A stretch of DNA of 64,000 nt, taken from positions 496,001 through 560,000 of the forward strand of contig NZ_CP133160.1 of NCBI RefSeq assembly GCF_030913365.1, given 5' to 3'. The stretch's first letter is position 1; the number at the start of each line of letters is the position of its first letter. The position numbers and the translations under genes are program-made. The notes under the pieces are model-generated. The model worked only from the letters and a program-made list of their open reading frames with translations. It did not search any database and had not been told where the DNA came from. Source of the DNA: Stenotrophomonas sp. 24(2023). GTDB taxonomy: Bacteria; Pseudomonadota; Gammaproteobacteria; Xanthomonadales; Xanthomonadaceae. Below are positions 1-64,000 of this stretch, piece by piece.

Positions 1-172
1 CGGCCAGGCGCTGCCGGTTCAACCCGTCGGCCAGGGCCTGCAGGCGCTGGCCCTGTTCGCCCAGGCGACGGCGCAGCACATCATAGGCGCCGCCCTGGGC
101 GACGGCCTGGTCAACGGTGTCGCCGGAGGGCGCCACCGTGGCGCCATCGACGGAAGGATTCGATTCGGACAT
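1..172 (-). CDS. N-terminal fragment of a probable DNA repair ATPase-type protein (runs off the left edge)
   Basis: Only the first 57 codons are inside the window. The ATG at 170-172 is preceded by a GGAAG ribosome-binding site. The visible residues begin MSESNPSVDGATV and continue into a polar stretch containing DQAVAQGGAYDVLRRRLGEQ, followed by a predicted helix rich in Leu, Gln and Arg. From memory, this opening resembles the large AAA-type proteins annotated as DNA repair ATPase that sit directly downstream of flotillin genes in Xanthomonas and Stenotrophomonas; this is recognition, not a search. It lies 85 bases after the flotillin stop on the same strand, so it is probably the third gene of that operon. 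No catalytic motif is visible in the part present. Confidence 0.5.
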   Translation of the reverse strand, partial: MSESNPSVDGATVAPSGDTVDQAVAQGGAYDVLRRRLGEQGQRLQALADGLNRQRLA

Positions 173-257
173 CAGCAGGCTTCCAGCTCACGGGCGGACG
201 GCCGCGGGTGCAGCCGCCCCGGACAGGCGATGGCCGGTACGGCCACCGCCCGGTGCA

Positions 258-2276
258 TCAGCGGACGCTGTCGACCACGGTGGCCGACACGGTCTGCACC
301 GCATCGGCGGCGTCGCTGATCTGCCGCGGTGCAGGTTCGGGCGCGGCCACGCCCAGGTAGCGCTGCATCAGCTCCTGCACGATCGGGCTCTTGCCGGCGA
401 AGCCTTCGATCGACTTGCCCAGCGAGACCGCCTTGACCAGGTTCTCGAACATGCCGCCATCGCCGCCCACCAGATCGATGTCGGCATTGCGCAGCGCGCT
501 GGCGATGACGCTGGCGTTCTCGCGCGAGACGTCCTTGCCCGCCTCGATCGAGGCCAGCGCCTGCTTCAGGCTGCTGTCGAGCATCATGCGGAACTCTTCG
601 TGGCCACGTGCCTGGTCGCTGAGCGAGGCGATGGCCTCGAACTTGCGCACCAGGCCTTCGGCTTCGGCCAGCAGCTTCTTCTGCACCACGCCGGCCTCGG
701 CGTTGCCCAGCGATTCGGTGGCGGTGGCGCGGGCCAGGCCCATCTTTTCCTCGCCCTGTGCCTGCGCCTGCAGGGTCTGCGCCAGCACCTGCGCCTCGTT
801 GCTGCCCTGCTTGAGGGTGGCATCGGCCTTGGCTTCGATCACGCGGGCCTCGGCGATGCCGACCTTCTCGATGGCCAGCGCGGAGGCTTCGCGCACCTGG
901 GCTTCGGCCAGGCCCGGGGCGGCCTGCTCGGCGCGCAGTGCGTCGGCCAGCAGGCGCTTGGCCTCGGCCTGCTTGCCGGCGGCCTCGTGCTCGGCCTGGG
1001 CCAGCGTGGTCAGTTCCACCGCGCGGTGCTTGGAGGCGGTTTCCCGCGCCTGCGCTTCCTTCACCTCGCGCACCAGCGCTTCCTGCGCCTTGGCTTCGGC
1101 TTCCAGGATCAGCACCTGCTTCTGGCGGTCGGCTTCGGAGACCTCGCGCACTTCCTTGATGCGCTCTTCTTCCTGGGCCACGGTCTTGTCGATGGAGATG
1201 CGCTCACGGGTGATGTTGGCCACGTCCATCTTGCCCTGCTCGACCACCTTGTCGCGCTCCACGCCCTGCAGCTGCACCTCGCGGTCGGTGGTGACCTGCT
1301 CCAGCTGACGCGCGCGCTCGACCCGCTCGGCTTCGATGGCGACCGCACGCTGGCGGTTCTGCTCGGCCACTTCCACTTCGCGCAGGCGGTTCTGTTCGCG
1401 GATGTCGATCAGCTGCTGCGCCTCGATGCGCGCGTTCTCCGACAGCTGGCGCTGTTCTTCCTGCACCTTGGCGGTCTCGGCTTCCTCGCGGGCGCGGATG
1501 GTCTCGATTTCGCGCTTCTGCCGCGCCTCGGCCTCGGCCTGCTGGCGTTCCAGCGCCAGCAGCGCTTCGCGCGCCTCCACGTTCTTCTTGGTGATGGCCA
1601 GCTTTTCGTTCTGTTCCAGTTCGTTGGTCACCACGTTCTGCGCGGCGGTCAGCTCGGTGATCTTGCGGATGCCCTGCGCGTCGAGGATGTTGAACTGGTC
1701 CAGCAGCGCCTTCGGCGTCTGTTCCAGGTAATCGATCGCCACGTCTTCCAGCACGTAGCCGTTGAGGTCGTTGCCGATCACCGCGATGATCTCGTCGCGG
1801 AATTCCTGGCGCTTCTCGAACAGCTCGGTGAAATCGAACTTCTTGCCGACCGTCTTCAGCGCCTCGGAGAACTTGGCGTTGAACAGTTCGTCGACCGCGT
1901 GCTTGTCCGAGGCGCGGTCGGCGCCGATGGCCTTGGCCACGCGCAGCACGTCGGCCTGGGTCTCGTTCACGCGCAGGTAGAAGGCCACGGCGATGTCAGC
2001 ACGCATGTTGTCACGACAGATCAGGCCTTCCTTGCCGCGGCGGTCGATCTGCAGGGTGATCAGGCTGATGCGCATCAGCTCGGCGCGGTACAGCACCGGG
2101 ATGATCAGCGCGCCGGTGAAATGCACCTTGGGCGTGGCGCTCATGTCGTTGACGATCAGGGCCACGCCCTGGTCCACCTTGCGGTAGAACGCCTTGAACA
2201 GCCCGGCCAGCCCCAGCATCAGGACCAGCAGGATGGCCACGCCGATCAGGAACGGCGCCATGGTTGCCAATGTCAT
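258..2276 (-). CDS. yqiK: Flotillin-family (SPFH domain) membrane scaffold protein, YqiK-like
   Basis: 672 residues. One N-terminal membrane segment (about residues 8-28) is followed by an SPFH/band-7 domain (about 35-210) and a long Ala/Glu/Arg-rich coiled coil (about 230-560) with many AEA-type repeats, then a short C-terminal tail. This is the flotillin architecture. Flotillins assemble on the inner membrane and organise membrane microdomains; the exact client here is unknown. The ATG at 2276 is chosen over an in-frame upstream start because it has AAGGAG just before it and overlaps the upstream gene as ATGA. The upstream partner is the YqiJ-like NfeD-type membrane protein, the same pairing as E. 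coli yqiJ-yqiK, and the downstream gene is the probable ATPase. Confidence 0.88.
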   Translation of the reverse strand: MTLATMAPFLIGVAILLVLMLGLAGLFKAFYRKVDQGVALIVNDMSATPKVHFTGALIIPVLYRAELMRISLITLQIDRRGKEGLICRDNMRADIAVAFYLRVNETQADVLRVAKAIGADRASDKHAVDELFNAKFSEALKTVGKKFDFTELFEKRQEFRDEIIAVIGNDLNGYVLEDVAIDYLEQTPKALLDQFNILDAQGIRKITELTAAQNVVTNELEQNEKLAITKKNVEAREALLALERQQAEAEARQKREIETIRAREEAETAKVQEEQRQLSENARIEAQQLIDIREQNRLREVEVAEQNRQRAVAIEAERVERARQLEQVTTDREVQLQGVERDKVVEQGKMDVANITRERISIDKTVAQEEERIKEVREVSEADRQKQVLILEAEAKAQEALVREVKEAQARETASKHRAVELTTLAQAEHEAAGKQAEAKRLLADALRAEQAAPGLAEAQVREASALAIEKVGIAEARVIEAKADATLKQGSNEAQVLAQTLQAQAQGEEKMGLARATATESLGNAEAGVVQKKLLAEAEGLVRKFEAIASLSDQARGHEEFRMMLDSSLKQALASIEAGKDVSRENASVIASALRNADIDLVGGDGGMFENLVKAVSLGKSIEGFAGKSPIVQELMQRYLGVAAPEPAPRQISDAADAVQTVSATVVDSVR

Positions 2277-2950
2277 CGGTGATTCTCCTTGTTGCCCGGA
2301 AGCAGGTTGTCCTGGAAATCGAGGGCGACCGCATCGGCGCGGACGACCCGGTAACAATGCTGCGCGGCCAGGTGCTCGACCAGCACGATGCGCTCGCCGC
2401 GCTGCAGTTCGCTATCGCTGCGCACCTGCAGCACCAGGCCCGCGCCGCCGTCATCGACGGTGGCGTGCCCGCTGCGGGCGTCGACCGTCGGCGAGGCCAC
2501 CACGCCGACACGGCCGAGCAGCGACGCCTGCGGGACCGGGCGCAGGTGCAGCAGCAGACGGCGGATGGGACGCAGCAGCGTGGCGGTCAGCGGAATGGCC
2601 GGCAGCGGTGCCAGCAGCAGCACGACCGTGCCGATCCCCCAGCGCAGCAGCGCCGGCAGTGGCAGCAGCACGAACAGGTGCACGAAGTAGGTCACGGTCC
2701 AGGCGAAGAAGGCCAGCAGGGCCATCACCAGCATCACCGGAACGCCGCCCAGCCCCCAACGGGCCAGCAGGCCGGACAGGCCCGGCAGATCAGTGGCATC
2801 CCCCGCTGCGGGATCGAGGCCGCCGGTCTCGGCGATGCCGTCGTCGACCAGGCCGAAGGCCGCCAGCAGCCAATAGATCACCGCTACCGCCAGCACGATG
2901 CTGTAGGGCAGCGTCGGGAATGCAAAGACGACGGCGAAGAATTCCTGCAA
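2273..2950 (-). CDS. yqiJ: YqiJ-like inner-membrane protein with C-terminal OB-fold
   Basis: 225 residues. Hydrophobic segments lie near residues 13-35, 68-95 and 103-125. A soluble C-terminal domain (about 140-210) contains LLGRVGVVASPTVDARSG and a basic/acidic beta pattern typical of the OB-fold of YqiJ/NfeD proteins. Such proteins are the usual partners of flotillins and are thought to anchor or modulate them. The stop overlaps the flotillin start by 4 bases (ATGA), indicating translational coupling. It is the first gene of the operon; the 172-base region upstream contains an 8-bp inverted repeat that may be an operator. Family assignment rests on topology, context and C-terminal pattern. 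Confidence 0.75.
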   Translation of the reverse strand: MQEFFAVVFAFPTLPYSIVLAVAVIYWLLAAFGLVDDGIAETGGLDPAAGDATDLPGLSGLLARWGLGGVPVMLVMALLAFFAWTVTYFVHLFVLLPLPALLRWGIGTVVLLLAPLPAIPLTATLLRPIRRLLLHLRPVPQASLLGRVGVVASPTVDARSGHATVDDGGAGLVLQVRSDSELQRGERIVLVEHLAAQHCYRVVRADAVALDFQDNLLPGNKENHR

Positions 2951-3018
2951 GGCGTCCCTTCCTGGGCTGTGGGCGCCGGGCGCCCTCCGGGGCAGCCAGG
3001 CTGCGCACCGCGATTCCT

Positions 3019-3042
3019 GTACCGGTCATCCGCGACCGGTAC
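3019..3042. repeat. Perfect 8-bp inverted repeat upstream of the yqiJ-flotillin operon
   Basis: GTACCGGT at 3019-3026 and ACCGGTAC at 3035-3042 are exact reverse complements separated by 8 bases. It lies about 70 bases upstream of the yqiJ start and about 80 bases downstream of trpF. There is no T-run on either side, so a dyad operator is as likely as a weak terminator for trpF. Confidence 0.45.
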
Positions 3043-3122
3043 CCGTGGAATCATCCTACGTGAAGAGGGCGTGGATGCTCAAATGGCAAGCCTTTCACGA
3101 AAAACAACGCCGCATTCAACCA

Positions 3123-3779
3123 TCAATCCAGCACAGCGCAGTCGGCCCGGCGCACTTCCTCGACGAAGGTACGCATCTTGTTGCCGTCCTTGATGCCCGG
3201 CTCCAGTTCGATGCCGCTGGACACGTCCACGCCCCACGGCAGGGTCGCCAGGGTTGCGTCGTAGACGTTTTCCGGGGTCAGCCCGCCGGCCAGCAGGAAC
3301 GGCCGGTGCAGGCCGCTGGGAATGCGCGTCCAGTCGAAGGCCACGCCGGTGCCGCCACCGCCGCCCGGGGCGTGGCTGTCGAACAGGAAGCCGGCCGCGC
3401 TCGGGTAGCGCAGCTGCAGGGTACGGGCGTTGATGTCCTCGCGCCCGCCCATCGCAATGGCCTTCAGGTAGGGCATGTTGAAGCTGCGGCAGAAGGTTTC
3501 GTCCTCCTCGCCATGGAACTGCAGCAGGGTCGGGCGCACGGTACGCAGCACCTCGCGCACTTCTTCCTTGCTGTTGTTGCGGAACAGCGCCACCACGTCG
3601 ACCATCGGCGCGATGGCCTGGCGCATCGCGCGCGCCTCGGCCGGGGCCACGCGGCGCTTGCTCTCGCGGGCAAAGATGAAACCCACTGCGTCCACGCCCA
3701 GTTCGCCGGCCAGGCGCACGTCACCGGCGCGGGTCATGCCACAGAACTTGATGCGCGTGCGGTAGTAGGAACGGCTCAT
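3123..3779 (-). CDS. trpF: Phosphoribosylanthranilate isomerase
   Basis: 218 residues, normal length for monofunctional TrpF. The enzyme converts N-(5-phosphoribosyl)anthranilate to CdRP in tryptophan biosynthesis. The (beta/alpha)8 signature KFCGMTR near residue 11 holds the catalytic Cys; LQFHGEED near 90 and [11 protein letters not shown] near 165 are the other family blocks, the latter binding phosphate. An open frame extends far upstream, but the start at 3779 gives the proper N-terminus and overlaps the truA stop as ATGA. It is coupled to truA, an arrangement common in gammaproteobacteria; here the next gene downstream is not a trp gene but the separate flotillin operon. Confidence 0.95.
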
Positions 3780-4546
3780 AGCGTGACCTCGGCAGGCAGG
3801 TGCCAGTTGTCGGGGTACAGCGGGCCCAGGAACACCAACCCCTGGGGCGGCGCGGTCGGGCCGGCAAGGGTGCGGTCGCGTCCGGCCAGCAGTTCGGCCA
3901 TCCAGTCCACAGGCCGCTCCCCGCTGCCGACCATGATCAACGAGCCCACGATATTGCGGACCATGTGATGAAGGAATGCATTGGCCTGCACGGCCACCTC
4001 GACCACCTCGCCCTGGCGGCTGACCTGCAGCGACTGCAGTTCGCGCCGCGCATGCAGGGCCTGGCACTGGATCGAGCGGAAGGCATTGAAATCGTTCTCG
4101 CCCAGCAGCGCCTGCCCGGCCTGGTGCATGCGGGCCTCGTCCAGCGGCCGCCGCTCCCAGCTCAGGCTCTGCCGGTACAGCGCCGGGCGCACCTGGCGGT
4201 TGACCAGGCGGTACACATAGCGGCGCGCCCGCGCGGAAAAACGGGCATGGAAATCGTCGGCCACCGGCACGCACCAGCGCACCGCGATCGAGCGCGGCAG
4301 GCGCGCGGTGGTGCCCAGCACCCAGCCACGCGGGTCGCGGTCGGCCTCGCTGTCGAAGTGCACGACCTGGCAGGCACCGTGCACGCCCGCGTCGGTCCGC
4401 CCGGCGCAGACGACATGGACCGGGCTGTCGGCCACCGATGACAGGGCCTGTTCCAGGCTGGCCTGCACGCTGGGGCCAGCCTCGCCCAGGTTCTGCCAGC
4501 CCTTGAAATCGCTGCCGTCATATTCGACGCCGAGCGCGTAACGCAT
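3776..4546 (-). CDS. truA: tRNA pseudouridine(38-40) synthase
   Basis: 256 residues. TruA isomerises uridines 38-40 in the tRNA anticodon stem-loop. The N-terminus [18 protein letters not shown] is characteristic; the catalytic Asp is residue 52 in the [10 protein letters not shown] motif. Blocks near the end ([17 protein letters not shown]) are typical of the C-terminal RNA-binding half. The stop overlaps the trpF start by 4 bases. The VOC gene and fimV lie upstream on the same strand with short gaps, so all four genes may share a transcript. Confidence 0.96.
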
Positions 4547-4575
4547 GGAAACCTCGATGCTGCGGAAGGGGTGGC

Positions 4576-4935
4576 TCAGGCCGGGTCGCGTTCGGACCAG
4601 ACGGCCAGTTCATTGCCGCCCGGCTCGATGAACTGGAAGCGGCTGCCACCGGGGAAGGAGAACACCGGCCGGGCGATTTCACCACCGGCGGCCCGCACGG
4701 CGGCCTCCACCGGGGCCAGCAGGTCGGCATACAGCACCAGCAGCGGCGCGCCCTCGCCAGCCAGGCGTGGCTCGCCGCGGAAGAATCCGCCCTGCAGGCG
4801 GCCATCGTCGAAGGCGGTGTAATCCGTGCCGTAATCGACAAACGACCAGCCAAAGACCGCTTCGAAGAAAGCGCGGCTGGCGGCCGGATCGCGCGAGGCG
4901 AATTCCACGTAGTCGATGCGTCGTTCCCTGTGCAT
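4576..4935 (-). CDS. VOC-superfamily (glyoxalase/bleomycin-resistance fold) protein
   Basis: 119 residues, a single VOC module of two beta-alpha-beta-beta-beta units. Family features are [23 protein letters not shown] at the N-terminus (split here as [10 protein letters not shown] and AFFEAVFGW) and [14 protein letters not shown] near the C-terminus. The terminal Glu of GGNELAVW is in the usual metal-ligand position. Substrate cannot be predicted from sequence. It sits 26 bases downstream of fimV and 29 bases upstream of truA on the same strand. Members of this subgroup are often annotated only as VOC family protein. Confidence 0.85.
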
Positions 4936-4961
4936 GCCGGTTCTCGATGAAGGGGGAAAAA

Positions 4962-6929
4962 TCAGGAAAGGCGCGCGAGCAGTTCGCGCGCCTGGGCCTG
5001 GCTGTGCAGATCGCCGCCCTCGGCGACTTCCAGCAGCAGGGTGCGTGCGGTCTCCGCATCGCCCAGGTCCAGGTAGGCGATGGCCAGTTCCAGCCGCTCC
5101 TGGCCTGCCCGCCCCAGCGGGGCAGCGGCCTCGATCGCCCCGGCCGGTGCCTCGACAAGGGGCGGGAGCGCGGATGGCCCGTGGGTATCGGCAGCAGCAC
5201 CGGCGTCGTCAGGCAGGTCGAACACACCGCGGTAACCGGGCTGCTGCTCAGCGTGCAGGGCATAGGCGGGCACATCCGGCACCACTTCAGCGCTATCGGC
5301 TGCGGCCGGCGGGTCATCCCAGCGCGGCGCCTCGGTGACGGCCGCAGGCAGCACGTCGTCCCGGTCCGCGTCATCCCATGCCGGGAGCGTGGACGCCGCC
5401 GGCGTTACAGCCACCGGCTCCAGCCCGGCATCCGGCGTCCAGTCATGGACGATCTCAGCCTCCACCGTGGTATCGGCGGGGACGTCATGGTCGGCCCAGG
5501 CCGGCATCGACGGCTCCTGGCGCGCCTCGCCCACCGGCGGCCAGGGCGCCTGTTCGGCCAGCACATCCAGGCCGGCACCGGCCGGCACGGCGGCGGCAAG
5601 CCCGGTGGCATCGCCGTCTTCACGTGGCAGCGGCGGCAATGGCGAGGGCCGGCGGCGGCGGACGAGCCATGCCCCCAGCGCCACCAGCAGCAGCACCGGC
5701 AGCCCCAGCCAGTACCAGGGGGTGCCGCCCTCGCGTGCCCCCGGCGCCGGCGCCAGGCGCTGCTGGGCGGCCGCCAGGTCGTTGTCCTTCATCGCGATCA
5801 GCGACTGCTGCTGCTTCTGCAGCTTTTCCAGGTCGGCCACGCGCTGCTTGAGCTCGTCGATTTCGGCATCGCGGGTAGCGATGTCCTCTTTGGCCTGACG
5901 CAGTTGTTCATTGCCCAGCATGTCACCCTCGCTGCCGGCGGCGGTGCCGGTGGTTGTGCCCGCACGGGCGGCATCGGCCGCCAGCGCCGGAGCGATTTCC
6001 AGCCGCGCGCCCTGCGCGGCGGCCGTGGCCGGTGCGGGTGCGGCCGCCGGGGCCGGCGCCCCCACCGGCTGCGGCAGGGCGCGTGCCTGGCGCCACTGTG
6101 CGATGTGTTCACGTACCAGCGTGGCGGCCTCGCTGGCCTCCACGGCAGCCAGCGCGTCACTGCCCGGCATCCGCAGCACCGCCCCCTGCCTGAGCAGGTT
6201 GACGTTGCCACGGATGAACGCTTCGGGGTTGGCGCGCAGCAGGGCGATCATCGCCCGGTCACGGCTTACCTGGTGCTCGCGCGCAACAGCGCTGGCGATC
6301 TGCGAAAGCGTCTGCCCCCGCTTCACGGTCACGCTGCCATCGGCGCTGGCCGCGACGGCCGGTGCCGCGCTGCGTGCTGCACGTGCTGCGGGCGCCGTGG
6401 CCGGTGCAGGTGCGGGGGCTGCTGCCGGCACAACGGCCGGCTCGCGCTGGATGGTGCTGGACGGCGTGCCGGCGGGAGCAACGATCTCCGGTTCGGCCAC
6501 CGCCAGCGCGCTGGCCGGCGCATCGACCAGTGCCGAATACTCGCGCACCAGCCGGCCCTGCCCCCAGTCGGCCTCGACCAGGAAGCTCAGCGATGGCGTC
6601 TGTACCGGTGCCTGCGAGGTCACCCGTACCACCGCCCTGCCCTGCGCGTTGCGTGCCAGTTCGAACTGCAGTTCGCCGACCACGCCGCTGGGCGCGGCCA
6701 GGCCGACCCGGGCGAACGCGGCCGGTGAGGCCAGGCCGACACGCAGGTTCTCCAGCTCGGAAGGATCGGCCGAGATGACCGGGATCTCGGCCAGCAACGG
6801 CTGCCCGGGACGCGACAGCACACGGATGTCGCCCAGCCCCAGTGCCATGGCCGAGCTGCTGGCCAGGGCCAGCAGTGCCGTGGAAAGATAGGTGAGCGGG
6901 CGCGATGCGCCCTTGGCCCGTTTATTCAT
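4962..6929 (-). CDS. fimV: FimV/HubP-family polar landmark protein
   Basis: 655 residues. A signal peptide (about residues 1-30, ending SSAMA-LGLGD) precedes the conserved FimV periplasmic core (LGLGDIRVLSRPGQPLLAEI), a LysM-like peptidoglycan-binding domain near 200-255 (VKRGQTLSQIAS), a coiled coil near 350-400, one membrane segment (WYWLGLPVLLLVALGAWLV, about 410-430), an acidic cytoplasmic region, and the C-terminal FimV TPR-like motif (LAIAYLDLGDAETARTLL). FimV/HubP proteins mark the cell pole and support type IV pilus assembly and twitching. It is shorter than the roughly 900-residue Pseudomonas protein, mainly in the acidic linker. There is no Shine-Dalgarno sequence; TATAGT lies 7 bases before the ATG, which suggests a leaderless message. 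Confidence 0.9.
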   Translation of the reverse strand: MNKRAKGASRPLTYLSTALLALASSSAMALGLGDIRVLSRPGQPLLAEIPVISADPSELENLRVGLASPAAFARVGLAAPSGVVGELQFELARNAQGRAVVRVTSQAPVQTPSLSFLVEADWGQGRLVREYSALVDAPASALAVAEPEIVAPAGTPSSTIQREPAVVPAAAPAPAPATAPAARAARSAAPAVAASADGSVTVKRGQTLSQIASAVAREHQVSRDRAMIALLRANPEAFIRGNVNLLRQGAVLRMPGSDALAAVEASEAATLVREHIAQWRQARALPQPVGAPAPAAAPAPATAAAQGARLEIAPALAADAARAGTTTGTAAGSEGDMLGNEQLRQAKEDIATRDAEIDELKQRVADLEKLQKQQQSLIAMKDNDLAAAQQRLAPAPGAREGGTPWYWLGLPVLLLVALGAWLVRRRRPSPLPPLPREDGDATGLAAAVPAGAGLDVLAEQAPWPPVGEARQEPSMPAWADHDVPADTTVEAEIVHDWTPDAGLEPVAVTPAASTLPAWDDADRDDVLPAAVTEAPRWDDPPAAADSAEVVPDVPAYALHAEQQPGYRGVFDLPDDAGAAADTHGPSALPPLVEAPAGAIEAAAPLGRAGQERLELAIAYLDLGDAETARTLLLEVAEGGDLHSQAQARELLARLS

Positions 6930-6936
6930 GGGCGAC

Positions 6937-6942
6937 ACTATA
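6937..6942 (-). promoter_or_regulatory. Candidate -10 element of fimV, implying a leaderless transcript
   Basis: TATAGT on the minus strand ends 7 bases before the fimV ATG at 6929. A start site 6-8 bases downstream would fall at or next to the A of ATG. No good -35 is seen at 16-18 bases upstream, so this is weak. Confidence 0.35.
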
Positions 6943-6993
6943 AAGCGTGCGGACCGGGGTCCGCACCCACCAGGCAGGATGGACCTGCCCCAC

Positions 6994-7022
6994 AAAAAAA
7001 GCCGGGCATCGCCCGGCCTTTT
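6994..7022 (-). terminator. Rho-independent terminator after asd
   Basis: On the minus strand GCCGGGC and GCCCGGC flank a 3-base loop region and are followed by a run of seven T. It begins 4 bases after the asd stop and separates asd from fimV. Confidence 0.85.
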
Positions 7023-7025
7023 CCA

Positions 7026-8054
<1,029 letters not shown>

Positions 8055-8109
8055 GGGAAAAACTCGCAGGAAAAGGGAGAGGGAAACTGACGCACAGCGG
8101 CTGGGTTCG

Positions 8110-8143
8110 GGGAACCTCCTCGGGCAGGCGCGCGGAGGTTCCC
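8110..8143. terminator. Hairpin between the 2-hydroxyacid dehydrogenase gene and asd
   Basis: GGGAACCTCC (8110-8119) and GGAGGTTCCC (8134-8143) form a perfect 10-bp stem with a 14-base loop. It touches the last base of the dehydrogenase stop codon. No T-run follows, so termination would be incomplete or it may act as an mRNA-stabilising structure. Confidence 0.45.
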
Positions 8144-9180
8144 TATCGTTTCACGCCTTTTTTGCCCACGGTGGCACGTGCGGCCAGGGCAGCATCGGCG
8201 TTGATCGCGCTCGGCATGGCCGACACGTCGCCGGCCAGGCCGAGCGCGGCCAGCAGATTGTCCGCGGCCAGATGCACCATGGCCGTACGCGTGCCCAGCG
8301 AGGCGCTGCCGATATGCGGGGTCAGCACCACGTTGCGCAGCGCCAGCAGTTCCGGGCGCACCGTCGGCTCGCCTTCGTAGACATCCAGGCCGGCGGCGGC
8401 CAGGCGGCCGTGGGCCAGGGCGTCGGCCAGCGCCAACTCGTCGACGATGCCGCCACGGGCGATGTTCACCAGCGTGGCCGTGGGCTTCATCTTCGCCAGG
8501 GCGGCGGCATCGATGATGTGGTGCGAGGACGCTGAGTACGGCAGCACCAGCACGAGGTGATCGGCGCGGGCCAGCAGCGTGTCCAGCTCCACGTAGGACG
8601 CGCCGACGGCCGCTTCGGTCCCGGCCGGCAGCCGCGAGCGGTTGTGGTACAGCACGTTCATGCCGAAACCATGGGCACCGCGGCGGGCGATGCCCTGGCC
8701 GATGCGGCCCATGCCGAGGATGCCCAGCGTGCTGCCATGGATGTCGGCACCGAGCATGGTCTGGAACGACCACTGGCCCCAGTGGCCCTCGCGCAGCCAG
8801 CGCTCGGCTTCGGTGATGCGGCGCGCGGTGGCCATCAGCAGGGCGAACCCCAGGTCGGCCGTGGTCTCGGTGAGTACATCGGGCGTGTTGCTGGCCAGGA
8901 CACCGGCCGCGCTGAGCGCCTCGACATCCAGGTTGTTGTAGCCCACGCCGACGTTGGCGATCACCTGCAGGCGCGCATTGCCGGCCAGCTGGGCGGCGCC
9001 GATGCGCTCGTTGAGCGTGATGATGGCCCCATCCACGCCGGCCAGCCGTTCGGCCAGCTGGTCAGGCGTCCAGGCGGTGACGGTGTCGGTGGTGTGCAGC
9101 TGCACGCGGTCGCGCAACGGCGCGATGGCCGCCTCGACCAGCGGCTGGCTCACCCACACCACCGGCCGCGCATCAGCCAT
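8143..9180 (-). CDS. D-2-hydroxyacid dehydrogenase (glyoxylate/hydroxypyruvate reductase type)
   Basis: 345 residues from the ATG at 9180, whose first bases overlap the aroC stop by 8 bases; an upstream in-frame ATG at 9219 lies inside aroC and is less likely. The NAD(P)-binding signature [16 protein letters not shown] lies near residues 150-165. The catalytic Arg is in [11 protein letters not shown], the Glu in [13 protein letters not shown], and the His in LTPHIGSAS. The N-terminal [16 protein letters not shown] block is typical. Closest general match is GhrB-type reductases acting on glyoxylate, hydroxypyruvate or 2-ketogluconate; substrate is not determined by sequence alone. Confidence 0.88.
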
Positions 9181-10276
9181 CGATCTGGCCGGGAATGCGC
9201 GGGGTGATGGTGCCGACATCGCCGCACTGCGCGCGGTGGCGCAGGGCCTGGTCCATCAGCACCAGCGCCATCATCGCCTCGGCGATGGGCGTGGCGCGGA
9301 TGCCGACGCAGGGGTCATGGCGGCCGGTGGTGACCACCTCGACCACGTTGCCGGCGGTGTCCAGCGATGGGCCGGGCAGGCGCAGGCTGGAGGTCGGCTT
9401 GAGCACGATCGATGCGGTCACCGGCTGGCCGGTGGAGATACCGCCGAGAATGCCGCCGGCATGGTTGCTGGCAAAACCCTGCGGCGTGAGCAGGTCGCGA
9501 TGCTCGGTACCGAGCTGGGCGGCGCTGGCGAAGCCGTCGCCGATCTCCACGCCCTTGACCGCGTTGATGCTCATCAGGGCCGCGGCAAGATCACCGTCGA
9601 GCTTGCCGTAGATCGGCTCGCCCCAACCCGGCGGTACGTTGTCGGCCACTACGTTCACGCGTGCGCCGACCGAATCACCGGACTTGCGCAGCGCATCCAT
9701 GTACGCCTCCAGCTCCGGCACCTGCGCGGCATGCGGCCAGAAGAAGGGGTTGTCTTCCACCGCCGACCAGTCGAAACCGGCCGGGGTGAGGTTGCCCAGC
9801 TGCGACAGGTAGCCGCGCACGGTGATGCCGAAGCGCTCGGCCAGCCACTTCTTGGCCACCACGCCAGCGGCCACGCGCATGGTGGTCTCGCGCGCGGACG
9901 AACGGCCGCCACCACGCGGATCGCGGATGCCGTACTTGTGCCAGTAGGTGTAGTCAGCGTGGCCGGGCCGGAACTGCTGGCCGATGCTGGCGTAATCCTT
10001 GCTGCGCTGGTCGGTGTTGCGGATCAGCAGCGCGATCGGCGTGCCGGTGGTCAGGCCCTCGTACACACCGGACAGGATCTCGACCTCGTCGGCCTCGCGG
10101 CGCGCCGAGGTATGCCGGCTCTTGCCGGTGGCGCGGCGCTGCAGGTCGTGGGCGAACTCGGCCGCATCCAGCGCCAGGCCCGGGGGGCAGCCATCGATCA
10201 CGCAGCCGATCGCCGGCCCGTGCGATTCGCCGAACGTGGTGACGGTCAACAGCTTGCCGAACGCATTGGAGCTCAC
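9173..10276 (-). CDS. aroC: Chorismate synthase
   Basis: 367 residues. AroC converts EPSP to chorismate with reduced FMN, the last shikimate step. Signatures are [19 protein letters not shown] at the N-terminus, [26 protein letters not shown] and [18 protein letters not shown] near the end. The GTG at 10276 is chosen because it overlaps the prmB stop as GTGA and gives [10 protein letters not shown], the normal family start; an upstream in-frame ATG would add 19 non-conserved residues. It is translationally coupled to prmB, a common prmB-aroC pairing in gammaproteobacteria. Confidence 0.96.
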
Positions 10277-11202
10277 GGGCGCTGTGCCGCCAGTTCGGTG
10301 ATGCGGGCGCTGTGGGCGATCAGCTCGCGGCATTCGACCGCGAAGATGCCCATCTGGCCGACCTTGAATTCGATCCAGGCAAAATCGACTTCCGGCAGCA
10401 GCTTGATCAGGTGCTGTTCGGACTCGCCCACTTCGCAGATCAGCAGGCCGTCCTCGCTCAGGTGCAGCGGCGCGTCGCGCAGGATCTTCAGCACCAGGTC
10501 CAGGCCATCATCACCCGCACGCAGGCCCATTTCCGGCTCGTAGGAATATTCCTGCGGCAGGGCATCGGTCTCGTCGTTGGTGACGTACGGCGGGTTGGTG
10601 ACGATCAGGTCGTAGTGGCGGCCGGTCAGGCCGTTGAACAGGTCCGACTTGAGCAGGGTGACGTTGTGCGCCTGCAGGCGCTCCTTGTTCTCTTCGGCCA
10701 GCGACAGGGCGTCGTCGCTCAGGTCCACGCCATCCACTTCCCAGTTCGGGTAGTAGTGGCCCATGGCAATGGCGATGCAGCCCGAACCGGTGCACAGGTC
10801 CAGCGCGCGGTTGACATCGCGGCCGGCCAGCCACGGCTCGAAACCGCACTCGATCAGCTCGGCGATGGGCGAGCGGGGCACCAGGGCGCGCTCGTCGCTC
10901 TTGAAGCTGAGCCCGGCAAACCAGGCTTCGCCGGTCAGGTAGGCGGCCGGAATGCGTTCGTCGATGCGACGCTGGAACAGGTCCAGCACGCGCTGCTTTT
11001 CGGCCTGCAGCAGGCGCGCCTGGCCGTAGGCCGGGCCGAGGTCATGCGGCAGGTGCAGGCTGTGCAGCACCAGCTGGGTGGCTTCATCCAGGGCGTTGTC
11101 GTAGCTGTGCCCGAAGGTCAGCCCGGCTTCGTTGAAACGGCTGGTGCCGTAGCGGATCAGGTCGATGATCGTGTGGAGTTCGGCGGCCGTTTCGGCGGTC
11201 AT
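10273..11202 (-). CDS. prmB: Ribosomal protein uL3 glutamine methyltransferase
   Basis: 309 residues. PrmB N5-methylates a glutamine in ribosomal protein L3 using S-adenosylmethionine. The SAM-binding motif [16 protein letters not shown] lies near residues 135-150 and the catalytic NPPY sits in [12 protein letters not shown] near 205. The N-terminal helical domain ([17 protein letters not shown]) distinguishes PrmB from PrmC. An open frame extends upstream past the promoter of the divergent SCO gene, so the ATG at 11202 is used. Confidence 0.95.
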
Positions 11203-11325
11203 GGCGGTACGACGGGCAAAGTGGCCCCCGATTATAGGCGTTGCCGGGGCCGCCGGCATCCGTTGCAGGGGTAACGACCCGGGCGCAGACGGTATGATGG
11301 CCCCCACTTCCCGCAGCGGATCCCC

Positions 11326-11976
11326 ATGTTCAATCGCAACGTAGGCATCATTCTGCTCATCGCCCTGGCCGCCGGGCTGGGCCTGCTCGCCGCCCAGAAG
11401 GTCTTCGCGCCCGCGCCGCCGGCCGGCCAGCCGGCCACCGAGGCCATCACCCTGTACCCGCAGCCACGGCCCCTGCCCGACTACAACCTGGCCCAGTCCG
11501 ACGGCACCCGGCTCATCCCCGGCGAGCTGAAAGGCCACTGGACGCTGGTCTTCCTGGGGTTCACCTTCTGCCCGGACGTGTGCCCGACCACCCTGGCCGA
11601 ACTGGCCGGCGCGCAGAAGCAGTGGGAAACGGTGCCCGAGGCCCTGCGCCCGCGCGTGCTGTTCATTTCGGTGGACCCCGGTCGCGATACCGCCACCCGC
11701 CTGGGCGAATATGTGCATGGCTTCCACAAGGACACCCTGGCCGCCACCGGCGATGTGCCCTCGCTGGAGCGCTTCGCCACCGCGCTGGGCTTCGTGTTCC
11801 AGAAGGTGCCCGGCAAGCACTTCGATGAAAACCCCGAGGACTACACCGTCGAGCATTCGGCCAGCCTGGCCGTGCTCGACCCGGAAGGCCGCCTGGCCGG
11901 CCTGGTCCGTCCCCCGTTCAACGCGCCGGCCATTGCCCGCGACCTGCAGAAGCTGACCGAGAAATCCGCCCCATGA
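11326..11976 (+). CDS. SCO1/SenC-family copper chaperone
   Basis: 216 residues. An N-terminal membrane anchor (residues 7-25) precedes a thioredoxin-fold SCO domain. The copper-binding CPDVCP motif uses Cys82 and Cys86, with the third ligand His177 in VEHSAS; all are present. SCO proteins deliver copper to, or reduce, the CuA site of cytochrome c oxidase from the periplasmic face. A -10-like TATGAT is at 11293-11298 and AGCGGA lies before the ATG. It overlaps psd by 4 bases (ATGA). No oxidase genes are nearby. Confidence 0.92.
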
Positions 11977-12818
11977 GCCTGATGACCACCCTGAGCTACG
12001 TCCTGCCGCACCGCCTGCTGTCCTCGATGGCGCGCTCGCTGGCGTACTCGGACAACCCGCGCGTGTCGCAATGGCTCATCGACACCGTGACCCGGAAATT
12101 CAACGTCGATCTGGGCGAGGCCGCCAACCCGGACCCGCGCAGCTACCCGACCTTCAACCAGTTCTTCACCCGTGCACTGAAGCCCGGCGCACGCGTGGCC
12201 GACGCCGACCCGCGCCGCCTGGTGATGCCGGCCGATGGCCGCATCAGCCAGCTGGGCCCGATCCAGGCCGGGCGCATCTTCCAGGCCAAGGGCCAGTCGT
12301 TCACCGCCGCCGAACTGCTGGGCAGCGCCGAGGATGCCAAGCCCTTCAATGACGGCCTGTTCGCCACCGTGTACCTGTCCCCGCGCGACTACCACCGCGT
12401 GCACATGCCGTGGACCGGCACCCTGCGCGAAACGGTGCACGTGCCCGGCCGCCTGTTCAGCGTGGGCCCGGATGCGGTGAACACCGTGCCGGGCCTGTTC
12501 GCACGCAACGAGCGCCTGGTCTGCCACTTCGACACCGACTTCGGCCCGATGGTGAGCGTGATGGTCGGCGCGCTGCTGGTGTCCGGCGTGGAAACGGTAT
12601 GGAGCGGCGTGGAGATCCCGGAATACGGTGATCGCATCACCCGCAAGGACTACCGCGGCCAGGGCATCACCCTGGAGCGTTTCGCCGAGATGGCACGCTT
12701 CAACTACGGTTCGACGGTTATCGTGCTGCTGCCGCCGGGCGTGGCCGAATTCACCACCGGCCTGGGCGCCGAGCACCCGGTCAAGCTGGGCCAGGCGCTG
12801 GCCACGCGGCGCGGCTGA
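11973..12818 (+). CDS. psd: Phosphatidylserine decarboxylase proenzyme
   Basis: 281 residues. Psd makes phosphatidylethanolamine at the inner membrane and self-cleaves to form a pyruvoyl cofactor. The cleavage site is the GST of [11 protein letters not shown], with Ser247 becoming the pyruvoyl group; most relatives have LGST, so the YGST here is a small variation. The catalytic block [13 protein letters not shown] near residue 130 and [13 protein letters not shown] are conserved. The start overlaps the SCO gene stop by 4 bases. Confidence 0.96.
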
Positions 12819-12860
12819 TCACGGACGGTCGCCACCGGGCAGCGCCCGGCGGCACCGGAA

Positions 12861-12880
12861 GGCGCCCCCGCCGGGGCGCC
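12861..12880. terminator. GC-rich hairpin between convergent psd and rraB
   Basis: GGCGCCCC (12861-12868) pairs perfectly with GGGGCGCC (12873-12880) over a 4-base loop. It lies between two convergent genes, 43 bases after the psd stop and 3 bases after the rraB stop, and could serve both. There is no T-run. Confidence 0.5.
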
Positions 12881-12882
12881 AG

Positions 12883-13239
12883 TCACTGCAGCGTAGGTGC
12901 GCCCGGGGCCGGGCCGACATCCATGCCGTCATAGTCCTCCACGCCCAGCTGTGCGGCCAGGGCCGCCAGTTCCTGGTTGCGCAGGTCCAGCGAGGCCTCG
13001 TCATGGACCTCCACCCGTTCCACGTGCAGCACGTGGAACGGTGCCTCGCCCTCGTCGGGCACCTGCTCGAACAGTTCCACCACGGTATAGCCCTGTGCAG
13101 CGAGGGTCTGGGCCAGCGCCTGCAGGCGGTCGGCGGTGGCATGGACGAAGTAGTAACCCCACAGCAGCGGCGCCTGCAGGTCCCAGTCGGTGTTTTCGCG
13201 GAGGTTGGCGAACAGGTCGCGGGTGGCGGCAAGATCCAT
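12883..13239 (-). CDS. rraB: RraB-type regulator of ribonuclease E activity
   Basis: 118 residues, a single RraB domain. The acidic, Leu-rich sequence with GYYFVHATADRLQALAQTL and YDGMDVGP near the C-terminus matches the RraB family; the YDGWD/YDGMD block is its signature. RraB binds RNase E and restrains RNA decay in E. coli; this function is inferred for the homologue here. It lies 24 bases downstream of the lytic transglycosylase gene on the same strand. Confidence 0.82.
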   Translation of the reverse strand: MDLAATRDLFANLRENTDWDLQAPLLWGYYFVHATADRLQALAQTLAAQGYTVVELFEQVPDEGEAPFHVLHVERVEVHDEASLDLRNQELAALAAQLGVEDYDGMDVGPAPGAPTLQ

Positions 13240-13263
13240 GCAGGTCGTTCTCGTTGGAAAGCG

Positions 13264-14871
13264 TTACTTGTCGCAGCCCTGGAGCTTCAGGGTCTGCCCC
13301 GGGCGCAGGCTGTAAGCCGGCGCCTTCAGACCATTGGCGCGGGCCAGGGCCGGCACGTCGCACTGGAAACGGGCGGCGATGCGGCCCAGCGTATCGCCTT
13401 TGCCCACCTTGTAGGTGCGCACCTTGGGCTTGCCCTTGGCCGGCGGCTTCGGTGCCGCCACCGGGGCGGTGGGAGTGGCCGCGATCTCATCGCCCTCGGC
13501 CGCCGCTGCCACCGGTACCACGCCCCCCACCGCCACGCTGCCGGTGTAGGCCACCGCGCCGGGGCGGACGATGGCCGCATTGAGGTCGGCGGTGATCAGC
13601 GCCCGCGCCAGGTCCGCACGCGGGCCGCTGACACAGTTGCGCGCGTACAGGCTGGCGATGCGCGTGGTCGCATTGATGAGCGTACCGGCGGGGATCCACC
13701 CATCGGCCTCGTAGCGGGGATTGAGGTTGCGCAGTGCACGCATGTAGCCATCACGCGTGCCATGGCTGCCCAGGCAGATGGTCAGTTCATAGATGGTGGT
13801 GGAGCGGGCCAGGCGCAGGGTCGCCGGCTGCGCGCTGATCTTCGGGAATTCCACGCCGTACTGCTGCGGGTGCAGGAAGATCCACGCGGCGGCGATCACC
13901 ATGGGCACATAGTCCTTGGTCTCGCCGGGGAACTGGTTGTAGACCCGGTCGATCCAGAAGCTCTGCCCCGGGTTTTCACGCGCCACCCGCGCCGCCCGTC
14001 CCTCTCCGCCGTTGTAGCCGGCCAGCGAGAGTTCCACGCTGTTGTTCAGTTCACGCATGCGTTCGTTGAGATAGGTCGCACTGGCCTCGGCGGCACTGCG
14101 CGCGTCGAACCGGGTGTCGAAGCCGGTGCCATCCGGCCCCAGGCCGAAACGGCGCCCGGTGGCGGGCATGAACTGCATGAGCCCGGCCGCACCGGCGCGT
14201 GAGGATGCATGCACGCGGCCGTTGGATTCCTTGGCCATGATGCCGAACAGCAAGGCTTCGGGCAGGCCGCGCTTTTCCCATTCCGGCCACATCACCGCAC
14301 GCAGGTTCTGGTAGTTCTCATAGCTGGTCAGCAGCGCCGGGCGCATGTCGGTCAGCCAGCGGCGGATGCCGGCCTGGATGGCCGGGTTGTACTCGACCAT
14401 GGTGTCAAAGGCATGGCGCTTGTCGTTGAGCAGGGCGGCCGCACGGGCCGCCTCGGGCACATCGGCGGCCAGCGGGCCGACATGGTCCGGGTCGGCCTCC
14501 AGGCGATCGCCTTCGTCGTCGGCCTGGGCATCATCGGCCACCGCGTCCGCGTCGTGCTTGAGCAGGCGCTTGTAGGTGGCCAGCATGTCACCCATCTGGC
14601 AGCCCTTCTGCTTCACGCACTCACTGATGACATCTTCCATGTCTTCCAGTGCGGCGTCGGCTTCGTTGCTGCCCTTGGGGTCGGCATTGCCCACCAGCAC
14701 CAGCGCGTTGGTGTAGCGCTTCTCGGCAGCCGCCATGCGCTGCTGCAGCACATCGACCTTGGCCTTGTCCCGCGCCGAGACCCGCTGGGCGTGCGCCTCG
14801 GGGGAGATGGAAACCAGGCTGGCAAGGGCCAGCAGCGGCCAGGTGCGGGAAAGCAGGACAGGAACGGGCAT
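13264..14871 (-). CDS. Membrane-bound lytic murein transglycosylase (MltD-like) with LysM domain
   Basis: 535 residues. A signal peptide (residues 1-28, ending PEAHA) is followed by a helical region, then a SLT domain of family 1: FGIMAKESNGRVHASSRAGAAGLMQFMP holds the catalytic Glu of KESNG (about residue 216; shown here as FGIMAKESNG and AAGLMQFMP), and ELSLAGYNGGEGRA is the substrate loop. A LysM domain (YKVGKGDTLGRIAARF) closes the protein near 480-530. It cleaves glycan strands in the periplasm with formation of 1,6-anhydromuropeptides. No lipobox is seen, unlike E. coli MltD. The ATG at 14871 has little Shine-Dalgarno sequence but gives a proper signal peptide. Confidence 0.86.
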   Translation of the reverse strand: MPVPVLLSRTWPLLALASLVSISPEAHAQRVSARDKAKVDVLQQRMAAAEKRYTNALVLVGNADPKGSNEADAALEDMEDVISECVKQKGCQMGDMLATYKRLLKHDADAVADDAQADDEGDRLEADPDHVGPLAADVPEAARAAALLNDKRHAFDTMVEYNPAIQAGIRRWLTDMRPALLTSYENYQNLRAVMWPEWEKRGLPEALLFGIMAKESNGRVHASSRAGAAGLMQFMPATGRRFGLGPDGTGFDTRFDARSAAEASATYLNERMRELNNSVELSLAGYNGGEGRAARVARENPGQSFWIDRVYNQFPGETKDYVPMVIAAAWIFLHPQQYGVEFPKISAQPATLRLARSTTIYELTICLGSHGTRDGYMRALRNLNPRYEADGWIPAGTLINATTRIASLYARNCVSGPRADLARALITADLNAAIVRPGAVAYTGSVAVGGVVPVAAAAEGDEIAATPTAPVAAPKPPAKGKPKVRTYKVGKGDTLGRIAARFQCDVPALARANGLKAPAYSLRPGQTLKLQGCDK

Positions 14872-14993
14872 TTTTGGCACTGTGTGCGAGACAGGCAGGC
14901 AGAGTAGCGGCGCGGCCAAGGTCCGGGCAACCCGCACCAGGCCGGCCGGCTGCCCCGGTTAACATTGTGCGTATTCACTACAAGGGCTGGACC

Positions 14994-16499
14994 ATGGATC
15001 CGATTCTGCTCGGCAAAGGCACCACCGACGATATCCCCGTGACCCTGCAGCCGCGGCTGGGCAACCGCCACGGCCTGGTGGCCGGCGCCACCGGTACCGG
15101 CAAGACCGTGACCCTGATGACGCTGGCCGAAGGGTTTTCACGGATCGGCGTGCCGGTGTTCCTGGCCGACGTGAAGGGCGATGTATCCGGCCTGGCGGTG
15201 CCCGGCAGCGGCGGAGACGCGCTGCTGCAGCGCGCGGCGCAGATCGGCGTGACCGACTACGGCCCGGCGGCCAGCCCGGCGGTGTTCTGGGACCTGTACG
15301 GCAAGCTGGGCCACCCGGTACGCACCACCATCAGCGAAATGGGCCCGACCCTGCTGGCCCGCATCCTGGAGCTCAACGACACCCAGGCCGGCGTGCTGGA
15401 CATCGTGTTCAAGCTGGCCGACGACCGTGGCCTGCTGCTGCTGGACATGGACGACCTGCGTGCCCTGCTCGGCCTGGTCGCCGAGGAGCGCAAGGATGTT
15501 TCCACCGAATACGGCCTGGTCAGCGCGCCCTCCATTGCGGCGATCCAGCGCGCGGTGCTGCGCCTGGCCCAGGACGGCGGCGAGCAGTTCTTCGGCGAAC
15601 CGGCACTGGAACTGGCCGACATCATGCGGGTCAACCACGACGGCCGCGGGGTGATCGGCATCCTGGCCGCCGACCAGCTGGTGCTCAAGCCCAAGCTGTA
15701 TTCCACCTTCCTGCTGTGGCTGCTGTCGGAGCTGTTCGAGACGCTGCCGGAGGTAGGCGACCTGGACAAGCCCAAGCTGGTGTTCATCTTCGATGAAGCG
15801 CACCTGCTGTTCAACGATGCGCCGCCGGCACTGGTGCAACGCATCGAGCAGGTGGTGCGGCTGATCCGCTCCAAGGGCGTGGGCGTGTACTTCTGCTCGC
15901 AGTTCCCCGACGACGTGCCGGCCAACATCCTGGGCCAGCTCGGCAACCGCGTGCAGCATGCGCTGCGCGCCTTCACCCCGCGCGACCAGAAGGCGGTGAA
16001 GACCGCAGCGGAAACCTTCGTGCCGAATCCGAAACTGGACGTGGCCAAGGTGCTGGCCCAGCTCGGCACCGGTGAAGCACTGGTCTCCACCCTGCAGGAC
16101 AAGGGCATCCCGATGCCGGTGCAGCAGACGCTGATCGCCCCGCCGCGTTGCCGGATGGGAGCGATCACCGAGGCCGAACGCGCACAGGTGCGGGCGGGCA
16201 GCCCGGTCGGCAGCCGCTACGACACGGCGATCAACCGTGAATCGGCCGCTGAACTGCTGGCCGCACGTGCGGAGAAGGCCACCGCGCAGGCACAGGCACC
16301 GGCAGCGCGGACCCGCCAGCAGGATGACGCGCAGGAGGGGGGCTTCGGCCAGGCCATCAAGGACACCATCTTCGGCACCCGGCGCCGCCAGGGCATGATC
16401 GAGACCATGGCCAAGCAGACCACGCGCACGGTCGGTACCAAGCTGGGCAACCAGATCGTGCGCGGCATCCTGGGCGGCATCTTCGGCGGGAAGCGCTGA
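14994..16499 (+). CDS. HerA-like P-loop ATPase (DUF853 family)
   Basis: 501 residues. Walker A is GATGTGKTVT (about residues 27-36); Walker B is LVFIFDEAHLLF near 265; the family motif FLADVKGDVSGLA follows the P-loop. A basic C-terminus with NQIVRGILGGIFGGKR ends the protein. DUF853 proteins belong to the HerA/FtsK-like ATPases; a role in DNA translocation or membrane-linked DNA processing is inferred from the fold and not established. The ATG at 14994 is the first with family-like sequence (MDPILLGKGT); the long frame upstream is antisense to the transglycosylase gene. Confidence 0.9.
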   Translation: MDPILLGKGTTDDIPVTLQPRLGNRHGLVAGATGTGKTVTLMTLAEGFSRIGVPVFLADVKGDVSGLAVPGSGGDALLQRAAQIGVTDYGPAASPAVFWDLYGKLGHPVRTTISEMGPTLLARILELNDTQAGVLDIVFKLADDRGLLLLDMDDLRALLGLVAEERKDVSTEYGLVSAPSIAAIQRAVLRLAQDGGEQFFGEPALELADIMRVNHDGRGVIGILAADQLVLKPKLYSTFLLWLLSELFETLPEVGDLDKPKLVFIFDEAHLLFNDAPPALVQRIEQVVRLIRSKGVGVYFCSQFPDDVPANILGQLGNRVQHALRAFTPRDQKAVKTAAETFVPNPKLDVAKVLAQLGTGEALVSTLQDKGIPMPVQQTLIAPPRCRMGAITEAERAQVRAGSPVGSRYDTAINRESAAELLAARAEKATAQAQAPAARTRQQDDAQEGGFGQAIKDTIFGTRRRQGMIETMAKQTTRTVGTKLGNQIVRGILGGIFGGKR

Positions 16500-16513
16500 A
16501 CCCGTTCCTTTAC

Positions 16514-16549
16514 CGGGCGGGGCTTTCCGAAGCGGAACGGCCCCGCCCG
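16514..16549 (+). terminator. Hairpin between the HerA-like gene and greB
   Basis: CGGGCGGGGC (16514-16523) pairs with GCCCCGCCCG (16540-16549). It is very stable but has no T-run, so partial termination before greB is the reasonable reading. Confidence 0.5.
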
Positions 16550-16583
16550 CCCCCCTCGCACTCCTGGAAAGAAGCCGTACCGC

Positions 16584-17087
16584 ATGTCCCGTTGGCGTCC
16601 CCCTGCAGAAAAGAGCACCGCCCTGATCACCGCCGCCGGCCATGCCCGGCTGAAAGCCGAACTGGATGAGCTGTGGCGCGTGCGCCGCCCCGAGGTGGTG
16701 AAGGCACTGGCGGCGGCGGCCGCCGAGGGCGACCGTTCGGAGAACGCCGAGTACACCTACCGCAAGAAGCAGCTGGGCGAGATCGACCGCCGCGTGCGCT
16801 ACCTGACCAAGCGCCTGGAGGCACTGCGGGTGGTCGATACCCGGCCGACCGATCCGCAGGCGGTATTCTTCGGCGCCTGGGTGGAACTGGAAAACGTGGA
16901 CACGGGCGAGACCAGCCGCTACCGCATCGTCGGGCCGGACGAGACCGACGCAGGCACCGGCTGCATCAGCATCGATTCGCCGCTGGCGCGGGCGTTGCTG
17001 AAGAAGCGCGTCGACGATGAGTTTTCGGTGGCGCTGCCCGGCGGGCACTTCACCTTCGCGGTGATCGGCGTGGACTACGCGGCGTAA
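16584..17087 (+). CDS. greB: Transcription elongation factor GreB
   Basis: 167 residues. Gre factors enter the RNA polymerase secondary channel and stimulate cleavage of backtracked RNA. The N-terminal coiled coil carries the acidic tip in [18 protein letters not shown] (about residues 47-65) with the catalytic Asp/Glu; the C-terminal FKBP-like domain includes [25 protein letters not shown] and the longer length favour GreB over GreA. It is preceded by GAAAGAAG before the ATG. Confidence 0.93.
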
Positions 17088-17109
17088 CGCCGGAACGAAA
17101 GGCGGTCGG

Positions 17110-17955
17110 CTAACCGTCGACACTGCCGGCGGTGTGCAACGGCGGTGGGTAGCGGCGGCCCTCGCGCAGCGGGCGGAAGTAGTCGGCATTGCCGTAGAAG
17201 GCGACATCCTGCACGTCATGCCAGCCGGGAACACCCGCCAATGGCAGCGGCCGCAGTTGCAGGGGATCATCCAGCACCGTGCCCGCGTCGATGGCATTGG
17301 CAACCACCTCGATGCAGGCCGCGCGCTCATCCCCCTGCACCACCACGCATTTGCCCACCAGCAGGCGCCCCGGCAGCAACGCCTGCTCCATCAACGCATG
17401 GCCGAACACGGCGGCGATGGCGATGCTCCCGCTCTGCCACCACGCAGGTGCGAACAACGCCGCCCAGTCATGCGCATCCCACGCAGCCAGCACAAGCGGA
17501 TCACGCACACGCACGACCACCCCGGTTTCGTCGAACTGGGTCAGGGCCGCCTGCGCGCGGTTGCGCTGGCCGGACGGCACGGTCGCCATGTGCCGGCACT
17601 GGGCGGCATTGAGCGCCACTTTAAGCTGCGGGTAACGTGCCCACACCAGCGCATTGAACAGGTCGTGCCAGTTGCCGGCGCGGGTGGCGATGCGCCCCTG
17701 CGCGATGCGGGCCTCGTAGTGCAGGCCATCGGCCAGCAAGGCCGCGTCCTGCGCCACCAGCGTCTTGCCCGGCAGCGCCAGCCGCGCATCCAGTGAACGC
17801 ACCGATGGCCAGACCGCGGCCTGCAGCAGGTCGCCGAACGCCGCCATTCCGGCAAACAACGGATGATCGAAACAATCGGCCGCCACGGCGTCACGCGCGG
17901 GCGGCTCGAAACGGCGACGGCCGCCACCGGCAGCGGTGGCAGCCGCAGCGGTCAC
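17110..17955 (-). CDS. DUF3025 domain-containing protein
   Basis: 281 residues, cytoplasmic, no membrane segment. The block [28 protein letters not shown] (seen as [19 protein letters not shown]) is diagnostic of DUF3025. Its biochemical function is unknown. It overlaps the rimO stop by 4 bases (ATGA in reverse order), being downstream of rimO, and so is probably co-translated with it. The family is widespread in beta- and gammaproteobacteria. Confidence 0.82.
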
Positions 17956-19313
17956 AGCACCTTGAGGTCGAAGGCCGGGCGCGTGGCACTGCCCAGCGCG
18001 TCGCCGTACAGGTCGTGCTCGTCGCTCTCGGTGATCTCCACGTCGACGAACTCGCCCACGCGCAGCTTCACCTGGTCCGCATTCTGGATGTGCACCAGGC
18101 CATCGATTTCCGGCGCATCAGCCTTGGAACGCGCCACGGCGATGTCACCTTCGATGGCATCGACCAGGCACTGCTGCACCGTGCCGATCTTCGCCTCCAG
18201 GCGTGCCGCGGAAATCTGCGCCTGCTTTTCCATGAAGCGCGCCAGGCGCTCCTGCTTCACTTCTTCCGGCACCGCATCGGGCAGGTCGTTGGCGGTGGCG
18301 CCCTCGACCGGCGAGTAGGCGAACGCACCCACGCGGTCCAGCTGCGCTTCATCCAGGAACGACAGCAGTTCCTCGAACTCGGCCTCGGTCTCGCCCGGGA
18401 AGCCGACGATGAAGGTCGAACGCACGGTGATGTCCGGCGCGATGCGGCGCCAGTTCTGCACGCGTTCCAGGGTCTTTTCGACCGCGCCGGGGCGCTTCAT
18501 CAGGCGCAGGATGCGCGGGCTGGCGTGCTGGAACGGAATGTCCAGGTACGGCAGGATGCGGTTCTCGGCCATCAGCGGCACCACCTCGTCCACGTGCGGG
18601 TACGGGTAGACGTAGTGCATGCGCACCCAGGCATCGAGCTCGGACAGGCCTTCGCACAGCGCCTTCATGCGGGTCTGGTAGGCCTTGTCGCGCCACATGC
18701 GCTCGGCATACTTCACGTCCACGCCGTAGGCGGAGGTGTCCTGCGAGACCACCAGCAGCTCGCGCACGCCGCCGCGCACCAGGCGCTCGGCTTCGCGCAG
18801 CACCTCATCCACCGGGCGCGAGACCAGCTTGCCGCGCATCGAGGGGATGATGCAGAAACTGCACTTGTGGTTGCAGCCTTCGGAAATCTTCAGGTAGGCA
18901 TAGTGGCGCGGGGTCAGCTTGATGCCGTAGTCCGGCACCAGGTCCACGAACGGGTCATGCTTGGGCGGCAGCGCGGCGTGCACCGCTTCCATCACGCTCT
19001 GGTAGTCCTGCGGGCCGGACACGGCCAGCACGTCCGGGTAGGCCTCGCGGATCTGTTCCGGGCGCTTGCCCAGGCAGCCGGTGACGATGACCTTGCCGTT
19101 CTCGTTCATCGCCTCGCCGATGGCATCGAGCGATTCGGTCACCGCCGAATCGATGAAGCCGCAGGTGTTGACCACCACCACATCGGCCGAATCGTAGGAC
19201 GGGACGATGTCGTACCCCTCGGCCCGCAGCTGGGTGAGGATGCGCTCGGAATCGACGAGGGCCTTCGGGCAGCCAAGGCTGACGAAGCCGACTTTGGGGT
19301 TCAGCTGGGACAT
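17952..19313 (-). CDS. rimO: Ribosomal protein uS12 methylthiotransferase
   Basis: 453 residues. RimO methylthiolates an aspartate of ribosomal protein S12 using two Fe-S clusters and SAM. The N-terminal UPF0004 domain begins [16 protein letters not shown], with Cys ligands also in NTCGFID and TGCLGK. The radical-SAM CxxxCxxC is in [21 protein letters not shown]-terminal TRAM domain ends the protein. The ATG at 19313 is used; 44 in-frame residues upstream are not conserved. Its promoter region abuts the 3' end of the phage tail operon; TATACT on the minus strand at 19392-19397 could be the -10. Confidence 0.96.
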
Positions 19314-19408
19314 GGAATCGCGGGACTCTGGGGGCCTGGGACCCTGCCGGAATGACAGGGGCGCCTGGGGGCCGGGGCCTGAAAGGGCGCCAGTATACCG
19401 GGGTTGAC

Positions 19409-19437
19409 GGTGGAGCCCTGAATCGGGGGGCTCCACC
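19409..19437 (-). terminator. Hairpin at the 3' end of the tail operon
   Basis: GGTGGAGCCC (19409-19418) pairs with GGGCTCCACC (19428-19437), a perfect 10-bp stem with a 9-base loop, 19 bases past the J-protein stop. No T-run. It marks the right-hand end of the tail genes before rimO. Confidence 0.55.
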
Positions 19438-19455
19438 GCAACCACCGGCAGTCGG

Positions 19456-22400
19456 TCACCACACGCCCATGCGCACCCGCATCACGCCGTTGCTGTCGTA
19501 GACACGCCAGTTGCCATCGCTGTATTCGGTGCGCTGGCCGCCATTGGGCGCCGACACCCTGAACATGTCCGACACCACATCGAACGCGGAGGTCTGGCCG
19601 TTGCTTGCCAGCTGGACGCCACCGATCCGGCCGTCCGCACGGACATTGACCGCCCAGGATGCCGAGGCCTCCGTTCCCCCCGCCGACCATGCCGGTGGCT
19701 GGGTCGCATCGTCGGCCACGCGGCTGAACATGGGACGGAACAGCCACAGGTACGGGGTATCCTCCCCCCGGCCACGCACGAGCACGCGGTAGCGGGCCGA
19801 TACCGCACCGGAGGGCGCCTTGGCGATCACGAACGGGCGCGGCAGGTTCGCCAGCGTAGGTACCGAGCCGATGTTCGGGTTGATCACCCAGGGCGACTGG
19901 GCCACGGCAATGGCCCCGCCGGCAGCATTGACCCAGGTGATCTCGACCAGCAGATCGCAGCGATGGGCGTTGACGCTCCCCGAGGCGCAGTAGGTTCTGC
20001 CCTGCTCCACGGCGATGTCGTATTCCGTGCCGAACCAGGAGATTTCGCTGCTGGCCGGCCTGCCCGGCCGCACCGAACCGATGCCGAACACGCCAACCGG
20101 ACGCCAGCTGTTGTCACCGGTCGGGTTGCCGAGTTCATGCCACCCCAGGTTGTAGCCCCATCCCCAGCCGGTACGTTGCCAGAGCGGGAAGGTGGCGTTC
20201 ATCAACAGGTTGCCGGACTCGCCCAGGTTTCTGACCAGTGCCTGCATCTGCTGGACAACAGCGGCTTCGGCCTTGCCACCGATCTGCGACTGCAGGCCAC
20301 TGAGCTGTGAGGCCTGGGCGCTGATCTGCCCCCCCTGCTGGGTCACCTGCGTCTGCAGCTGGTTGAAGCCGGTGGCCGACACGCTGCCTATCTGGGATTT
20401 CAGGTTGGTCAGGTCCTGCGCCGCGGCATCCAACCGGCTGCCCTGCTGGGTGACGGTGGTGGTCAGTCCGGCGATGGCCGCTGCATTGGCGTTGGTGGCC
20501 GCCGCCGTTTCCACGCCACCGGGCATCCACTGCGTGGCCGTTTCACCCTGCTGGAACATCGCGTTGTCCAGTTCCAGCCACAGGTTCTGCCCGGCCGCCG
20601 TCGCACCCAGACGCCAGGCAACCCGTGCCTGGGTGGTGCCTGCCGGTGCGGCAGGCGCGGTGAACACACAGCGCTGGAACGTCTCGGTCATGACGATGTT
20701 CTGCGTGTTGTTCGCCAGCGTTGCGCCTGTCGCATCCAGGTAGATGATGAAGCATTGCAGGTTCAACCCCACGAACCCCCGCGCGAACACGGAGGAGGTA
20801 TAACGCTGGCCGGGCACGGCCTTGGGCCGTGATGCTGTGGTGTTGCAGTCCAGCCCGACGTAGGCATTGGCCGCTGCCGTCGCCTGCGCGACCACGCGAT
20901 AGGCCACCGCCGAGCCGGGCAGCGGACTGGCCACATAGCTGCGTCCCAGCGCCGTGATGTTCTGGACCAGGTCGACCCAGCCCGTCGGCAGCCCGGTTTC
21001 GCTGCCCCGCACGTCGAAGCTGCTGTTGGGCAGCAGGTTGTCACCGCCGATGTTGCCCATCGATGACGCCAGGGACGTCAGCTGCTGCCCCTGTGCGCTC
21101 ACCAGGCCCTCGGTGACGGTCACCCGCGAGGTCAGGCCGGAAACAGCCGTTGTCGCCGCATCAGCGGACTGCTGGGCTTTGTAGGCATCGGTGACATCGA
21201 CCATCCTGATGTCGTCGATATCCAGCAGCACACCGTTGGGGCGGTTCAGCTGCGGAATGCCCACCATCAGCCGGTAGCGCTGGGACGTCGTGGTCGTGTC
21301 CAGGTAACCGCTGACTTTCGTCCACTGGCCTTTGCTGCCGTTGAGGCTGGCCAGGTTGGTGAACAACCGCGGCCAGGCCTGGCTGCCATCGGCAATCACC
21401 AGGTTCAGGCCAACGCCGATCTGCCCGCCGGGCGCATCCGGGCTGTCTGCACGCAGACGCAGGTAGTACTCGACATAGATCCGCCGGTTCTGGCCGCAGG
21501 GAATGTAGTCACCGATGTAGCAGTCCGCGTTCGACGTCGTGCCGACCACGGTGCTGATCAGCATGCCCAGGCGACCCGTCCGGGCAGAAGCGGTCTGGAA
21601 CTGGAACCGGTTGCCTCCGGCCTGCAGCGGGACGACGTTCGCGCCATTTTCGCCCTGCTCGAATGTGCCGAGCGGGAACAGGCTGTCGCCCCCGTTCTGC
21701 AGGACCCGGACACTGGATTCAAGCTGGGTGACCTGGGAAGTCTGCGCCTCGAGCCTGCCCTCGGCACTGCTGACACGTGATGCAAGCCCGCTGATCGCTG
21801 TGGTATTGGCGCCATTCTGGCCTTCCACCGCCCCCACCCGGTTGCCCAGCTGGGTGAGCTGCTGCCCCTGCGCATCGACCTTTCCTTCCGCCGTGTCCAC
21901 CCGCGTGGTCAACGATTGCAGCGCGCTGGCATCGGCCTTGCCATCGACCCGGGTCCGCAGCGCGGTGATGTCGCTGGCGTTGGCCTGGTCGCCGGCCACC
22001 CGTGCCTGCTGCTCGGCGGTCACGCTGGCCGCCGTGGCCACCTGGCCGTTGCCGGCCGGCAGGCGTGCTTCCATGGCACTGATGCGTCCGACCTGGGCAC
22101 TGTCGCTGGCCACGCGCGCGGTACGCTCGTCGGCAATGAACCCGGTGGTCACCTGCGCCAGGTCGGTGCCGCTGTACTGGCCCCGCATCTGCACTGCCAG
22201 CGTGCTGCGCTGGCTGGCTTCGGCGGCATCGGCGGCGATCCTGGCCTGGGCTTCCTGCTGCACCAGCGCCACGCTGGCCCCCGGTGTCGGCCGGCCCACG
22301 GCAACCCAGTCCAGCAGGAAGCCATGGGTTGCCGACTGCGTTGCGCCCAGCTGCACACGGATCGCATCCACCACGCCGGGCCACCACGGCACATCCTGCA

Positions 22401-25400
22401 CATCCATGATCGCCACGCCATGGGCATCCCACGCCGGCTCGGCCATCGCCACCTGCTTCTGCCCGTTCCAGGTGCGGTCAGCCGTGGTGATCCACTGCAG
22501 CGTGCCGGCCCACACCGGCGTACCCACGCGCTTCACCCGCAGCTTCACGAAACGATGGGCACTGCCATCCACGGCCAGCCCCGCTGGCGACTGCACCCAC
22601 GGTGACGCCGCGACGTTGGCCGGCCGCAACCAGCCATCCACCACGGTCGGCGCGCCGTTGCCGGTCCAGCCCTCGACCGCCTGGTCGAAGTACCAGATCA
22701 GGCGGCTGTCGAACTGCGTGCCGCTGCCGGCGGCCACCTCCGACAGGGCCCGCGCCAGCGATTCCACATCGCTCTGGCGGGTCTGCTGCTCCTGGGAAAC
22801 CGCCGCCTCGCGCTCGCGCTTCTCGTTCAGCAGACCGGCCACGCGCGCGGTGCTCTCTGCAGCGATGGCCTGCATGGACTCACCATCCGCCTGCGCCCGG
22901 GCGCTGGCCTCGGCCGCCAGCTCGCGGGCGGCCTGCGCCAGCCCACCGGCACGGGCTGCGGCTTCGGCCAGCCCCGCATCGATGCGGTCGCTGATTTCCT
23001 TTTCCAGGTTCCGGGCCTGCTGTGCCTGCCCGGTCTGGATGCCGCCGATCACCTCGCCCAGGTTGGGCTGCAGCGTCGCGCGCACGACCCGCATCCCCGT
23101 GGACAGCACGCCGCTGGTGTTGCGCGAGCGGCAGGCGAACGTCCAGGGCCCTGCCGCCGGCAGCATCGATTCAAACGCTGCAGCGTGGTAACCCGATTCC
23201 CCCAGCGGGGTCATCTCGTCCCAGACCAGGGCCGTGGCCACGCCGGCCACATACCGGATCTCCACGCCGGCGAAGTCCGGGGACTGCACGGTATCGCTGA
23301 GGAACCCCCACAGGTAGCGGCGCACACCCCCACTGAGTTCCTCCACGTCGAACAGATCCACCAGAACCGGGGGCGCATCCGCGCCCTGCGTGGTGTACTG
23401 CAGGGACACGGCAACGCCGGCACGCCCGTCCGGGCTGTAGGGCCGCACGACCACCGGGTAGGTACCCGCTCCGGGAATGGACCAGCTGGCGCTGCGGGTG
23501 ATCGTGCGTGCCACCTCCTCCAGCGCAGCGTTGCCGTCCGGGTCGGACAGCACGTGGATGTCACCGACCGGACCACTGATGTCGAAGCTCGCCTGCAGCT
23601 CGGTGCGCAGGCTGCCCCCCAGGCTGACCTGGCGCTCGACCACCTTAAGGTTGCTGGCCACCGGCCGGGTCTGCAGGGAAGAGGCATGGGAGGGCGGTAC
23701 ATACTGCCCGGTGCGCACGTAGTGCCAGAACTCGGGCCCTTCCTGCACCACATCCACTGCCGCCCCCTTCAGGTCGGCTTCCGGGCGGATGCCGGTGACG
23801 CGAACGCGCGTACCCGGGGTCTGCTTGAAATCGTAGATCCAGATCGTGTCGTGGGCCGGGTTGGCCTCGCTGTCGCCGGGCATCGGGGCATCGGCTGGCC
23901 AGGGGTCGGCCAGTACCAGCGTGTCGCTGGCCTCGGTACCTGCCAGCACGCGCAGTACGCGGTAGACGCGTTCGCCCGGGATGCGCACGCCGATGAAGGC
24001 ATTGCCCGCTGCCGGTGGCGGCACCGGTTCATCCAGCGTCAGCGTGGTGACCCCGGCGGTATCGCGGCTGGCGCCCTGCACGCGGCCGCCGAAGCCCCAC
24101 TGGGTGAGGTCATGCTGCAGGGCCAGCACCGACAGGCGCGCGTAGGCCAAGTGCTCCAGGTCCGTGCTGTAGCTGATCGACTTGTACTGGTAGACACTCT
24201 GCGCCAGGTGCCATCGGGCCAGCATGGCCGCGTGCGCTTCGCTGGTCACGCCTTCACCGGTGACCTTGGCCGGGTTGAGCATCACCTCCACGCCCGGCGC
24301 GGGTACGCGCAGGGTCGAGGCGGTCCAGGTGCGGCGATCCAGGTAGCTGTATTCGATGCCATCGGCCGCATTGGCCAGCGTGTAGTCGACCTGGAACTGC
24401 CCCTTCTTGATGGTGGCCATGTTGACCACGCCCGACAGCGGCTGCTCGTCCGCCGCCCAGGCAACGCCGAGGCGGCCCTTGGCCCAGGTCACCTGGCCGA
24501 AGCCGGCCAGCGCGATGGCGTCGAGCACGGCCTGGTGGCTGCGCACTTCGGTCAGCCAGTAGTCGTAGCTGAACCCGTTGTCCGCACAGTGCAGCATGAA
24601 CGCCTTCAGGCCTTCGATGTCGATGCGGCGATCGGCCATGCCCAGGCCGGCGATGCGCTTGCCGTTCTCGTCGTTGATGCCGCGGGCATAGGCCAGGATC
24701 TGCGCGCCCGGGTTGCTGGTCTCCTCGACCACCCACCCCGCTGCCTCGCCTTTCCAGACAGGAACCGGCCGCGAATGGGCCACGCAGCGGATCTCATCGG
24801 GCGTGCCGTTGAGCTGCCCGGAGGCCTTCATCTGCAGGCCGATCGCCGGAATGCCCGCGTGGCTGGCGTCATCGCGCTGCACACTGACCAGGTTGGTCCA
24901 GGTGAAGTTGGCCTGCGCTCCGCTGCCATCGGTGTTCTGGCCAGCCACGCGCACGCGCACATCGTACTGCCCGGGCTCGACATCACGCCCATAGCTCACC
25001 CGCCGGGTCTTCTGCGTACGGCCCACCACCGCATGGTTGCCGAACACCTGCCAGGCCGTACTGCCGGTGGGACGGTACTGGATCTGGACCTGTTCGCGGT
25101 TGTCCTTGTCCTTGCCCTTGGAGGTGACATCCCACAGGCGGAATTCGATGTTCACCTGCAGGCGCAGGGTGTCCGGTGAACTGGTGCGCTCCACCCAGGG
25201 GCCGGGAACATGCTTGGCATCATTGCCGGTATCGAGCAGCTGCGCGCCATCGACCACATCGGCATTGCTGTACAGCGGAATGGCCTCCTCCGGCATCTGC
25301 GGGAAACCGCGGAACCAGGTGCGTACGCCCTCGTAGCTGGACAGCGCTGCATCGCCGTTCTGCAGGGCCTCCACGCGCCCGACGTTGATGCCCGGGCTCA

Positions 25401-26019
25401 GGGTCAACGCCAGGTACTGCTCATCGGCCTCATACCAGGTGTACGGGCGACTGATCACATCCGGTGCGACACGCACCGAGCCGAACAGCAGCCCGAGCGG
25501 CTCGTAGGCGCGGACACGGTTGCGCGGTGCCGCCAGCGAATAGGCCGTCTCGGCCACGCCCCCGCCACCGGGCTTGGGCGGCTTGGGCGTCAGCACCTTG
25601 TTGATCAGCACGCTGCCGGCCACATAGACCGCCGACGCGGCGAGCGTGCCGTAGGTCCCTGCGATGGCGCCGGCCCCCCAGGCGCCACTGGCCGCCAGGG
25701 TCCCGATGCCGAACGTGAAATAGGTCAGCGCGATCATCGCGATCAGCGGGATCGCCGCCTTGCCCACCACGCTGTGCACTTCGATCAGCTGGCCATGGCG
25801 CGGCTGCATCTGCATCCACTGCTCGCGCGGCACGTCCTGGCCATCCACGTGAACCTGCCAGGGCTTGCCATCCAGGCCATCGACATGGCGCATCAGGAAG
25901 GCATACAGGCTCTCGCCCGGACGCAGATCGGCCGGCACGTTGCGCTGGCCATCCAGCAGGACCGGATGCGGGGTGATGATGAGGCGGCCATCGGCCACCG
26001 GTCGGGGGGTCAGTTCCAT
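19456..26019 (-). CDS. Phage tail tip/host specificity protein J with long C-terminal fibre
   Basis: 2187 residues, more than 1.5 times lambda J. Residues 1-80 resemble a tail assembly (gpI-like) module; 84-143 form a Gly/Ala-rich hydrophobic stretch; about 150-900 is the J core (ending in [15 protein letters not shown] blocks and fibronectin-like repeats); about 1000-1110 is an alanine-rich coiled coil. The distal part alternates coiled-coil repeats ([35 protein letters not shown]) with three beta-sandwich, CBM-like modules opening [25 protein letters not shown] and [12 protein letters not shown]. The protein is expected at the tail tip and to bind the host surface. Uninterrupted frame and host-like base composition argue against recent decay. 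It overlaps the NlpC/P60 gene by 10 bases. Confidence 0.88.
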
Positions 26020-26405
26020 GCGTAGTATCCCTCTATCCGCAGCCCGTATCCGGGCAGGTCACGAACCCGGTGCAGCACGCTGCAGCCGTTCGTTTCATTG
26101 CTGTGCAGGACCCAGCCCTCATGGGCCAGGAAAAAGAAAACCCCGGCATGGCCGGGGGTGCGGTGCCCACGTTCGATCATCAGGACCAGGTCGCCATCGT
26201 GCGGTGGCCCCTCGCGCGGCGTCGCGCGCAGGCGTGAATGGCCGGCCAGTTCGAGCGCCCCGCGCAGGCCGCGGGGCCGCCGGCCCGGCAGGTCCACCTC
26301 GCGCCCGAACAGCTCGCGCTGCGCCAGCACCACCAGGTCGGCGCAGTCGAACCGGGCCTGTTCATAGGGAATGCCCACCAACCGCTCGATGTCGTGCAGC
26401 CGCAT
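26010..26405 (-). CDS. Phage NlpC/P60 tail-tip peptidase (gpK-like)
   Basis: 131 residues. The catalytic pair is Cys21 in FDCADLVV and His86 in TPGHAGVFF, the NlpC/P60 arrangement used by siphovirus tail-tip proteins to cleave peptidoglycan peptide bonds during DNA entry. The ATG at 26405 shares a base with the upstream stop (TGATG). It sits between the DUF1833 gene and J, the same order as lambda L-K-I-J. Both catalytic residues are intact. Confidence 0.85.
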   Translation of the reverse strand: MRLHDIERLVGIPYEQARFDCADLVVLAQRELFGREVDLPGRRPRGLRGALELAGHSRLRATPREGPPHDGDLVLMIERGHRTPGHAGVFFFLAHEGWVLHSNETNGCSVLHRVRDLPGYGLRIEGYYAWN

Positions 26406-26866
26406 CAGAAAATCCCGGGCAGGGTGAACGGATTGGCGTGCAGCAGCACGGCCTGCTGGCGCATCAGGAAATCCACGCCACACTGCGCGCTGACCGTGCG
26501 CGTGTTGACCGACACCTGGGTCATCGGCAGGTCGTACTCGGCCTCGATCACATCCGGATCGGCACGGTCGGTGATCATCAACCGCGCGGTGAGCATTTCC
26601 CCGGGCATCAGCCGTTCCAGGTCTTCGGTCAAGGCCCGCCCGACGTTGTCGATCACCAGCTGTGCCCGCGGCGCCTGCCCGGTGACATCATCGGGCAGCT
26701 GGAAGCCGAAGGGCGCGGCGATGAACGCCAGGCCGTTGCTCGTCCAGTTGACCGTGTCATTGACGATGCGCAGCACATCGGGCATCGAGGGCGCGGACAC
26801 CTCCAGCAGCATCAGCGGCCCCTGCGTGTCGGCCAGGCGCTGGCGACGTTCGTTGAAGGTGCTCAT
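26405..26866 (-). CDS. Phage tail tip protein, DUF1833-type (gpL position)
   Basis: 153 residues, no membrane segment. LEVSAPSMPDVLRIVNDTVNWTSNG and the later DLPMTQVSVNTRTVSAQ give the beta-rich pattern of DUF1833 proteins found between the tape measure and the NlpC/P60 gene in many siphoviruses. By position it corresponds to lambda gpL, which caps the tip complex. It overlaps the next upstream gene by 4 bases (ATGA). Confidence 0.7.
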   Translation of the reverse strand: MSTFNERRQRLADTQGPLMLLEVSAPSMPDVLRIVNDTVNWTSNGLAFIAAPFGFQLPDDVTGQAPRAQLVIDNVGRALTEDLERLMPGEMLTARLMITDRADPDVIEAEYDLPMTQVSVNTRTVSAQCGVDFLMRQQAVLLHANPFTLPGIF

Positions 26867-27216
26867 GGCATGTACTCCAGCACCAGGTCACGCTTGGAAA
26901 AACGGAACTGGGTGTTCAGCGGCACCAGGCGGCCGATGCCCTGCGGGAAACGGGCCGTGATCGGCTGCCCGGTACGTGGGTGCGCCATCGTGAACCACCC
27001 CACCCGCTTCACATCGTGCAGGTACCAGGCTTCGAACGCTTCGGCATCGGCGGCACTGCGGAACTGTACCGATGCCTGGATGTTCTTCATCACCCGGCTG
27101 TTGATCACGCGCATCTTGCTCGGTCCACGCTCCATGTCGGTCCGCTCCTCGGACGCGACGATCTCCTCGCTGTAGTCGGCAAAGCGGATCTCTGCATATT
27201 CTGGCCAACGGCTCAT
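26863..27216 (-). CDS. Putative minor tail protein (gpM position)
   Basis: 117 residues from the ATG at 27216. I do not recognise a named domain with certainty. It contains KNIQASVQFRSAADAEAFEAWY and GWFTMAHPRTGQPITARFPQG, and ends FRFSKRDLVLEYMP, a beta-rich pattern of small tail-tip proteins. The assignment is by position directly after the tape measure and before DUF1833, as lambda M. It overlaps both neighbours by 4 bases, so the tip genes are tightly coupled. Confidence 0.6.
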   Translation of the reverse strand: MSRWPEYAEIRFADYSEEIVASEERTDMERGPSKMRVINSRVMKNIQASVQFRSAADAEAFEAWYLHDVKRVGWFTMAHPRTGQPITARFPQGIGRLVPLNTQFRFSKRDLVLEYMP

Positions 27217-29543
27217 CCCACTGCCTCCATCCATCCGTATCGGGCTCGTCCAATGGCACCCAGCTCGCCACCGTTGAGGCTGTCGCCCACGATGTCGATC
27301 ACCAGCCGCCGCATTTCGCTGCCATCGGGCATGCGCTGGCGCTCCTCGCGGGTCTGCACCCGGTTGTCGCCGTAGTTGTTGATTTCCACATTCATGCCGC
27401 CACCGCCCGAAGGCGCGATCGCGACCAGGCCGGTGGTGACTGCATCGCCCCCGCCGATGCCTTCTCCCCGGCGCAGTGCCCCCTGCAGGGCGAAGAACGC
27501 CGACGGGCCGCCCAGTGCCGCCATGTCTTCCTGGCTGAGCACCCCTTCCCCCTTGTGCACGATGCCGGCCGGCTCGTACTTGCCGCCGGGGCCGGTATAG
27601 CCGCCGCTGGAGTACCCCTTGCCGCCGGCATCGGGCTGCCCACTGCCGAAGATCGCCTTGAATATCCCGACCACGGCCTGCTTGGCCGCGATCCTGGCCA
27701 GATCGGCGATGATGGCGTTGGCCATCCCGGAGAAGGAGAGCTTCCCGGTCTGCGCGAACCGCACCAGGCTCTCCTCCATCCCGGAGAACATGTTGGTGAA
27801 CAGGCCTGCGCTCTGATCGGCCATGTTCGCCGCACCGGCGGCATAGTCATCGAATGCCCGCTTGGCCCCCTCCCCCCAGTCCGACTGGCGGGCCTGCTTG
27901 GCCTGCTGGTAGGCATCTTCACGCTCCAGCGCCTGCGCATGGAATTCGTCCAGCCTCGCCAACTGGTCGCGGTAGCTGTCCGACTCAATGACAGTGCCAT
28001 CCGCCCCGCGCGACTTGTCATCCAGCGCGCGCTTCCGGCTTTCCCGGTCCTCATCCAGGGCACTGCGCCGACGCATGCGTTCGCTGGCTTGCGCACCGTT
28101 CCCGATGGTGAACAGGTCCTGGTCGTTGGCACGCTGCTGTGCCTGCGCGGCAACGGCCAGGTCGCGCTTGAGCTGCAGCAGGTCCTGCAGCGCCTTCGTT
28201 GCGGCTTCCGCCGCCGCGGTCTCCTTGCCCTGGGCAACGGCGGCATCCAGGGCGGTGCGGACCCGCTTCTCGTCAACCGTGCTGAGCGCACGCGTGCGGT
28301 GGGTGATCTCATCCAGGATGGTCACCCGCAGCTTCTCGGCGGCGGTCATGCCCTCGGTCAGCTGCAGCTGGATGCGATCCTGTGCGGTCTGCTTGTCGAT
28401 GCGGTCAACCAGCCCATCAACCGCGACAGCTTCCTGCTGCGACTGTTCAATCGCCTGCTGCCGGGCCTGCTGCTGCTGGCGGAAGCGCTCCATGCGCTGC
28501 AGGTGCATCTGCTTGTGCGCGGCCTCCTGTTCGATCTGGGCACGCTGCTCGCTGGAGGCGCCCTGGCCGTCCGAGACGGCGTTGACCTGATCGTCGCGCT
28601 CGGCGCGCCAGGCGGCCATTTCGCCCTTGGTCAGCCGGATCCACTCGATGTCATCGCGCCGGCTCGATGCCTTCAGGCCCGCGATCATGCCATCGACCGC
28701 CGCACTGGCCTGCAGGGACGCCCAGCCGACACTGCCGATCTGGGCCCGGACGTTCTCCAGCTTCACATTGTCCACGTTGTACAGCGCAGCAACGATCTTC
28801 TGGTAGAGCTCCGGGTCCACCGATTTCTTGATCTGCGCTTCCAGTTCGGCGAACTGCTGGCGCACCGGGGTCACGCGCTTCTCGAAGTTGGCCAGCTCCG
28901 CCTGGGCCTTCTGCAGGCCCTCATAGTCGGCCGCCGCGCTCAGGCCGCTGCCTTCACGGGCCGAGGTCTTGCCGTACTCGATCCGCCCCTGCCAGTGGGT
29001 GATCGAGCCGCGCAGCGCCTTCTCTCTTGCATCGTACTCGCGCAGGGTCTTGAGCTGCTCATGCAGCGCGCCGATGCCGTCGGTGACCGGCAGGCTGCGG
29101 TTGGCCAAGCCTTTGCCCACCTCATCCATCGTGAAGGACATCACCTTCATCGACTGGATCTGCTCACGGTACTCGGCCCGTGCCTTCTCGGCCTGCTGCA
29201 CCATGTCCATGTAGGCCTGGCCGACCTTGCGGATACTGACGGCAGCGATTTCCCATGGTCCGCCGGCCCATTTGAGCAGGCTCTGGGCGCCGGACCGGAG
29301 ATCCCCTTTCAGGCCTGCGCTGCCGCCCTCGGCTGCGCCGCCGTCGCCGGCCTTTCCGGACGCTCCCTGCGCCCGGCGGGCCGAGGCATGCATGCGGTCC
29401 AGCGATGCGGCGGCCTGGTCGGCATCGCGCCGTATGATCCGCAGGCTCTGGCCAGCAATCCGGCTGGCCTCGTTCATCGCTGCGCGGAACGCTGCCGAAT
29501 TGGTCCGCAGCGTTACGTCAATGATCTGGTTAGTGGACGCCAC
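27213..29543 (-). CDS. Phage tail tape measure protein (lambda gpH type)
   Basis: 776 residues. The N-terminus (TNQIIDVTLRTNSAAFRAAMNEA) is typical of tape measure proteins; long alpha-helical, Gln/Ala-rich coiled coils fill residues 100-540; the C-terminal block LSFSGMANAIIADLARIAAKQAVVGIFKAIFG (seen as FSGMANAIIADLARIAAKQ) marks the lambda tape-measure C-terminal domain. The start is the GTG at 29543, because GGGAGG lies 7 bases before it; an in-frame TTG at 29558 lies within that ribosome-binding site. At about 0.15 nm per residue, as in known phages, a tail of roughly 115 nm would be expected; this is inference. Confidence 0.88.
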   Translation of the reverse strand: MASTNQIIDVTLRTNSAAFRAAMNEASRIAGQSLRIIRRDADQAAASLDRMHASARRAQGASGKAGDGGAAEGGSAGLKGDLRSGAQSLLKWAGGPWEIAAVSIRKVGQAYMDMVQQAEKARAEYREQIQSMKVMSFTMDEVGKGLANRSLPVTDGIGALHEQLKTLREYDAREKALRGSITHWQGRIEYGKTSAREGSGLSAAADYEGLQKAQAELANFEKRVTPVRQQFAELEAQIKKSVDPELYQKIVAALYNVDNVKLENVRAQIGSVGWASLQASAAVDGMIAGLKASSRRDDIEWIRLTKGEMAAWRAERDDQVNAVSDGQGASSEQRAQIEQEAAHKQMHLQRMERFRQQQQARQQAIEQSQQEAVAVDGLVDRIDKQTAQDRIQLQLTEGMTAAEKLRVTILDEITHRTRALSTVDEKRVRTALDAAVAQGKETAAAEAATKALQDLLQLKRDLAVAAQAQQRANDQDLFTIGNGAQASERMRRRSALDEDRESRKRALDDKSRGADGTVIESDSYRDQLARLDEFHAQALEREDAYQQAKQARQSDWGEGAKRAFDDYAAGAANMADQSAGLFTNMFSGMEESLVRFAQTGKLSFSGMANAIIADLARIAAKQAVVGIFKAIFGSGQPDAGGKGYSSGGYTGPGGKYEPAGIVHKGEGVLSQEDMAALGGPSAFFALQGALRRGEGIGGGDAVTTGLVAIAPSGGGGMNVEINNYGDNRVQTREERQRMPDGSEMRRLVIDIVGDSLNGGELGAIGRARYGWMEAVG

Positions 29544-29556
29544 ACGCGTTCCTCCC

Positions 29557-29618
29557 AAAAAAGTGGAGGGCCCCGCAGGGCCCCTTCATGAGCGCCGGGC
29601 ACCTTGCCCGCCCGGCGC
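29557..29618 (-). promoter_or_regulatory. Two hairpins between the chaperone and tape measure genes
   Basis: GCGCCGGG (29592-29599) pairs with CCCGGCGC (29611-29618), and GGGCCC at 29568-29573 pairs with GGGCCC at 29578-29583. On the minus strand the second is followed after six bases by TTTTTT (29557-29562), then the tape-measure ribosome-binding site. The second could act as an attenuator lowering tape measure expression relative to the tail tube. Confidence 0.5.
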
Positions 29619-29630
29619 CTGCCTGCCCGG

Positions 29631-30304
29631 TCAGCCCTGGCGGCTGCCGTTGCGGCGCGATGCACTGTCAAACAGCTCCAGCAGCTGGCTGGCCCTGGCC
29701 TTGGCCTCATCGCGCGGTTGCCTGCGCGGGCGTACCAGCAGGAAATCCTCGGCGGTGGTCGCATTGCCATGGACCTGCGCCAGCACGCTGGTCAGCTGCG
29801 CGAGCATGCCCTGCAGCGGCTGGTCCATCGGTTCCAGCCGTGCAAAGGCGTACATCTCGGAAAGCTGGCGGGAGGTCACTCCCGCCAGCAGATGGTCCGG
29901 ATGCGGGAAGCCAAGCCGCCACGCAATCCGGAACTGAAGCCGGCGCTCAGGCCGGCGGATCAGTTTTTTTCCAGCTCTCCGATGGCCGCTTCACCCAGGG
30001 CATTGAGCGTCTGCGCCACGCGGAACACCCGGTCCAGTGCAGCGGCCGACTTGGCACCGAGCTGGGCCACCTCGCCGTCGCTGAAAAGACGCGCGCCCTG
30101 TTCGTCGACCAGGCACAGGCCCACGAAGCGTGCACGGAAGTCTTCCACCTTCGGGGTGTCACCGCCGTAGGTGTCCTGCTCCCAGCGATCACGGTCGCTG
30201 GCCGACATCATGGCCACGCGCACCATGCCGCCCCACTCCGGGACCGCCACATCCTGGTGCCGGCGGTCCTGGGCCTGCAGGATCTGCGCTTTGCCCAGCA
30301 GCAT
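29631..30304 (-). CDS. Tail assembly chaperone GT fusion, made by -1 ribosomal frameshift
   Basis: Reading shifts by -1 at A-AAA-AAC (29963-29969), two codons before the G stop. The shifted frame (CTG ATC CGC ...) continues without a stop for 110 codons to 29631. The added domain contains RLGFPHPDHLLAGVTSRQLSEMYAFARLEP split across the line (key parts GFPHPDHLLAG and TSRQLSEMYAFARLEP), typical of gpT/DUF4035-type extensions. In lambda-like phages G and GT chaperone the tape measure at a set ratio. Total length is about 224 residues. The extension has its own GTG at 29879, but no Shine-Dalgarno sequence, so fusion is preferred. Confidence 0.82.
29939..29969 (-). promoter_or_regulatory. Programmed -1 frameshift signal: slippery heptamer plus stem-loop
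   Basis: The zero-frame codons are CTG GAA AAA AAC TGA, giving the heptamer A_AAA_AAC at 29969-29963. After a 6-base spacer, GCCGGC (29956-29951) pairs with GCCGGC (29944-29939) over a 6-base loop. Slippery site, spacer length and stem all fit the known signal in tail assembly chaperone genes. Confidence 0.85.
29960..30304 (-). CDS. Phage tail assembly chaperone G
   Basis: 114 residues from ATG 30304 (or 115 from the GTG at 30307, which overlaps the tail tube stop). It begins MLLGKAQILQAQD and ends ALGEAAIGELEKN immediately after the frameshift site. KSAAALDRVFRVAQTLNAL near the C-terminus is typical of siphovirus tail assembly chaperones of the HK97/N15-like type. It should bind the tape measure protein before tail tube polymerisation. 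It sits between the tail tube and tape measure genes, the invariant siphovirus order. Confidence 0.82.
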   Translation of the reverse strand: MLLGKAQILQAQDRRHQDVAVPEWGGMVRVAMMSASDRDRWEQDTYGGDTPKVEDFRARFVGLCLVDEQGARLFSDGEVAQLGAKSAAALDRVFRVAQTLNALGEAAIGELEKN

Positions 30305-30762
30305 CACGGGGTGCCACCTGCGGCAACGGCGACGATGGCGAAATCGCGCGGCAGCAGATCGGCGGTGAAGGTCAGCACCTGGTTGGTGCCCGGGGCCACG
30401 TTGAACGCGGCGACCTTGGCCACGAAGGTGGCAGCGTCACCGGTGGGCAGCACCATCAGGAAGTGCAGGTCGGCGTCCGGATCGGCGTCGCGCAGCAGTT
30501 CCTGGCCGGCCGAGGTCCCCACCGGCCAGCGATGGCCGGTCACCTGCACGGTCTGGCCACCGGACAGGCCGGCGATGCTTTCCATCTGCCGCGAGCGCAG
30601 GTTGGTGGCATCCAGGGTATTGGCCTGGCCACGGCCGAACGGGAAGGCGGTCAGGCCGTCGACCTCGGTGTAGCCTGCCGGATCGTTCGGCTTGACCGGG
30701 GCCGTGCCGGCCTTCACGTACAGCACGGAATCCTGGGCGGAAATGGCTTGGTTGTTGCTCAT
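30304..30762 (-). CDS. Major tail tube protein
   Basis: 152 residues. The protein starts MSNNQAISAQDSVLYVKAG and has TEVDGLTAFPFGRGQANTLDATNL, a beta-rich pattern common to siphovirus tail tube proteins (lambda gpV-like), plus LPRDFAIVAVAAGGTP at the end. AGGAGA lies 7 bases before the ATG at 30762. It is the first gene of the tail operon. No tail terminator (gpU/gpZ-like) or head-tail joining gene lies upstream, where they would be expected in a complete phage. Confidence 0.8.
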   Translation of the reverse strand: MSNNQAISAQDSVLYVKAGTAPVKPNDPAGYTEVDGLTAFPFGRGQANTLDATNLRSRQMESIAGLSGGQTVQVTGHRWPVGTSAGQELLRDADPDADLHFLMVLPTGDAATFVAKVAAFNVAPGTNQVLTFTADLLPRDFAIVAVAAGGTP

Positions 30763-30782
30763 GTAGTGTTCTCCTGGAAATG

Positions 30783-30806
30783 AAAAAGGCCACCGTGCGG
30801 TGGCCT
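30783..30806 (-). terminator. Terminator-like hairpin just before the tail tube gene
   Basis: AGGCCACC (30787-30794) pairs with GGTGGCCT (30799-30806), a perfect 8-bp stem with a 4-base loop. On the minus strand it is followed by TTTTT (30783-30787 region), ending about 20 bases before the tail tube ATG. It would stop transcripts entering the operon from upstream unless antiterminated. Confidence 0.75.
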
Positions 30807-30890
30807 GTCGGGTCGGTACGTTCCGGGCTCGGGTCAGCCCGCATGGCATTGTTCATTGCTGGCCCGCCACAGCAGCGTCACCCCACGTAC

Positions 30891-30910
30891 GCATCGCGGG
30901 AACGCGATGC
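30891..30910. repeat. Perfect 8-bp hairpin in the tail operon leader
   Basis: GCATCGCG (30891-30898) pairs with CGCGATGC (30903-30910) over a GGAA loop. It lies between the two terminator-like hairpins of the leader. No T-run, no coding potential seen around it. Confidence 0.5.
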
Positions 30911-30944
30911 CCCGGAGCCATGGCCGGGCCGACGTGCGGACAAC

Positions 30945-30973
30945 AAAAAAGCCCCCGGCTTGCGCCGGAGGCT
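30945..30973 (-). terminator. Promoter-proximal terminator in the tail operon leader
   Basis: On the minus strand AAGCC-t-CCGGC and GCCGG-g-GGCTT flank a 4-base loop, with one internal mismatch, followed by TTTTTT. It begins about 15 bases after the predicted start site of the promoter at 30994-31022, so most transcripts would end after about 40 bases. Confidence 0.75.
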
Positions 30974-30993
30974 TCTATGTCATCGTGGTACAG

Positions 30994-31022
30994 ATCCTAG
31001 GTTTGCGGTGTGCACCTGTCAA
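30994..31022 (-). promoter_or_regulatory. Near-consensus sigma70 promoter pointing into the tail operon
   Basis: On the minus strand TTGACA (31022-31017) and TAGGAT (30999-30994) are separated by exactly 17 bases. The -35 is perfect; the -10 matches TATAAT at 4 of 6. The region 30763-31165 between the tail tube gene and the divergent hydrolase has no gene; it holds this promoter, three hairpins and, on the plus strand, GATAAT at 31125-31130, a possible -10 for the hydrolase. Confidence 0.7.
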
Positions 31023-31165
31023 CGCTTTGCCGGCGGCGTCACCCGGCTGGTAAATCCAACGCGCAGGCCTTGCACCCGCCAGATCGCGCACAGCTGCTGA
31101 CACCCCGCTAACCGGCCGGCACCGGATAATGCCGCTTTCCCCCGCACAGACCGAGGTACCCGACG

Positions 31166-31837
31166 ATGGCCGGATGGATCACGCTTGATACGCACTTTGG
31201 CCCCGTCCGCGCCTGGCAGGCGATGCCCGAAGGCAAGCCGCGCGCCGGGCTGGTGGTCATCCAAGAAATCTTCGGGGCCAACGCGCACATCCGTGGCGTG
31301 GCCGAACGCTTCGCCGCGCAGGGCTATGCCGTGCTGGCCCCTTCGTTCTTCGACCTGGTCGACGGCACGGAGGCCAGCCCTGATGCCCTGCCCTACGACA
31401 GCGACGGCGTGCAGGGCGGCCTGGCCCGCGTGGGCGCGCTGGGCGTGGAAAAGGCGCTGGACGTGGTGCGCGCCGCCGCTACCCGGCTGGCCCCCGCCGG
31501 CAAGGTGGGCACCGTGGGCTATTGCTGGGGCGGCTCGATCGCGCTGCTTGCGGCGCTGCGGCAGGGCCTGCCCTCGGTCAGCTACTACGGCGCGCGCAAT
31601 GTCCAGTTCCTGGATGAACCGGCCAAGGGCCCGGTGATCTTCCACTTCGGCGCACAGGACAGGAGCATTCCGCCGGAGGCCATCGCCGCCCACCGCCAGA
31701 AGCTGCCGCAGATGCCGGTCTACGTCTACCCGGCCGACCATGCCTTCAACCGGGAGGTCGGACATGCGTATGATCCGGACAGCGCCACCCTGGCGCTGCA
31801 ACGCACCCTGGACTTCTTCTCGGAGCATCTTGGATGA
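31166..31837 (+). CDS. Dienelactone hydrolase family protein
   Basis: 223 residues, an alpha/beta hydrolase. The catalytic triad is visible as Cys120 in VGYCWGGSIAL, Asp165 in FGAQDRSIP and His192 in PADHAFNR; the EIFG block (VIQEIFGANAHIRGVAERFA, shown as VIQEIFGAN) near residue 32 is the family oxyanion region. Classical members hydrolyse dienelactone in aromatic degradation, but no such pathway is nearby, so the real substrate is unknown. The stop overlaps the HIT gene start by 4 bases (ATGA). Confidence 0.9.
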   Translation: MAGWITLDTHFGPVRAWQAMPEGKPRAGLVVIQEIFGANAHIRGVAERFAAQGYAVLAPSFFDLVDGTEASPDALPYDSDGVQGGLARVGALGVEKALDVVRAAATRLAPAGKVGTVGYCWGGSIALLAALRQGLPSVSYYGARNVQFLDEPAKGPVIFHFGAQDRSIPPEAIAAHRQKLPQMPVYVYPADHAFNREVGHAYDPDSATLALQRTLDFFSEHLG

Positions 31838-32256
31838 GCGACTTTGAACTGGATTCACGCCTGGCCGCCGACAGCGTACTGGTTGCCGAAGGACCGTTGT
31901 CGCAAGTGCGGCTGATGAACGACGAGCGTTTCCCGTGGCTGGTGCTGGTGCCCCGCCTGGCCGGCATCACCGAATGGATCGAGCTCGATGGCGAGCAGCA
32001 GGACAAGCTGCGCACCGAACTGAACCGCGCCTGCAAGGCCCTCAAGGGCAGCGATGGCGTGGAGAAGATCAACATCGGCGCACTGGGCAACATCGTGCGC
32101 CAGCTGCATTTCCACGTGATCGGCCGGCACGATGGCGATCCCGCCTGGCCTGGCCCGGTCTGGGGCAGCGGCCAGGCACACCGCTACGAGGCCGATGCGC
32201 TGGCCCAGCATGTTGCCTACTGGAAGGAACGGCTAGGATATCCAGCCCTGACCTGA
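31834..32256 (+). CDS. HIT-family nucleotide-binding protein
   Basis: 140 residues. The histidine triad region reads IVRQLHFHVIGRHDGDPAWPGP, i.e. Q-x-H-x-H with the catalytic His in HFHVIGR retained and the first position Gln. This is the form found in a subgroup of proteobacterial HIT proteins, where QLHIHVIAR is common. Such proteins hydrolyse or transfer nucleoside monophosphate groups; substrate is unknown. It overlaps the dienelactone hydrolase gene and is followed 16 bases later by a small membrane protein gene. Confidence 0.86.
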   Translation: MSDFELDSRLAADSVLVAEGPLSQVRLMNDERFPWLVLVPRLAGITEWIELDGEQQDKLRTELNRACKALKGSDGVEKINIGALGNIVRQLHFHVIGRHDGDPAWPGPVWGSGQAHRYEADALAQHVAYWKERLGYPALT

Positions 32257-32272
32257 GCCCTGGCCGAACCCG

Positions 32273-32440
32273 ATGCGTTTCAATCTCGTCGCCGCCATCC
32301 TGCTGATCCTGATCGGCCTGTTCATGCTTGCCAGCAATCTGGGCTGGACGCACCTGAACCTGTCCCGGTTGCTGTTGACCTGGTGGCCGGTGGCACTGGT
32401 GGGCGTGGGCATCGCGATGCTGTTCGGCCGCGGCAAATGA
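32273..32440 (+). CDS. Small membrane protein of the LiaI-LiaF/DUF5668 type
   Basis: 55 residues, beginning MRFNLVAAILLILIGLFMLA and ending AMLFGRGK. Two transmembrane helices (about residues 5-21 and 34-52) are separated by a short loop with SNLGWTHLNL and followed by TWWPVALVGVG; the WWP block is typical of the DUF5668/LiaI-LiaF-like family. Function is unknown. GAACCCG precedes the ATG weakly. It lies 16 bases after the HIT gene and 50 bases before a bidirectional terminator, so it is the last gene of that three-gene unit. Confidence 0.7.
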   Translation: MRFNLVAAILLILIGLFMLASNLGWTHLNLSRLLLTWWPVALVGVGIAMLFGRGK

Positions 32441-32490
32441 GGCCGCGCCGGGCCATGCCCGGCGAGCAGCAGCCACGGCCCCACAAACGA

Positions 32491-32514
32491 AAACGCCGGG
32501 CATGCCCGGCGTTT
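32491..32514. terminator. Bidirectional rho-independent terminator between the small membrane protein gene and dcd
   Basis: AAACGCCGGGC (32491-32501) pairs with GCCCGGCGTTT (32504-32514), with T-runs on both strands. It serves the two convergent genes. Confidence 0.88.
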
Positions 32515-32537
32515 TTCATCCGCCATGGCGGACGCGC

Positions 32538-33110
<573 letters not shown>

Positions 33111-33503
33111 GCGCGTTCCTGTTCGTGGGGGCGTTATGCAAGCGGGAAATTCTACAGGCCCGCCCACGGGCCGCCTACGTTCAGGTTGGCGCAGCCCCTG
33201 CCCGCCACACGGCTTCAAGGCGCCCTTACAAAAAAATAACAAGTGATTCGCTGCATCGCAGCATGTATCGCTTACCACAAAATTCTTTCATATTCCATCG
33301 CTTTGTATCGACGCGAAACATATCGAAATAAAATTATTTATTCTTTCAAATCAAATACTTGAATATATTTTTAGTTAAACGAAAGCAAACTCAAAAGTCA
33401 GTTGCGTTGCACCCCTGCGAAAAGCTCATTACGGTTTCATTCAGCCTGAACGGATCGTTCAGCTAGTACCGCAATCCATCCACGCTTCCAGCAAGGGATC
33501 ACG
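33111..33503. promoter_or_regulatory. AT-rich intergenic region upstream of the Oar-like receptor
   Basis: No gene is seen. From about 33228 to 33400 the DNA is mostly A and T, with ATAAAATTATTTATT and TTGAATATATTTTTAG-type stretches, in sharp contrast to the GC-rich surroundings. It must hold the promoter of the receptor gene, but no single -35/-10 pair stands out. AGCAAGGGATCACG at the right end is the ribosome-binding region. Confidence 0.6.
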
Positions 33504-36500
33504 ATGAATCTGAATTTCAAGGGACGGCGCCTGAAGCCAACTGTCCTGGCCATGGTGCTCGGCGCCATGGCGGGCTCCGCATTCGCCCAGAGCACTTCTG
33601 GCGACATTGTCGGCACCGCGACATCGGCGGAAAAGGTCCAGGTCAAGAGCCTGGCTTCCGGCGCAACCCGTGAAGTAAGCGTCAGCGCCGATGGCCGCTT
33701 CCGCATTTCGCAGCTTCCCACCGGCACCTACGAGGTCACCACGGTCAGCGGCGGCAGCGCGACCGCCACCACGCGCGTCAACGTGGTGGCCGGCCAGCAG
33801 GCATTCGCCACCTTCGCCGCCGCCAGTTCGGGCGCGGCCACCTCACTGGACACGGTCAACGTGCGCGCCCTCGGTGCGGCCAACACGATCGACCTGGGCA
33901 GCGTTGAATCGCGTACCACGTTCACCGCTGACAAGCTCAATGCATTGCCCGTCGGGCGCGACGTGACCAGCGTCTCCCTGCTGACCCCCGGCACCGTGGC
34001 GTCAAGCGGCTACTTCGGCCCTGCGTCATTCGGCGGCGCTTCGGCTGCGGAAAACAGCTACTACGTCAACGGCTTCAACGTTACCAACCTCTACGACAGC
34101 CTGTCGTTCTCGGAAATCCCGTACCAGGCCATCGACCAGCTGGACGTCCAGACCGGCGGTTACGGCGCCCAGTACGGCTTCTCCACCGGCGGCGTGACCA
34201 GCGTCAACGTCAAGCGCGGCACGAACGAGTGGAAGGGCGGCTTCAGCTGGACCGGGGCACCGGACTCGCTGCGCGAAAGCGCGCCGGATACCTACTACAA
34301 CGACGGGTCGATCTTCCGTTCCTATGACAAGAACAGCAGCAGTTCGAACGTGTACAGCGTCTGGGCCGGCGGCCCGCTGATCGAGGACAAGCTGTTCGTC
34401 TTCGCCATGGGCCAGTTCAGCGATTCGAAGACCACCAGCTTCAGCAACCGCGGCTCGCAGTACACCACCAATGGACGGCCGCCGTCGGCGGCAGCCCTGT
34501 CCACCACCGCCTACGACTACGAGTCCAAGACGCCCTACTGGCTGTTGAAGGTCGACTGGTACCTCAACGAGAACAATCACCTGGAGTACACCGGGTTCGA
34601 CAACAGCCGGCGCTACAACTACGACTACTACAATGCGGCCTATGACGTACCCACGGCCGGCGGCGAACCGGCCAAGACCAGCTACCTGGGCGAGCTGGTC
34701 GGCAAGAGCGGCGGGCAGACGGACATCTTCAAGTGGACCAGCTACCTGACCGACAACCTGACCGGGTCGCTGCAGTACGGCCAGATGCGCAACCGCGCCT
34801 CCGAGCACACCATCAGCCCCGACGGTGTCTTCGACGCCTACAACGGTGACATCAACAGCCCGCAGGGTGCCTGCCCCTACGTCCTGGACTACCGCTCCGA
34901 AACCGGCGGCACCGGCCGCCGCATCGGCTGCGCCGTGGCCAGTACCGTGGGCATCTTCGGTGGCCGCAACGAACGCAAGGGCGCGCGCCTGGACTTCGAC
35001 TGGCAGCTGGGCAACCACAAGATCGGCTTCGGCTACAGCGACGAGAAGTGGACCTCGGTCCAGGGCACGTCCTATTCCGGTGGCGCGCTGTGGTACCTGG
35101 AGGACGACTACGCCAACCTGGTCAACTTCCGCAACGGCGGCTCCATCGAGATCAAGCAGAAGTCCTGGTACCTGCAGGACAACTGGCAGATCACCGACAA
35201 CTTCATGCTGTACGCCGGCGTCCGCAACGACTCGTTCAACAACAAGAACTCCGACGGCATCAGCTTCGTCAAGCAGGACAACATCTGGCAGCCGCGCCTG
35301 GGCTTCTCCTGGGACCTGCTCGGTGACGGCCGCAGCAAGCTGTTCGCGTCGGTGGGCCGTTACTCCCTGCCCATCGCGGCCAACGTCGCACTGCGTGCCG
35401 CCAGCGCGTCCTACTACCTGGACCAGTACTACACCTACGACGGCATTGGCGCCAACGGCGCTCCCAACATCACCGGCCGCTATGAAGACGGCGCCTACGA
35501 TTCGGTCATCAACGGCGAAGGCGGCACCACCCCCGATCCGCGCGCCGTGGCCTCGAAGGGCCTGAAGCCGTACACCCAGGACGAAGTCATCCTCGGTTAC
35601 CAGCAGCAGATCAGCTCGTCGGTCGATTTCTTCAACGACTGGACCCTGGGCATCAAGGCCACCTACCGCCGCATCAACAAGGCCATCGATGACACCTGCG
35701 ACTCGCGCTCGCTGTACAACGCCGCGGTGGCCGCAGGCTATGACCTGTCCAACTGGTCCGACCCCTGGACCGTGCCGGAAGGCCTGCCGGGCTGCTGGAT
35801 CTACAACCCGGGCAGCGACCTGAAGGTCACCCTGGATGTCGACGGCAATGGCACGACCGAGGAAATCACCGTCCCCGGCGCCACGCTCGGCCCGAAGGCC
35901 AAGCGTTCCTACAAGGCCGTCACCCTCAGCGCCGACAAGCAGACCGAACGCTGGTATGCCAGCCTGTCCTACACCTGGTCGAAGCTGGAAGGCAATTACG
36001 AGGGCCTGGTGAAGAGCACCAACGGCCAGGACGACACCGGCACCACGTCGGACTTCGACTTCGCCGAGATCATGTACGGCGCCGACGGCTACCTGTTCAA
36101 TGACCATCGCCACAGCTTCAAGCTGTATGGCGGCTTCAAGTTCACCGATGAGTGGTCGGTCGGCGTGAACCTGCTGGCACAGTCGGGCGCCCCCAAGAGC
36201 TGCCTGGGCGGCGGCTGGGGCAGCTTCGGCACCGAATACGGCTACACGGGCGTGTTCCACAGCTGCGAACTGGAAGCCGATGGCGTCACCAGCGCCGATG
36301 ACATCGCCAAGGTCGGCAGCGCTGGCCGGACGCCGTGGCAGTTCACCGTCAGCCCGAGCATCACCTACACCCCGAAGTGGATGGAAGGCCTGAGCGTGCA
36401 GGTATCGGTGCTCAACGCCTTCAACAACATCAAGCCGGTGCAGGTGTACGAGTCCAAGTACGGCCGCCCCAGCGGGGCCCAGACCATCCGCACCTTCTAC

Positions 36501-36569
36501 AACTACAACACGCCCAAGTACTTCAACGATCCGCGCTACGTGCGCTTCCAGGTGCAGTACGACTGGTAA
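33504..36569 (+). CDS. Oar-like TonB-dependent outer-membrane receptor
   Basis: 1021 residues. A signal peptide (1-28, ending GSAFA) precedes a carboxypeptidase-regulatory-like beta domain (about 33-110: GRFRISQLPTGTYEVTTVSGG, here QLPTGTYEVTTVSGG), a plug (about 115-240, SYYVNGFNVTNLYDS) and a 22-strand-type barrel ending in Trp (RFQVQYDW). This is the Oar architecture. Ligand is unknown; the downstream peptidases suggest peptides. Unlike the other three receptors here it lacks the GTTAAG-N4-TGTTA upstream motif and has an AT-rich leader. Confidence 0.9.
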   Translation: MNLNFKGRRLKPTVLAMVLGAMAGSAFAQSTSGDIVGTATSAEKVQVKSLASGATREVSVSADGRFRISQLPTGTYEVTTVSGGSATATTRVNVVAGQQAFATFAAASSGAATSLDTVNVRALGAANTIDLGSVESRTTFTADKLNALPVGRDVTSVSLLTPGTVASSGYFGPASFGGASAAENSYYVNGFNVTNLYDSLSFSEIPYQAIDQLDVQTGGYGAQYGFSTGGVTSVNVKRGTNEWKGGFSWTGAPDSLRESAPDTYYNDGSIFRSYDKNSSSSNVYSVWAGGPLIEDKLFVFAMGQFSDSKTTSFSNRGSQYTTNGRPPSAAALSTTAYDYESKTPYWLLKVDWYLNENNHLEYTGFDNSRRYNYDYYNAAYDVPTAGGEPAKTSYLGELVGKSGGQTDIFKWTSYLTDNLTGSLQYGQMRNRASEHTISPDGVFDAYNGDINSPQGACPYVLDYRSETGGTGRRIGCAVASTVGIFGGRNERKGARLDFDWQLGNHKIGFGYSDEKWTSVQGTSYSGGALWYLEDDYANLVNFRNGGSIEIKQKSWYLQDNWQITDNFMLYAGVRNDSFNNKNSDGISFVKQDNIWQPRLGFSWDLLGDGRSKLFASVGRYSLPIAANVALRAASASYYLDQYYTYDGIGANGAPNITGRYEDGAYDSVINGEGGTTPDPRAVASKGLKPYTQDEVILGYQQQISSSVDFFNDWTLGIKATYRRINKAIDDTCDSRSLYNAAVAAGYDLSNWSDPWTVPEGLPGCWIYNPGSDLKVTLDVDGNGTTEEITVPGATLGPKAKRSYKAVTLSADKQTERWYASLSYTWSKLEGNYEGLVKSTNGQDDTGTTSDFDFAEIMYGADGYLFNDHRHSFKLYGGFKFTDEWSVGVNLLAQSGAPKSCLGGGWGSFGTEYGYTGVFHSCELEADGVTSADDIAKVGSAGRTPWQFTVSPSITYTPKWMEGLSVQVSVLNAFNNIKPVQVYESKYGRPSGAQTIRTFYNYNTPKYFNDPRYVRFQVQYDW

Positions 36570-36598
36570 TCCATTCTCTCCAGGAACATCCGCAGATT

Positions 36599-36628
36599 AC
36601 CGCCGGCCTCGCGCCGGCGGTCTTTTTT
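36599..36628 (+). terminator. Rho-independent terminator after the Oar-like receptor
   Basis: ACCGCCGGC (36599-36607) pairs with GCCGGCGGT (36613-36621), followed by CTTTTTT. Confidence 0.88.
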
Positions 36629-36638
36629 CCGGCGACTT

Positions 36639-37493
<855 letters not shown>

Positions 37494-37597
37494 TGCATGA
37501 CTCCGGAGGAAACAAACGGGGGAAGAGAACAGAGCATCATACAACCTGCACGCGGGCTGACTGAAATTCGGGTTCGTCAGGATTCCGCGCATTTTTC

Positions 37598-37612
37598 GTT
37601 AAGACCATGTTA
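37598..37612 (+). promoter_or_regulatory. GTTAAG-N4-TGTTA motif upstream of a TonB-dependent receptor (copy 1)
   Basis: GTTAAG-ACCA-TGTTA lies 100 bases before the ATG at 37712. The same spacing and bases recur before two other receptors in the window. The TGTTA half could be part of a -10 element. Confidence 0.55.
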
Positions 37613-37711
37613 CGGTCGAGACGCACTGTATCGATCGTAAACGACCTGTTTGCATTGCATGGCCGGATGGCGCAGTGCCGCTTCTGCTTTTGCCTTATTC
37701 ATGGAACATCA

Positions 37712-40522
37712 ATGAAAGACCATCGCACCACCGCACGTCGCAACACCCTCGCTGTCGCCCTGTTCTCCGCCCTGGTTGCCGCCACGCCGGCAATGGCACA
37801 GGACAAGGCCACCAACCTGGACAAGGTCACCGTCACCGGGTCGCTGATTCCGCAGACCCAGATCGAGAACCAGACCCCGGTCATGACGATCTCCGCCGAG
37901 GCCATCCAGGCCCGCGGTTTCAACAGCGTCGCTGAAGTCCTGCAGCAGTCCTCGCTGACCACCGGCGGCATCCAGGGTGGCCAGACCTCGGCCTCCTTCA
38001 CCCAGGGCGCCGAAGCGGCCGGCATGTTCGGCCTCAACCCGGGCTACACCAAGTACCTGATCAACGGCCGCCCGATGATGTCCTATCCGGCGCTGTACAA
38101 CGGTGGTGACGCCTTCAACAACATCAGCGGCATTCCGATCGACATCGTCGAGCGCATCGAAGTGCTGCCCGGCGGCCAGTCCTCGCTGTATGGCTCCGAT
38201 GCCATCGCCGGCGTGGTCAACATCATCCTGAAGGAACGCATGGACGGCGGCAGCCTGACCGTGCGTGGCGGCGCGTACACCGAAGGTGGCGGCAGCAACG
38301 TGCGCATCAGCGCCGCCAAGGGCTTCACCGCCCTGGACGACCGTTTCAGCGCGCTGGTCAACGTGCAGCTGGAAACCAGCAACCCGATCTGGGGCTACCA
38401 GCGCGACCTGACCCGCCAGAACAACCCGCACGGCTACACCGCGCAGCTGCCGGCCAATGATTTCGCCGTCATCGATGCCGCCGACAACTCGCTGCACGTG
38501 ATGGACCCGAGCCGCTGCGCCAACGTGGCCGGCCAGTTCGGCGGCACCACCGTGCTGGCCAACCGCCCGACCGGGCAGTCGTGCGGCTCGGTCTACGGCG
38601 CCGGCTACAAGACCCTGAAGAACGGCAAGGACAGCGGCCAGTTCTACACGTCGATGACCTTCGACGCGACCGACAACCTGCAGCTGTTCGCCGACGTGCT
38701 GTACAGCAAGGAAAAGACCGAGTACACGTCCGGCTCGAACTACCTGTGGTGGGGCACCAAGAGCACCATGGGCGGCTTCTACGACCAGGGCTCGCAGAAG
38801 GTCGTCAACCTGCAGCGCGCGTTCGCGCCGGAAGACATCGGCGGCGAAGGCTACAAGGGCATCCTGAACAACGACAAGAGCCGTGCCTACCAGGTCACCC
38901 TGGGTGGCAAGGGCGCGATCGGCAGCTGGGATTACAGCCTGAGCTTCACCCGTGGCGAATACCGCCTGGATGAAAGCAAGTTCCAGCGCTTCAACGACGA
39001 GATCAACGCCTACTTCGCCGACAAGGTGCTGGGCGCGCGCCTGGGCACCTATACCGATGCCAAGGGCGGCACGTTCGGCATCTACAACCCGAACTGGGCA
39101 GCGTTCTATTCGCCGATCGCACCGGAAGACTTCGCGGGCTTCACCGGCTACACCACCAACCATGCCCGCACCTGGCAGAACCTGGCGCGCGCGCAGATCA
39201 CCAACGGCTCGCTGTTCGCGCTGCCGGGCGGCGATGCCGGCCTGGCCGTGGTCGTGGAAGGCGGCAGCGAAGGCTGGGACTACAGCCCTGACCAGCGCCT
39301 GCTGGACGGTGGCGTGTGGGGCTCGTCGGCCGTGGCCGGCAACGGCCACCGCAGCAACTACGCTGTGACCAGCGAACTGCGCATGCCGCTGCTGGAGTCG
39401 CTGACGGTGACCGCTTCGGGCCGCTACGACGCGTTCAAGATCGCCGACAAGACCGTGGACAAGTCCACCTACAGCCTGGGCATCGAGTACCGTCCGCTGG
39501 AAAGCGTGCTGCTGCGCGGCAAGTACGGCACCGCGTTCCGTGCCCCGACCCTGCCTGATGCCTTCCAGGGCCGCAGCGGCTACTACGCCGCCAATTCGAC
39601 CGACTACTACCGTTGCGGCCAGATGGGCTTCACCCCGGGCAACACCGACGCCTGCCGCTTCGGCAACAACGTCTCGGCCTATTCCGAGCGTGCCGGCAAC
39701 CCGGACCTGCAGCCGATCACCGCCGACGTCTGGAATGCCGGCATCGTCTGGGCGCCGATGGCAACCCTGTCGGTCTCGGCCGACTACTACAACTGGAAGA
39801 TCAAGAACGAAGTCGGCACCGCCAGCACCGACCAGCTGCTGCTGGCCGAGTACTACTGCCGCAACGGCCTGCCCAACGGCGCATCGGCCACCTGCCAGAA
39901 CGTGGCGGACTGGGTCGTGCGTGACAACGCCGGCAACCTGCAGTCGCTCTACACGCCGAAGATGAACGTGGCGCGCCAGAACCTGCAGGCCGTGACCGTC
40001 GGCTTCAAGTACCTGCAGGACATCGGCCGCTTCGGCTCGCTGCAGTTCTCGGGCAACTACACCAACATGCTCAAGCGTGAAGTGCAGGCGCAGCCGGGTG
40101 AACTGTTCCAGGACCTGCTGGGCAACCCGGTGGCGATGTGGAACTACGACAGCTACGCCAAGGTGCGTTCGGACATGGCCGTGGGCTGGGCCCTGGGCAA
40201 GTTCACCACCACGGTGTACGCCAACTACATCGGCCATACCCCGGACTACCTGGCCGGCCTGAACGGCTATGGCTACGTGCACAAGGCATCGGGCAGGACC
40301 GCCGGCAAGTGGGGCTCCTACACCACGTACAACCTGAGCGTGAACTACCGCGCCCAGGATGACCTGACCTTCTCGCTGATGGTCAACAACGTGTTCAACA
40401 AGATGCCCGACAACCAGGCGCACAGCTACCTGGGCACCTCGGGTACGCCGTTCAACAACTACCTGTACAACGTCTATGGCCGTGCCATCTACGTGCAGGC
40501 CAAGTACGACTTCGGCAAGTAA
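37712..40522 (+). CDS. TonB-dependent receptor, first of a tandem pair
   Basis: 936 residues. A signal peptide (about 1-30, ending TPAMA) precedes a TonB-box-like LDKVTVTGS, a plug (about 45-190; PVMTISAEAIQARGFNSVAEVL in parts, YLINGRPMMSYPALYNGGDA, SLYGSDAIAGVVNIILKE) and a barrel ending YVQAKYDFGK. The plug and many barrel strands are nearly identical to the next gene, so the two arose by tandem duplication. Such receptors import large substrates using the proton motive force via TonB. Ligand unknown; nearby exported peptidases favour peptides. A strong terminator follows. Confidence 0.92.
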   Translation: MKDHRTTARRNTLAVALFSALVAATPAMAQDKATNLDKVTVTGSLIPQTQIENQTPVMTISAEAIQARGFNSVAEVLQQSSLTTGGIQGGQTSASFTQGAEAAGMFGLNPGYTKYLINGRPMMSYPALYNGGDAFNNISGIPIDIVERIEVLPGGQSSLYGSDAIAGVVNIILKERMDGGSLTVRGGAYTEGGGSNVRISAAKGFTALDDRFSALVNVQLETSNPIWGYQRDLTRQNNPHGYTAQLPANDFAVIDAADNSLHVMDPSRCANVAGQFGGTTVLANRPTGQSCGSVYGAGYKTLKNGKDSGQFYTSMTFDATDNLQLFADVLYSKEKTEYTSGSNYLWWGTKSTMGGFYDQGSQKVVNLQRAFAPEDIGGEGYKGILNNDKSRAYQVTLGGKGAIGSWDYSLSFTRGEYRLDESKFQRFNDEINAYFADKVLGARLGTYTDAKGGTFGIYNPNWAAFYSPIAPEDFAGFTGYTTNHARTWQNLARAQITNGSLFALPGGDAGLAVVVEGGSEGWDYSPDQRLLDGGVWGSSAVAGNGHRSNYAVTSELRMPLLESLTVTASGRYDAFKIADKTVDKSTYSLGIEYRPLESVLLRGKYGTAFRAPTLPDAFQGRSGYYAANSTDYYRCGQMGFTPGNTDACRFGNNVSAYSERAGNPDLQPITADVWNAGIVWAPMATLSVSADYYNWKIKNEVGTASTDQLLLAEYYCRNGLPNGASATCQNVADWVVRDNAGNLQSLYTPKMNVARQNLQAVTVGFKYLQDIGRFGSLQFSGNYTNMLKREVQAQPGELFQDLLGNPVAMWNYDSYAKVRSDMAVGWALGKFTTTVYANYIGHTPDYLAGLNGYGYVHKASGRTAGKWGSYTTYNLSVNYRAQDDLTFSLMVNNVFNKMPDNQAHSYLGTSGTPFNNYLYNVYGRAIYVQAKYDFGK

Positions 40523-40550
40523 TCGCCGGCGCAGGTCCGCATGACCTGGA

Positions 40551-40579
40551 AAGCCCCGCACCAGCGGGGCTTTTTTTTT
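40551..40579 (+). terminator. Rho-independent terminator after the first tandem receptor
   Basis: AGCCCCGC (40552-40559) pairs with GCGGGGCT (40564-40571), followed by nine T. Confidence 0.92.
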
Positions 40580-40739
40580 GCTTTTCACGCCGTCATTGCA
40601 TCGATTAATCCCTGGTAAATGAATATCCCCACATCCGGCACGCGCGGCCCGTATTAATACGCCCAAGCAGTTGATTCGCCTGTGATTCACCGCAGGAAAA
40701 TCACTTCGCTGAACTGCACATGAGGCGCACAGTTACCAC

Positions 40740-40754
40740 GTTAAGCACGTGTTA
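40740..40754 (+). promoter_or_regulatory. GTTAAG-N4-TGTTA motif upstream of a TonB-dependent receptor (copy 2)
   Basis: GTTAAG-CACG-TGTTA, 93 bases before the ATG at 40847. Same bases and spacing as copies 1 and 3. Confidence 0.55.
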
Positions 40755-40846
40755 GGTTCGTATCGACCTGCTGCAACGCGCAGGTTGAGTCGAACGTGCC
40801 CCCGGGAACTGGGGGATGGTCCAGATCACGAAAAGGAATCACTGTG

Positions 40847-43663
40847 ATGCCTCGCCAACGCCGTACGCTTGTTTCCGCTCCGCTCGCATTCGCCATTGCC
40901 GCCAGCCTGTGCGCCGCCCCGGCGCTGGCCCAGGAGGCCGACAAGGACAGCAGGGCCACCAACCTGGACCGTGTCACGGTCACCGGCTCGCTGATCCCGC
41001 AGACCCAGATCGAAAACCAGACACCGGTACTGACCATCAGCGCCGAGGCCATCCAGGCCCGCGGTTTCTCCAGCGTGGCCGAAGTGCTGCAGCAGTCCTC
41101 GCTGACCACCGGCGGCCTGCAGGGCGGCCAGACCTCGGCCTCTTTCACCCAGGGTGCCGAAGCGGCCGGCATGTTCGGCCTCAACCCGGGCTACACCAAG
41201 TACCTGATCAACGGCCGCCCGATGCTGTCCTACCCGGCCCTGTACAACGGCAGCGATGCGTTCAACAACATCAGCGGCATCCCCATCGACATCGTCGAGC
41301 GCATCGAAGTGCTGCCCGGCGGCCAGTCCTCGCTGTACGGTTCGGACGCCATCGCCGGCGTGGTCAACATCATCCTCAAGGAGCGCATGGACGGCGGCAC
41401 GCTGAACGTGCGCGGAGGGACGTATTCCGATGGCGGCGGCAACAGCTTCCGTTTCAGTGCGGCCAACGGCTTCAACAGCGCCGATGACCGCTTCCGCGCA
41501 CTGGTCAACGTGCAGTACGAGAAGACCAACCCGATCTGGGGCTACCAGCGCGAGCTGACCCGCCAGAACAATACGCGCGGCTACACCCGCCAGCTGCCGT
41601 CCAACGATTTCCTGGTGTTCGACGCCGACACCAACGACTTCCTGATGATGGACCCGACCAACTGCGCCAGCGTCGCCGGCCAGTTCGGCGGCACCACCCG
41701 CCTGGGCCAGCGCACGGCGGGCCAGTCGTGCGGTTCGCCGTTCGGCGCCGGCTACCGGACCATCAAGAACGGCAAGGAAAGCAGCCAGTTCTATTCGGCG
41801 CTGACCTACGATGTGAACGACAACGTCCAGCTGTTCGCCGATGCGCTCTACAGCTACGAGTCGGTCACCTACAACACCGGCGCCGGCTACAACTTCTGGG
41901 GCACCGATATCAGCATGGGCCCGTTCTTCGACCAGTCCAGCGGGCGCTACCTCGGGCTGCAGCGCGTGTTCTCCCCCGAGGACATCGGCGGTGCCGGTTA
42001 CCGGGAAATCATGAACACCGACCGCAGCAGGTCCTACCAGCTCACACTGGGCGCCCGCGGCTCGTTCGGCGGCAGCTGGGACTACGAGGCCAGCGTCACC
42101 CGCGGCGAGTACAAGCTCAACGAACGCGGCTATGCGCGCTGGAACGATCCCATCAATGCCTGGTTCGCCGACAACGTGCTGGGCCCGGTGCTGGGCCAGA
42201 CCGACGATGGCTACAACATCTACAACCCGAACTGGAGCGCGTTCTATTCCAAGCTGCCCGCCGGCGCGTTCCAGAGCTTCACCGGTTTCACCAACAGCCA
42301 CAGCCGGACCTGGCAGACCCAGACCCGCGCCCAGATCACCAACAGTTCCCTGTTCGCGCTGCCCGGCGGCGATGCCGGCTTCGCCGCCGTCGTGGAAGGC
42401 GGCAGCGAGGGCTGGAACTACACCCCGGACGAGCGGCTGACCGATGGCACCGTGTTCGGCACCACCGCCGTGGCCGGCAATGGCCACCGCAGCAACTACG
42501 CGGTGACCAGCGAGCTGCGCCTGCCCCTGCACGACATGCTGACGGTGACCGCCTCCGGGCGCTACGACGCGTTCAAGATCGCCGGGCATACCGTGGACAA
42601 GCCGACCTACAGCATCGGCATCGAGTTCCGCCCGTTCGAGAGCCTGCTGTTCCGTGGCAAGTACGGCACCGCCTTCCGCGCACCATCGCTGCCCGACGCC
42701 TTCCAGGGCAGGAGCGGCTACTACGCCAATTCGGCCAAGGACTACTACCGCTGCGGCCAGCTCGGCTTTGCCCCCTCCAATACCGTGGACTGCCGCTATG
42801 GCAGCGTCTCGGTCTTCGGCACGCAGTCGGGCAACCCGGACCTGAAGCCGATCACCGCCGATGTCTGGAACGCCGGCCTGGTCTGGGCGCCGATGAGCAA
42901 CCTGTCGGTGTCGCTGGACTACTACAACTGGAAGATCAAGAACGAGGTCAACACGCTCAGCTCGGACCAGCTGCTGCTGGCCGAATACTACTGCCGCAAT
43001 GGACTGACCAATACGGCCGGCGCGACCTGCGCGGAAGTGGCCGAATGGATCACCCGTGACGCCAGCGGTGCGCTGGAGGAGATCTATACGCCGAAGCTGA
43101 ACGTGGCGCGCCAGAACCTGCAGGCGGTCACCGCCAGCTTCAAGTATGTGCAGGATATCGGCCGCTTCGGTTCGCTGCAGTTCGCCAGCAACTACACCAA
43201 CATGCTCAAGCGTGAACTGCAGCCGCAGATCGGCGACCCGTTCCTGGACCTGCTGGGCGACCCGTATGCGATGTGGACCTACGATTCGTTCGCCAAGGTG
43301 CGCGCCGATGGCTCGGTCGGCTGGGCGCTGGACAAGTGGACCACCACGCTCTACTTCAACTACATCGGCCGTACGCCGAACTACCTGGCCAACCTGGGCC
43401 GCGGCTACGACTATGTCGATCCGACCTCCGGCTACAAGGCCGGCAAGTGGGGCTCCTACACGACCTACAACCTGAGCGTGAACTACCGGGCGATGGACAA
43501 CCTGACCTTCTCGCTGATGGTCAACAACCTGTTCAACAAGGTGCCGGACAACCAGCAGCATTCCTTCGCCGGCAACATCGACGCGCCGTACAACGACAAC
43601 CTGTACAACGCCTACGGGCGCGCCATCTATGTGCAGGCCCAGTACGACTTCGGCAGGAAATAG
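40847..43663 (+). CDS. TonB-dependent receptor, second of the tandem pair
   Basis: 938 residues. Signal peptide about 1-29 (ending APALA), TonB-box-like LDRVTVTGS, plug with YLINGRPMLSYPALYNGSDA and SLYGSDAIAGVVNIILKE, and barrel ending YVQAQYDFGRK. It matches the preceding receptor nearly residue for residue in the plug, with more change in surface-loop regions (for example DFLVFDADTNDFLMMDPTN against DFAVIDAADNSLHVMDPSR), the pattern expected if the pair has diverged in ligand recognition. The ATG at 40847 has AAGGA 8 bases upstream. Followed by a strong terminator. Confidence 0.92.
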   Translation: MPRQRRTLVSAPLAFAIAASLCAAPALAQEADKDSRATNLDRVTVTGSLIPQTQIENQTPVLTISAEAIQARGFSSVAEVLQQSSLTTGGLQGGQTSASFTQGAEAAGMFGLNPGYTKYLINGRPMLSYPALYNGSDAFNNISGIPIDIVERIEVLPGGQSSLYGSDAIAGVVNIILKERMDGGTLNVRGGTYSDGGGNSFRFSAANGFNSADDRFRALVNVQYEKTNPIWGYQRELTRQNNTRGYTRQLPSNDFLVFDADTNDFLMMDPTNCASVAGQFGGTTRLGQRTAGQSCGSPFGAGYRTIKNGKESSQFYSALTYDVNDNVQLFADALYSYESVTYNTGAGYNFWGTDISMGPFFDQSSGRYLGLQRVFSPEDIGGAGYREIMNTDRSRSYQLTLGARGSFGGSWDYEASVTRGEYKLNERGYARWNDPINAWFADNVLGPVLGQTDDGYNIYNPNWSAFYSKLPAGAFQSFTGFTNSHSRTWQTQTRAQITNSSLFALPGGDAGFAAVVEGGSEGWNYTPDERLTDGTVFGTTAVAGNGHRSNYAVTSELRLPLHDMLTVTASGRYDAFKIAGHTVDKPTYSIGIEFRPFESLLFRGKYGTAFRAPSLPDAFQGRSGYYANSAKDYYRCGQLGFAPSNTVDCRYGSVSVFGTQSGNPDLKPITADVWNAGLVWAPMSNLSVSLDYYNWKIKNEVNTLSSDQLLLAEYYCRNGLTNTAGATCAEVAEWITRDASGALEEIYTPKLNVARQNLQAVTASFKYVQDIGRFGSLQFASNYTNMLKRELQPQIGDPFLDLLGDPYAMWTYDSFAKVRADGSVGWALDKWTTTLYFNYIGRTPNYLANLGRGYDYVDPTSGYKAGKWGSYTTYNLSVNYRAMDNLTFSLMVNNLFNKVPDNQQHSFAGNIDAPYNDNLYNAYGRAIYVQAQYDFGRK

Positions 43664-43686
43664 GCACACGCCTGCGCCGCAGGAAA

Positions 43687-43715
43687 GGCCCCGCTCCGGC
43701 GGGGCTTTTTTTTTT
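43687..43715 (+). terminator. Rho-independent terminator after the second tandem receptor
   Basis: GCCCCGC (43688-43694) pairs with GCGGGGC (43699-43705), followed by ten T. Confidence 0.92.
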
Positions 43716-44154
43716 TGCGCCGGGCAGGTGCCACCGACCGCCTGCTCCCGGGAGTGCCAGCGGTCGTGGCGCGCATTCAGCGTGCCAGTACTCCCCCTGT
43801 ACCACGCCCCGACACTGAACCCCGCCCGACCGTGCTGCAGGGGCGGACAGTGCGACACAGACGGGGATATGGCGAAAAAGATTTCACTTGAAACCAACAA
43901 TTTCCATTCTAATTCAATGCCTTGCATGCAAGCCGTTGGCAAAAACGGCACTTTGCGTATCGCGTCTTTATGACCTGGTGATGAATAGTTGACAGCGCAA
44001 GTTAAGCCTGTGTTAACCTCAAGTCATCAGCTCGTGAAGCTGCTGATACAGGGGGCATCGAGATGCCAAATCCTGATTCGAAGGCACACGGAGACGCCTG
44101 TTTTCACAAGTCGCCGGTGTTTGACGCAATCGTTTGATTCAAGGGGATCCACAA
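43716..44154. promoter_or_regulatory. Intergenic region upstream of the third receptor of this group
   Basis: No convincing gene. The left half is GC-rich and featureless; from about 43870 it becomes AT-richer. TTGACA at 43989-43994 is followed 17 bases later by GTTAAC (44012-44017), a plausible sigma70 pair that overlaps the shared GTTAAG-N4-TGTTA motif. AAGGGGAT precedes the ATG at 44155. Confidence 0.55.
44001..44015 (+). promoter_or_regulatory. GTTAAG-N4-TGTTA motif upstream of a TonB-dependent receptor (copy 3)
   Basis: GTTAAG-CCTG-TGTTA, 140 bases before the ATG at 44155. It overlaps a candidate -10. Confidence 0.55.
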
Positions 44155-47103
44155 ATGATCAATCGCAAGACGCTCAGCCGTCACCCGCTGAGCTACGCGC
44201 TGGCCACGGCCGTGCTGTTCTCCGTAACCGCACCGGCCTTTGCCCAGGATGCCGAAAAGGCAGACAAGGAAGAGATCGCCAGCACCAAGGCGAGTGGCTC
44301 CAGGGCCACCAACCTCGACACCGTGACGGTCACCGGCTCGCGCATCAGCCGCGACGTGTTCAACTCGGTTTCGCCCGTCCAGGTCATCACCCGCGAAGAA
44401 ACCACCCTGGCAGGCTTCGCCTCCACCGCCGGCGCCCTGCAGAGCAACAGCGTCACCGGCGGTGCCGCCCAGATCAACAACTCCTTCGGTGGCTACGTCA
44501 CCAACGGTGGCCCCGGTGCCAACACGCTTTCGCTGCGTGGCCTGGGCCCCAGCCGTACCCTGATCCTGCTCAACGGCCGCCGCATCGCGCCGGCAGGTTC
44601 GCGTGGCTCGGTCGGCTCGGCTGACCTGAACGTGCTGCCGAATGCCATGATCGACCGCGTCGAAATCCTGAAGGATGGCGCCTCCTCGATCTACGGCTCC
44701 GACGCGGTCGCCGGCGTGGTCAACCTGATCACCAAGAAGACCGTGGACGGCATCAGCGTCGAAGCACAGCACAACGCCACCGAACACGGCGGCGGTGACG
44801 AGCGCCGCTACTCCATCACCTTCGGCAAGACCGGCGAGCGTTCGCACTTCTCCGGTTCGTACGAACAGTACATCCGCAACGAAGTCACCGTCGGCGACCG
44901 CGGCTGGGCCAGCTGCCCGACCGACAACCTGCGCGACCTGTCGGTCGGCAACTACTTCGGCAGCGGCGACTACATCGACCCGATGACCGGCAAGTCCAAG
45001 TGCTTCACCCTGGATTCGGGCGGCGTCACCATCAACACCCTGGGTACCGCCCGTTTCGGCGGCCTGGACCGCTGGCGTCCGAATTCGGCCGTCACCGGCG
45101 GCCCGCTGCCGGGCTACGAGCCGGTCAGCTACTACAGCCGTGACACCTTCAGCCCGGGTCACCTCAAGGAATCGCTGATCTCCCCGGCCACCACCAAGAC
45201 CCTGTACTTCCAGGGCGGCGTGGATACCGGCGTGATGGGCAACGCCGAGTTCTACTACGAGTTCCTGGGCAACCGCCGCGAGTCCTCGCAGACCGGCTTC
45301 CGCCAGCTCTCCTATGACTACTCGGTCGGCAACCCGCTGCTGGGTGGCCTGGTCAACCTGCCCGCCTTCGCCCTGCCGAGCGAAACCTCCAACGGCAAGA
45401 ATGTCGCCGCCCGTACCTTCATCGGTTTCGGCAACGACAAGAGCGAGCAGAAGGTCGACTTCTGGCGTGCAACCGCCGGCCTGCGCGGCCAGCTGACCTC
45501 GGAGTGGAACTACGACACCATGGTCAGCTTCGCTGACTCCAAGTCGGACTACACCTTCGATTCGTTCCTGACCGACCGCCTGGCGCAGAGCCTGGACGTG
45601 GTTTCCGACGGTGCCGGTGGCTTCCGCTGCCGCGTGCAGACCAATGGCTGCGTGGCCGCACCGATGCTCAACAGCCAGACCCTGGCCGGTGTGCTGCCGC
45701 AGAACTGGAAGGACTTCGTGTACAAGCCGGTCACCGGCCGCACCAAGTACCAGGAATCGACCTTCAACTTCAACGTCAACGGCCCGCTGTTCGACCTGCC
45801 GGGCGGCACCGCTGCCGTCGCCGCCGGTGTCGAATACCGTCGTTCGAAGATCGACGACACCCCCTCGGCCGATTCGATGGCCCGCAACCTGTACAACCTG
45901 ACCAGCTCCGACCCGACCCGCGGTACGGACTCGGTGTGGGAAGCCTACGGCGAACTGGAACTGCCGGTGCTGTCCGGCGTCACCGGTGCCGAGGAACTGA
46001 CCTTCAATGCGTCGGCCCGCTTCACCGATTACAAGTCCTACGGTTCGGACACCACCTGGAAGCTGGGTGGCCTGTGGACCCCGGTCAAGTGGCTGTCGCT
46101 GCGCGCGTCGTACGGCACCTCCTACCGCGCCCCGGCACTGTTCGAACAGTTCCTCGGCGCCACCAGCGGCTTCCTGGCCGCCGGCCAGGATCCGTGCAAC
46201 AACTATGGCAGCCGCAGCCCCACCAGCACCCGTTACATCAACTGCGCCTCGCAGGGCCTGCCGACCAACTTCACCCAGACCAACTCGGTCCGCGTGGACC
46301 AGATCGGTGGCGGCCTGGTGGACAACGCACTGCGTGCGGAAACCTCGGACGCACTGACCGTCGGCCTGGTCCTGCAGCCGGAATTCCCGGCGTCCATCGG
46401 CGACCTGTCCTTCGCGGTTGACTACTTCGACATCGAAGTGACCGACGGCGTGTCGCGCATGGGTGGCAGCTACATCCTGAGCCAGTGCTACAACGGCACC
46501 GTCTCGGACTTCAACAACAACGTCGGCGTCTGCCGCCTGATCACCCGCAACCCGAACAACTCGCTGCGCGTGCAGGACGGCTACACCAACCTGGGTACGG
46601 AAAAGGTCCGTGGCCTGGACTTCACCACCCGCTACGTGCGTGATATCGGCCCGGGTGAATTCCGTGCGACCGCCACGGTCTCCAACTTCCTGGAACAGTC
46701 CAGCAAGGTCTTCTCCAGCGACCCGCTGGTGGACTACAACGGGCAGCTGAACCGTCCGAAGATGACCGGCTCGCTGGACCTGTCCTACAAGTTCAACAGC
46801 TGGCAGGTCCGCTACGGCCTGGAGTGGGTGGACAACATGTCCAGCTACGGCCGCTACGATGAAGATCCGGCGACCTCCGAGTTCAAGCTGTCGGTGCCGA
46901 ACTACATCATCTCCAGCGCGTCGGTCCGCTACATCGGTGACAAGTGGTCCGCCACCGGTGGCGTGCGCAACCTGGGTGACAAGGAACCGCCGACCATCTC
47001 GCCGGCGCACGGTGGCTACAACACCGTCGGCAACGCTCCGCTGTACAGTGGCTATGACTACTTCGGCCGCACGTACTTCGTGAACGTCACCCGTTCGTTC
47101 TGA
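44155..47103 (+). CDS. TonB-dependent receptor
   Basis: 982 residues. Signal peptide about 1-31 (ending APAFA), TonB-box-like LDTVTVTGSRI, plug with LLNGRRIAPAGSRGSVGSADLN (key LLNGRRIAP) and SIYGSDAVAGVVNLITKK, and a barrel ending YFVNVTRSF with a terminal Phe, the usual outer-membrane insertion signal. It is a different branch from the tandem pair upstream but shares their promoter-proximal motif. It ends at a double hairpin and is followed by an S9 peptidase gene, which suggests uptake of peptides; that role is inferred. Confidence 0.92.
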   Translation: MINRKTLSRHPLSYALATAVLFSVTAPAFAQDAEKADKEEIASTKASGSRATNLDTVTVTGSRISRDVFNSVSPVQVITREETTLAGFASTAGALQSNSVTGGAAQINNSFGGYVTNGGPGANTLSLRGLGPSRTLILLNGRRIAPAGSRGSVGSADLNVLPNAMIDRVEILKDGASSIYGSDAVAGVVNLITKKTVDGISVEAQHNATEHGGGDERRYSITFGKTGERSHFSGSYEQYIRNEVTVGDRGWASCPTDNLRDLSVGNYFGSGDYIDPMTGKSKCFTLDSGGVTINTLGTARFGGLDRWRPNSAVTGGPLPGYEPVSYYSRDTFSPGHLKESLISPATTKTLYFQGGVDTGVMGNAEFYYEFLGNRRESSQTGFRQLSYDYSVGNPLLGGLVNLPAFALPSETSNGKNVAARTFIGFGNDKSEQKVDFWRATAGLRGQLTSEWNYDTMVSFADSKSDYTFDSFLTDRLAQSLDVVSDGAGGFRCRVQTNGCVAAPMLNSQTLAGVLPQNWKDFVYKPVTGRTKYQESTFNFNVNGPLFDLPGGTAAVAAGVEYRRSKIDDTPSADSMARNLYNLTSSDPTRGTDSVWEAYGELELPVLSGVTGAEELTFNASARFTDYKSYGSDTTWKLGGLWTPVKWLSLRASYGTSYRAPALFEQFLGATSGFLAAGQDPCNNYGSRSPTSTRYINCASQGLPTNFTQTNSVRVDQIGGGLVDNALRAETSDALTVGLVLQPEFPASIGDLSFAVDYFDIEVTDGVSRMGGSYILSQCYNGTVSDFNNNVGVCRLITRNPNNSLRVQDGYTNLGTEKVRGLDFTTRYVRDIGPGEFRATATVSNFLEQSSKVFSSDPLVDYNGQLNRPKMTGSLDLSYKFNSWQVRYGLEWVDNMSSYGRYDEDPATSEFKLSVPNYIISSASVRYIGDKWSATGGVRNLGDKEPPTISPAHGGYNTVGNAPLYSGYDYFGRTYFVNVTRSF

Positions 47104-47114
47104 TGCTCCATCGC

Positions 47115-47182
47115 GCCACTGCCCTCCGGGGCAGTGGCTGCCCTTCTGGGGGCCGTGGCCATGGCCACGGCCTTTTTTCTTT
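47115..47182 (+). terminator. Tandem hairpins with T-run after the third receptor
   Basis: GCCACTGCCC (47115-47124) pairs with GGGCAGTGGC (47129-47138); then GGCCGTGGCC (47151-47160) pairs with GGCCACGGCC (47163-47172), followed by TTTTTTCTTTCT. Confidence 0.9.
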
Positions 47183-47209
47183 CTGCAAGGACCCGGTGAG
47201 AAACCCCGC

Positions 47210-49243
47210 ATGAAGCATCTCCTGCTCCTGGCCGCGCTGGCCGTGGCGGCCCCCCTGCCGCTGGCCGCCAAGCCGAAAACGCCCAGCATCGAACAGCTGG
47301 CCGCCTTCCCTGCCATTTCAAGCCTGTCGCTGTCCCCTGACGGCAAGCAGATCGCGGGCCTGCAGGCCCGTGGCGAAGACCGCGTCATCCTGGTCTGGAA
47401 GACCGAGGCCCTCGACGCACCGCCCACCGTCATCGGCACCGGCCGCATGAAGTTCCAGAGCATGGGCTTCATCAAGAACGGCCTGCTCGCCGTCACCCTC
47501 TGGCAGCCCTATGACCTGCGCACCGACCGGGTCAACAAGACGTTCATCAGCAAGTTCTTCATCACCGATACCGAAGGCAAGCAGTGGAAGGAGCCCATCA
47601 CGCCCCCGCGCGCGGGCAGCCGCAACGAAGAACTGGAACAGGCACTGTCCAATGCCACCGTGCTGGACGTGCTGCCCAACGACCCGGACCACATCCTGGT
47701 GATCAGCGGCTCGGGCAGCAATTCCGGTGATGTGTACAAGGTGAACCTGCGCAGCTTTTCGTCCCAGCGCATCCAGAAGACCGAAGAACGCGTGGCCGGT
47801 TATGTGACCGACCTGAACAGCGAGCTGCGTGCCCGCCTGCGGCAGGACATCGATGGTACCGGCGCCTACGTGGCCACCGAATTCCGCAACCCCGCCACCA
47901 ACAGCTGGGAAGAGCATTTCCGCTCGCACGTGAAGGACCGCGACATCACCCAGGTGGTCGGGTTCGCCGACGACCCGAACATCGCCTTCATCCAGAGCAA
48001 CGTGGGGCGCGACAAGACGGTGATCTACGAGTACGACATCGGCGCGCGCAAGCAGAAGGAGGTCCTGTTCGAGCACAAGTTCTTCAATGCCGGCTCGGTG
48101 CACGTCAACCGCTACCGCAACGTGCCCGGCGTGCCTTTCGGCGCCGTGCTCGGCATCGGTTACAGCGGCCCGCGCGGCAACGAAACGCAGTGGACCGATC
48201 CCTCCTTCAAGAGTCTGGAACAGGGCGTCCGCCAGGCGCTGGACATCCAGGCCAGCAGCGTCACCCTGGTCGATCCGGCCGGTGGGCACAGCGCCAGTAC
48301 CCAGATCGACAACGGCCGCTCACTCCGCGTCCTGGATTACAGCGCGGACCTGAAGACGTTCCTGCTGGTCACCTCCGGCCCGGCCAACCCGCCCGAGTAC
48401 CACCTGCTCCACAACGGCAAGCTGACCCTGCTGGCCAAGAGCTACCCGGATATCGATCCGGCCGCCCTCGGCGACACCCGCCTGGTGTATTACAAGGCGC
48501 GCGATGGGCTGGACATTCCGGCCTTCCTGACCACGCCCAGCACCGAACTGTGCGGCGCGGGCCCGTGGAAGGCGGTCGTGCATCCGCACGGCGGGCCCTG
48601 GGCACGCGATGGCATGGATTTCGACGGCTCGATGTGGGTGCCGCTGATGGTCTCGCGCTGCATGGCGGTCCTGCGCCCGCAGTTCCGTGGCTCGGCCGAC
48701 TGGAGCCGCCGCCTGTGGATGGCCGGTGATGCCGAATGGGGCCAGAAGATGCAGGACGACAAGGATGACGGCGCCAAGTGGATGATCGAGCAGAAGATCG
48801 CCCAGCCCGGCCACATCGCCATGTTCGGCTTCTCTTACGGCGGCTATTCGGCCTTCGCCGCGTCGGTGCGCCCCAATGGCCTGTACAAGTGCGCCATCGC
48901 CGGCGCGGGCGTGTCGGACATCAAGAGGATCTGGTCGCGTTTCTATACCAACCCCTTCTTCCGCCAGGCGCAGGCACCGACCGTGGCCGGCCTGAATCCG
49001 CTGGACAAGGCGGGTGAAATGAAGATCCCGCTGATGGTCTACCACGGCGACCGCGACCGTACCGTGCCGATCGAGCAGTCCGAATGGTTCGTCTCCAAGG
49101 CGAAGAATTCCGGCCAGCCGGTCGAGTTCCATGCCATTGCCGACTATGCGCACGGGCCGGCCTGGACGCGCAAGATCATGGCCGACCAACTGCGGCTGAT
49201 CGATGACTACCTCGGCAAGGGCTGCGGCGGCGGCGGCCTCTGA
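47210..49243 (+). CDS. Exported S9-family prolyl-oligopeptidase-type peptidase
   Basis: 677 residues. Signal peptide 1-20 (ending PLAA), a beta-propeller domain to about residue 420, and a C-terminal alpha/beta-hydrolase domain. The catalytic serine is Ser542 in GFSYGGYS; the acid is in HGDRDRTVP (613-616 GDRD); the histidine is His648 in YAHGP. S9 enzymes cleave short peptides, often after proline. The signal peptide places it in the periplasm, where it could process peptides brought in by the receptor encoded just upstream. The C-terminus ends in an unusual GKGCGGGGL. Confidence 0.92.
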   Translation: MKHLLLLAALAVAAPLPLAAKPKTPSIEQLAAFPAISSLSLSPDGKQIAGLQARGEDRVILVWKTEALDAPPTVIGTGRMKFQSMGFIKNGLLAVTLWQPYDLRTDRVNKTFISKFFITDTEGKQWKEPITPPRAGSRNEELEQALSNATVLDVLPNDPDHILVISGSGSNSGDVYKVNLRSFSSQRIQKTEERVAGYVTDLNSELRARLRQDIDGTGAYVATEFRNPATNSWEEHFRSHVKDRDITQVVGFADDPNIAFIQSNVGRDKTVIYEYDIGARKQKEVLFEHKFFNAGSVHVNRYRNVPGVPFGAVLGIGYSGPRGNETQWTDPSFKSLEQGVRQALDIQASSVTLVDPAGGHSASTQIDNGRSLRVLDYSADLKTFLLVTSGPANPPEYHLLHNGKLTLLAKSYPDIDPAALGDTRLVYYKARDGLDIPAFLTTPSTELCGAGPWKAVVHPHGGPWARDGMDFDGSMWVPLMVSRCMAVLRPQFRGSADWSRRLWMAGDAEWGQKMQDDKDDGAKWMIEQKIAQPGHIAMFGFSYGGYSAFAASVRPNGLYKCAIAGAGVSDIKRIWSRFYTNPFFRQAQAPTVAGLNPLDKAGEMKIPLMVYHGDRDRTVPIEQSEWFVSKAKNSGQPVEFHAIADYAHGPAWTRKIMADQLRLIDDYLGKGCGGGGL

Positions 49244-49261
49244 GCCAACCTGCGTTCCCCC

Positions 49262-49291
49262 GGCAAGGGCGCCGCATCAGGCGCCCTTGCC
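49262..49291 (+). terminator. Strong hairpin after the S9 peptidase gene
   Basis: GGCAAGGGCGCC (49262-49273) pairs with GGCGCCCTTGCC (49280-49291), a perfect 12-bp stem with a 6-base loop. No T-run. Confidence 0.6.
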
Positions 49292-49419
49292 CATCATGGC
49301 CCCTTGCGTCCGCCCATGACCTTCGACACCCTTGCAGGTCAGGCCGGCGGCGTATCGTTCGGCCAAGGTCCCCGTGCGGGGCCATTTCCGATGCATCCCA
49401 GGCCTGGAGGCCCACCAAC

Positions 49420-51525
49420 GTGATCCGCAATCCCAAGATCGTCCTGCTGACCCTGGCCGTTTCGGCTGCCCTGGTCGGCTGCGGCAAGACCGAAACCCCG
49501 GCCACGGAAGGCGCCGCCTCCGCTCCGGCCGCCACCCCCACCCCGACCAGCTACAGCCTGGATGACACCAAGCTGCCGGCCTACAACGCCTTCCAGGCCG
49601 GTGACCTGGACGCCAGCAAGGACGCCTGCACCGCGTTCGGCGACTACGTCAACGGCAAGTGGCTGGCCGCCAATGAAATCCCGGGCGACCGCACCAGCTG
49701 GGGTGCCTTCACCATCCTGGACGAGCGTTCTGTTGCCGTGCAACATCAGCTCGCCGAGCAGGTCGCCAAGGTCGAAAAGCCCGACCACATCGAAAAGATC
49801 GTGGGTGACCTGTGGGCCACCGGCATGGACGAAGCCAAGATCAATGCCCAGGGCATCGAGCCGCTGAAGGCCGATCTGGCGGCCATCGATGGCCTGAAGG
49901 ACACCGCCGGCATCGCCAACTACCTGCGCAGCAGCGCGGCCAAGGGTGAAAACCCGCTGTTCGGCTTCGGTGCCGAGGCCGACTTCAAGAACTCGGCCGT
50001 GAACCTGGCCTACGCCAGCCAGGGTGGCCTGGGCCTGCCCGACACCACCTATTACACCGACGCCAAGAACGCCGACAAGCTCAAGGCCTACCAGGCCCAC
50101 GTGGCCAAGGTGCTGGAACTGTCCGGCGTCGCTGCCGCCGATGCGGCCAAGCAGGCCGAGGACGTGGTCAAGTTCGAAACCCGCCTGGCCAAGGCCTCCA
50201 AGTCGCGCGTGGAGCTGTCGCGTGACGTGGCCCTGTTCTACAACCCGGTGACCCTGGCCGACGCCGACAAGCTGACCCCGAACTTCAGCTGGACCGAGTT
50301 CTTCAAGGCCCAGGGCGTTGCCGCGCCGGAGAAGTTCTCGCTGGCCATGCCGGCCTTCCACCAGGAAGTGAGCAAGGCACTGGCCGACACCGACCCGTCG
50401 GTGTGGCGCGCCTACCTGCGCTTCCACACCGTGGACAGCGCCTCGCCGTACCTGAGCGATGCCTTCGTCGATGAGAACTATGCCTTCTACGGCAAGACCC
50501 TCAATGGCCAGAAGGAACAGAAGCCGCGCTGGAAGCGCGTGCTGGGCACCATCGAAAGCGACGCCGGCGAAGCCTTCGGCCAGCTGTACGTGAAGGTCGC
50601 CTTCTCGCCGGAAGCCAAGGAAAAGATGGAGCAGCTGGTGAAGAACCTGGCCGCTTCGCTGAAGGAACGCATCCAGGGCCTGACCTGGATGAGCGATGAA
50701 ACCAAGGCCAAGGCCATCGCCAAGTGGGAAACCTTCACCCCGAAGATCGGCTACCCGGACAAGTGGCGTGACTGGTCGGGCCTGCAGACCCAGCGCGACA
50801 GCTACCTGGACAACGTGCGCGCCGCCAACGCGTTCAACTACAAGTTCAACCTGGCCAAGATCGGCAAGCCGGTGGACAAGACCGAGTGGGGCATGACCCC
50901 GCAGACGGTCAATGCCTACTACAACCCGCTGCAGAACGAGATCGTGTTCCCGGCCGCCATCCTGCAGCCGCCGTTCTTCGACCCGAAGGCCGACGACGCG
51001 CTGAACTACGGTGGCATCGGTGCGGTGATCGGCCATGAAATGACCCACGGTTACGATGACCAGGGCGCACGCTTCGGGCCGACCGGCAACATGGAAAACT
51101 GGTGGACCGAGGGTGACACCAAGAACTTCCAGGGCCTGACCGGCAAGCTGGTCAAGCAGTTCGACCAGTACAAGGTCGATGGTCAGGCGGTGAACGGCCA
51201 CCTGACCCTGGGCGAGAACATCGCTGACCTGGGTGGCCTGGCCACCGCCTACGACGCCCTGCAGAAGGCGACCGCCGGCAAGGAAGACGCCAAGGTCGAT
51301 GGTTTCACCCGCGACCAGCGCTTCTTCTTCAACTGGGCCACCGTGTGGCGCACCAAGTACACCCCGGAAAACGCCAAGGTCCGCCTGGCCACCGACCCGC
51401 ACGCACCGGCGCAGTTCCGCGCCATCGGTGCCCCCTCCAACCTGCCGGCCTTTGCCGCCGCGTTCCAGTGCAAGGCCGGCGCCCCGATGGCCCGCACCGG
51501 CGAACAGCAGGTGGTGATCTGGTAA
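49420..51525 (+). CDS. M13 (neprilysin-like) zinc metallopeptidase, lipoprotein
   Basis: 701 residues. A lipoprotein signal ends in the lipobox LVGC (Cys near residue 22). The N-terminal M13 domain is followed by the catalytic domain with HEMTH (His539, Glu540, His543), the third zinc ligand Glu599 in GENIADLGG, and the late catalytic His in DPHAPAQFRAIG. All essential residues are present. M13 enzymes cleave oligopeptides on the N-side of hydrophobic residues; this one is likely anchored in the cell envelope. The GTG start at 49420 follows GGAGG by 9 bases. A terminator follows. Confidence 0.95.
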   Translation: MIRNPKIVLLTLAVSAALVGCGKTETPATEGAASAPAATPTPTSYSLDDTKLPAYNAFQAGDLDASKDACTAFGDYVNGKWLAANEIPGDRTSWGAFTILDERSVAVQHQLAEQVAKVEKPDHIEKIVGDLWATGMDEAKINAQGIEPLKADLAAIDGLKDTAGIANYLRSSAAKGENPLFGFGAEADFKNSAVNLAYASQGGLGLPDTTYYTDAKNADKLKAYQAHVAKVLELSGVAAADAAKQAEDVVKFETRLAKASKSRVELSRDVALFYNPVTLADADKLTPNFSWTEFFKAQGVAAPEKFSLAMPAFHQEVSKALADTDPSVWRAYLRFHTVDSASPYLSDAFVDENYAFYGKTLNGQKEQKPRWKRVLGTIESDAGEAFGQLYVKVAFSPEAKEKMEQLVKNLAASLKERIQGLTWMSDETKAKAIAKWETFTPKIGYPDKWRDWSGLQTQRDSYLDNVRAANAFNYKFNLAKIGKPVDKTEWGMTPQTVNAYYNPLQNEIVFPAAILQPPFFDPKADDALNYGGIGAVIGHEMTHGYDDQGARFGPTGNMENWWTEGDTKNFQGLTGKLVKQFDQYKVDGQAVNGHLTLGENIADLGGLATAYDALQKATAGKEDAKVDGFTRDQRFFFNWATVWRTKYTPENAKVRLATDPHAPAQFRAIGAPSNLPAFAAAFQCKAGAPMARTGEQQVVIW

Positions 51526-51553
51526 GCCCTGGCTGACGCCTGGCAGTACCTGC

Positions 51554-51584
51554 AAAGGCCCGGGTTTCCCGGGCCTTTGTTTTT
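51554..51584 (+). terminator. Rho-independent terminator after the active M13 gene
   Basis: AAAGGCCCGGG (51554-51564) pairs with CCCGGGCCTTT (51568-51578), followed by GTTTTT. Confidence 0.9.
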
Positions 51585-51676
51585 GCGCGTGGCACGCCAT
51601 GCCTGCTGTGCATGCCCCGCCCATGCCCGGCTTGCTATAGTTCGCGCGCCCTCAATCCATCCTGGATTTGCTCTAC

Positions 51677-53683
51677 ATGCCCAATTTCCGTCCGCTTGCC
51701 ATCGCCCTGGGCATCAGCCTGGCGACCCTGGTCCCGACCCACGATGCGTTCGCCGCCAAGAAGAAGGCCGCCGCTGCCCCGTCCGTCAGCGCCCAGTGCA
51801 GCGACTTCTATGACGCCACCAACGCCGCCTGGCTGAAGGCCAACCCGGTCCCGCAGACCGGGGCGACCACGGCGCTGGGCCAGCTGGTGGACCGCAGCCG
51901 TGTCCAGCAGCGTGAACTGCTGGATGCCGCGATGAATGGCCCGCAGGGCAATGTGCAGAAGCTGCTGGGCGATTTCTGGGCCAGCGGCCTGGACGAGGCC
52001 GCCGTGGAAGCCGATGGCTCCAACCCGATCGCCCCGCTGCTGACGCGCATCAACGCGATCAAGAAGGCCAAGGACATCCCCGCCTCGATCGCGGCCCTGC
52101 ACCAGGTCGGCATCCCGGTGGCCTTCAACTTCGGCCCGGACGTGGACCTGAAGGCCCTGGACCGCCACATCGGCTACTTCATGCAGGGCGGCATGGGCCT
52201 GCCCGACCCGGCCTTCTATACCCGCACCGACGCCGACACCGTCGCCCTGATGGGCCGCTACCGTGCCTATGTGAAGCAGATCCTGGCGCTGACCGGCACC
52301 CCGGCCGCCAAGCTCGATGCCGAAGCTGCCGCGGTGATCGCCCTGGAAACCGAACTGGCACGCAACGCGCAGTCGCTGGCCGGCATCAACAACCCGTTCA
52401 ACAATTACGCCCCGATCTCCACCAAGGACCTCAACAGCCGCTACCGCAACCTGCAGCTGGATGCGTTCCTGAAGGTGCAGGGCGTCAATGACGACCTGGT
52501 CTCGCTGTCCGACCCGAACCTGTTCAAGCAGCTCGACGGCATGATCGGCAAGAACAAGCCGGACCAGTGGAAGGCCTACCTGCGCTGGCGCGTGGGCGAT
52601 GCGATGGCGCCCTACCTGTCCAAGGCCTACCGCGACGCCGAATTCGAGTTCCGTGGCCGTGTGCTGCGCGGTGAAACGCTGCCGCCGGCCCGCTGGGAAG
52701 CCGTGCTGGACGCCATCAACGTGGCCGCTGGTCCGATGCTGGGCCGCGAATATGCCGCCCGCTACCTGTCCGCCGAGGACCGCCGCCAGGCCGCCTGGAT
52801 CGTGGACAAGGTGCGTGAAGTACAGATCGACGCCGTGAAGAACAGCAGCTGGCTCAGCGCCGAGGCCAAGGCCGAAGCGCAGGCCAAGCTGGCGGCCCTG
52901 AAGATCGAGATCGGCACCCCGCTGCGCGATCTGGACTACACCGTGCAGCCGATGGGCCGCGGCTCGTTCGGCGGCAACATGCTGATCGCTTCGACCTGGC
53001 GCCACCGCGAGGAAATGAAGCGCATCGGCAAGGGCAACGCCGACCGCCGCTGGGATGTGCTGCCGCAGCAGCCCTCGCTGGCCTATGACCTGGCGCAGAA
53101 CCGCCTGATCGTGACCGCCGCCATCCTGCAGGGCCCGGTGTTCAACGCCAAGGCCGATGCCGCCGACAAGTTCGGCAGCTTCGGCGGCCTGGTCGGCCAC
53201 GAGCTGACCCGCGCCATCGATGCCAAGGGCGCGCTGGTCGATGCCAAGGGCGAACTGCGCAGCTGGTGGACGCCGGCCGACAAGACCGCCTGGACGCTGC
53301 TCGGCAGCCGCGTGGCCGCGCAGTACGGCAGCTACGATTTCCCCGGGGTGAAGGGCGCCAAGGTCAACGGTGCACTGACCCAGGAAGAGAACCTGGCCGA
53401 CATCGCCGGCCTGGAACTGGCCTGGGCCGCCTACGCCGCGCAGGAGCCGAAGGCCAAGCCGGCGCAACAGCAGGGCTTCTTCCGCGCCTGGGCGGCGCTG
53501 TGGCCGCAGCAGCTGGCACCGAACGAGGCCGTGCGCCGCGTGACCGCCGACATCCGTGCACCGGGCCGCTGGCGCACCAACGGTGCGCTGTCGAACCTGC
53601 CGGCCTTCGGCGCCACCTTCAGCTGCAAGCCGGGCCAGCCGATGCAGCGCACCGACGCGGACCAGATCAAGGTCTGGCGCTGA
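51677..53683 (+). CDS. M13-family protein, probably catalytically inactive
   Basis: 668 residues. A signal peptide (about 1-26, ending DAFA) and the full M13 fold are present, but the zinc motif reads HELTR (His508, Glu509, Arg512) where the family has HExxH, and the late catalytic DxHxP reads DIRAPGRWR, again with Arg for His. The third ligand region QEENLADIAG keeps Glu571. Loss of two essential histidines with an otherwise intact frame argues for a pseudoenzyme instead of decay. It lies 151 bases after the active paralogue and may bind peptides or partner it; that is inference. The ATG at 51677 is preferred over TTG at 51668. Confidence 0.88.
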   Translation: MPNFRPLAIALGISLATLVPTHDAFAAKKKAAAAPSVSAQCSDFYDATNAAWLKANPVPQTGATTALGQLVDRSRVQQRELLDAAMNGPQGNVQKLLGDFWASGLDEAAVEADGSNPIAPLLTRINAIKKAKDIPASIAALHQVGIPVAFNFGPDVDLKALDRHIGYFMQGGMGLPDPAFYTRTDADTVALMGRYRAYVKQILALTGTPAAKLDAEAAAVIALETELARNAQSLAGINNPFNNYAPISTKDLNSRYRNLQLDAFLKVQGVNDDLVSLSDPNLFKQLDGMIGKNKPDQWKAYLRWRVGDAMAPYLSKAYRDAEFEFRGRVLRGETLPPARWEAVLDAINVAAGPMLGREYAARYLSAEDRRQAAWIVDKVREVQIDAVKNSSWLSAEAKAEAQAKLAALKIEIGTPLRDLDYTVQPMGRGSFGGNMLIASTWRHREEMKRIGKGNADRRWDVLPQQPSLAYDLAQNRLIVTAAILQGPVFNAKADAADKFGSFGGLVGHELTRAIDAKGALVDAKGELRSWWTPADKTAWTLLGSRVAAQYGSYDFPGVKGAKVNGALTQEENLADIAGLELAWAAYAAQEPKAKPAQQQGFFRAWAALWPQQLAPNEAVRRVTADIRAPGRWRTNGALSNLPAFGATFSCKPGQPMQRTDADQIKVWR

Positions 53684-53704
53684 GCGTGTTGCGCAGGTAG
53701 TACC

Positions 53705-53733
53705 GGAAAGGGCGCCGTCTGGCGCCCTTTTCC
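53705..53733. terminator. Bidirectional terminator after the M13-like gene
   Basis: AAAGGGCGCC (53707-53716) pairs with GGCGCCCTTT (53721-53730), flanked by GGA and TCC that extend the stem with one gap. Confidence 0.8.
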
Positions 53734-53746
53734 GTTCGGGGGGCCC

Positions 53747-53818
53747 ATCCACGCATGGCGTGGATCTACAGGGTGCCGCAGAGGATGCGCGATCCATCCA
53801 CGCATGGCGTGGATCTAC
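53747..53818 (-). repeat. Pair of SMAG palindromic repeats, minus orientation
   Basis: Two identical 23-base units occupy 53796-53818 and 53747-53769; on the minus strand each begins GTAGATCCACGCCATGCG and closes as a hairpin. GTAG-headed palindromes of this type are the SMAG family of S. maltophilia. The TAG of the first unit is the stop codon of the DUF4166 gene. Confidence 0.85.
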
Positions 53819-55482
53819 GGGGTGCCGGGCGCGGGCTGCAGGGTTCCCCGGTAGTGCACGATGCGCCCGACCAGCGGGGCGCCGATCTCCACGTCGAACA
53901 CGAAATGCCCGTCCTGCTCGTACTCGAAGCTGGCATCACCCGGCAGCAGTGCGCGCGGCAGCGGAATGCCCAGCAACGACCAGCGGCGCGGCACCAGTTG
54001 CAGCCGCCCGTTCTGCACCACCAGCGCCAGGGCCACGGCGACTGCGCCGAAGCGCTCGACCAGCAGGGCTTCGTTGCGCCCCTGCCCTTCGGTCTGCAGC
54101 GACGAGAAGCGCCGGCCGGCAAAGGTACGGGTCCAGCGCTCGCCACCGGCTTCGGCATCGAATGCCACGCTGACCGGTATGGCATCGCCCGCATCGGGAA
54201 AACCGAACAGCCTGCCCAGCAGGCGCGACAGCAGGCCATCGCCCCGCTCCACCCGCGCCATGCCCTGCCAGCGGCGCGGCGCCTGCGGTGCATGCAGTGC
54301 CTGCACGCTTGGCGGCAGGCGGGCATACGCGTCGCCCAGCACGCGCTGGTACAGGCTGGCACCGGCGACCGGCTGGCGAAAACCGGTATGGATCGTGCGG
54401 TCCTTGAACAGCTGATCGTAGTCCGCCAGTGCCAGCGCATGCGTGGCCGGCCGTGCACCGGTTGCCGGGCGCTCGCCGGCCAGCTGCTTGCGGATCACCG
54501 CCTCGATCGCCATCGACGGGATGTACGGGCCGTCATCGGCTTCGGCCAGCAGATGCCAGCTGCATTCCACCGGCTGCCCGTCACGTACGCCCCGCGCACG
54601 CACATACATGCCCCCCCGGTGCTCGCCGAACGTCATCAGGTTCAACACGGTGTAGAACAGCCGCGATGCGGGTTCCAGCGACGGCAGCTTCAGCCGCCAG
54701 CGCGCCTTGGCCAGCAGGTTGAGGATGCGGTGCAGGCTCTCGGGCACCGGCCCGGCGCCCATCCAGATGTCGGTCATGCCGGGGTGCTCGGGGGGCAGCA
54801 CCTGCAGGTCGGGCACGTCCACCAGCGAGAAGCGCAGGTTGCGCAGTGGCAGGTGCCCCGGTACGGCGACGGTGAAACGGCGGCTTTCGGCCAGGCCGAT
54901 GCCATGGCCATCACGCCCCTGCCGGCGCAGCTTCACCGGCGATCCGGCGTAGCCCACCACCGCACGCATCACGTTCAGGCCGATGCCGGCGAAGGGCGAC
55001 GGCGCGATGCCACCTTCCACCTCGCGGATCTCCATGCGCGTGGCCATCTGCCGCAACACCGCCGCAGTCAGCACCGGGAAGCTGCTGACGCCCGCCAGCA
55101 CGTATACGCCGGCGGCGCGCGCCTGTTCGTCGTACTGGGACACGCCGAACACGAAATCGGCGGCATCGGCGAAATCCAGATAGTCGATGCCGGCGGCGAT
55201 GCACGCCTCGACCGCGCTGTAGCGGTGCGCACCGTACTCCTGGAAAGGCCCGGAGGCGTCGACCACCAGATCGGGGCGCTCGGCGTGCAGCACCGGTGCC
55301 AGCTGCTGCCGGTCAACCTGCAGCGCGCGCACCCGGGGCTGGCCGGTGTAGCCCTGGCAGAACGCCTGGGCGGCAGCCAGGTTGCGCCCGCCGATCAGCA
55401 GTTCCAGTGCCGGAAGATCCGCCAGCAGGCGGGCCAGCCGCCCACCAAATACGCCATACCCGCCCAGTACCAGGATCTTCAC
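53815..55482 (-). CDS. Saccharopine-dehydrogenase-like NAD(P)-binding protein with C-terminal DUF4166
   Basis: 555 residues. The N-terminal Rossmann motif ILVLGGYGVFGGRLARLLA (residues 3-21) starts a saccharopine-dehydrogenase-like domain (to about 370) with DASGPFQEYG and YLDFADAADFV. The C-terminal 180 residues (SLYQRVLGDAYARLPPSVQALH and PRRWQGMARVERG onward) match DUF4166. This fusion is widespread but its reaction is unknown. The GTG at 55482 follows AGGGA; the long upstream frame is not conserved. The stop TAG is part of a SMAG repeat. It is divergent from the VOC/FAD-oxidoreductase pair. Confidence 0.82.
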   Translation of the reverse strand: MKILVLGGYGVFGGRLARLLADLPALELLIGGRNLAAAQAFCQGYTGQPRVRALQVDRQQLAPVLHAERPDLVVDASGPFQEYGAHRYSAVEACIAAGIDYLDFADAADFVFGVSQYDEQARAAGVYVLAGVSSFPVLTAAVLRQMATRMEIREVEGGIAPSPFAGIGLNVMRAVVGYAGSPVKLRRQGRDGHGIGLAESRRFTVAVPGHLPLRNLRFSLVDVPDLQVLPPEHPGMTDIWMGAGPVPESLHRILNLLAKARWRLKLPSLEPASRLFYTVLNLMTFGEHRGGMYVRARGVRDGQPVECSWHLLAEADDGPYIPSMAIEAVIRKQLAGERPATGARPATHALALADYDQLFKDRTIHTGFRQPVAGASLYQRVLGDAYARLPPSVQALHAPQAPRRWQGMARVERGDGLLSRLLGRLFGFPDAGDAIPVSVAFDAEAGGERWTRTFAGRRFSSLQTEGQGRNEALLVERFGAVAVALALVVQNGRLQLVPRRWSLLGIPLPRALLPGDASFEYEQDGHFVFDVEIGAPLVGRIVHYRGTLQPAPGTP

Positions 55483-55607
55483 GCATCGTCCCTGTCGTGT
55501 CGTTGCGCCATGGTAACGCTGCGCCGACAGTTCCTGCAGCGCAGCACGATCCGGCATTAACGCCCGCCGTGCTATCGCTGCGGCCTGGTCCGCTGCGGAG
55601 CCCTGCC

Positions 55608-56090
55608 ATGGCCCACAAGAACACCGTCTGCGTGTGGTACGACAAGGATGCACTGGCGGCTGCCACGTTCTATGCCCAGACCTTCCCCGACAGCGCGGTG
55701 ACCGCCGTGCACACGGCTCCGGGTGATTACCCCGATGGCCGCGAGGGCGATGTGCTGATGGTCGAGTTCACCGTCTGCGGCATCCCCTGCGTCGGCCTCA
55801 ATGGCGGGCCGGCGATCACCCACAGCGAAGCCTTCTCGTTCCAGGTGGTCACCGAGGACCAGCCGGAAACCGACCGGCTGTGGAACGCCATCGTCGGCAA
55901 CGGCGGGCAGGAACGCGAATGCGGCTGGTGCCGCGACCGCTGGGGGGTGTTCTGGCAGATCAGCCCGCGCACGCTGCTGGAGGCGGTGACCAGCGCCGAC
56001 AAGGCCCTGGCCAAGCGCGCGTTCAACGCGATGATGCCGATGAAGAAGATCGACATCGCCGCCATCGAAGCCGCGATACGCCCCGCATGA
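55608..56090 (+). CDS. VOC-family PhnB-like protein
   Basis: 160 residues. NTVCVWYDKDALAAATFYAQTFPDS and VEFTVCGIPCVGLNGGP are typical of the PhnB/3-demethylubiquinone-methyltransferase-like group of VOC proteins; CGWCRDRWGVFWQISPRTL (parts CGWCRDRWG and WQISP) is a signature of the subgroup. Substrate is unknown and these proteins are often of uncertain enzymatic activity. The ATG at 55608 is chosen as the family-like start. It overlaps the next gene by 4 bases (ATGA). Confidence 0.85.
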   Translation: MAHKNTVCVWYDKDALAAATFYAQTFPDSAVTAVHTAPGDYPDGREGDVLMVEFTVCGIPCVGLNGGPAITHSEAFSFQVVTEDQPETDRLWNAIVGNGGQERECGWCRDRWGVFWQISPRTLLEAVTSADKALAKRAFNAMMPMKKIDIAAIEAAIRPA

Positions 56091-57679
56091 CGACGGCAGC
56101 CTGGGATGCGGTCATCGTCGGTGGCGGCCACAACGGCCTGGTCTGTGCGGCCTATCTGGCACGCGCCGGGCGCAGGGTGCTGGTACTCGAGCGCCGTGCC
56201 GTGCTGGGCGGCGCCGCGGTCACCGAGGAATTCCACCCGGGCTTCCGCAATTCGGTCGCCTCGTACACGGTGTCGCTGCTGCAGTCCAAGGTGATCGACG
56301 ACCTGCAGCTGCATGCGCAGGGCCTGCGCATCGTGGCGCGCCGTGCCAACAACTTCCTGCCCCTGCCCGATGATCGCTACCTGCTGGCGGCGCCGGGCCG
56401 CACGCAGGCCGAGGTGGCGAAGTTCTCCGCACGGGACGCACAGGCATTGCCGGCGTATGAAGCCCGCCTGGAGGTGTTTGCCGATGTGCTGCGCGACTGG
56501 GCGCTGCGGGCACCGCCGGATCTGGGCGTGGGTGCCGGCTGGCGCGCCCTGCCGGCGCTGTGGCAGATGGGCCGGCTTGGCCGCGAACTGTCGGCGCTGT
56601 CGCCTGCGCTGCGGCAGGAGCTGCTGGACCTGTTCACCCTGTCGGCCGCCGAGTATCTCGATCGCTGGTTCGAAAGCGAACCGATCAAGGCACTGTTCGG
56701 CTTCGATGGCATCGTCGGCAACTACGCCAGCCCCTACACGCCCGGCAGTGCCTACGTGCTGCTGCACCATGTGTTCGGGCAGTGCAACGGGGTCAAGGGC
56801 GCCTGGGGCCACGCCCTTGGCGGCATGGGAGCGATCAGCCAGGCCATCGCCGCGAGCGCGCGCGCTGCAGGGGCCGAACTGCGCGTCGATGCCGGCGTGC
56901 AACAGCTACTGGTCGAGCACGGGCGCGTCGTGGGCGTGCAGCTGGCCGACGGCCAGGCCGTGCGCGCACGCACCGTGGTGGCCAACGTCAACCCGAAGCT
57001 GTTGTACGAACACCTGCTGCCCCCCTCGCAGGTCCCCGACGCCACCCGTGAACGCATGGCACATTGGCGCTGCGGCTCCGGCACCTTCCGCATGAATGTC
57101 GCGTTGTCGCAGCTGCCGGATTTCCGCGCCCTGCCCGGCCCGGGCGACCACCTCACGGCCGGCATCATCCTGGCCCCCAGCCTGGACTACATGGACCGTG
57201 CCTGGCTCGATGCGCGCCGCGATGGCTGGTCGCGCGAACCCATCGTGGAAATGCTCATTCCCAGCACGCTGGACGATTCGCTGGCACCGCCGGGACAGCA
57301 CGTCGCCAGCCTGTTCTGCCAGCACGTCGCGCCGGTAATGCCCGGCGGACGGCACTGGGACGACCACCGGGAAACGGTGGCCGACCTGATGATCGCCACC
57401 GTCGAGCGCTACGCGCCCGGCTTCGCCGCCAGCGTGCGCGGCCGGCAGGTGCTGTCACCGCTGGACCTGGAGCGCACCTTCGGCCTGGTGGGCGGTGACA
57501 TCTTCCACGGTGCGCTCAGCCCCAACCAGCTGTTCGCCGCGCGGCCGATGGTTGGCCAGTCCGGCTACCGTGGTGCCCTGCCCGGCCTGTACCTGTGCGG
57601 GTCGGGCACGCATCCCGGTGGCGGCGTCACCGGCGCCCCCGGGCACAACGCAGCGCAGGTGCTGCTGGCCGATCTGTAG
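56087..57679 (+). CDS. Phytoene-desaturase-like FAD-dependent oxidoreductase (PYROXD2-like)
   Basis: 530 residues. The dinucleotide-binding motif AVIVGGGHNGLVCAAYLARAG is at residues 8-28 (core GGGHNGL), with LERRAVLGGAAVTEEFHPGF following; the C-terminal FAD-binding block is GLYLCGSGTHPGGGVTGAPGHN. This is the CrtI/PYROXD2 branch of amine-oxidase-like proteins. No carotenoid gene (crtB, crtE) is nearby, so carotenoid desaturation is not supported. It is coupled to the VOC gene. Its CTG-TAG end lies inside a SMAG repeat. Confidence 0.85.
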   Translation: MTTAAWDAVIVGGGHNGLVCAAYLARAGRRVLVLERRAVLGGAAVTEEFHPGFRNSVASYTVSLLQSKVIDDLQLHAQGLRIVARRANNFLPLPDDRYLLAAPGRTQAEVAKFSARDAQALPAYEARLEVFADVLRDWALRAPPDLGVGAGWRALPALWQMGRLGRELSALSPALRQELLDLFTLSAAEYLDRWFESEPIKALFGFDGIVGNYASPYTPGSAYVLLHHVFGQCNGVKGAWGHALGGMGAISQAIAASARAAGAELRVDAGVQQLLVEHGRVVGVQLADGQAVRARTVVANVNPKLLYEHLLPPSQVPDATRERMAHWRCGSGTFRMNVALSQLPDFRALPGPGDHLTAGIILAPSLDYMDRAWLDARRDGWSREPIVEMLIPSTLDDSLAPPGQHVASLFCQHVAPVMPGGRHWDDHRETVADLMIATVERYAPGFAASVRGRQVLSPLDLERTFGLVGGDIFHGALSPNQLFAARPMVGQSGYRGALPGLYLCGSGTHPGGGVTGAPGHNAAQVLLADL

Positions 57680-57731
57680 CTCCACGCCATGCGTGGATGC
57701 CTTTGGTTGTAGATCCACGCCATGCGTGGAG
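57676..57731 (+). repeat. Pair of SMAG palindromic repeats, plus orientation
   Basis: Units at 57676-57698 (GTAGCTCCACGCCATGCG...) and 57709-57731 (GTAGATCCACGCCATGCG...) have the same direction. They differ by one base in the head and one at the end. The TAG of the first unit is the stop codon of the oxidoreductase gene. Confidence 0.85.
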
Positions 57732-57751
57732 TCCATGACCCGCGCTGCGGC

Positions 57752-58426
57752 TTACTTCACGCTGCGCAGATGGTTCGGGCGCTTGGGCGGGCCCGGGGGG
57801 CGGCGCTTGTTGAACGGCGGCTGCCCACGCCAGTACCGGATCAGCAGCCAGCCGAACAGCATGCCGCCCAGGTGCGCGAAATGCGCCACGCCCGGCTGCC
57901 ATCCCGTGGCCCCCAGCACCAGCTCGCCCACACCGAACAGGATGACGAAGGTGCGTGCCTTCATCGGGATCGGCGGGAACAGCAACATCACCCGCTGGTT
58001 CGGGAACAGCATGCCGTAGGCCAGCAACAGCCCGAACACGCCACCGGAGGCCCCCAGCACCGTTGCCGGGTTTTCCAGCAGCGAACCGACCAGCAGCTGG
58101 CACAGGCCGGCGCCGGCCACGCAGACCAGGTAATAGAGCAGGAAACGCCGTTCGCCCCAGGTCTGCTCCAGCGGGGCACCGAACATGAACACCGCCAGCA
58201 TGTTGAAGAACAGGTGGCCGAAGCTGCCATGCAGGAAGCCATACGTCAGCAGCTGCCACGGCTGGAAGTTGCCACCGGGCGAGAACGCATCGAACCCCTG
58301 CTGCAGCGGCTGCAGCATGAACGGTTCGAAGGTCTGCATGCCAAGCAGGAACGGCTGCTGCAGCAGGAACAGGATCGCGTTGGCGATCAGCAGGGCCTTG
58401 GTGACGGGGGGCAGTCGCGGGAACAT
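57752..58426 (-). CDS. Rhomboid-family intramembrane serine protease
   Basis: 224 residues with six predicted membrane helices. The nucleophile serine lies in LGASGGVFGLLLA (GASGG) and the histidine partner in VAHFAHLGGMLFGW; HLFFNMLAVFMFG (the HxxxN region) is also intact. Rhomboids cleave membrane proteins within or near a transmembrane helix. A basic, proline-rich cytoplasmic tail (PFNKRRPPGPPKRP) ends the protein. It follows the SMAG pair and is convergent with the oxidoreductase gene. Substrates unknown. Confidence 0.9.
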   Translation of the reverse strand: MFPRLPPVTKALLIANAILFLLQQPFLLGMQTFEPFMLQPLQQGFDAFSPGGNFQPWQLLTYGFLHGSFGHLFFNMLAVFMFGAPLEQTWGERRFLLYYLVCVAGAGLCQLLVGSLLENPATVLGASGGVFGLLLAYGMLFPNQRVMLLFPPIPMKARTFVILFGVGELVLGATGWQPGVAHFAHLGGMLFGWLLIRYWRGQPPFNKRRPPGPPKRPNHLRSVK

Positions 58427-58520
58427 GGGGGCACCGGCATGGAACGGTCTCCATCATAGCCGCAGCACGCGCGCTCGCCAGTGGGCGCAGCGCGGCGCCC
58501 GTTCAGCTGCCCATGGCCGG

Positions 58521-58859
58521 TCAGCCCGGCCCCCACACCGCCGCATCCAGTGCCGCGGCGGGGTCACGTGCCGGCATCCGCACCCGGCCGTTCTCCACCA
58601 CCACGCCTTCGGCACGCAGGCGCTGGGACTGCTCGCGCCAGCCTGCCGACCCTTCCGGCATGGCAATGCGCCCGTCCGAGCGCAGCACCCGGTGCCAGGG
58701 CAGGTCCGGGTCATCGTTCTGGCCCAGCACGCGCGCGGTCAGCCGGGCGCGCCCGGGCAGGCCGGCCCGCAGCGCCACCTGCCCGTAGCCCATCACCTGC
58801 CCGGCAGGAATGGCATGGATCACCGCAAGAATGCGCGCACGCGCCTGCTCCGGCGTCAG
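58521..58859 (-). CDS. Alkyltransferase-like (ATL) protein of the MGMT family
   Basis: About 112 residues. The active-site motif of O6-alkylguanine transferases, PCHRV, reads PWHRV here, so the acceptor Cys is replaced by Trp; this defines ATL proteins, which bind alkylated guanine and flag it for nucleotide-excision repair. IPAGQVMGYGQVALRAGLP and RVLGQNDDPDLPWHRVLRSDG are family blocks. No ATG, GTG or TTG lies in frame near the expected start. A CTG at 58859 overlaps the EamA stop as CTGA and gives LTPEQARARIL, the usual N-terminus; the alternative GTG at 58823 would cut the first helix. Confidence 0.8.
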   Translation of the reverse strand: MTPEQARARILAVIHAIPAGQVMGYGQVALRAGLPGRARLTARVLGQNDDPDLPWHRVLRSDGRIAMPEGSAGWREQSQRLRAEGVVVENGRVRMPARDPAAALDAAVWGPG

Positions 58860-59776
58860 CGCCGCAGGCGCGTCACCAGCAGTACGCCGATCAGGACCAG
58901 CACGGTGCCGGCGACCTGCGCCGGCCCCATCGGTTCGTCGAGCAGCCATAGGCTCATCACGATGGTGGAAACCGGGCCCAGCATACCGACCTGCGCTGCC
59001 AGCGACGAGCCGATGCGCTGCACCGCCAGCATGATCGCCAGCACCGGCAGCACCGTGCAGGCGGTGGCGTTGAGCAGCGACAGCCACTGTACCGGCGGCG
59101 GTGCCTGCCACAGCAGCGGCAGCGGATGGGTCACGGCGAAGTGCAGCAGCACCAGCACGCTGGCCACGCAGCTGGCATAGGCGGTCAGCCGCACCGCACC
59201 GATGCGCGCCACCACCCGGCCACTGCCGAACAGGTACAGCGCATAGCTGAGCGCACTGCCCAGTACCAGCAGGCTGCCGAGGATGATCTGCCCGCCTTCG
59301 CGCTGCAGGTCGTGGCCGAAGGCCAGCAGCACCCCCAGGTAACTCAGCACCAGCGCGGCGACCTGCCAGCGTCCGGGACGCTGCCGCGCCAGCAGCACGT
59401 TGATCAGCAGCACCAGGGTCGGGTTGAGATAGAGGATCAACCGTTCCAGGGTCACGCTGATGTACTGCAGTCCCTGGAAATCCAGCAGGCTGGACAGGTA
59501 GTAGCCGGTGAAGCCCAGCCACAGCACACGGGCGCGGTCGGCCCAGGACAGTGCCTGCGCACGGCGGCCGGACCACAGCGCCATCAGCACGAACAGCGGC
59601 AACGCCATCAACATGCGCAGGGCCAGCAGCGTGGTGGCGTCCACACCGTAGCGCAGGCCGAGCTTGACGATGATCGCCTTGCCGGACGCGGCGATGGCAC
59701 CGATCGCCGCCAGCCCGACACCGCCCACAGCGATGCGCGGCGACGTGGTGGCGATGCGGGGGGAAGGCATGGACAT
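58856..59776 (-). CDS. EamA-family (DMT superfamily) transporter
   Basis: 306 residues from the ATG at 59776 (a GTG at 59797 is an alternative). About ten hydrophobic helices form two EamA repeats, for example LMALPLFVLMALW, LGFTGYYLSSLLDFQGLQY and the late VAGTVLVLIGVLLVTRLRR. LERLILYLNPTLVLLINVL is a typical DMT block. Substrate is unknown; members export amino acids, purines or other metabolites. The stop overlaps the likely start of the ATL gene. Confidence 0.85.
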   Translation of the reverse strand: MSMPSPRIATTSPRIAVGGVGLAAIGAIAASGKAIIVKLGLRYGVDATTLLALRMLMALPLFVLMALWSGRRAQALSWADRARVLWLGFTGYYLSSLLDFQGLQYISVTLERLILYLNPTLVLLINVLLARQRPGRWQVAALVLSYLGVLLAFGHDLQREGGQIILGSLLVLGSALSYALYLFGSGRVVARIGAVRLTAYASCVASVLVLLHFAVTHPLPLLWQAPPPVQWLSLLNATACTVLPVLAIMLAVQRIGSSLAAQVGMLGPVSTIVMSLWLLDEPMGPAQVAGTVLVLIGVLLVTRLRR

Positions 59777-59869
59777 CAGGACGGCAACGTTCCGCACGGG
59801 GCGGTACGCGAATTCGGGGGGAAGGGCATTGTCGCACGGCGCATCACCGCCACCGGTTCCCCGCCCGGA

Positions 59870-61228
59870 TCAGCGCATCAGCACCACTTCCTCGGCCGAC
59901 GTGGGATGGATGGCCACCGTATCGTCGAACTGCGCCTTGGTCGCGCCCATCTTCACCGCCACCGCGAAGCCCTGCAGGATCTCATCGGCCGCTTCACCGA
60001 GCAGGTGCACGCCGACCACGCGTTCTTCCGGGCCGGCGCAGACCAGCTTGAACAGGCTGCGCTGGGTGCCGTTGGCCAACCCCTGCAGCATCGGCCGGAA
60101 GCGGCTGTGGTAGACGCTCACCTGCGCATGCTGCTGGCGTGCCTCGTGTTCGCTCAGCCCGACCTGGCCCAGCGGTGGATGCGAGAACACCACGCTGGGC
60201 ACGTTCCCATAATCCATCTTCGCCTCCGCGCGGCCACCGAACAGGCGGTCCATCAGGCGGCGGGCAGCGGCCACCGCCACCGGCGTCAGGCCAACCTTGC
60301 CGGCGATGTCCCCCACCGCGTGCACACTGGGCACGGCCGTGGTCTGCCATTCGTCAACCAGCACCTGCTCGTGCTCGCCGATACCGATGCCCAGCGCTTC
60401 CAGGCCCAGGTTCCGGCTGTTGCCGCGGCGGCCGGTCGCGAAGAACACCGCGTCGTGCGCGTCCTCCGGCGCGTCGTCACTGCCCAGCACGCGCACGCGC
60501 TCGCCTTCGCGCTGCAGCGCGCGCAGGCGGTAGCCGAAGTGGATGCGCACGCCCTGCTGGCGCAGGTTGTCGGCCAGCCGTTCGGTCAGTTCATGGTCGA
60601 AACGCTCCAGCAGGCGATCGCCACGCACCAGCAGGTCGACATGGCTGCCCAGCGCCTGCAGCAGGCCGGCCAGTTCCACCGCGATGTAACCACCGCCGAT
60701 GATGGCGACATGGCCGGGGGCGGCGCGCAGATCGAAGAAATCATCGGACACCCGGCCCAGCTCGGCGCCCGGCACGTCCGGCCGCTGCGGGTGCGCGCCG
60801 GTGGCCAGCAGGATGTGGGCGGCGGTGTAGTGCACGCCATCATTGCAGGCCACGGTATGCGCGTCCAGCAGATGCCCGCGCGCGGGAATGCGCACCACGC
60901 CGGTTTCATCCAGGCGGTTGCGGTAGCTGGTGTGGATGTTGGTGATGTAGGCCTGCCGATGGATCACCAGTTCCTTCCATGACAGCGCAGGCCGCTCGGG
61001 CACGTCGAAGCCCAGCGCACTGGCCAGCGCGATGCGCTCGGCAAGATCGGCCGCAAGCCACATCGCCTTCTTCGGCACGCAGCCCAGGTTCACGCAGGTG
61101 CCGCCCAGTTCGCCCGGTTCGAGCAACGCCACGCGCTGCCCGTGCTGCGCGGCACGGATGGCGCCGGCCAGCCCGGCCGAGCCGCCCCCCAGCACGATCA
61201 GGTCGTAGTCGTAGGGCATTGCACTCAT
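59870..61228 (-). CDS. gorA: Glutathione-disulfide reductase
   Basis: 452 residues, a class I pyridine nucleotide-disulfide oxidoreductase. FAD site IVLGGGSAGLAGAIRAAQHG is at residues 11-30, redox-active pair in GGTCVNLGCVPKKAMW, NADPH site in VAIIGGGYIAVELAGLLQALG, and the C-terminal dimer-interface catalytic His in DTVAIHPTSAEEVV. HPTSAEE and the overall length favour GorA over mercuric or lipoamide reductases. The ATG at 61228 overlaps the upstream oxidase stop (ATGA), so the two are coupled. Confidence 0.92.
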   Translation of the reverse strand: MSAMPYDYDLIVLGGGSAGLAGAIRAAQHGQRVALLEPGELGGTCVNLGCVPKKAMWLAADLAERIALASALGFDVPERPALSWKELVIHRQAYITNIHTSYRNRLDETGVVRIPARGHLLDAHTVACNDGVHYTAAHILLATGAHPQRPDVPGAELGRVSDDFFDLRAAPGHVAIIGGGYIAVELAGLLQALGSHVDLLVRGDRLLERFDHELTERLADNLRQQGVRIHFGYRLRALQREGERVRVLGSDDAPEDAHDAVFFATGRRGNSRNLGLEALGIGIGEHEQVLVDEWQTTAVPSVHAVGDIAGKVGLTPVAVAAARRLMDRLFGGRAEAKMDYGNVPSVVFSHPPLGQVGLSEHEARQQHAQVSVYHSRFRPMLQGLANGTQRSLFKLVCAGPEERVVGVHLLGEAADEILQGFAVAVKMGATKAQFDDTVAIHPTSAEEVVLMR

Positions 61229-62478
61229 GGAAATCGCTCGGGTCGGTACGGAAAAGGATCGATCGATGGCGCCTGGCCACAGACCAGGTCGGCCAGCAGC
61301 TGCCCGGTGCCGGCGCTCATGCTGATACCGAGCATGCCATGGCCGGCCGCGAGCCAGACGTGACGATGCGCCGGTGCGCGGCCGATCAACGGAACGTCGT
61401 CCACGCTCATCGGCCGCCAGCCACACCACTGTTCCTGCAGCACCTCGCCCCGTGGCTGGCGCAGATAGTGGTCGGCGGCATGCTGCAGTGCCTGCAACCG
61501 CAATGGATGCAGGCGCGCATCCTGCCCGGCGAACTCCATGGTGCCTCCCAGCCGCAGGCTGTCCTGCCAGGCGATGGCGAACACCGAGTGGTCCTTCAGC
61601 ACCACCGGCCGCTGCGGCACCATCGCCGGGCGCGACCAGGTCAGCGAGTAGCCTTTGCCGGCCTGGATCGGCACCCGCAGGCCCAGTGCGCGCGCCCAGG
61701 CCGGCGACCACGGCCCGGTGGCCAGCACCAGCGCTGCGGCATCCATGCGGCGCGTCCCCGCCTGCACCCGCACACCCCGGTCATCGGCATCGAAGCCCGT
61801 CACCGCCACCTGTTCTTCGATGACCACCCCACGCGCGCGCAGCACACGTGCCAGTTCAGCGGTGTAGCGGTCCGGACGCAGCTGCGCATCGCCCGGGAAA
61901 TGGATCGCACCGGCGATGCGGTCATGGAAGGCCGGGTTGTCACGCGCATACTGCGCGCCATCGATACCGTGCGTGGCAATGCCCAGCGCATCGAGCCCGG
62001 CACATTCGCGAGCATGCCGTTCGAAATTGCGCGCATCGCCAAAGACATAATCGAGCCCGCGCGCCTCGAACTCGCACTGCAGCCCGTGGGCCTGCACCCA
62101 GCCGGCCAGGCGGGCGCGCGAATCATTGAGCAGCGCGGCGCGGGCCCGGGTCGCCTGCAGCCAGTCCCGGGCGTTGCAGCGCGCGGCGAACTGCAGCAGC
62201 CAGCGCCACAGGCCGGGGTCCAGCCGCGTGCGCACGTACAGCGGCGCACGCGGGTCGAGCATCCAGCGCAGCGCGCGCCATGGCACGCCCGGTGCCGCCA
62301 GCGGCGGTGCGTGGCTGGGGGTGATGGTCCCGCAGTTGCCATGCGAGGTTGCCGCACCGATGCGGCCACGCTCCAGCAGCCGTACCTGGCGCCCCAGCAG
62401 GCTGAGGGCAAGCGCACTGGCCAGGCCGACGGCACCGCCGCCGACCACGATCACCTCTTCGCGCCCCGCCTGCTTCAT
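61225..62478 (-). CDS. FAD-dependent oxidoreductase, D-amino-acid dehydrogenase (DadA) type
   Basis: 417 residues. The Rossmann motif VIVVGGGAVGLASALALSLLG is near residues 9-29 (core GGGAVGLASA), followed by RGRIGAATSHGNCGTITPSHAPPL, in which the SxGNxGxI pattern is typical of DadA. C-terminal WCGWRPMSVDDVPLIGRAP and AAGHGMLGISMSAGTG complete the FAD/substrate site. It probably deaminates D-amino acids or related imino acids to the quinone pool; substrate not proven. ATG 62478 directly abuts the upstream stop (TGAATG). Confidence 0.82.
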   Translation of the reverse strand: MKQAGREEVIVVGGGAVGLASALALSLLGRQVRLLERGRIGAATSHGNCGTITPSHAPPLAAPGVPWRALRWMLDPRAPLYVRTRLDPGLWRWLLQFAARCNARDWLQATRARAALLNDSRARLAGWVQAHGLQCEFEARGLDYVFGDARNFERHARECAGLDALGIATHGIDGAQYARDNPAFHDRIAGAIHFPGDAQLRPDRYTAELARVLRARGVVIEEQVAVTGFDADDRGVRVQAGTRRMDAAALVLATGPWSPAWARALGLRVPIQAGKGYSLTWSRPAMVPQRPVVLKDHSVFAIAWQDSLRLGGTMEFAGQDARLHPLRLQALQHAADHYLRQPRGEVLQEQWCGWRPMSVDDVPLIGRAPAHRHVWLAAGHGMLGISMSAGTGQLLADLVCGQAPSIDPFPYRPERFP

Positions 62479-63705
62479 TCAACCGCGCAGGGAATCGCGC
62501 CGCATCGGTGGCCAGGCCAGGTAGGTCATCGCCCGCCACAGCCATTCCATGGGGCCGAAGCGGAACCGCCGCAGCCAGGCACGGCTGGCCAGCAGCTGGG
62601 TACCGAACAGGCCCAGTGCGAAGACCACCTGCCAGGCGCGTGGCATCTGTTCGAACAGGCCCGCGCCATAGCCATAGAACACCAGCGTGCAGACCACCGA
62701 CTGCGCCAGGTAGTTGGTCAACGCCATGCGCCCGGCAGGGGCCAGCCAGGCCAGGTGCGTGCGCAGGCGCATGAACCAGCCCAGGTACCCCAGGCACAGC
62801 ACGGCGCCGGACAGCGAGTTGATGGCCATCGCCACCACGGCGGGCAGGTCGTAGCGCCCCGGTTCGATGTAGGGCATCCACGCCGTTCCGCCCACGGCAA
62901 GGACGAGCCCCAGCGGCAAGGCGATCCAGCGCAGCCGTGCATACAGGCGCTGGAAACGTTCCGGCTCGGCCAGTGCACCACTGCGCCCGAACCAGCTGCC
63001 GATCAGGAACATGCCCAGCACTTCCGGGCCCGCGACAAACAAGGCCGACAGTGTCCGCCCCAGCTCAACCACGCGTTGCCGCGTGGCCTCCCCCCAGCTG
63101 CCATGGGCGTAGGCCTGGCGCTCCTGCTCGATGTCCTTCAGGGTGCTGGCAATCATCTTCGCGCCCTCCTCGGGTGCGTGCCAGGCCATGACGCTGATCA
63201 GCGCCCCCAGCAACACCATCACGGCCAGGCCACACAGGAACGATCCCGCCCCCAGCCAGGGCAGCCACGACCTGGGCGCTTCGCGGAAGGCCAGCAGCAT
63301 CAGCGACGCCAGCGCATAGGTCACCAGCACGTCACCGGACCAGATCAGCAGCGCGTGGCACAGGCCGATCAGCAGCAGTGCGGCACTGCGCCGCAGGTAG
63401 AACGGCGTGAAGGCGCGGCCGGCCGCTTCGGCGCGCTGCGCCATGACCGCAAAGCCCGCACCGAACAGCAGCGAGAACAGGGTGAAGAACTTGCCCTGCA
63501 CCAGCACGTAGATCAACGCGTCCGCCCAGCGGTCCACCCCCTGCCAGTGCACATCGATGCCGGTAAGGACCAGATCCAGCGGACCGGCAAAGGCTTCCAT
63601 GTTCATCAGCAGGATGCCCAGCAGCGCAAAGCCCCGCAGGCTGTCCATGACGGTGATGCGCTGGCCGGCGGCAACCGGCTGCAGGGAGGGGGCAACGGCG
63701 TTCAC
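62479..63705 (-). CDS. DUF418 membrane protein
   Basis: 408 residues with about nine to ten membrane helices. RITVMDSLRGFALLGILLMNMEAF (core DSLRGFALLGILLMN) at the N-terminus and the C-terminal block GRMALTNYLAQSV with FGPMEWLWRAMTYL are diagnostic of DUF418 proteins, sometimes annotated YeiB-like. Function unknown; the fold is related to acyltransferase-3-type membrane proteins. The GTG at 63705 starts VNAVAPSL. It heads a tight three-gene string with the DadA-like and gorA genes. Confidence 0.86.
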   Translation of the reverse strand: MNAVAPSLQPVAAGQRITVMDSLRGFALLGILLMNMEAFAGPLDLVLTGIDVHWQGVDRWADALIYVLVQGKFFTLFSLLFGAGFAVMAQRAEAAGRAFTPFYLRRSAALLLIGLCHALLIWSGDVLVTYALASLMLLAFREAPRSWLPWLGAGSFLCGLAVMVLLGALISVMAWHAPEEGAKMIASTLKDIEQERQAYAHGSWGEATRQRVVELGRTLSALFVAGPEVLGMFLIGSWFGRSGALAEPERFQRLYARLRWIALPLGLVLAVGGTAWMPYIEPGRYDLPAVVAMAINSLSGAVLCLGYLGWFMRLRTHLAWLAPAGRMALTNYLAQSVVCTLVFYGYGAGLFEQMPRAWQVVFALGLFGTQLLASRAWLRRFRFGPMEWLWRAMTYLAWPPMRRDSLRG

Positions 63706-63782
63706 AGGACATCCATGGACCAGGTGCGCGCATTATGCGGGCCGTCCCCTGTGCATGAATGGGCCATCGGGCATAGAAACGA

Positions 63783-63804
63783 ACGGCCCACCTGGGTGGG
63801 CCGT
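63783..63804. terminator. Hairpin between slyD and the DUF418 gene
   Basis: ACGGCCCACC (63783-63792) pairs with GGTGGGCCGT (63795-63804), a 10-bp stem with a 2-base loop, about 50 bases after the slyD stop. Only a broken T-run (TTCGTTTCT) follows on the minus strand. Confidence 0.65.
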
Positions 63805-63852
63805 CCTGTAAGGGCCCATGCAGGCAGCGCCAGGGCTGCCTGCACCGGTGCC

Positions 63853-64000
63853 TCAGTGCTGGTGGCCGCCGTCGCCGTGCACGTGGCCGTGATCGATCTC
63901 TTCCTTGCTGGCTTCGCGCACATCGACGATTTCCACGTCGAAGTGCAGGTCCTTGCCGGCCATCGGATGGTTCAGGTCGACATCGACCACGCTCATGCCG
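63853..64000 (-). CDS. slyD: FKBP-type peptidyl-prolyl isomerase SlyD (3' end; runs off the right edge)
   Basis: The last 49 codons are present. DLNHPMAGKDLHFDVEIVDV is the highly conserved end of the SlyD-type FKBP domain (NHPLAGKxLxFxV), and the C-terminal tail EEIDHGHVHGDGGHQH is histidine-rich, as in metal-binding SlyD proteins. SlyD is a cytoplasmic chaperone and prolyl isomerase that also handles nickel. The 5' part is beyond the window. Confidence 0.9.
   Translation of the reverse strand, partial: GMSVVDVDLNHPMAGKDLHFDVEIVDVREASKEEIDHGHVHGDGGHQH

What the first reader, a model, noticed from the sequence alone, without database searches (positions are those of the whole stretch)
19456..30762. 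Headless siphovirus tail operon: decayed prophage or domesticated F-type tailocin-like particle
Seen: tail tube, G and GT chaperone, tape measure, three tip genes (one an NlpC/P60 with both catalytic residues) and a 2187-residue J/fibre, all in intact frames, most overlapping by 1-10 bases, in the canonical siphovirus order. Not seen: capsid, portal, terminase, integrase, repressor, holin, endolysin, or a tail terminator (gpU/Z-like). Known: F-type pyocins are domesticated siphovirus tails. Inference: eight undamaged frames, including a preserved frameshift signal, imply selection; but missing tail-terminator and lysis genes argue against a complete tailocin unless supplied elsewhere.
Basis: partly seen in the sequence, partly recalled or inferred. 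Interest (0 to 1): 0.8.

Follow-up and report, generated by a model that had tools for sequence, protein, structure and literature searches.

The report
Scattered phage-tail weapon with shared switch
A Stenotrophomonas bacterium keeps working genes for headless phage tails at separate places on its chromosome, and matching start-and-stop signals suggest that one phage-derived switch protein turns them on together with a set of cell-bursting genes.

Summary
In detail: an intact headless siphovirus tail operon (cluster 1, C1) lies between rimO and a dienelactone hydrolase gene. It is not decay: 5 of 91 Stenotrophomonas species genomes carry it at this site, with the frameshift site kept in 5 of 5 and dN/dS 0.08-0.45. 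Its unusual part is upstream: a promoter followed at once by an intrinsic terminator. That leader recurs three more times in this genome: before a second, unlinked headless tail operon (C2), before a holin-lysozyme pair, and before an operon of tail-tip genes. A 142-aa protein beside the lysis genes has a predicted fold closest to the phage 21 antiterminator Q. Control locus and C2 occur in exactly the same 7 of 91 genomes, in at least four lineages; the 5 C1 carriers are a subset. Eleven of 91 genomes have the leader, all with Q; at 7 of 8 leader sites in non-carriers Q lies just upstream. Best reading: a dispersed F-type tailocin regulon switched on in trans by Q21-like antitermination, with lysis supplied from another locus. 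Expression, particles and killing are untested. Heads elsewhere are not fully excluded.

The parts
30994..31022 (-). sigma70-type promoter TTGACA-17-TAGGAT of the shared leader
   Evidence: 10 of 12 matches; shuffles mean 0.1; leader alignment A1
31007..31016 (-). GGTGCACACC between -35 and -10: candidate Q-binding element (inferred)
   Evidence: GGTGC in 13 of 13 and the whole 10-mer in 10 of 13 aligned leaders; position as for QBE in PMC6606751 (passages)
30976..30986 (-). ACGATGACATA in the initial transcribed region: candidate sigma-pause element (inferred)
   Evidence: TGACATA in 13 of 13 leaders
30947..30976 (-). promoter-proximal intrinsic terminator
   Evidence: 13-pair stem plus T tract; RNA fold -25.4 kcal/mol, z -4.8
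30787..30806 (-). second intrinsic terminator just before the tail-tube gene
   Evidence: by eye a hairpin with changed stem sequence is present in the other four operons
30304..30762 (-). major tail (tube) protein, 152 aa
   Evidence: phrog_158 1.3e-19
29960..30307 (-). tail assembly chaperone G, 115 aa
   Evidence: phrog_344 1.4e-27
29963..29969 (-). slippery heptamer A AAA AAC for -1 frameshift to GT
   Evidence: kept in 5 of 5 genomes
29631..29879 (-). T part of GT (expected by frameshift; fusion 225 aa)
   Evidence: Phage_tail_T 1.7e-7
27213..29558 (-). tape measure protein (likely start 29543, 776 aa)
   Evidence: phrog_24 3.1e-63, Tape_meas_lam_C 4.7e-25
26863..27234 (-). M-like tail-tip protein, 123 aa
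   Evidence: phrog_384 6.2e-18; 'M-like' is from its place in the order
26405..26866 (-). DUF1833 / minor tail protein, 153 aa
   Evidence: PF08875 6.4e-14, phrog_396 1.6e-30
26010..26483 (-). NlpC/P60-like minor tail protein (likely real start near 26408)
   Evidence: phrog_329 1.2e-7; no Pfam hit
19456..26019 (-). central tail fibre J, 2187 aa
   Evidence: phrog_31 4.1e-140, PF24801

Best explanation
The window holds one output operon of a dispersed, domesticated siphovirus-tail (F-type tailocin-like) regulon. SHOWN by sequence: four loci of this genome carry one leader (promoter directly followed by a terminator): this operon (C1); a second headless tail operon (C2, C1:2162423-2177363); a holin-lysozyme pair next to repressor, Cro-like and Q-like genes (C1:845978-848673); and a tail-tip-only operon (from C1:3568313). 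INFERRED mechanism: when repression at the control locus is lifted, the Q21-like protein loads on polymerase at each leader, probably on GGTGCACACC between -35 and -10, makes it read through the promoter-proximal terminator(s), and so switches the unlinked tail and lysis operons on together. Tails without heads assemble, with length set by the tape measure, and holin plus lysozyme release them by lysis. The fibre domains then choose target cells, which are presumably killed as with F-pyocins.
Confidence: 0.74

Rival explanations
1. Decaying prophage remnant: a tail module left by deletion of the rest of a prophage, not yet broken.
For: A related tail module sits in a prophage with terminase, portal, protease and head protein (G086 contig C12); head-tail adaptor genes persist in C2.
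Against: Same gene set and leader at one site in 5 species, with synonymous divergence mostly 0.3-0.9 and like that of flanking genes; low dN/dS; frames open; no direct repeat of 9 bp or more between the two boundaries here, none of 10 or more in the other four; no examined relative carries a full prophage at the site.
Confidence: 0.05
2. Dispersed gene transfer agent or satellite-like particle: C1/C2 tails join heads encoded elsewhere.
For: C2 keeps head-tail adaptor Ad1, head closure Hc1 and tail terminator in all 7 carriers; the Caulobacter GTA also uses antitermination (PMC11150451, passages seen).
Against: Every leader site found in the 7 carriers (14) belongs to C1, C2, the lysis pair or the tip operon, none to head genes; no HK97 capsid (PF05065) match in the 5 C1 carriers. 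Terminase, portal and other capsid families were not searched genome-wide.
Confidence: 0.1
3. Two or three independent F-type tailocins that merely kept the same ancestral phage late promoter, without functional coupling.
For: C1 and C2 tails are of different families (phrog_158 versus phrog_584 tubes); G046 and G088 have C2 and Q but no C1.
Against: C2 and Q (84% or more) occur in the same 7 genomes over several lineages; the leader of each operon ends in a terminator-like hairpin, which should silence it unless an antiterminator acts.
Confidence: 0.11

Closest known systems
F-type pyocins / F-type tailocins (P. aeruginosa; Pf-5 prophage 01; rhizoviticin)
   Same: Headless lambda-like tail genes, no head genes, lysis genes available (PMC2647930 and PMC10811719, passages seen).
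   Different: Those are described as single regions with their own lysis and regulatory genes; here tails, tips and control/lysis are unlinked and share a promoter-terminator leader.
Phage 21 Q / lambda Q late-gene antitermination at PR'-tR'
   Same: Best fold match is Q21; conserved block between -35 and -10; terminator just downstream; Q gene next to the leader in prophages.
   Different: One host-resident Q appears to serve up to four chromosomal operons; sequence identity to Q21 only 11-14%.
AlpA system of P. aeruginosa
   Same: One antiterminator acts on two unlinked operons, one of them for lysis, through a site in the promoter; in one target a terminator begins 26 bp downstream of the start (PMC7969949, passages seen).
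   Different: AlpA is reported to have no sequence homology to lambda Q or other antiterminators, and the passages seen do not describe its second target as a tail operon; here the targets are tail operons.
P. chlororaphis dual tailocins with one shared lysis cassette
   Same: Two divergent tailocins and one lysis cassette in one genome (PMC12090994, passages seen).
   Different: R-type (reference titles in the same paper) and in one hybrid cluster; here non-contractile and dispersed.
Maltocins P28/S16 of S. maltophilia
   Same: Headless tail particles of the same genus.
   Different: Described as like R-type pyocin clusters (PMC13393414, passages seen); the sheath family PF04984 has no match in this genome.

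Membership tests
F-type tailocin | non-contractile (lambda-like) tail structural genes, intact | tested here: met
F-type tailocin | no contractile sheath | tested here: met
   PF04984: no match in G000, G036, G063; a match far from C1 in G022 and G049
F-type tailocin | no head, packaging or integrase genes in the cluster | tested here: met
   frames; PF05065 absent from the five genomes
F-type tailocin | cognate lysis genes | tested here: met
   holin phrog_920 3.3e-19 and phage lysozyme PF00959 1.8e-17 under the same leader, unlinked; that they serve C1 is inferred
F-type tailocin | purifying selection and fixed site without the rest of a phage | tested here: met
F-type tailocin | produces bactericidal flexible tail particles | not testable with these tools
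   needs microscopy and killing assay
Q21-type antitermination system | antiterminator with Q21 fold | tested here: inconclusive
Q21-type antitermination system | sigma70 promoter with conserved spacer element and close terminator | tested here: met
Q21-type antitermination system | antiterminator gene genetically linked to the leader in phages | tested here: met
   7 of 8 non-carrier sites; prophage genes downstream in G017 and G038
Q21-type antitermination system | read-through depends on Q | not testable with these tools
   needs reporter assay
Gene transfer agent | capsid, portal and terminase genes | tested here: inconclusive
   no HK97 capsid in 5 genomes, no head locus with the leader; other head families not searched
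Functional prophage | integration, replication and head genes at the site | tested here: not met

The most novel reading that the evidence does not exclude
A chromosome-wide 'exploded' tailocin: one Q21-like antiterminator broadcasts to several unlinked leader-tagged operons, so that tail bodies (C1, C2), a separate set of alternative tip genes, arrays of 2-6 side-fibre genes and a lysis cassette form a modular, mix-and-match weapon whose parts can be gained or lost locus by locus simply by carrying the leader.
Probability: 0.45. Interest if true: 0.86.

Novelty: new variant of a known kind. Interest (0 to 1): 0.8.

Why it matters
Tailocins are usually described as single clusters with their own regulator and lysis genes. 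A regulon in which a phage antiterminator switches unlinked headless tail operons together would show how a prophage can be taken apart and kept as scattered host parts, and would explain how tail modules without regulator, lysis or terminator genes (easily dismissed as remnants) stay functional. The leader is also a search key: in 91 genomes it separates member loci from background by a wide score gap (73.7 against 32.1 bits) and makes the hypothesis testable with one reporter assay.

Tried and rejected
Decayed prophage: rejected on conservation and dN/dS. Recent insertion specific to this strain: rejected, five species share the site. Attachment repeats: none of 9 bp or more between the boundary stretches compared here, none of 10 or more in the four others. 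Close relatives among sequenced phages: no megablast match in INPHARED for the operon and only partial tape-measure matches, 644 records, none covering 80%. Genome-contig scan with the tape measure gave 2 loci: S. maltophilia D457 (the G049 locus) and a weak Pseudomonas match. Known RNA family: the only Rfam match at E 0.5 was a sub-threshold BjrC68 (20.9 bits against a gathering score of 39), taken as a chance match on the hairpin. PDB sequence search with the Q family profile gave one chance-like hit. R-type maltocin as the lysis helper: rejected for this genome, no sheath match. Inserts of 0.5-3.7 kb in 11 other genomes: no homologue of any tail gene at E 1e-3, content not pursued. Foldseek searches of the Q model (pdb, viral) could not be run, machine busy; only the VIA second look was obtained; lambda Q and AlpA are not among its rows, which excludes nothing. 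Literature: the listings (capped at 10-20 rows; some searches listed only part of 29, 28 and 23 papers) show no paper that, by title and start of abstract, describes dispersed tailocin loci or an F-type tailocin in Stenotrophomonas; subscription papers are mostly not in the library.

Full report
WHAT IS THERE. The minus strand from 30762 to 19456 encodes a major tail protein, chaperone G with a -1 frameshift site to T, a tape measure, three tip proteins and a 2187-residue central fibre, all open and in siphovirus order. I saw no other gene between rimO and the dienelactone hydrolase (families of both flanks).

CONSERVATION. A tape-measure search of 91 genomes of the genus (one per species) gave 14 genomes at E 1e-20 and a DUF1833 search gave 18 at E 1e-6. 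In five (G000, G022, G036, G049, G063) the genes lie between rimO and the hydrolase with the same gene order. G049 has the coordinates and contig length of the S. maltophilia D457 record. Of 45 rimO-hydrolase intervals examined, 5 are filled, 29 are 89-148 bp and 11 are 0.5-3.7 kb without tail homologues; the other 46 genomes' intervals were not fetched. The filled sites have similar boundaries (by eye). Synonymous divergence of the operon from the other four is 0.31-0.92 for most gene pairs (tape measure and T against G022 reach 1.3 and 1.7), flanking genes 0.26-0.88. dN/dS is 0.08-0.20 for tube, G, T, M and DUF1833 genes and 0.32-0.45 for NlpC, tape measure and fibre. So the operon is old and selected. 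The tape measure varies most: 776-782 residues in four genomes, about 356 in G022, against open frames of 1108-1199 in related loci of G086 (two), G090 and G023.

A SECOND HEADLESS TAIL OPERON. The same chromosome holds C2 at C1:2162423-2177363: head-tail adaptor, head closure, tail terminator, a different tube family, a 454-residue tape measure, M, two fibres, L, K, I, J and small genes, between a cation-efflux and a Dus gene (J and small genes by frame). Its tube is in 7 of 91 genomes at E 1e-20: the five above plus G046 and G088 (the stop flagged there for G088 lies outside the 218-residue frame compared). C2 has the same left flank and gene order in all seven, with 2-6 tandem side-fibre genes (fibre, chaperone and J frames not tested). 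Nine other genes were compared with six genomes: frames open, except I2 of G046, cut by the fetched stretch; dN/dS 0.07-0.39, tape measure 0.20-0.52.

A SHARED LEADER. Upstream of the C1 tube lies TTGACA-17-TAGGAT, then within about 20 bases of the likely start a 13-pair terminator hairpin, and a second terminator before the tube gene. The same block precedes C2. A pattern search with up to 3 mismatches of 10 genomes found it at C1 and/or C2 in the seven carriers and at two more places in G000 (three-mismatch hits in G000, G086 and G088 do not look like leaders; two control genomes had none). Those two places are: C1:846913, followed by a 65-aa holin (phrog_920) and a phage lysozyme (PF00959) and preceded by Q-like, Cro-like and divergent repressor genes; and C1:3567864, followed by fibre, L, K, I and J genes, a tip set without tube or tape measure. 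A covariance model of 13 leaders scores 73.7 bits or more at 18 sites in 11 of 91 genomes; the next best is 32.1 bits (stricter filters). The 13 training sequences match by construction and most other carrier sites are close to them; G040 was an independent find. In 395 genomes of the family, 9 match at E 1e-6, four of them outside the genus (three genera) with a single site each.

CO-OCCURRENCE AND ITS LIMITS. Chance of 5 C1 carriers falling in 7 C2 carriers of 91 is 4.5e-7 and of identical sets of seven 1.2e-10, ignoring kinship. Kinship matters: G036, G046, G049 and G063 fall in one clade, which also holds the non-carrier G054. But G000, G022 and G088 are separate in a tree of 45 genomes from two flanking genes, without support values, so joint keeping or joint transfer seems to have happened over at least four lineages. 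Two genes next to the site are a thin basis for a tree.

RESULTS THAT DO NOT FIT SMOOTHLY. Six of seven control loci lack the leader between Q and holin. C2 keeps neck proteins. The repressor has no autoprotease match. C1 lacks a tail terminator; the linked headless locus in G086 (S24 repressor, holin, lysozyme, Rz1-like gene, then tail) also has no homologue of one before its tube, whereas the stretches of G086-C12 and G090 have one, so lack of this gene may be common to headless forms of this tail family. The C2 terminator was missed by the simple scan but folds at -20.6 kcal/mol. C1 is absent from two genomes with C2 and Q, so it is an optional part.

NOVELTY. Headless siphovirus tails and Q-type antitermination are both known, and a shared lysis cassette for two tailocins in one cluster is known. 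I found no report, in the searches named under Tried and rejected, of tailocin loci dispersed over a chromosome and joined by a common antitermination leader. I therefore class it as a new variant of a known kind.

Noticed in passing
L029:4424 to L083:3363 (G000 C1:2162423-2177363): Second headless tail operon with connector and terminator genes and a 454-aa tape measure; present at one site in 7 of 91 genomes.
   Followed up: yes
L111-L116, between M and L genes: Arrays of 4-6 tandem side-fibre genes (2 in G000) sharing an N-terminus, number differing between species: a candidate specificity repertoire.
   Followed up: partly
L110:8313-15853: Tip-only operon (fibre, L, K, I, J) with the shared leader, no tube or tape measure; among the seven carriers a leader at such a place was found only in G000.
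   Followed up: partly
L025:1989-20000 and L071:1-7223: G086 carries a linked headless locus: S24 repressor, DUF1376, holin, lysozyme, Rz1-like gene, then a tail related to C1; no head genes or integrase noticed; no high-scoring leader. A conventional F-type tailocin candidate.
   Followed up: partly
L027:12580-14070: G022 tape measure is shortened in frame to about 356 residues while the other C1 genes stay open: a natural tail-length variant.
   Followed up: partly
L030, L034, L042, L054-L057, L062, L063, L067, L068: The rimO-hydrolase gap holds other 0.5-3.7 kb inserts in 11 genomes; the site looks like an insertion hot spot.
   Followed up: no
window 33001-52000: Stretch of lower G+C (0.59-0.67 per kb) beginning at a TonB-receptor-like gene (by eye), against mostly 0.65-0.73 on either side.
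   Followed up: no
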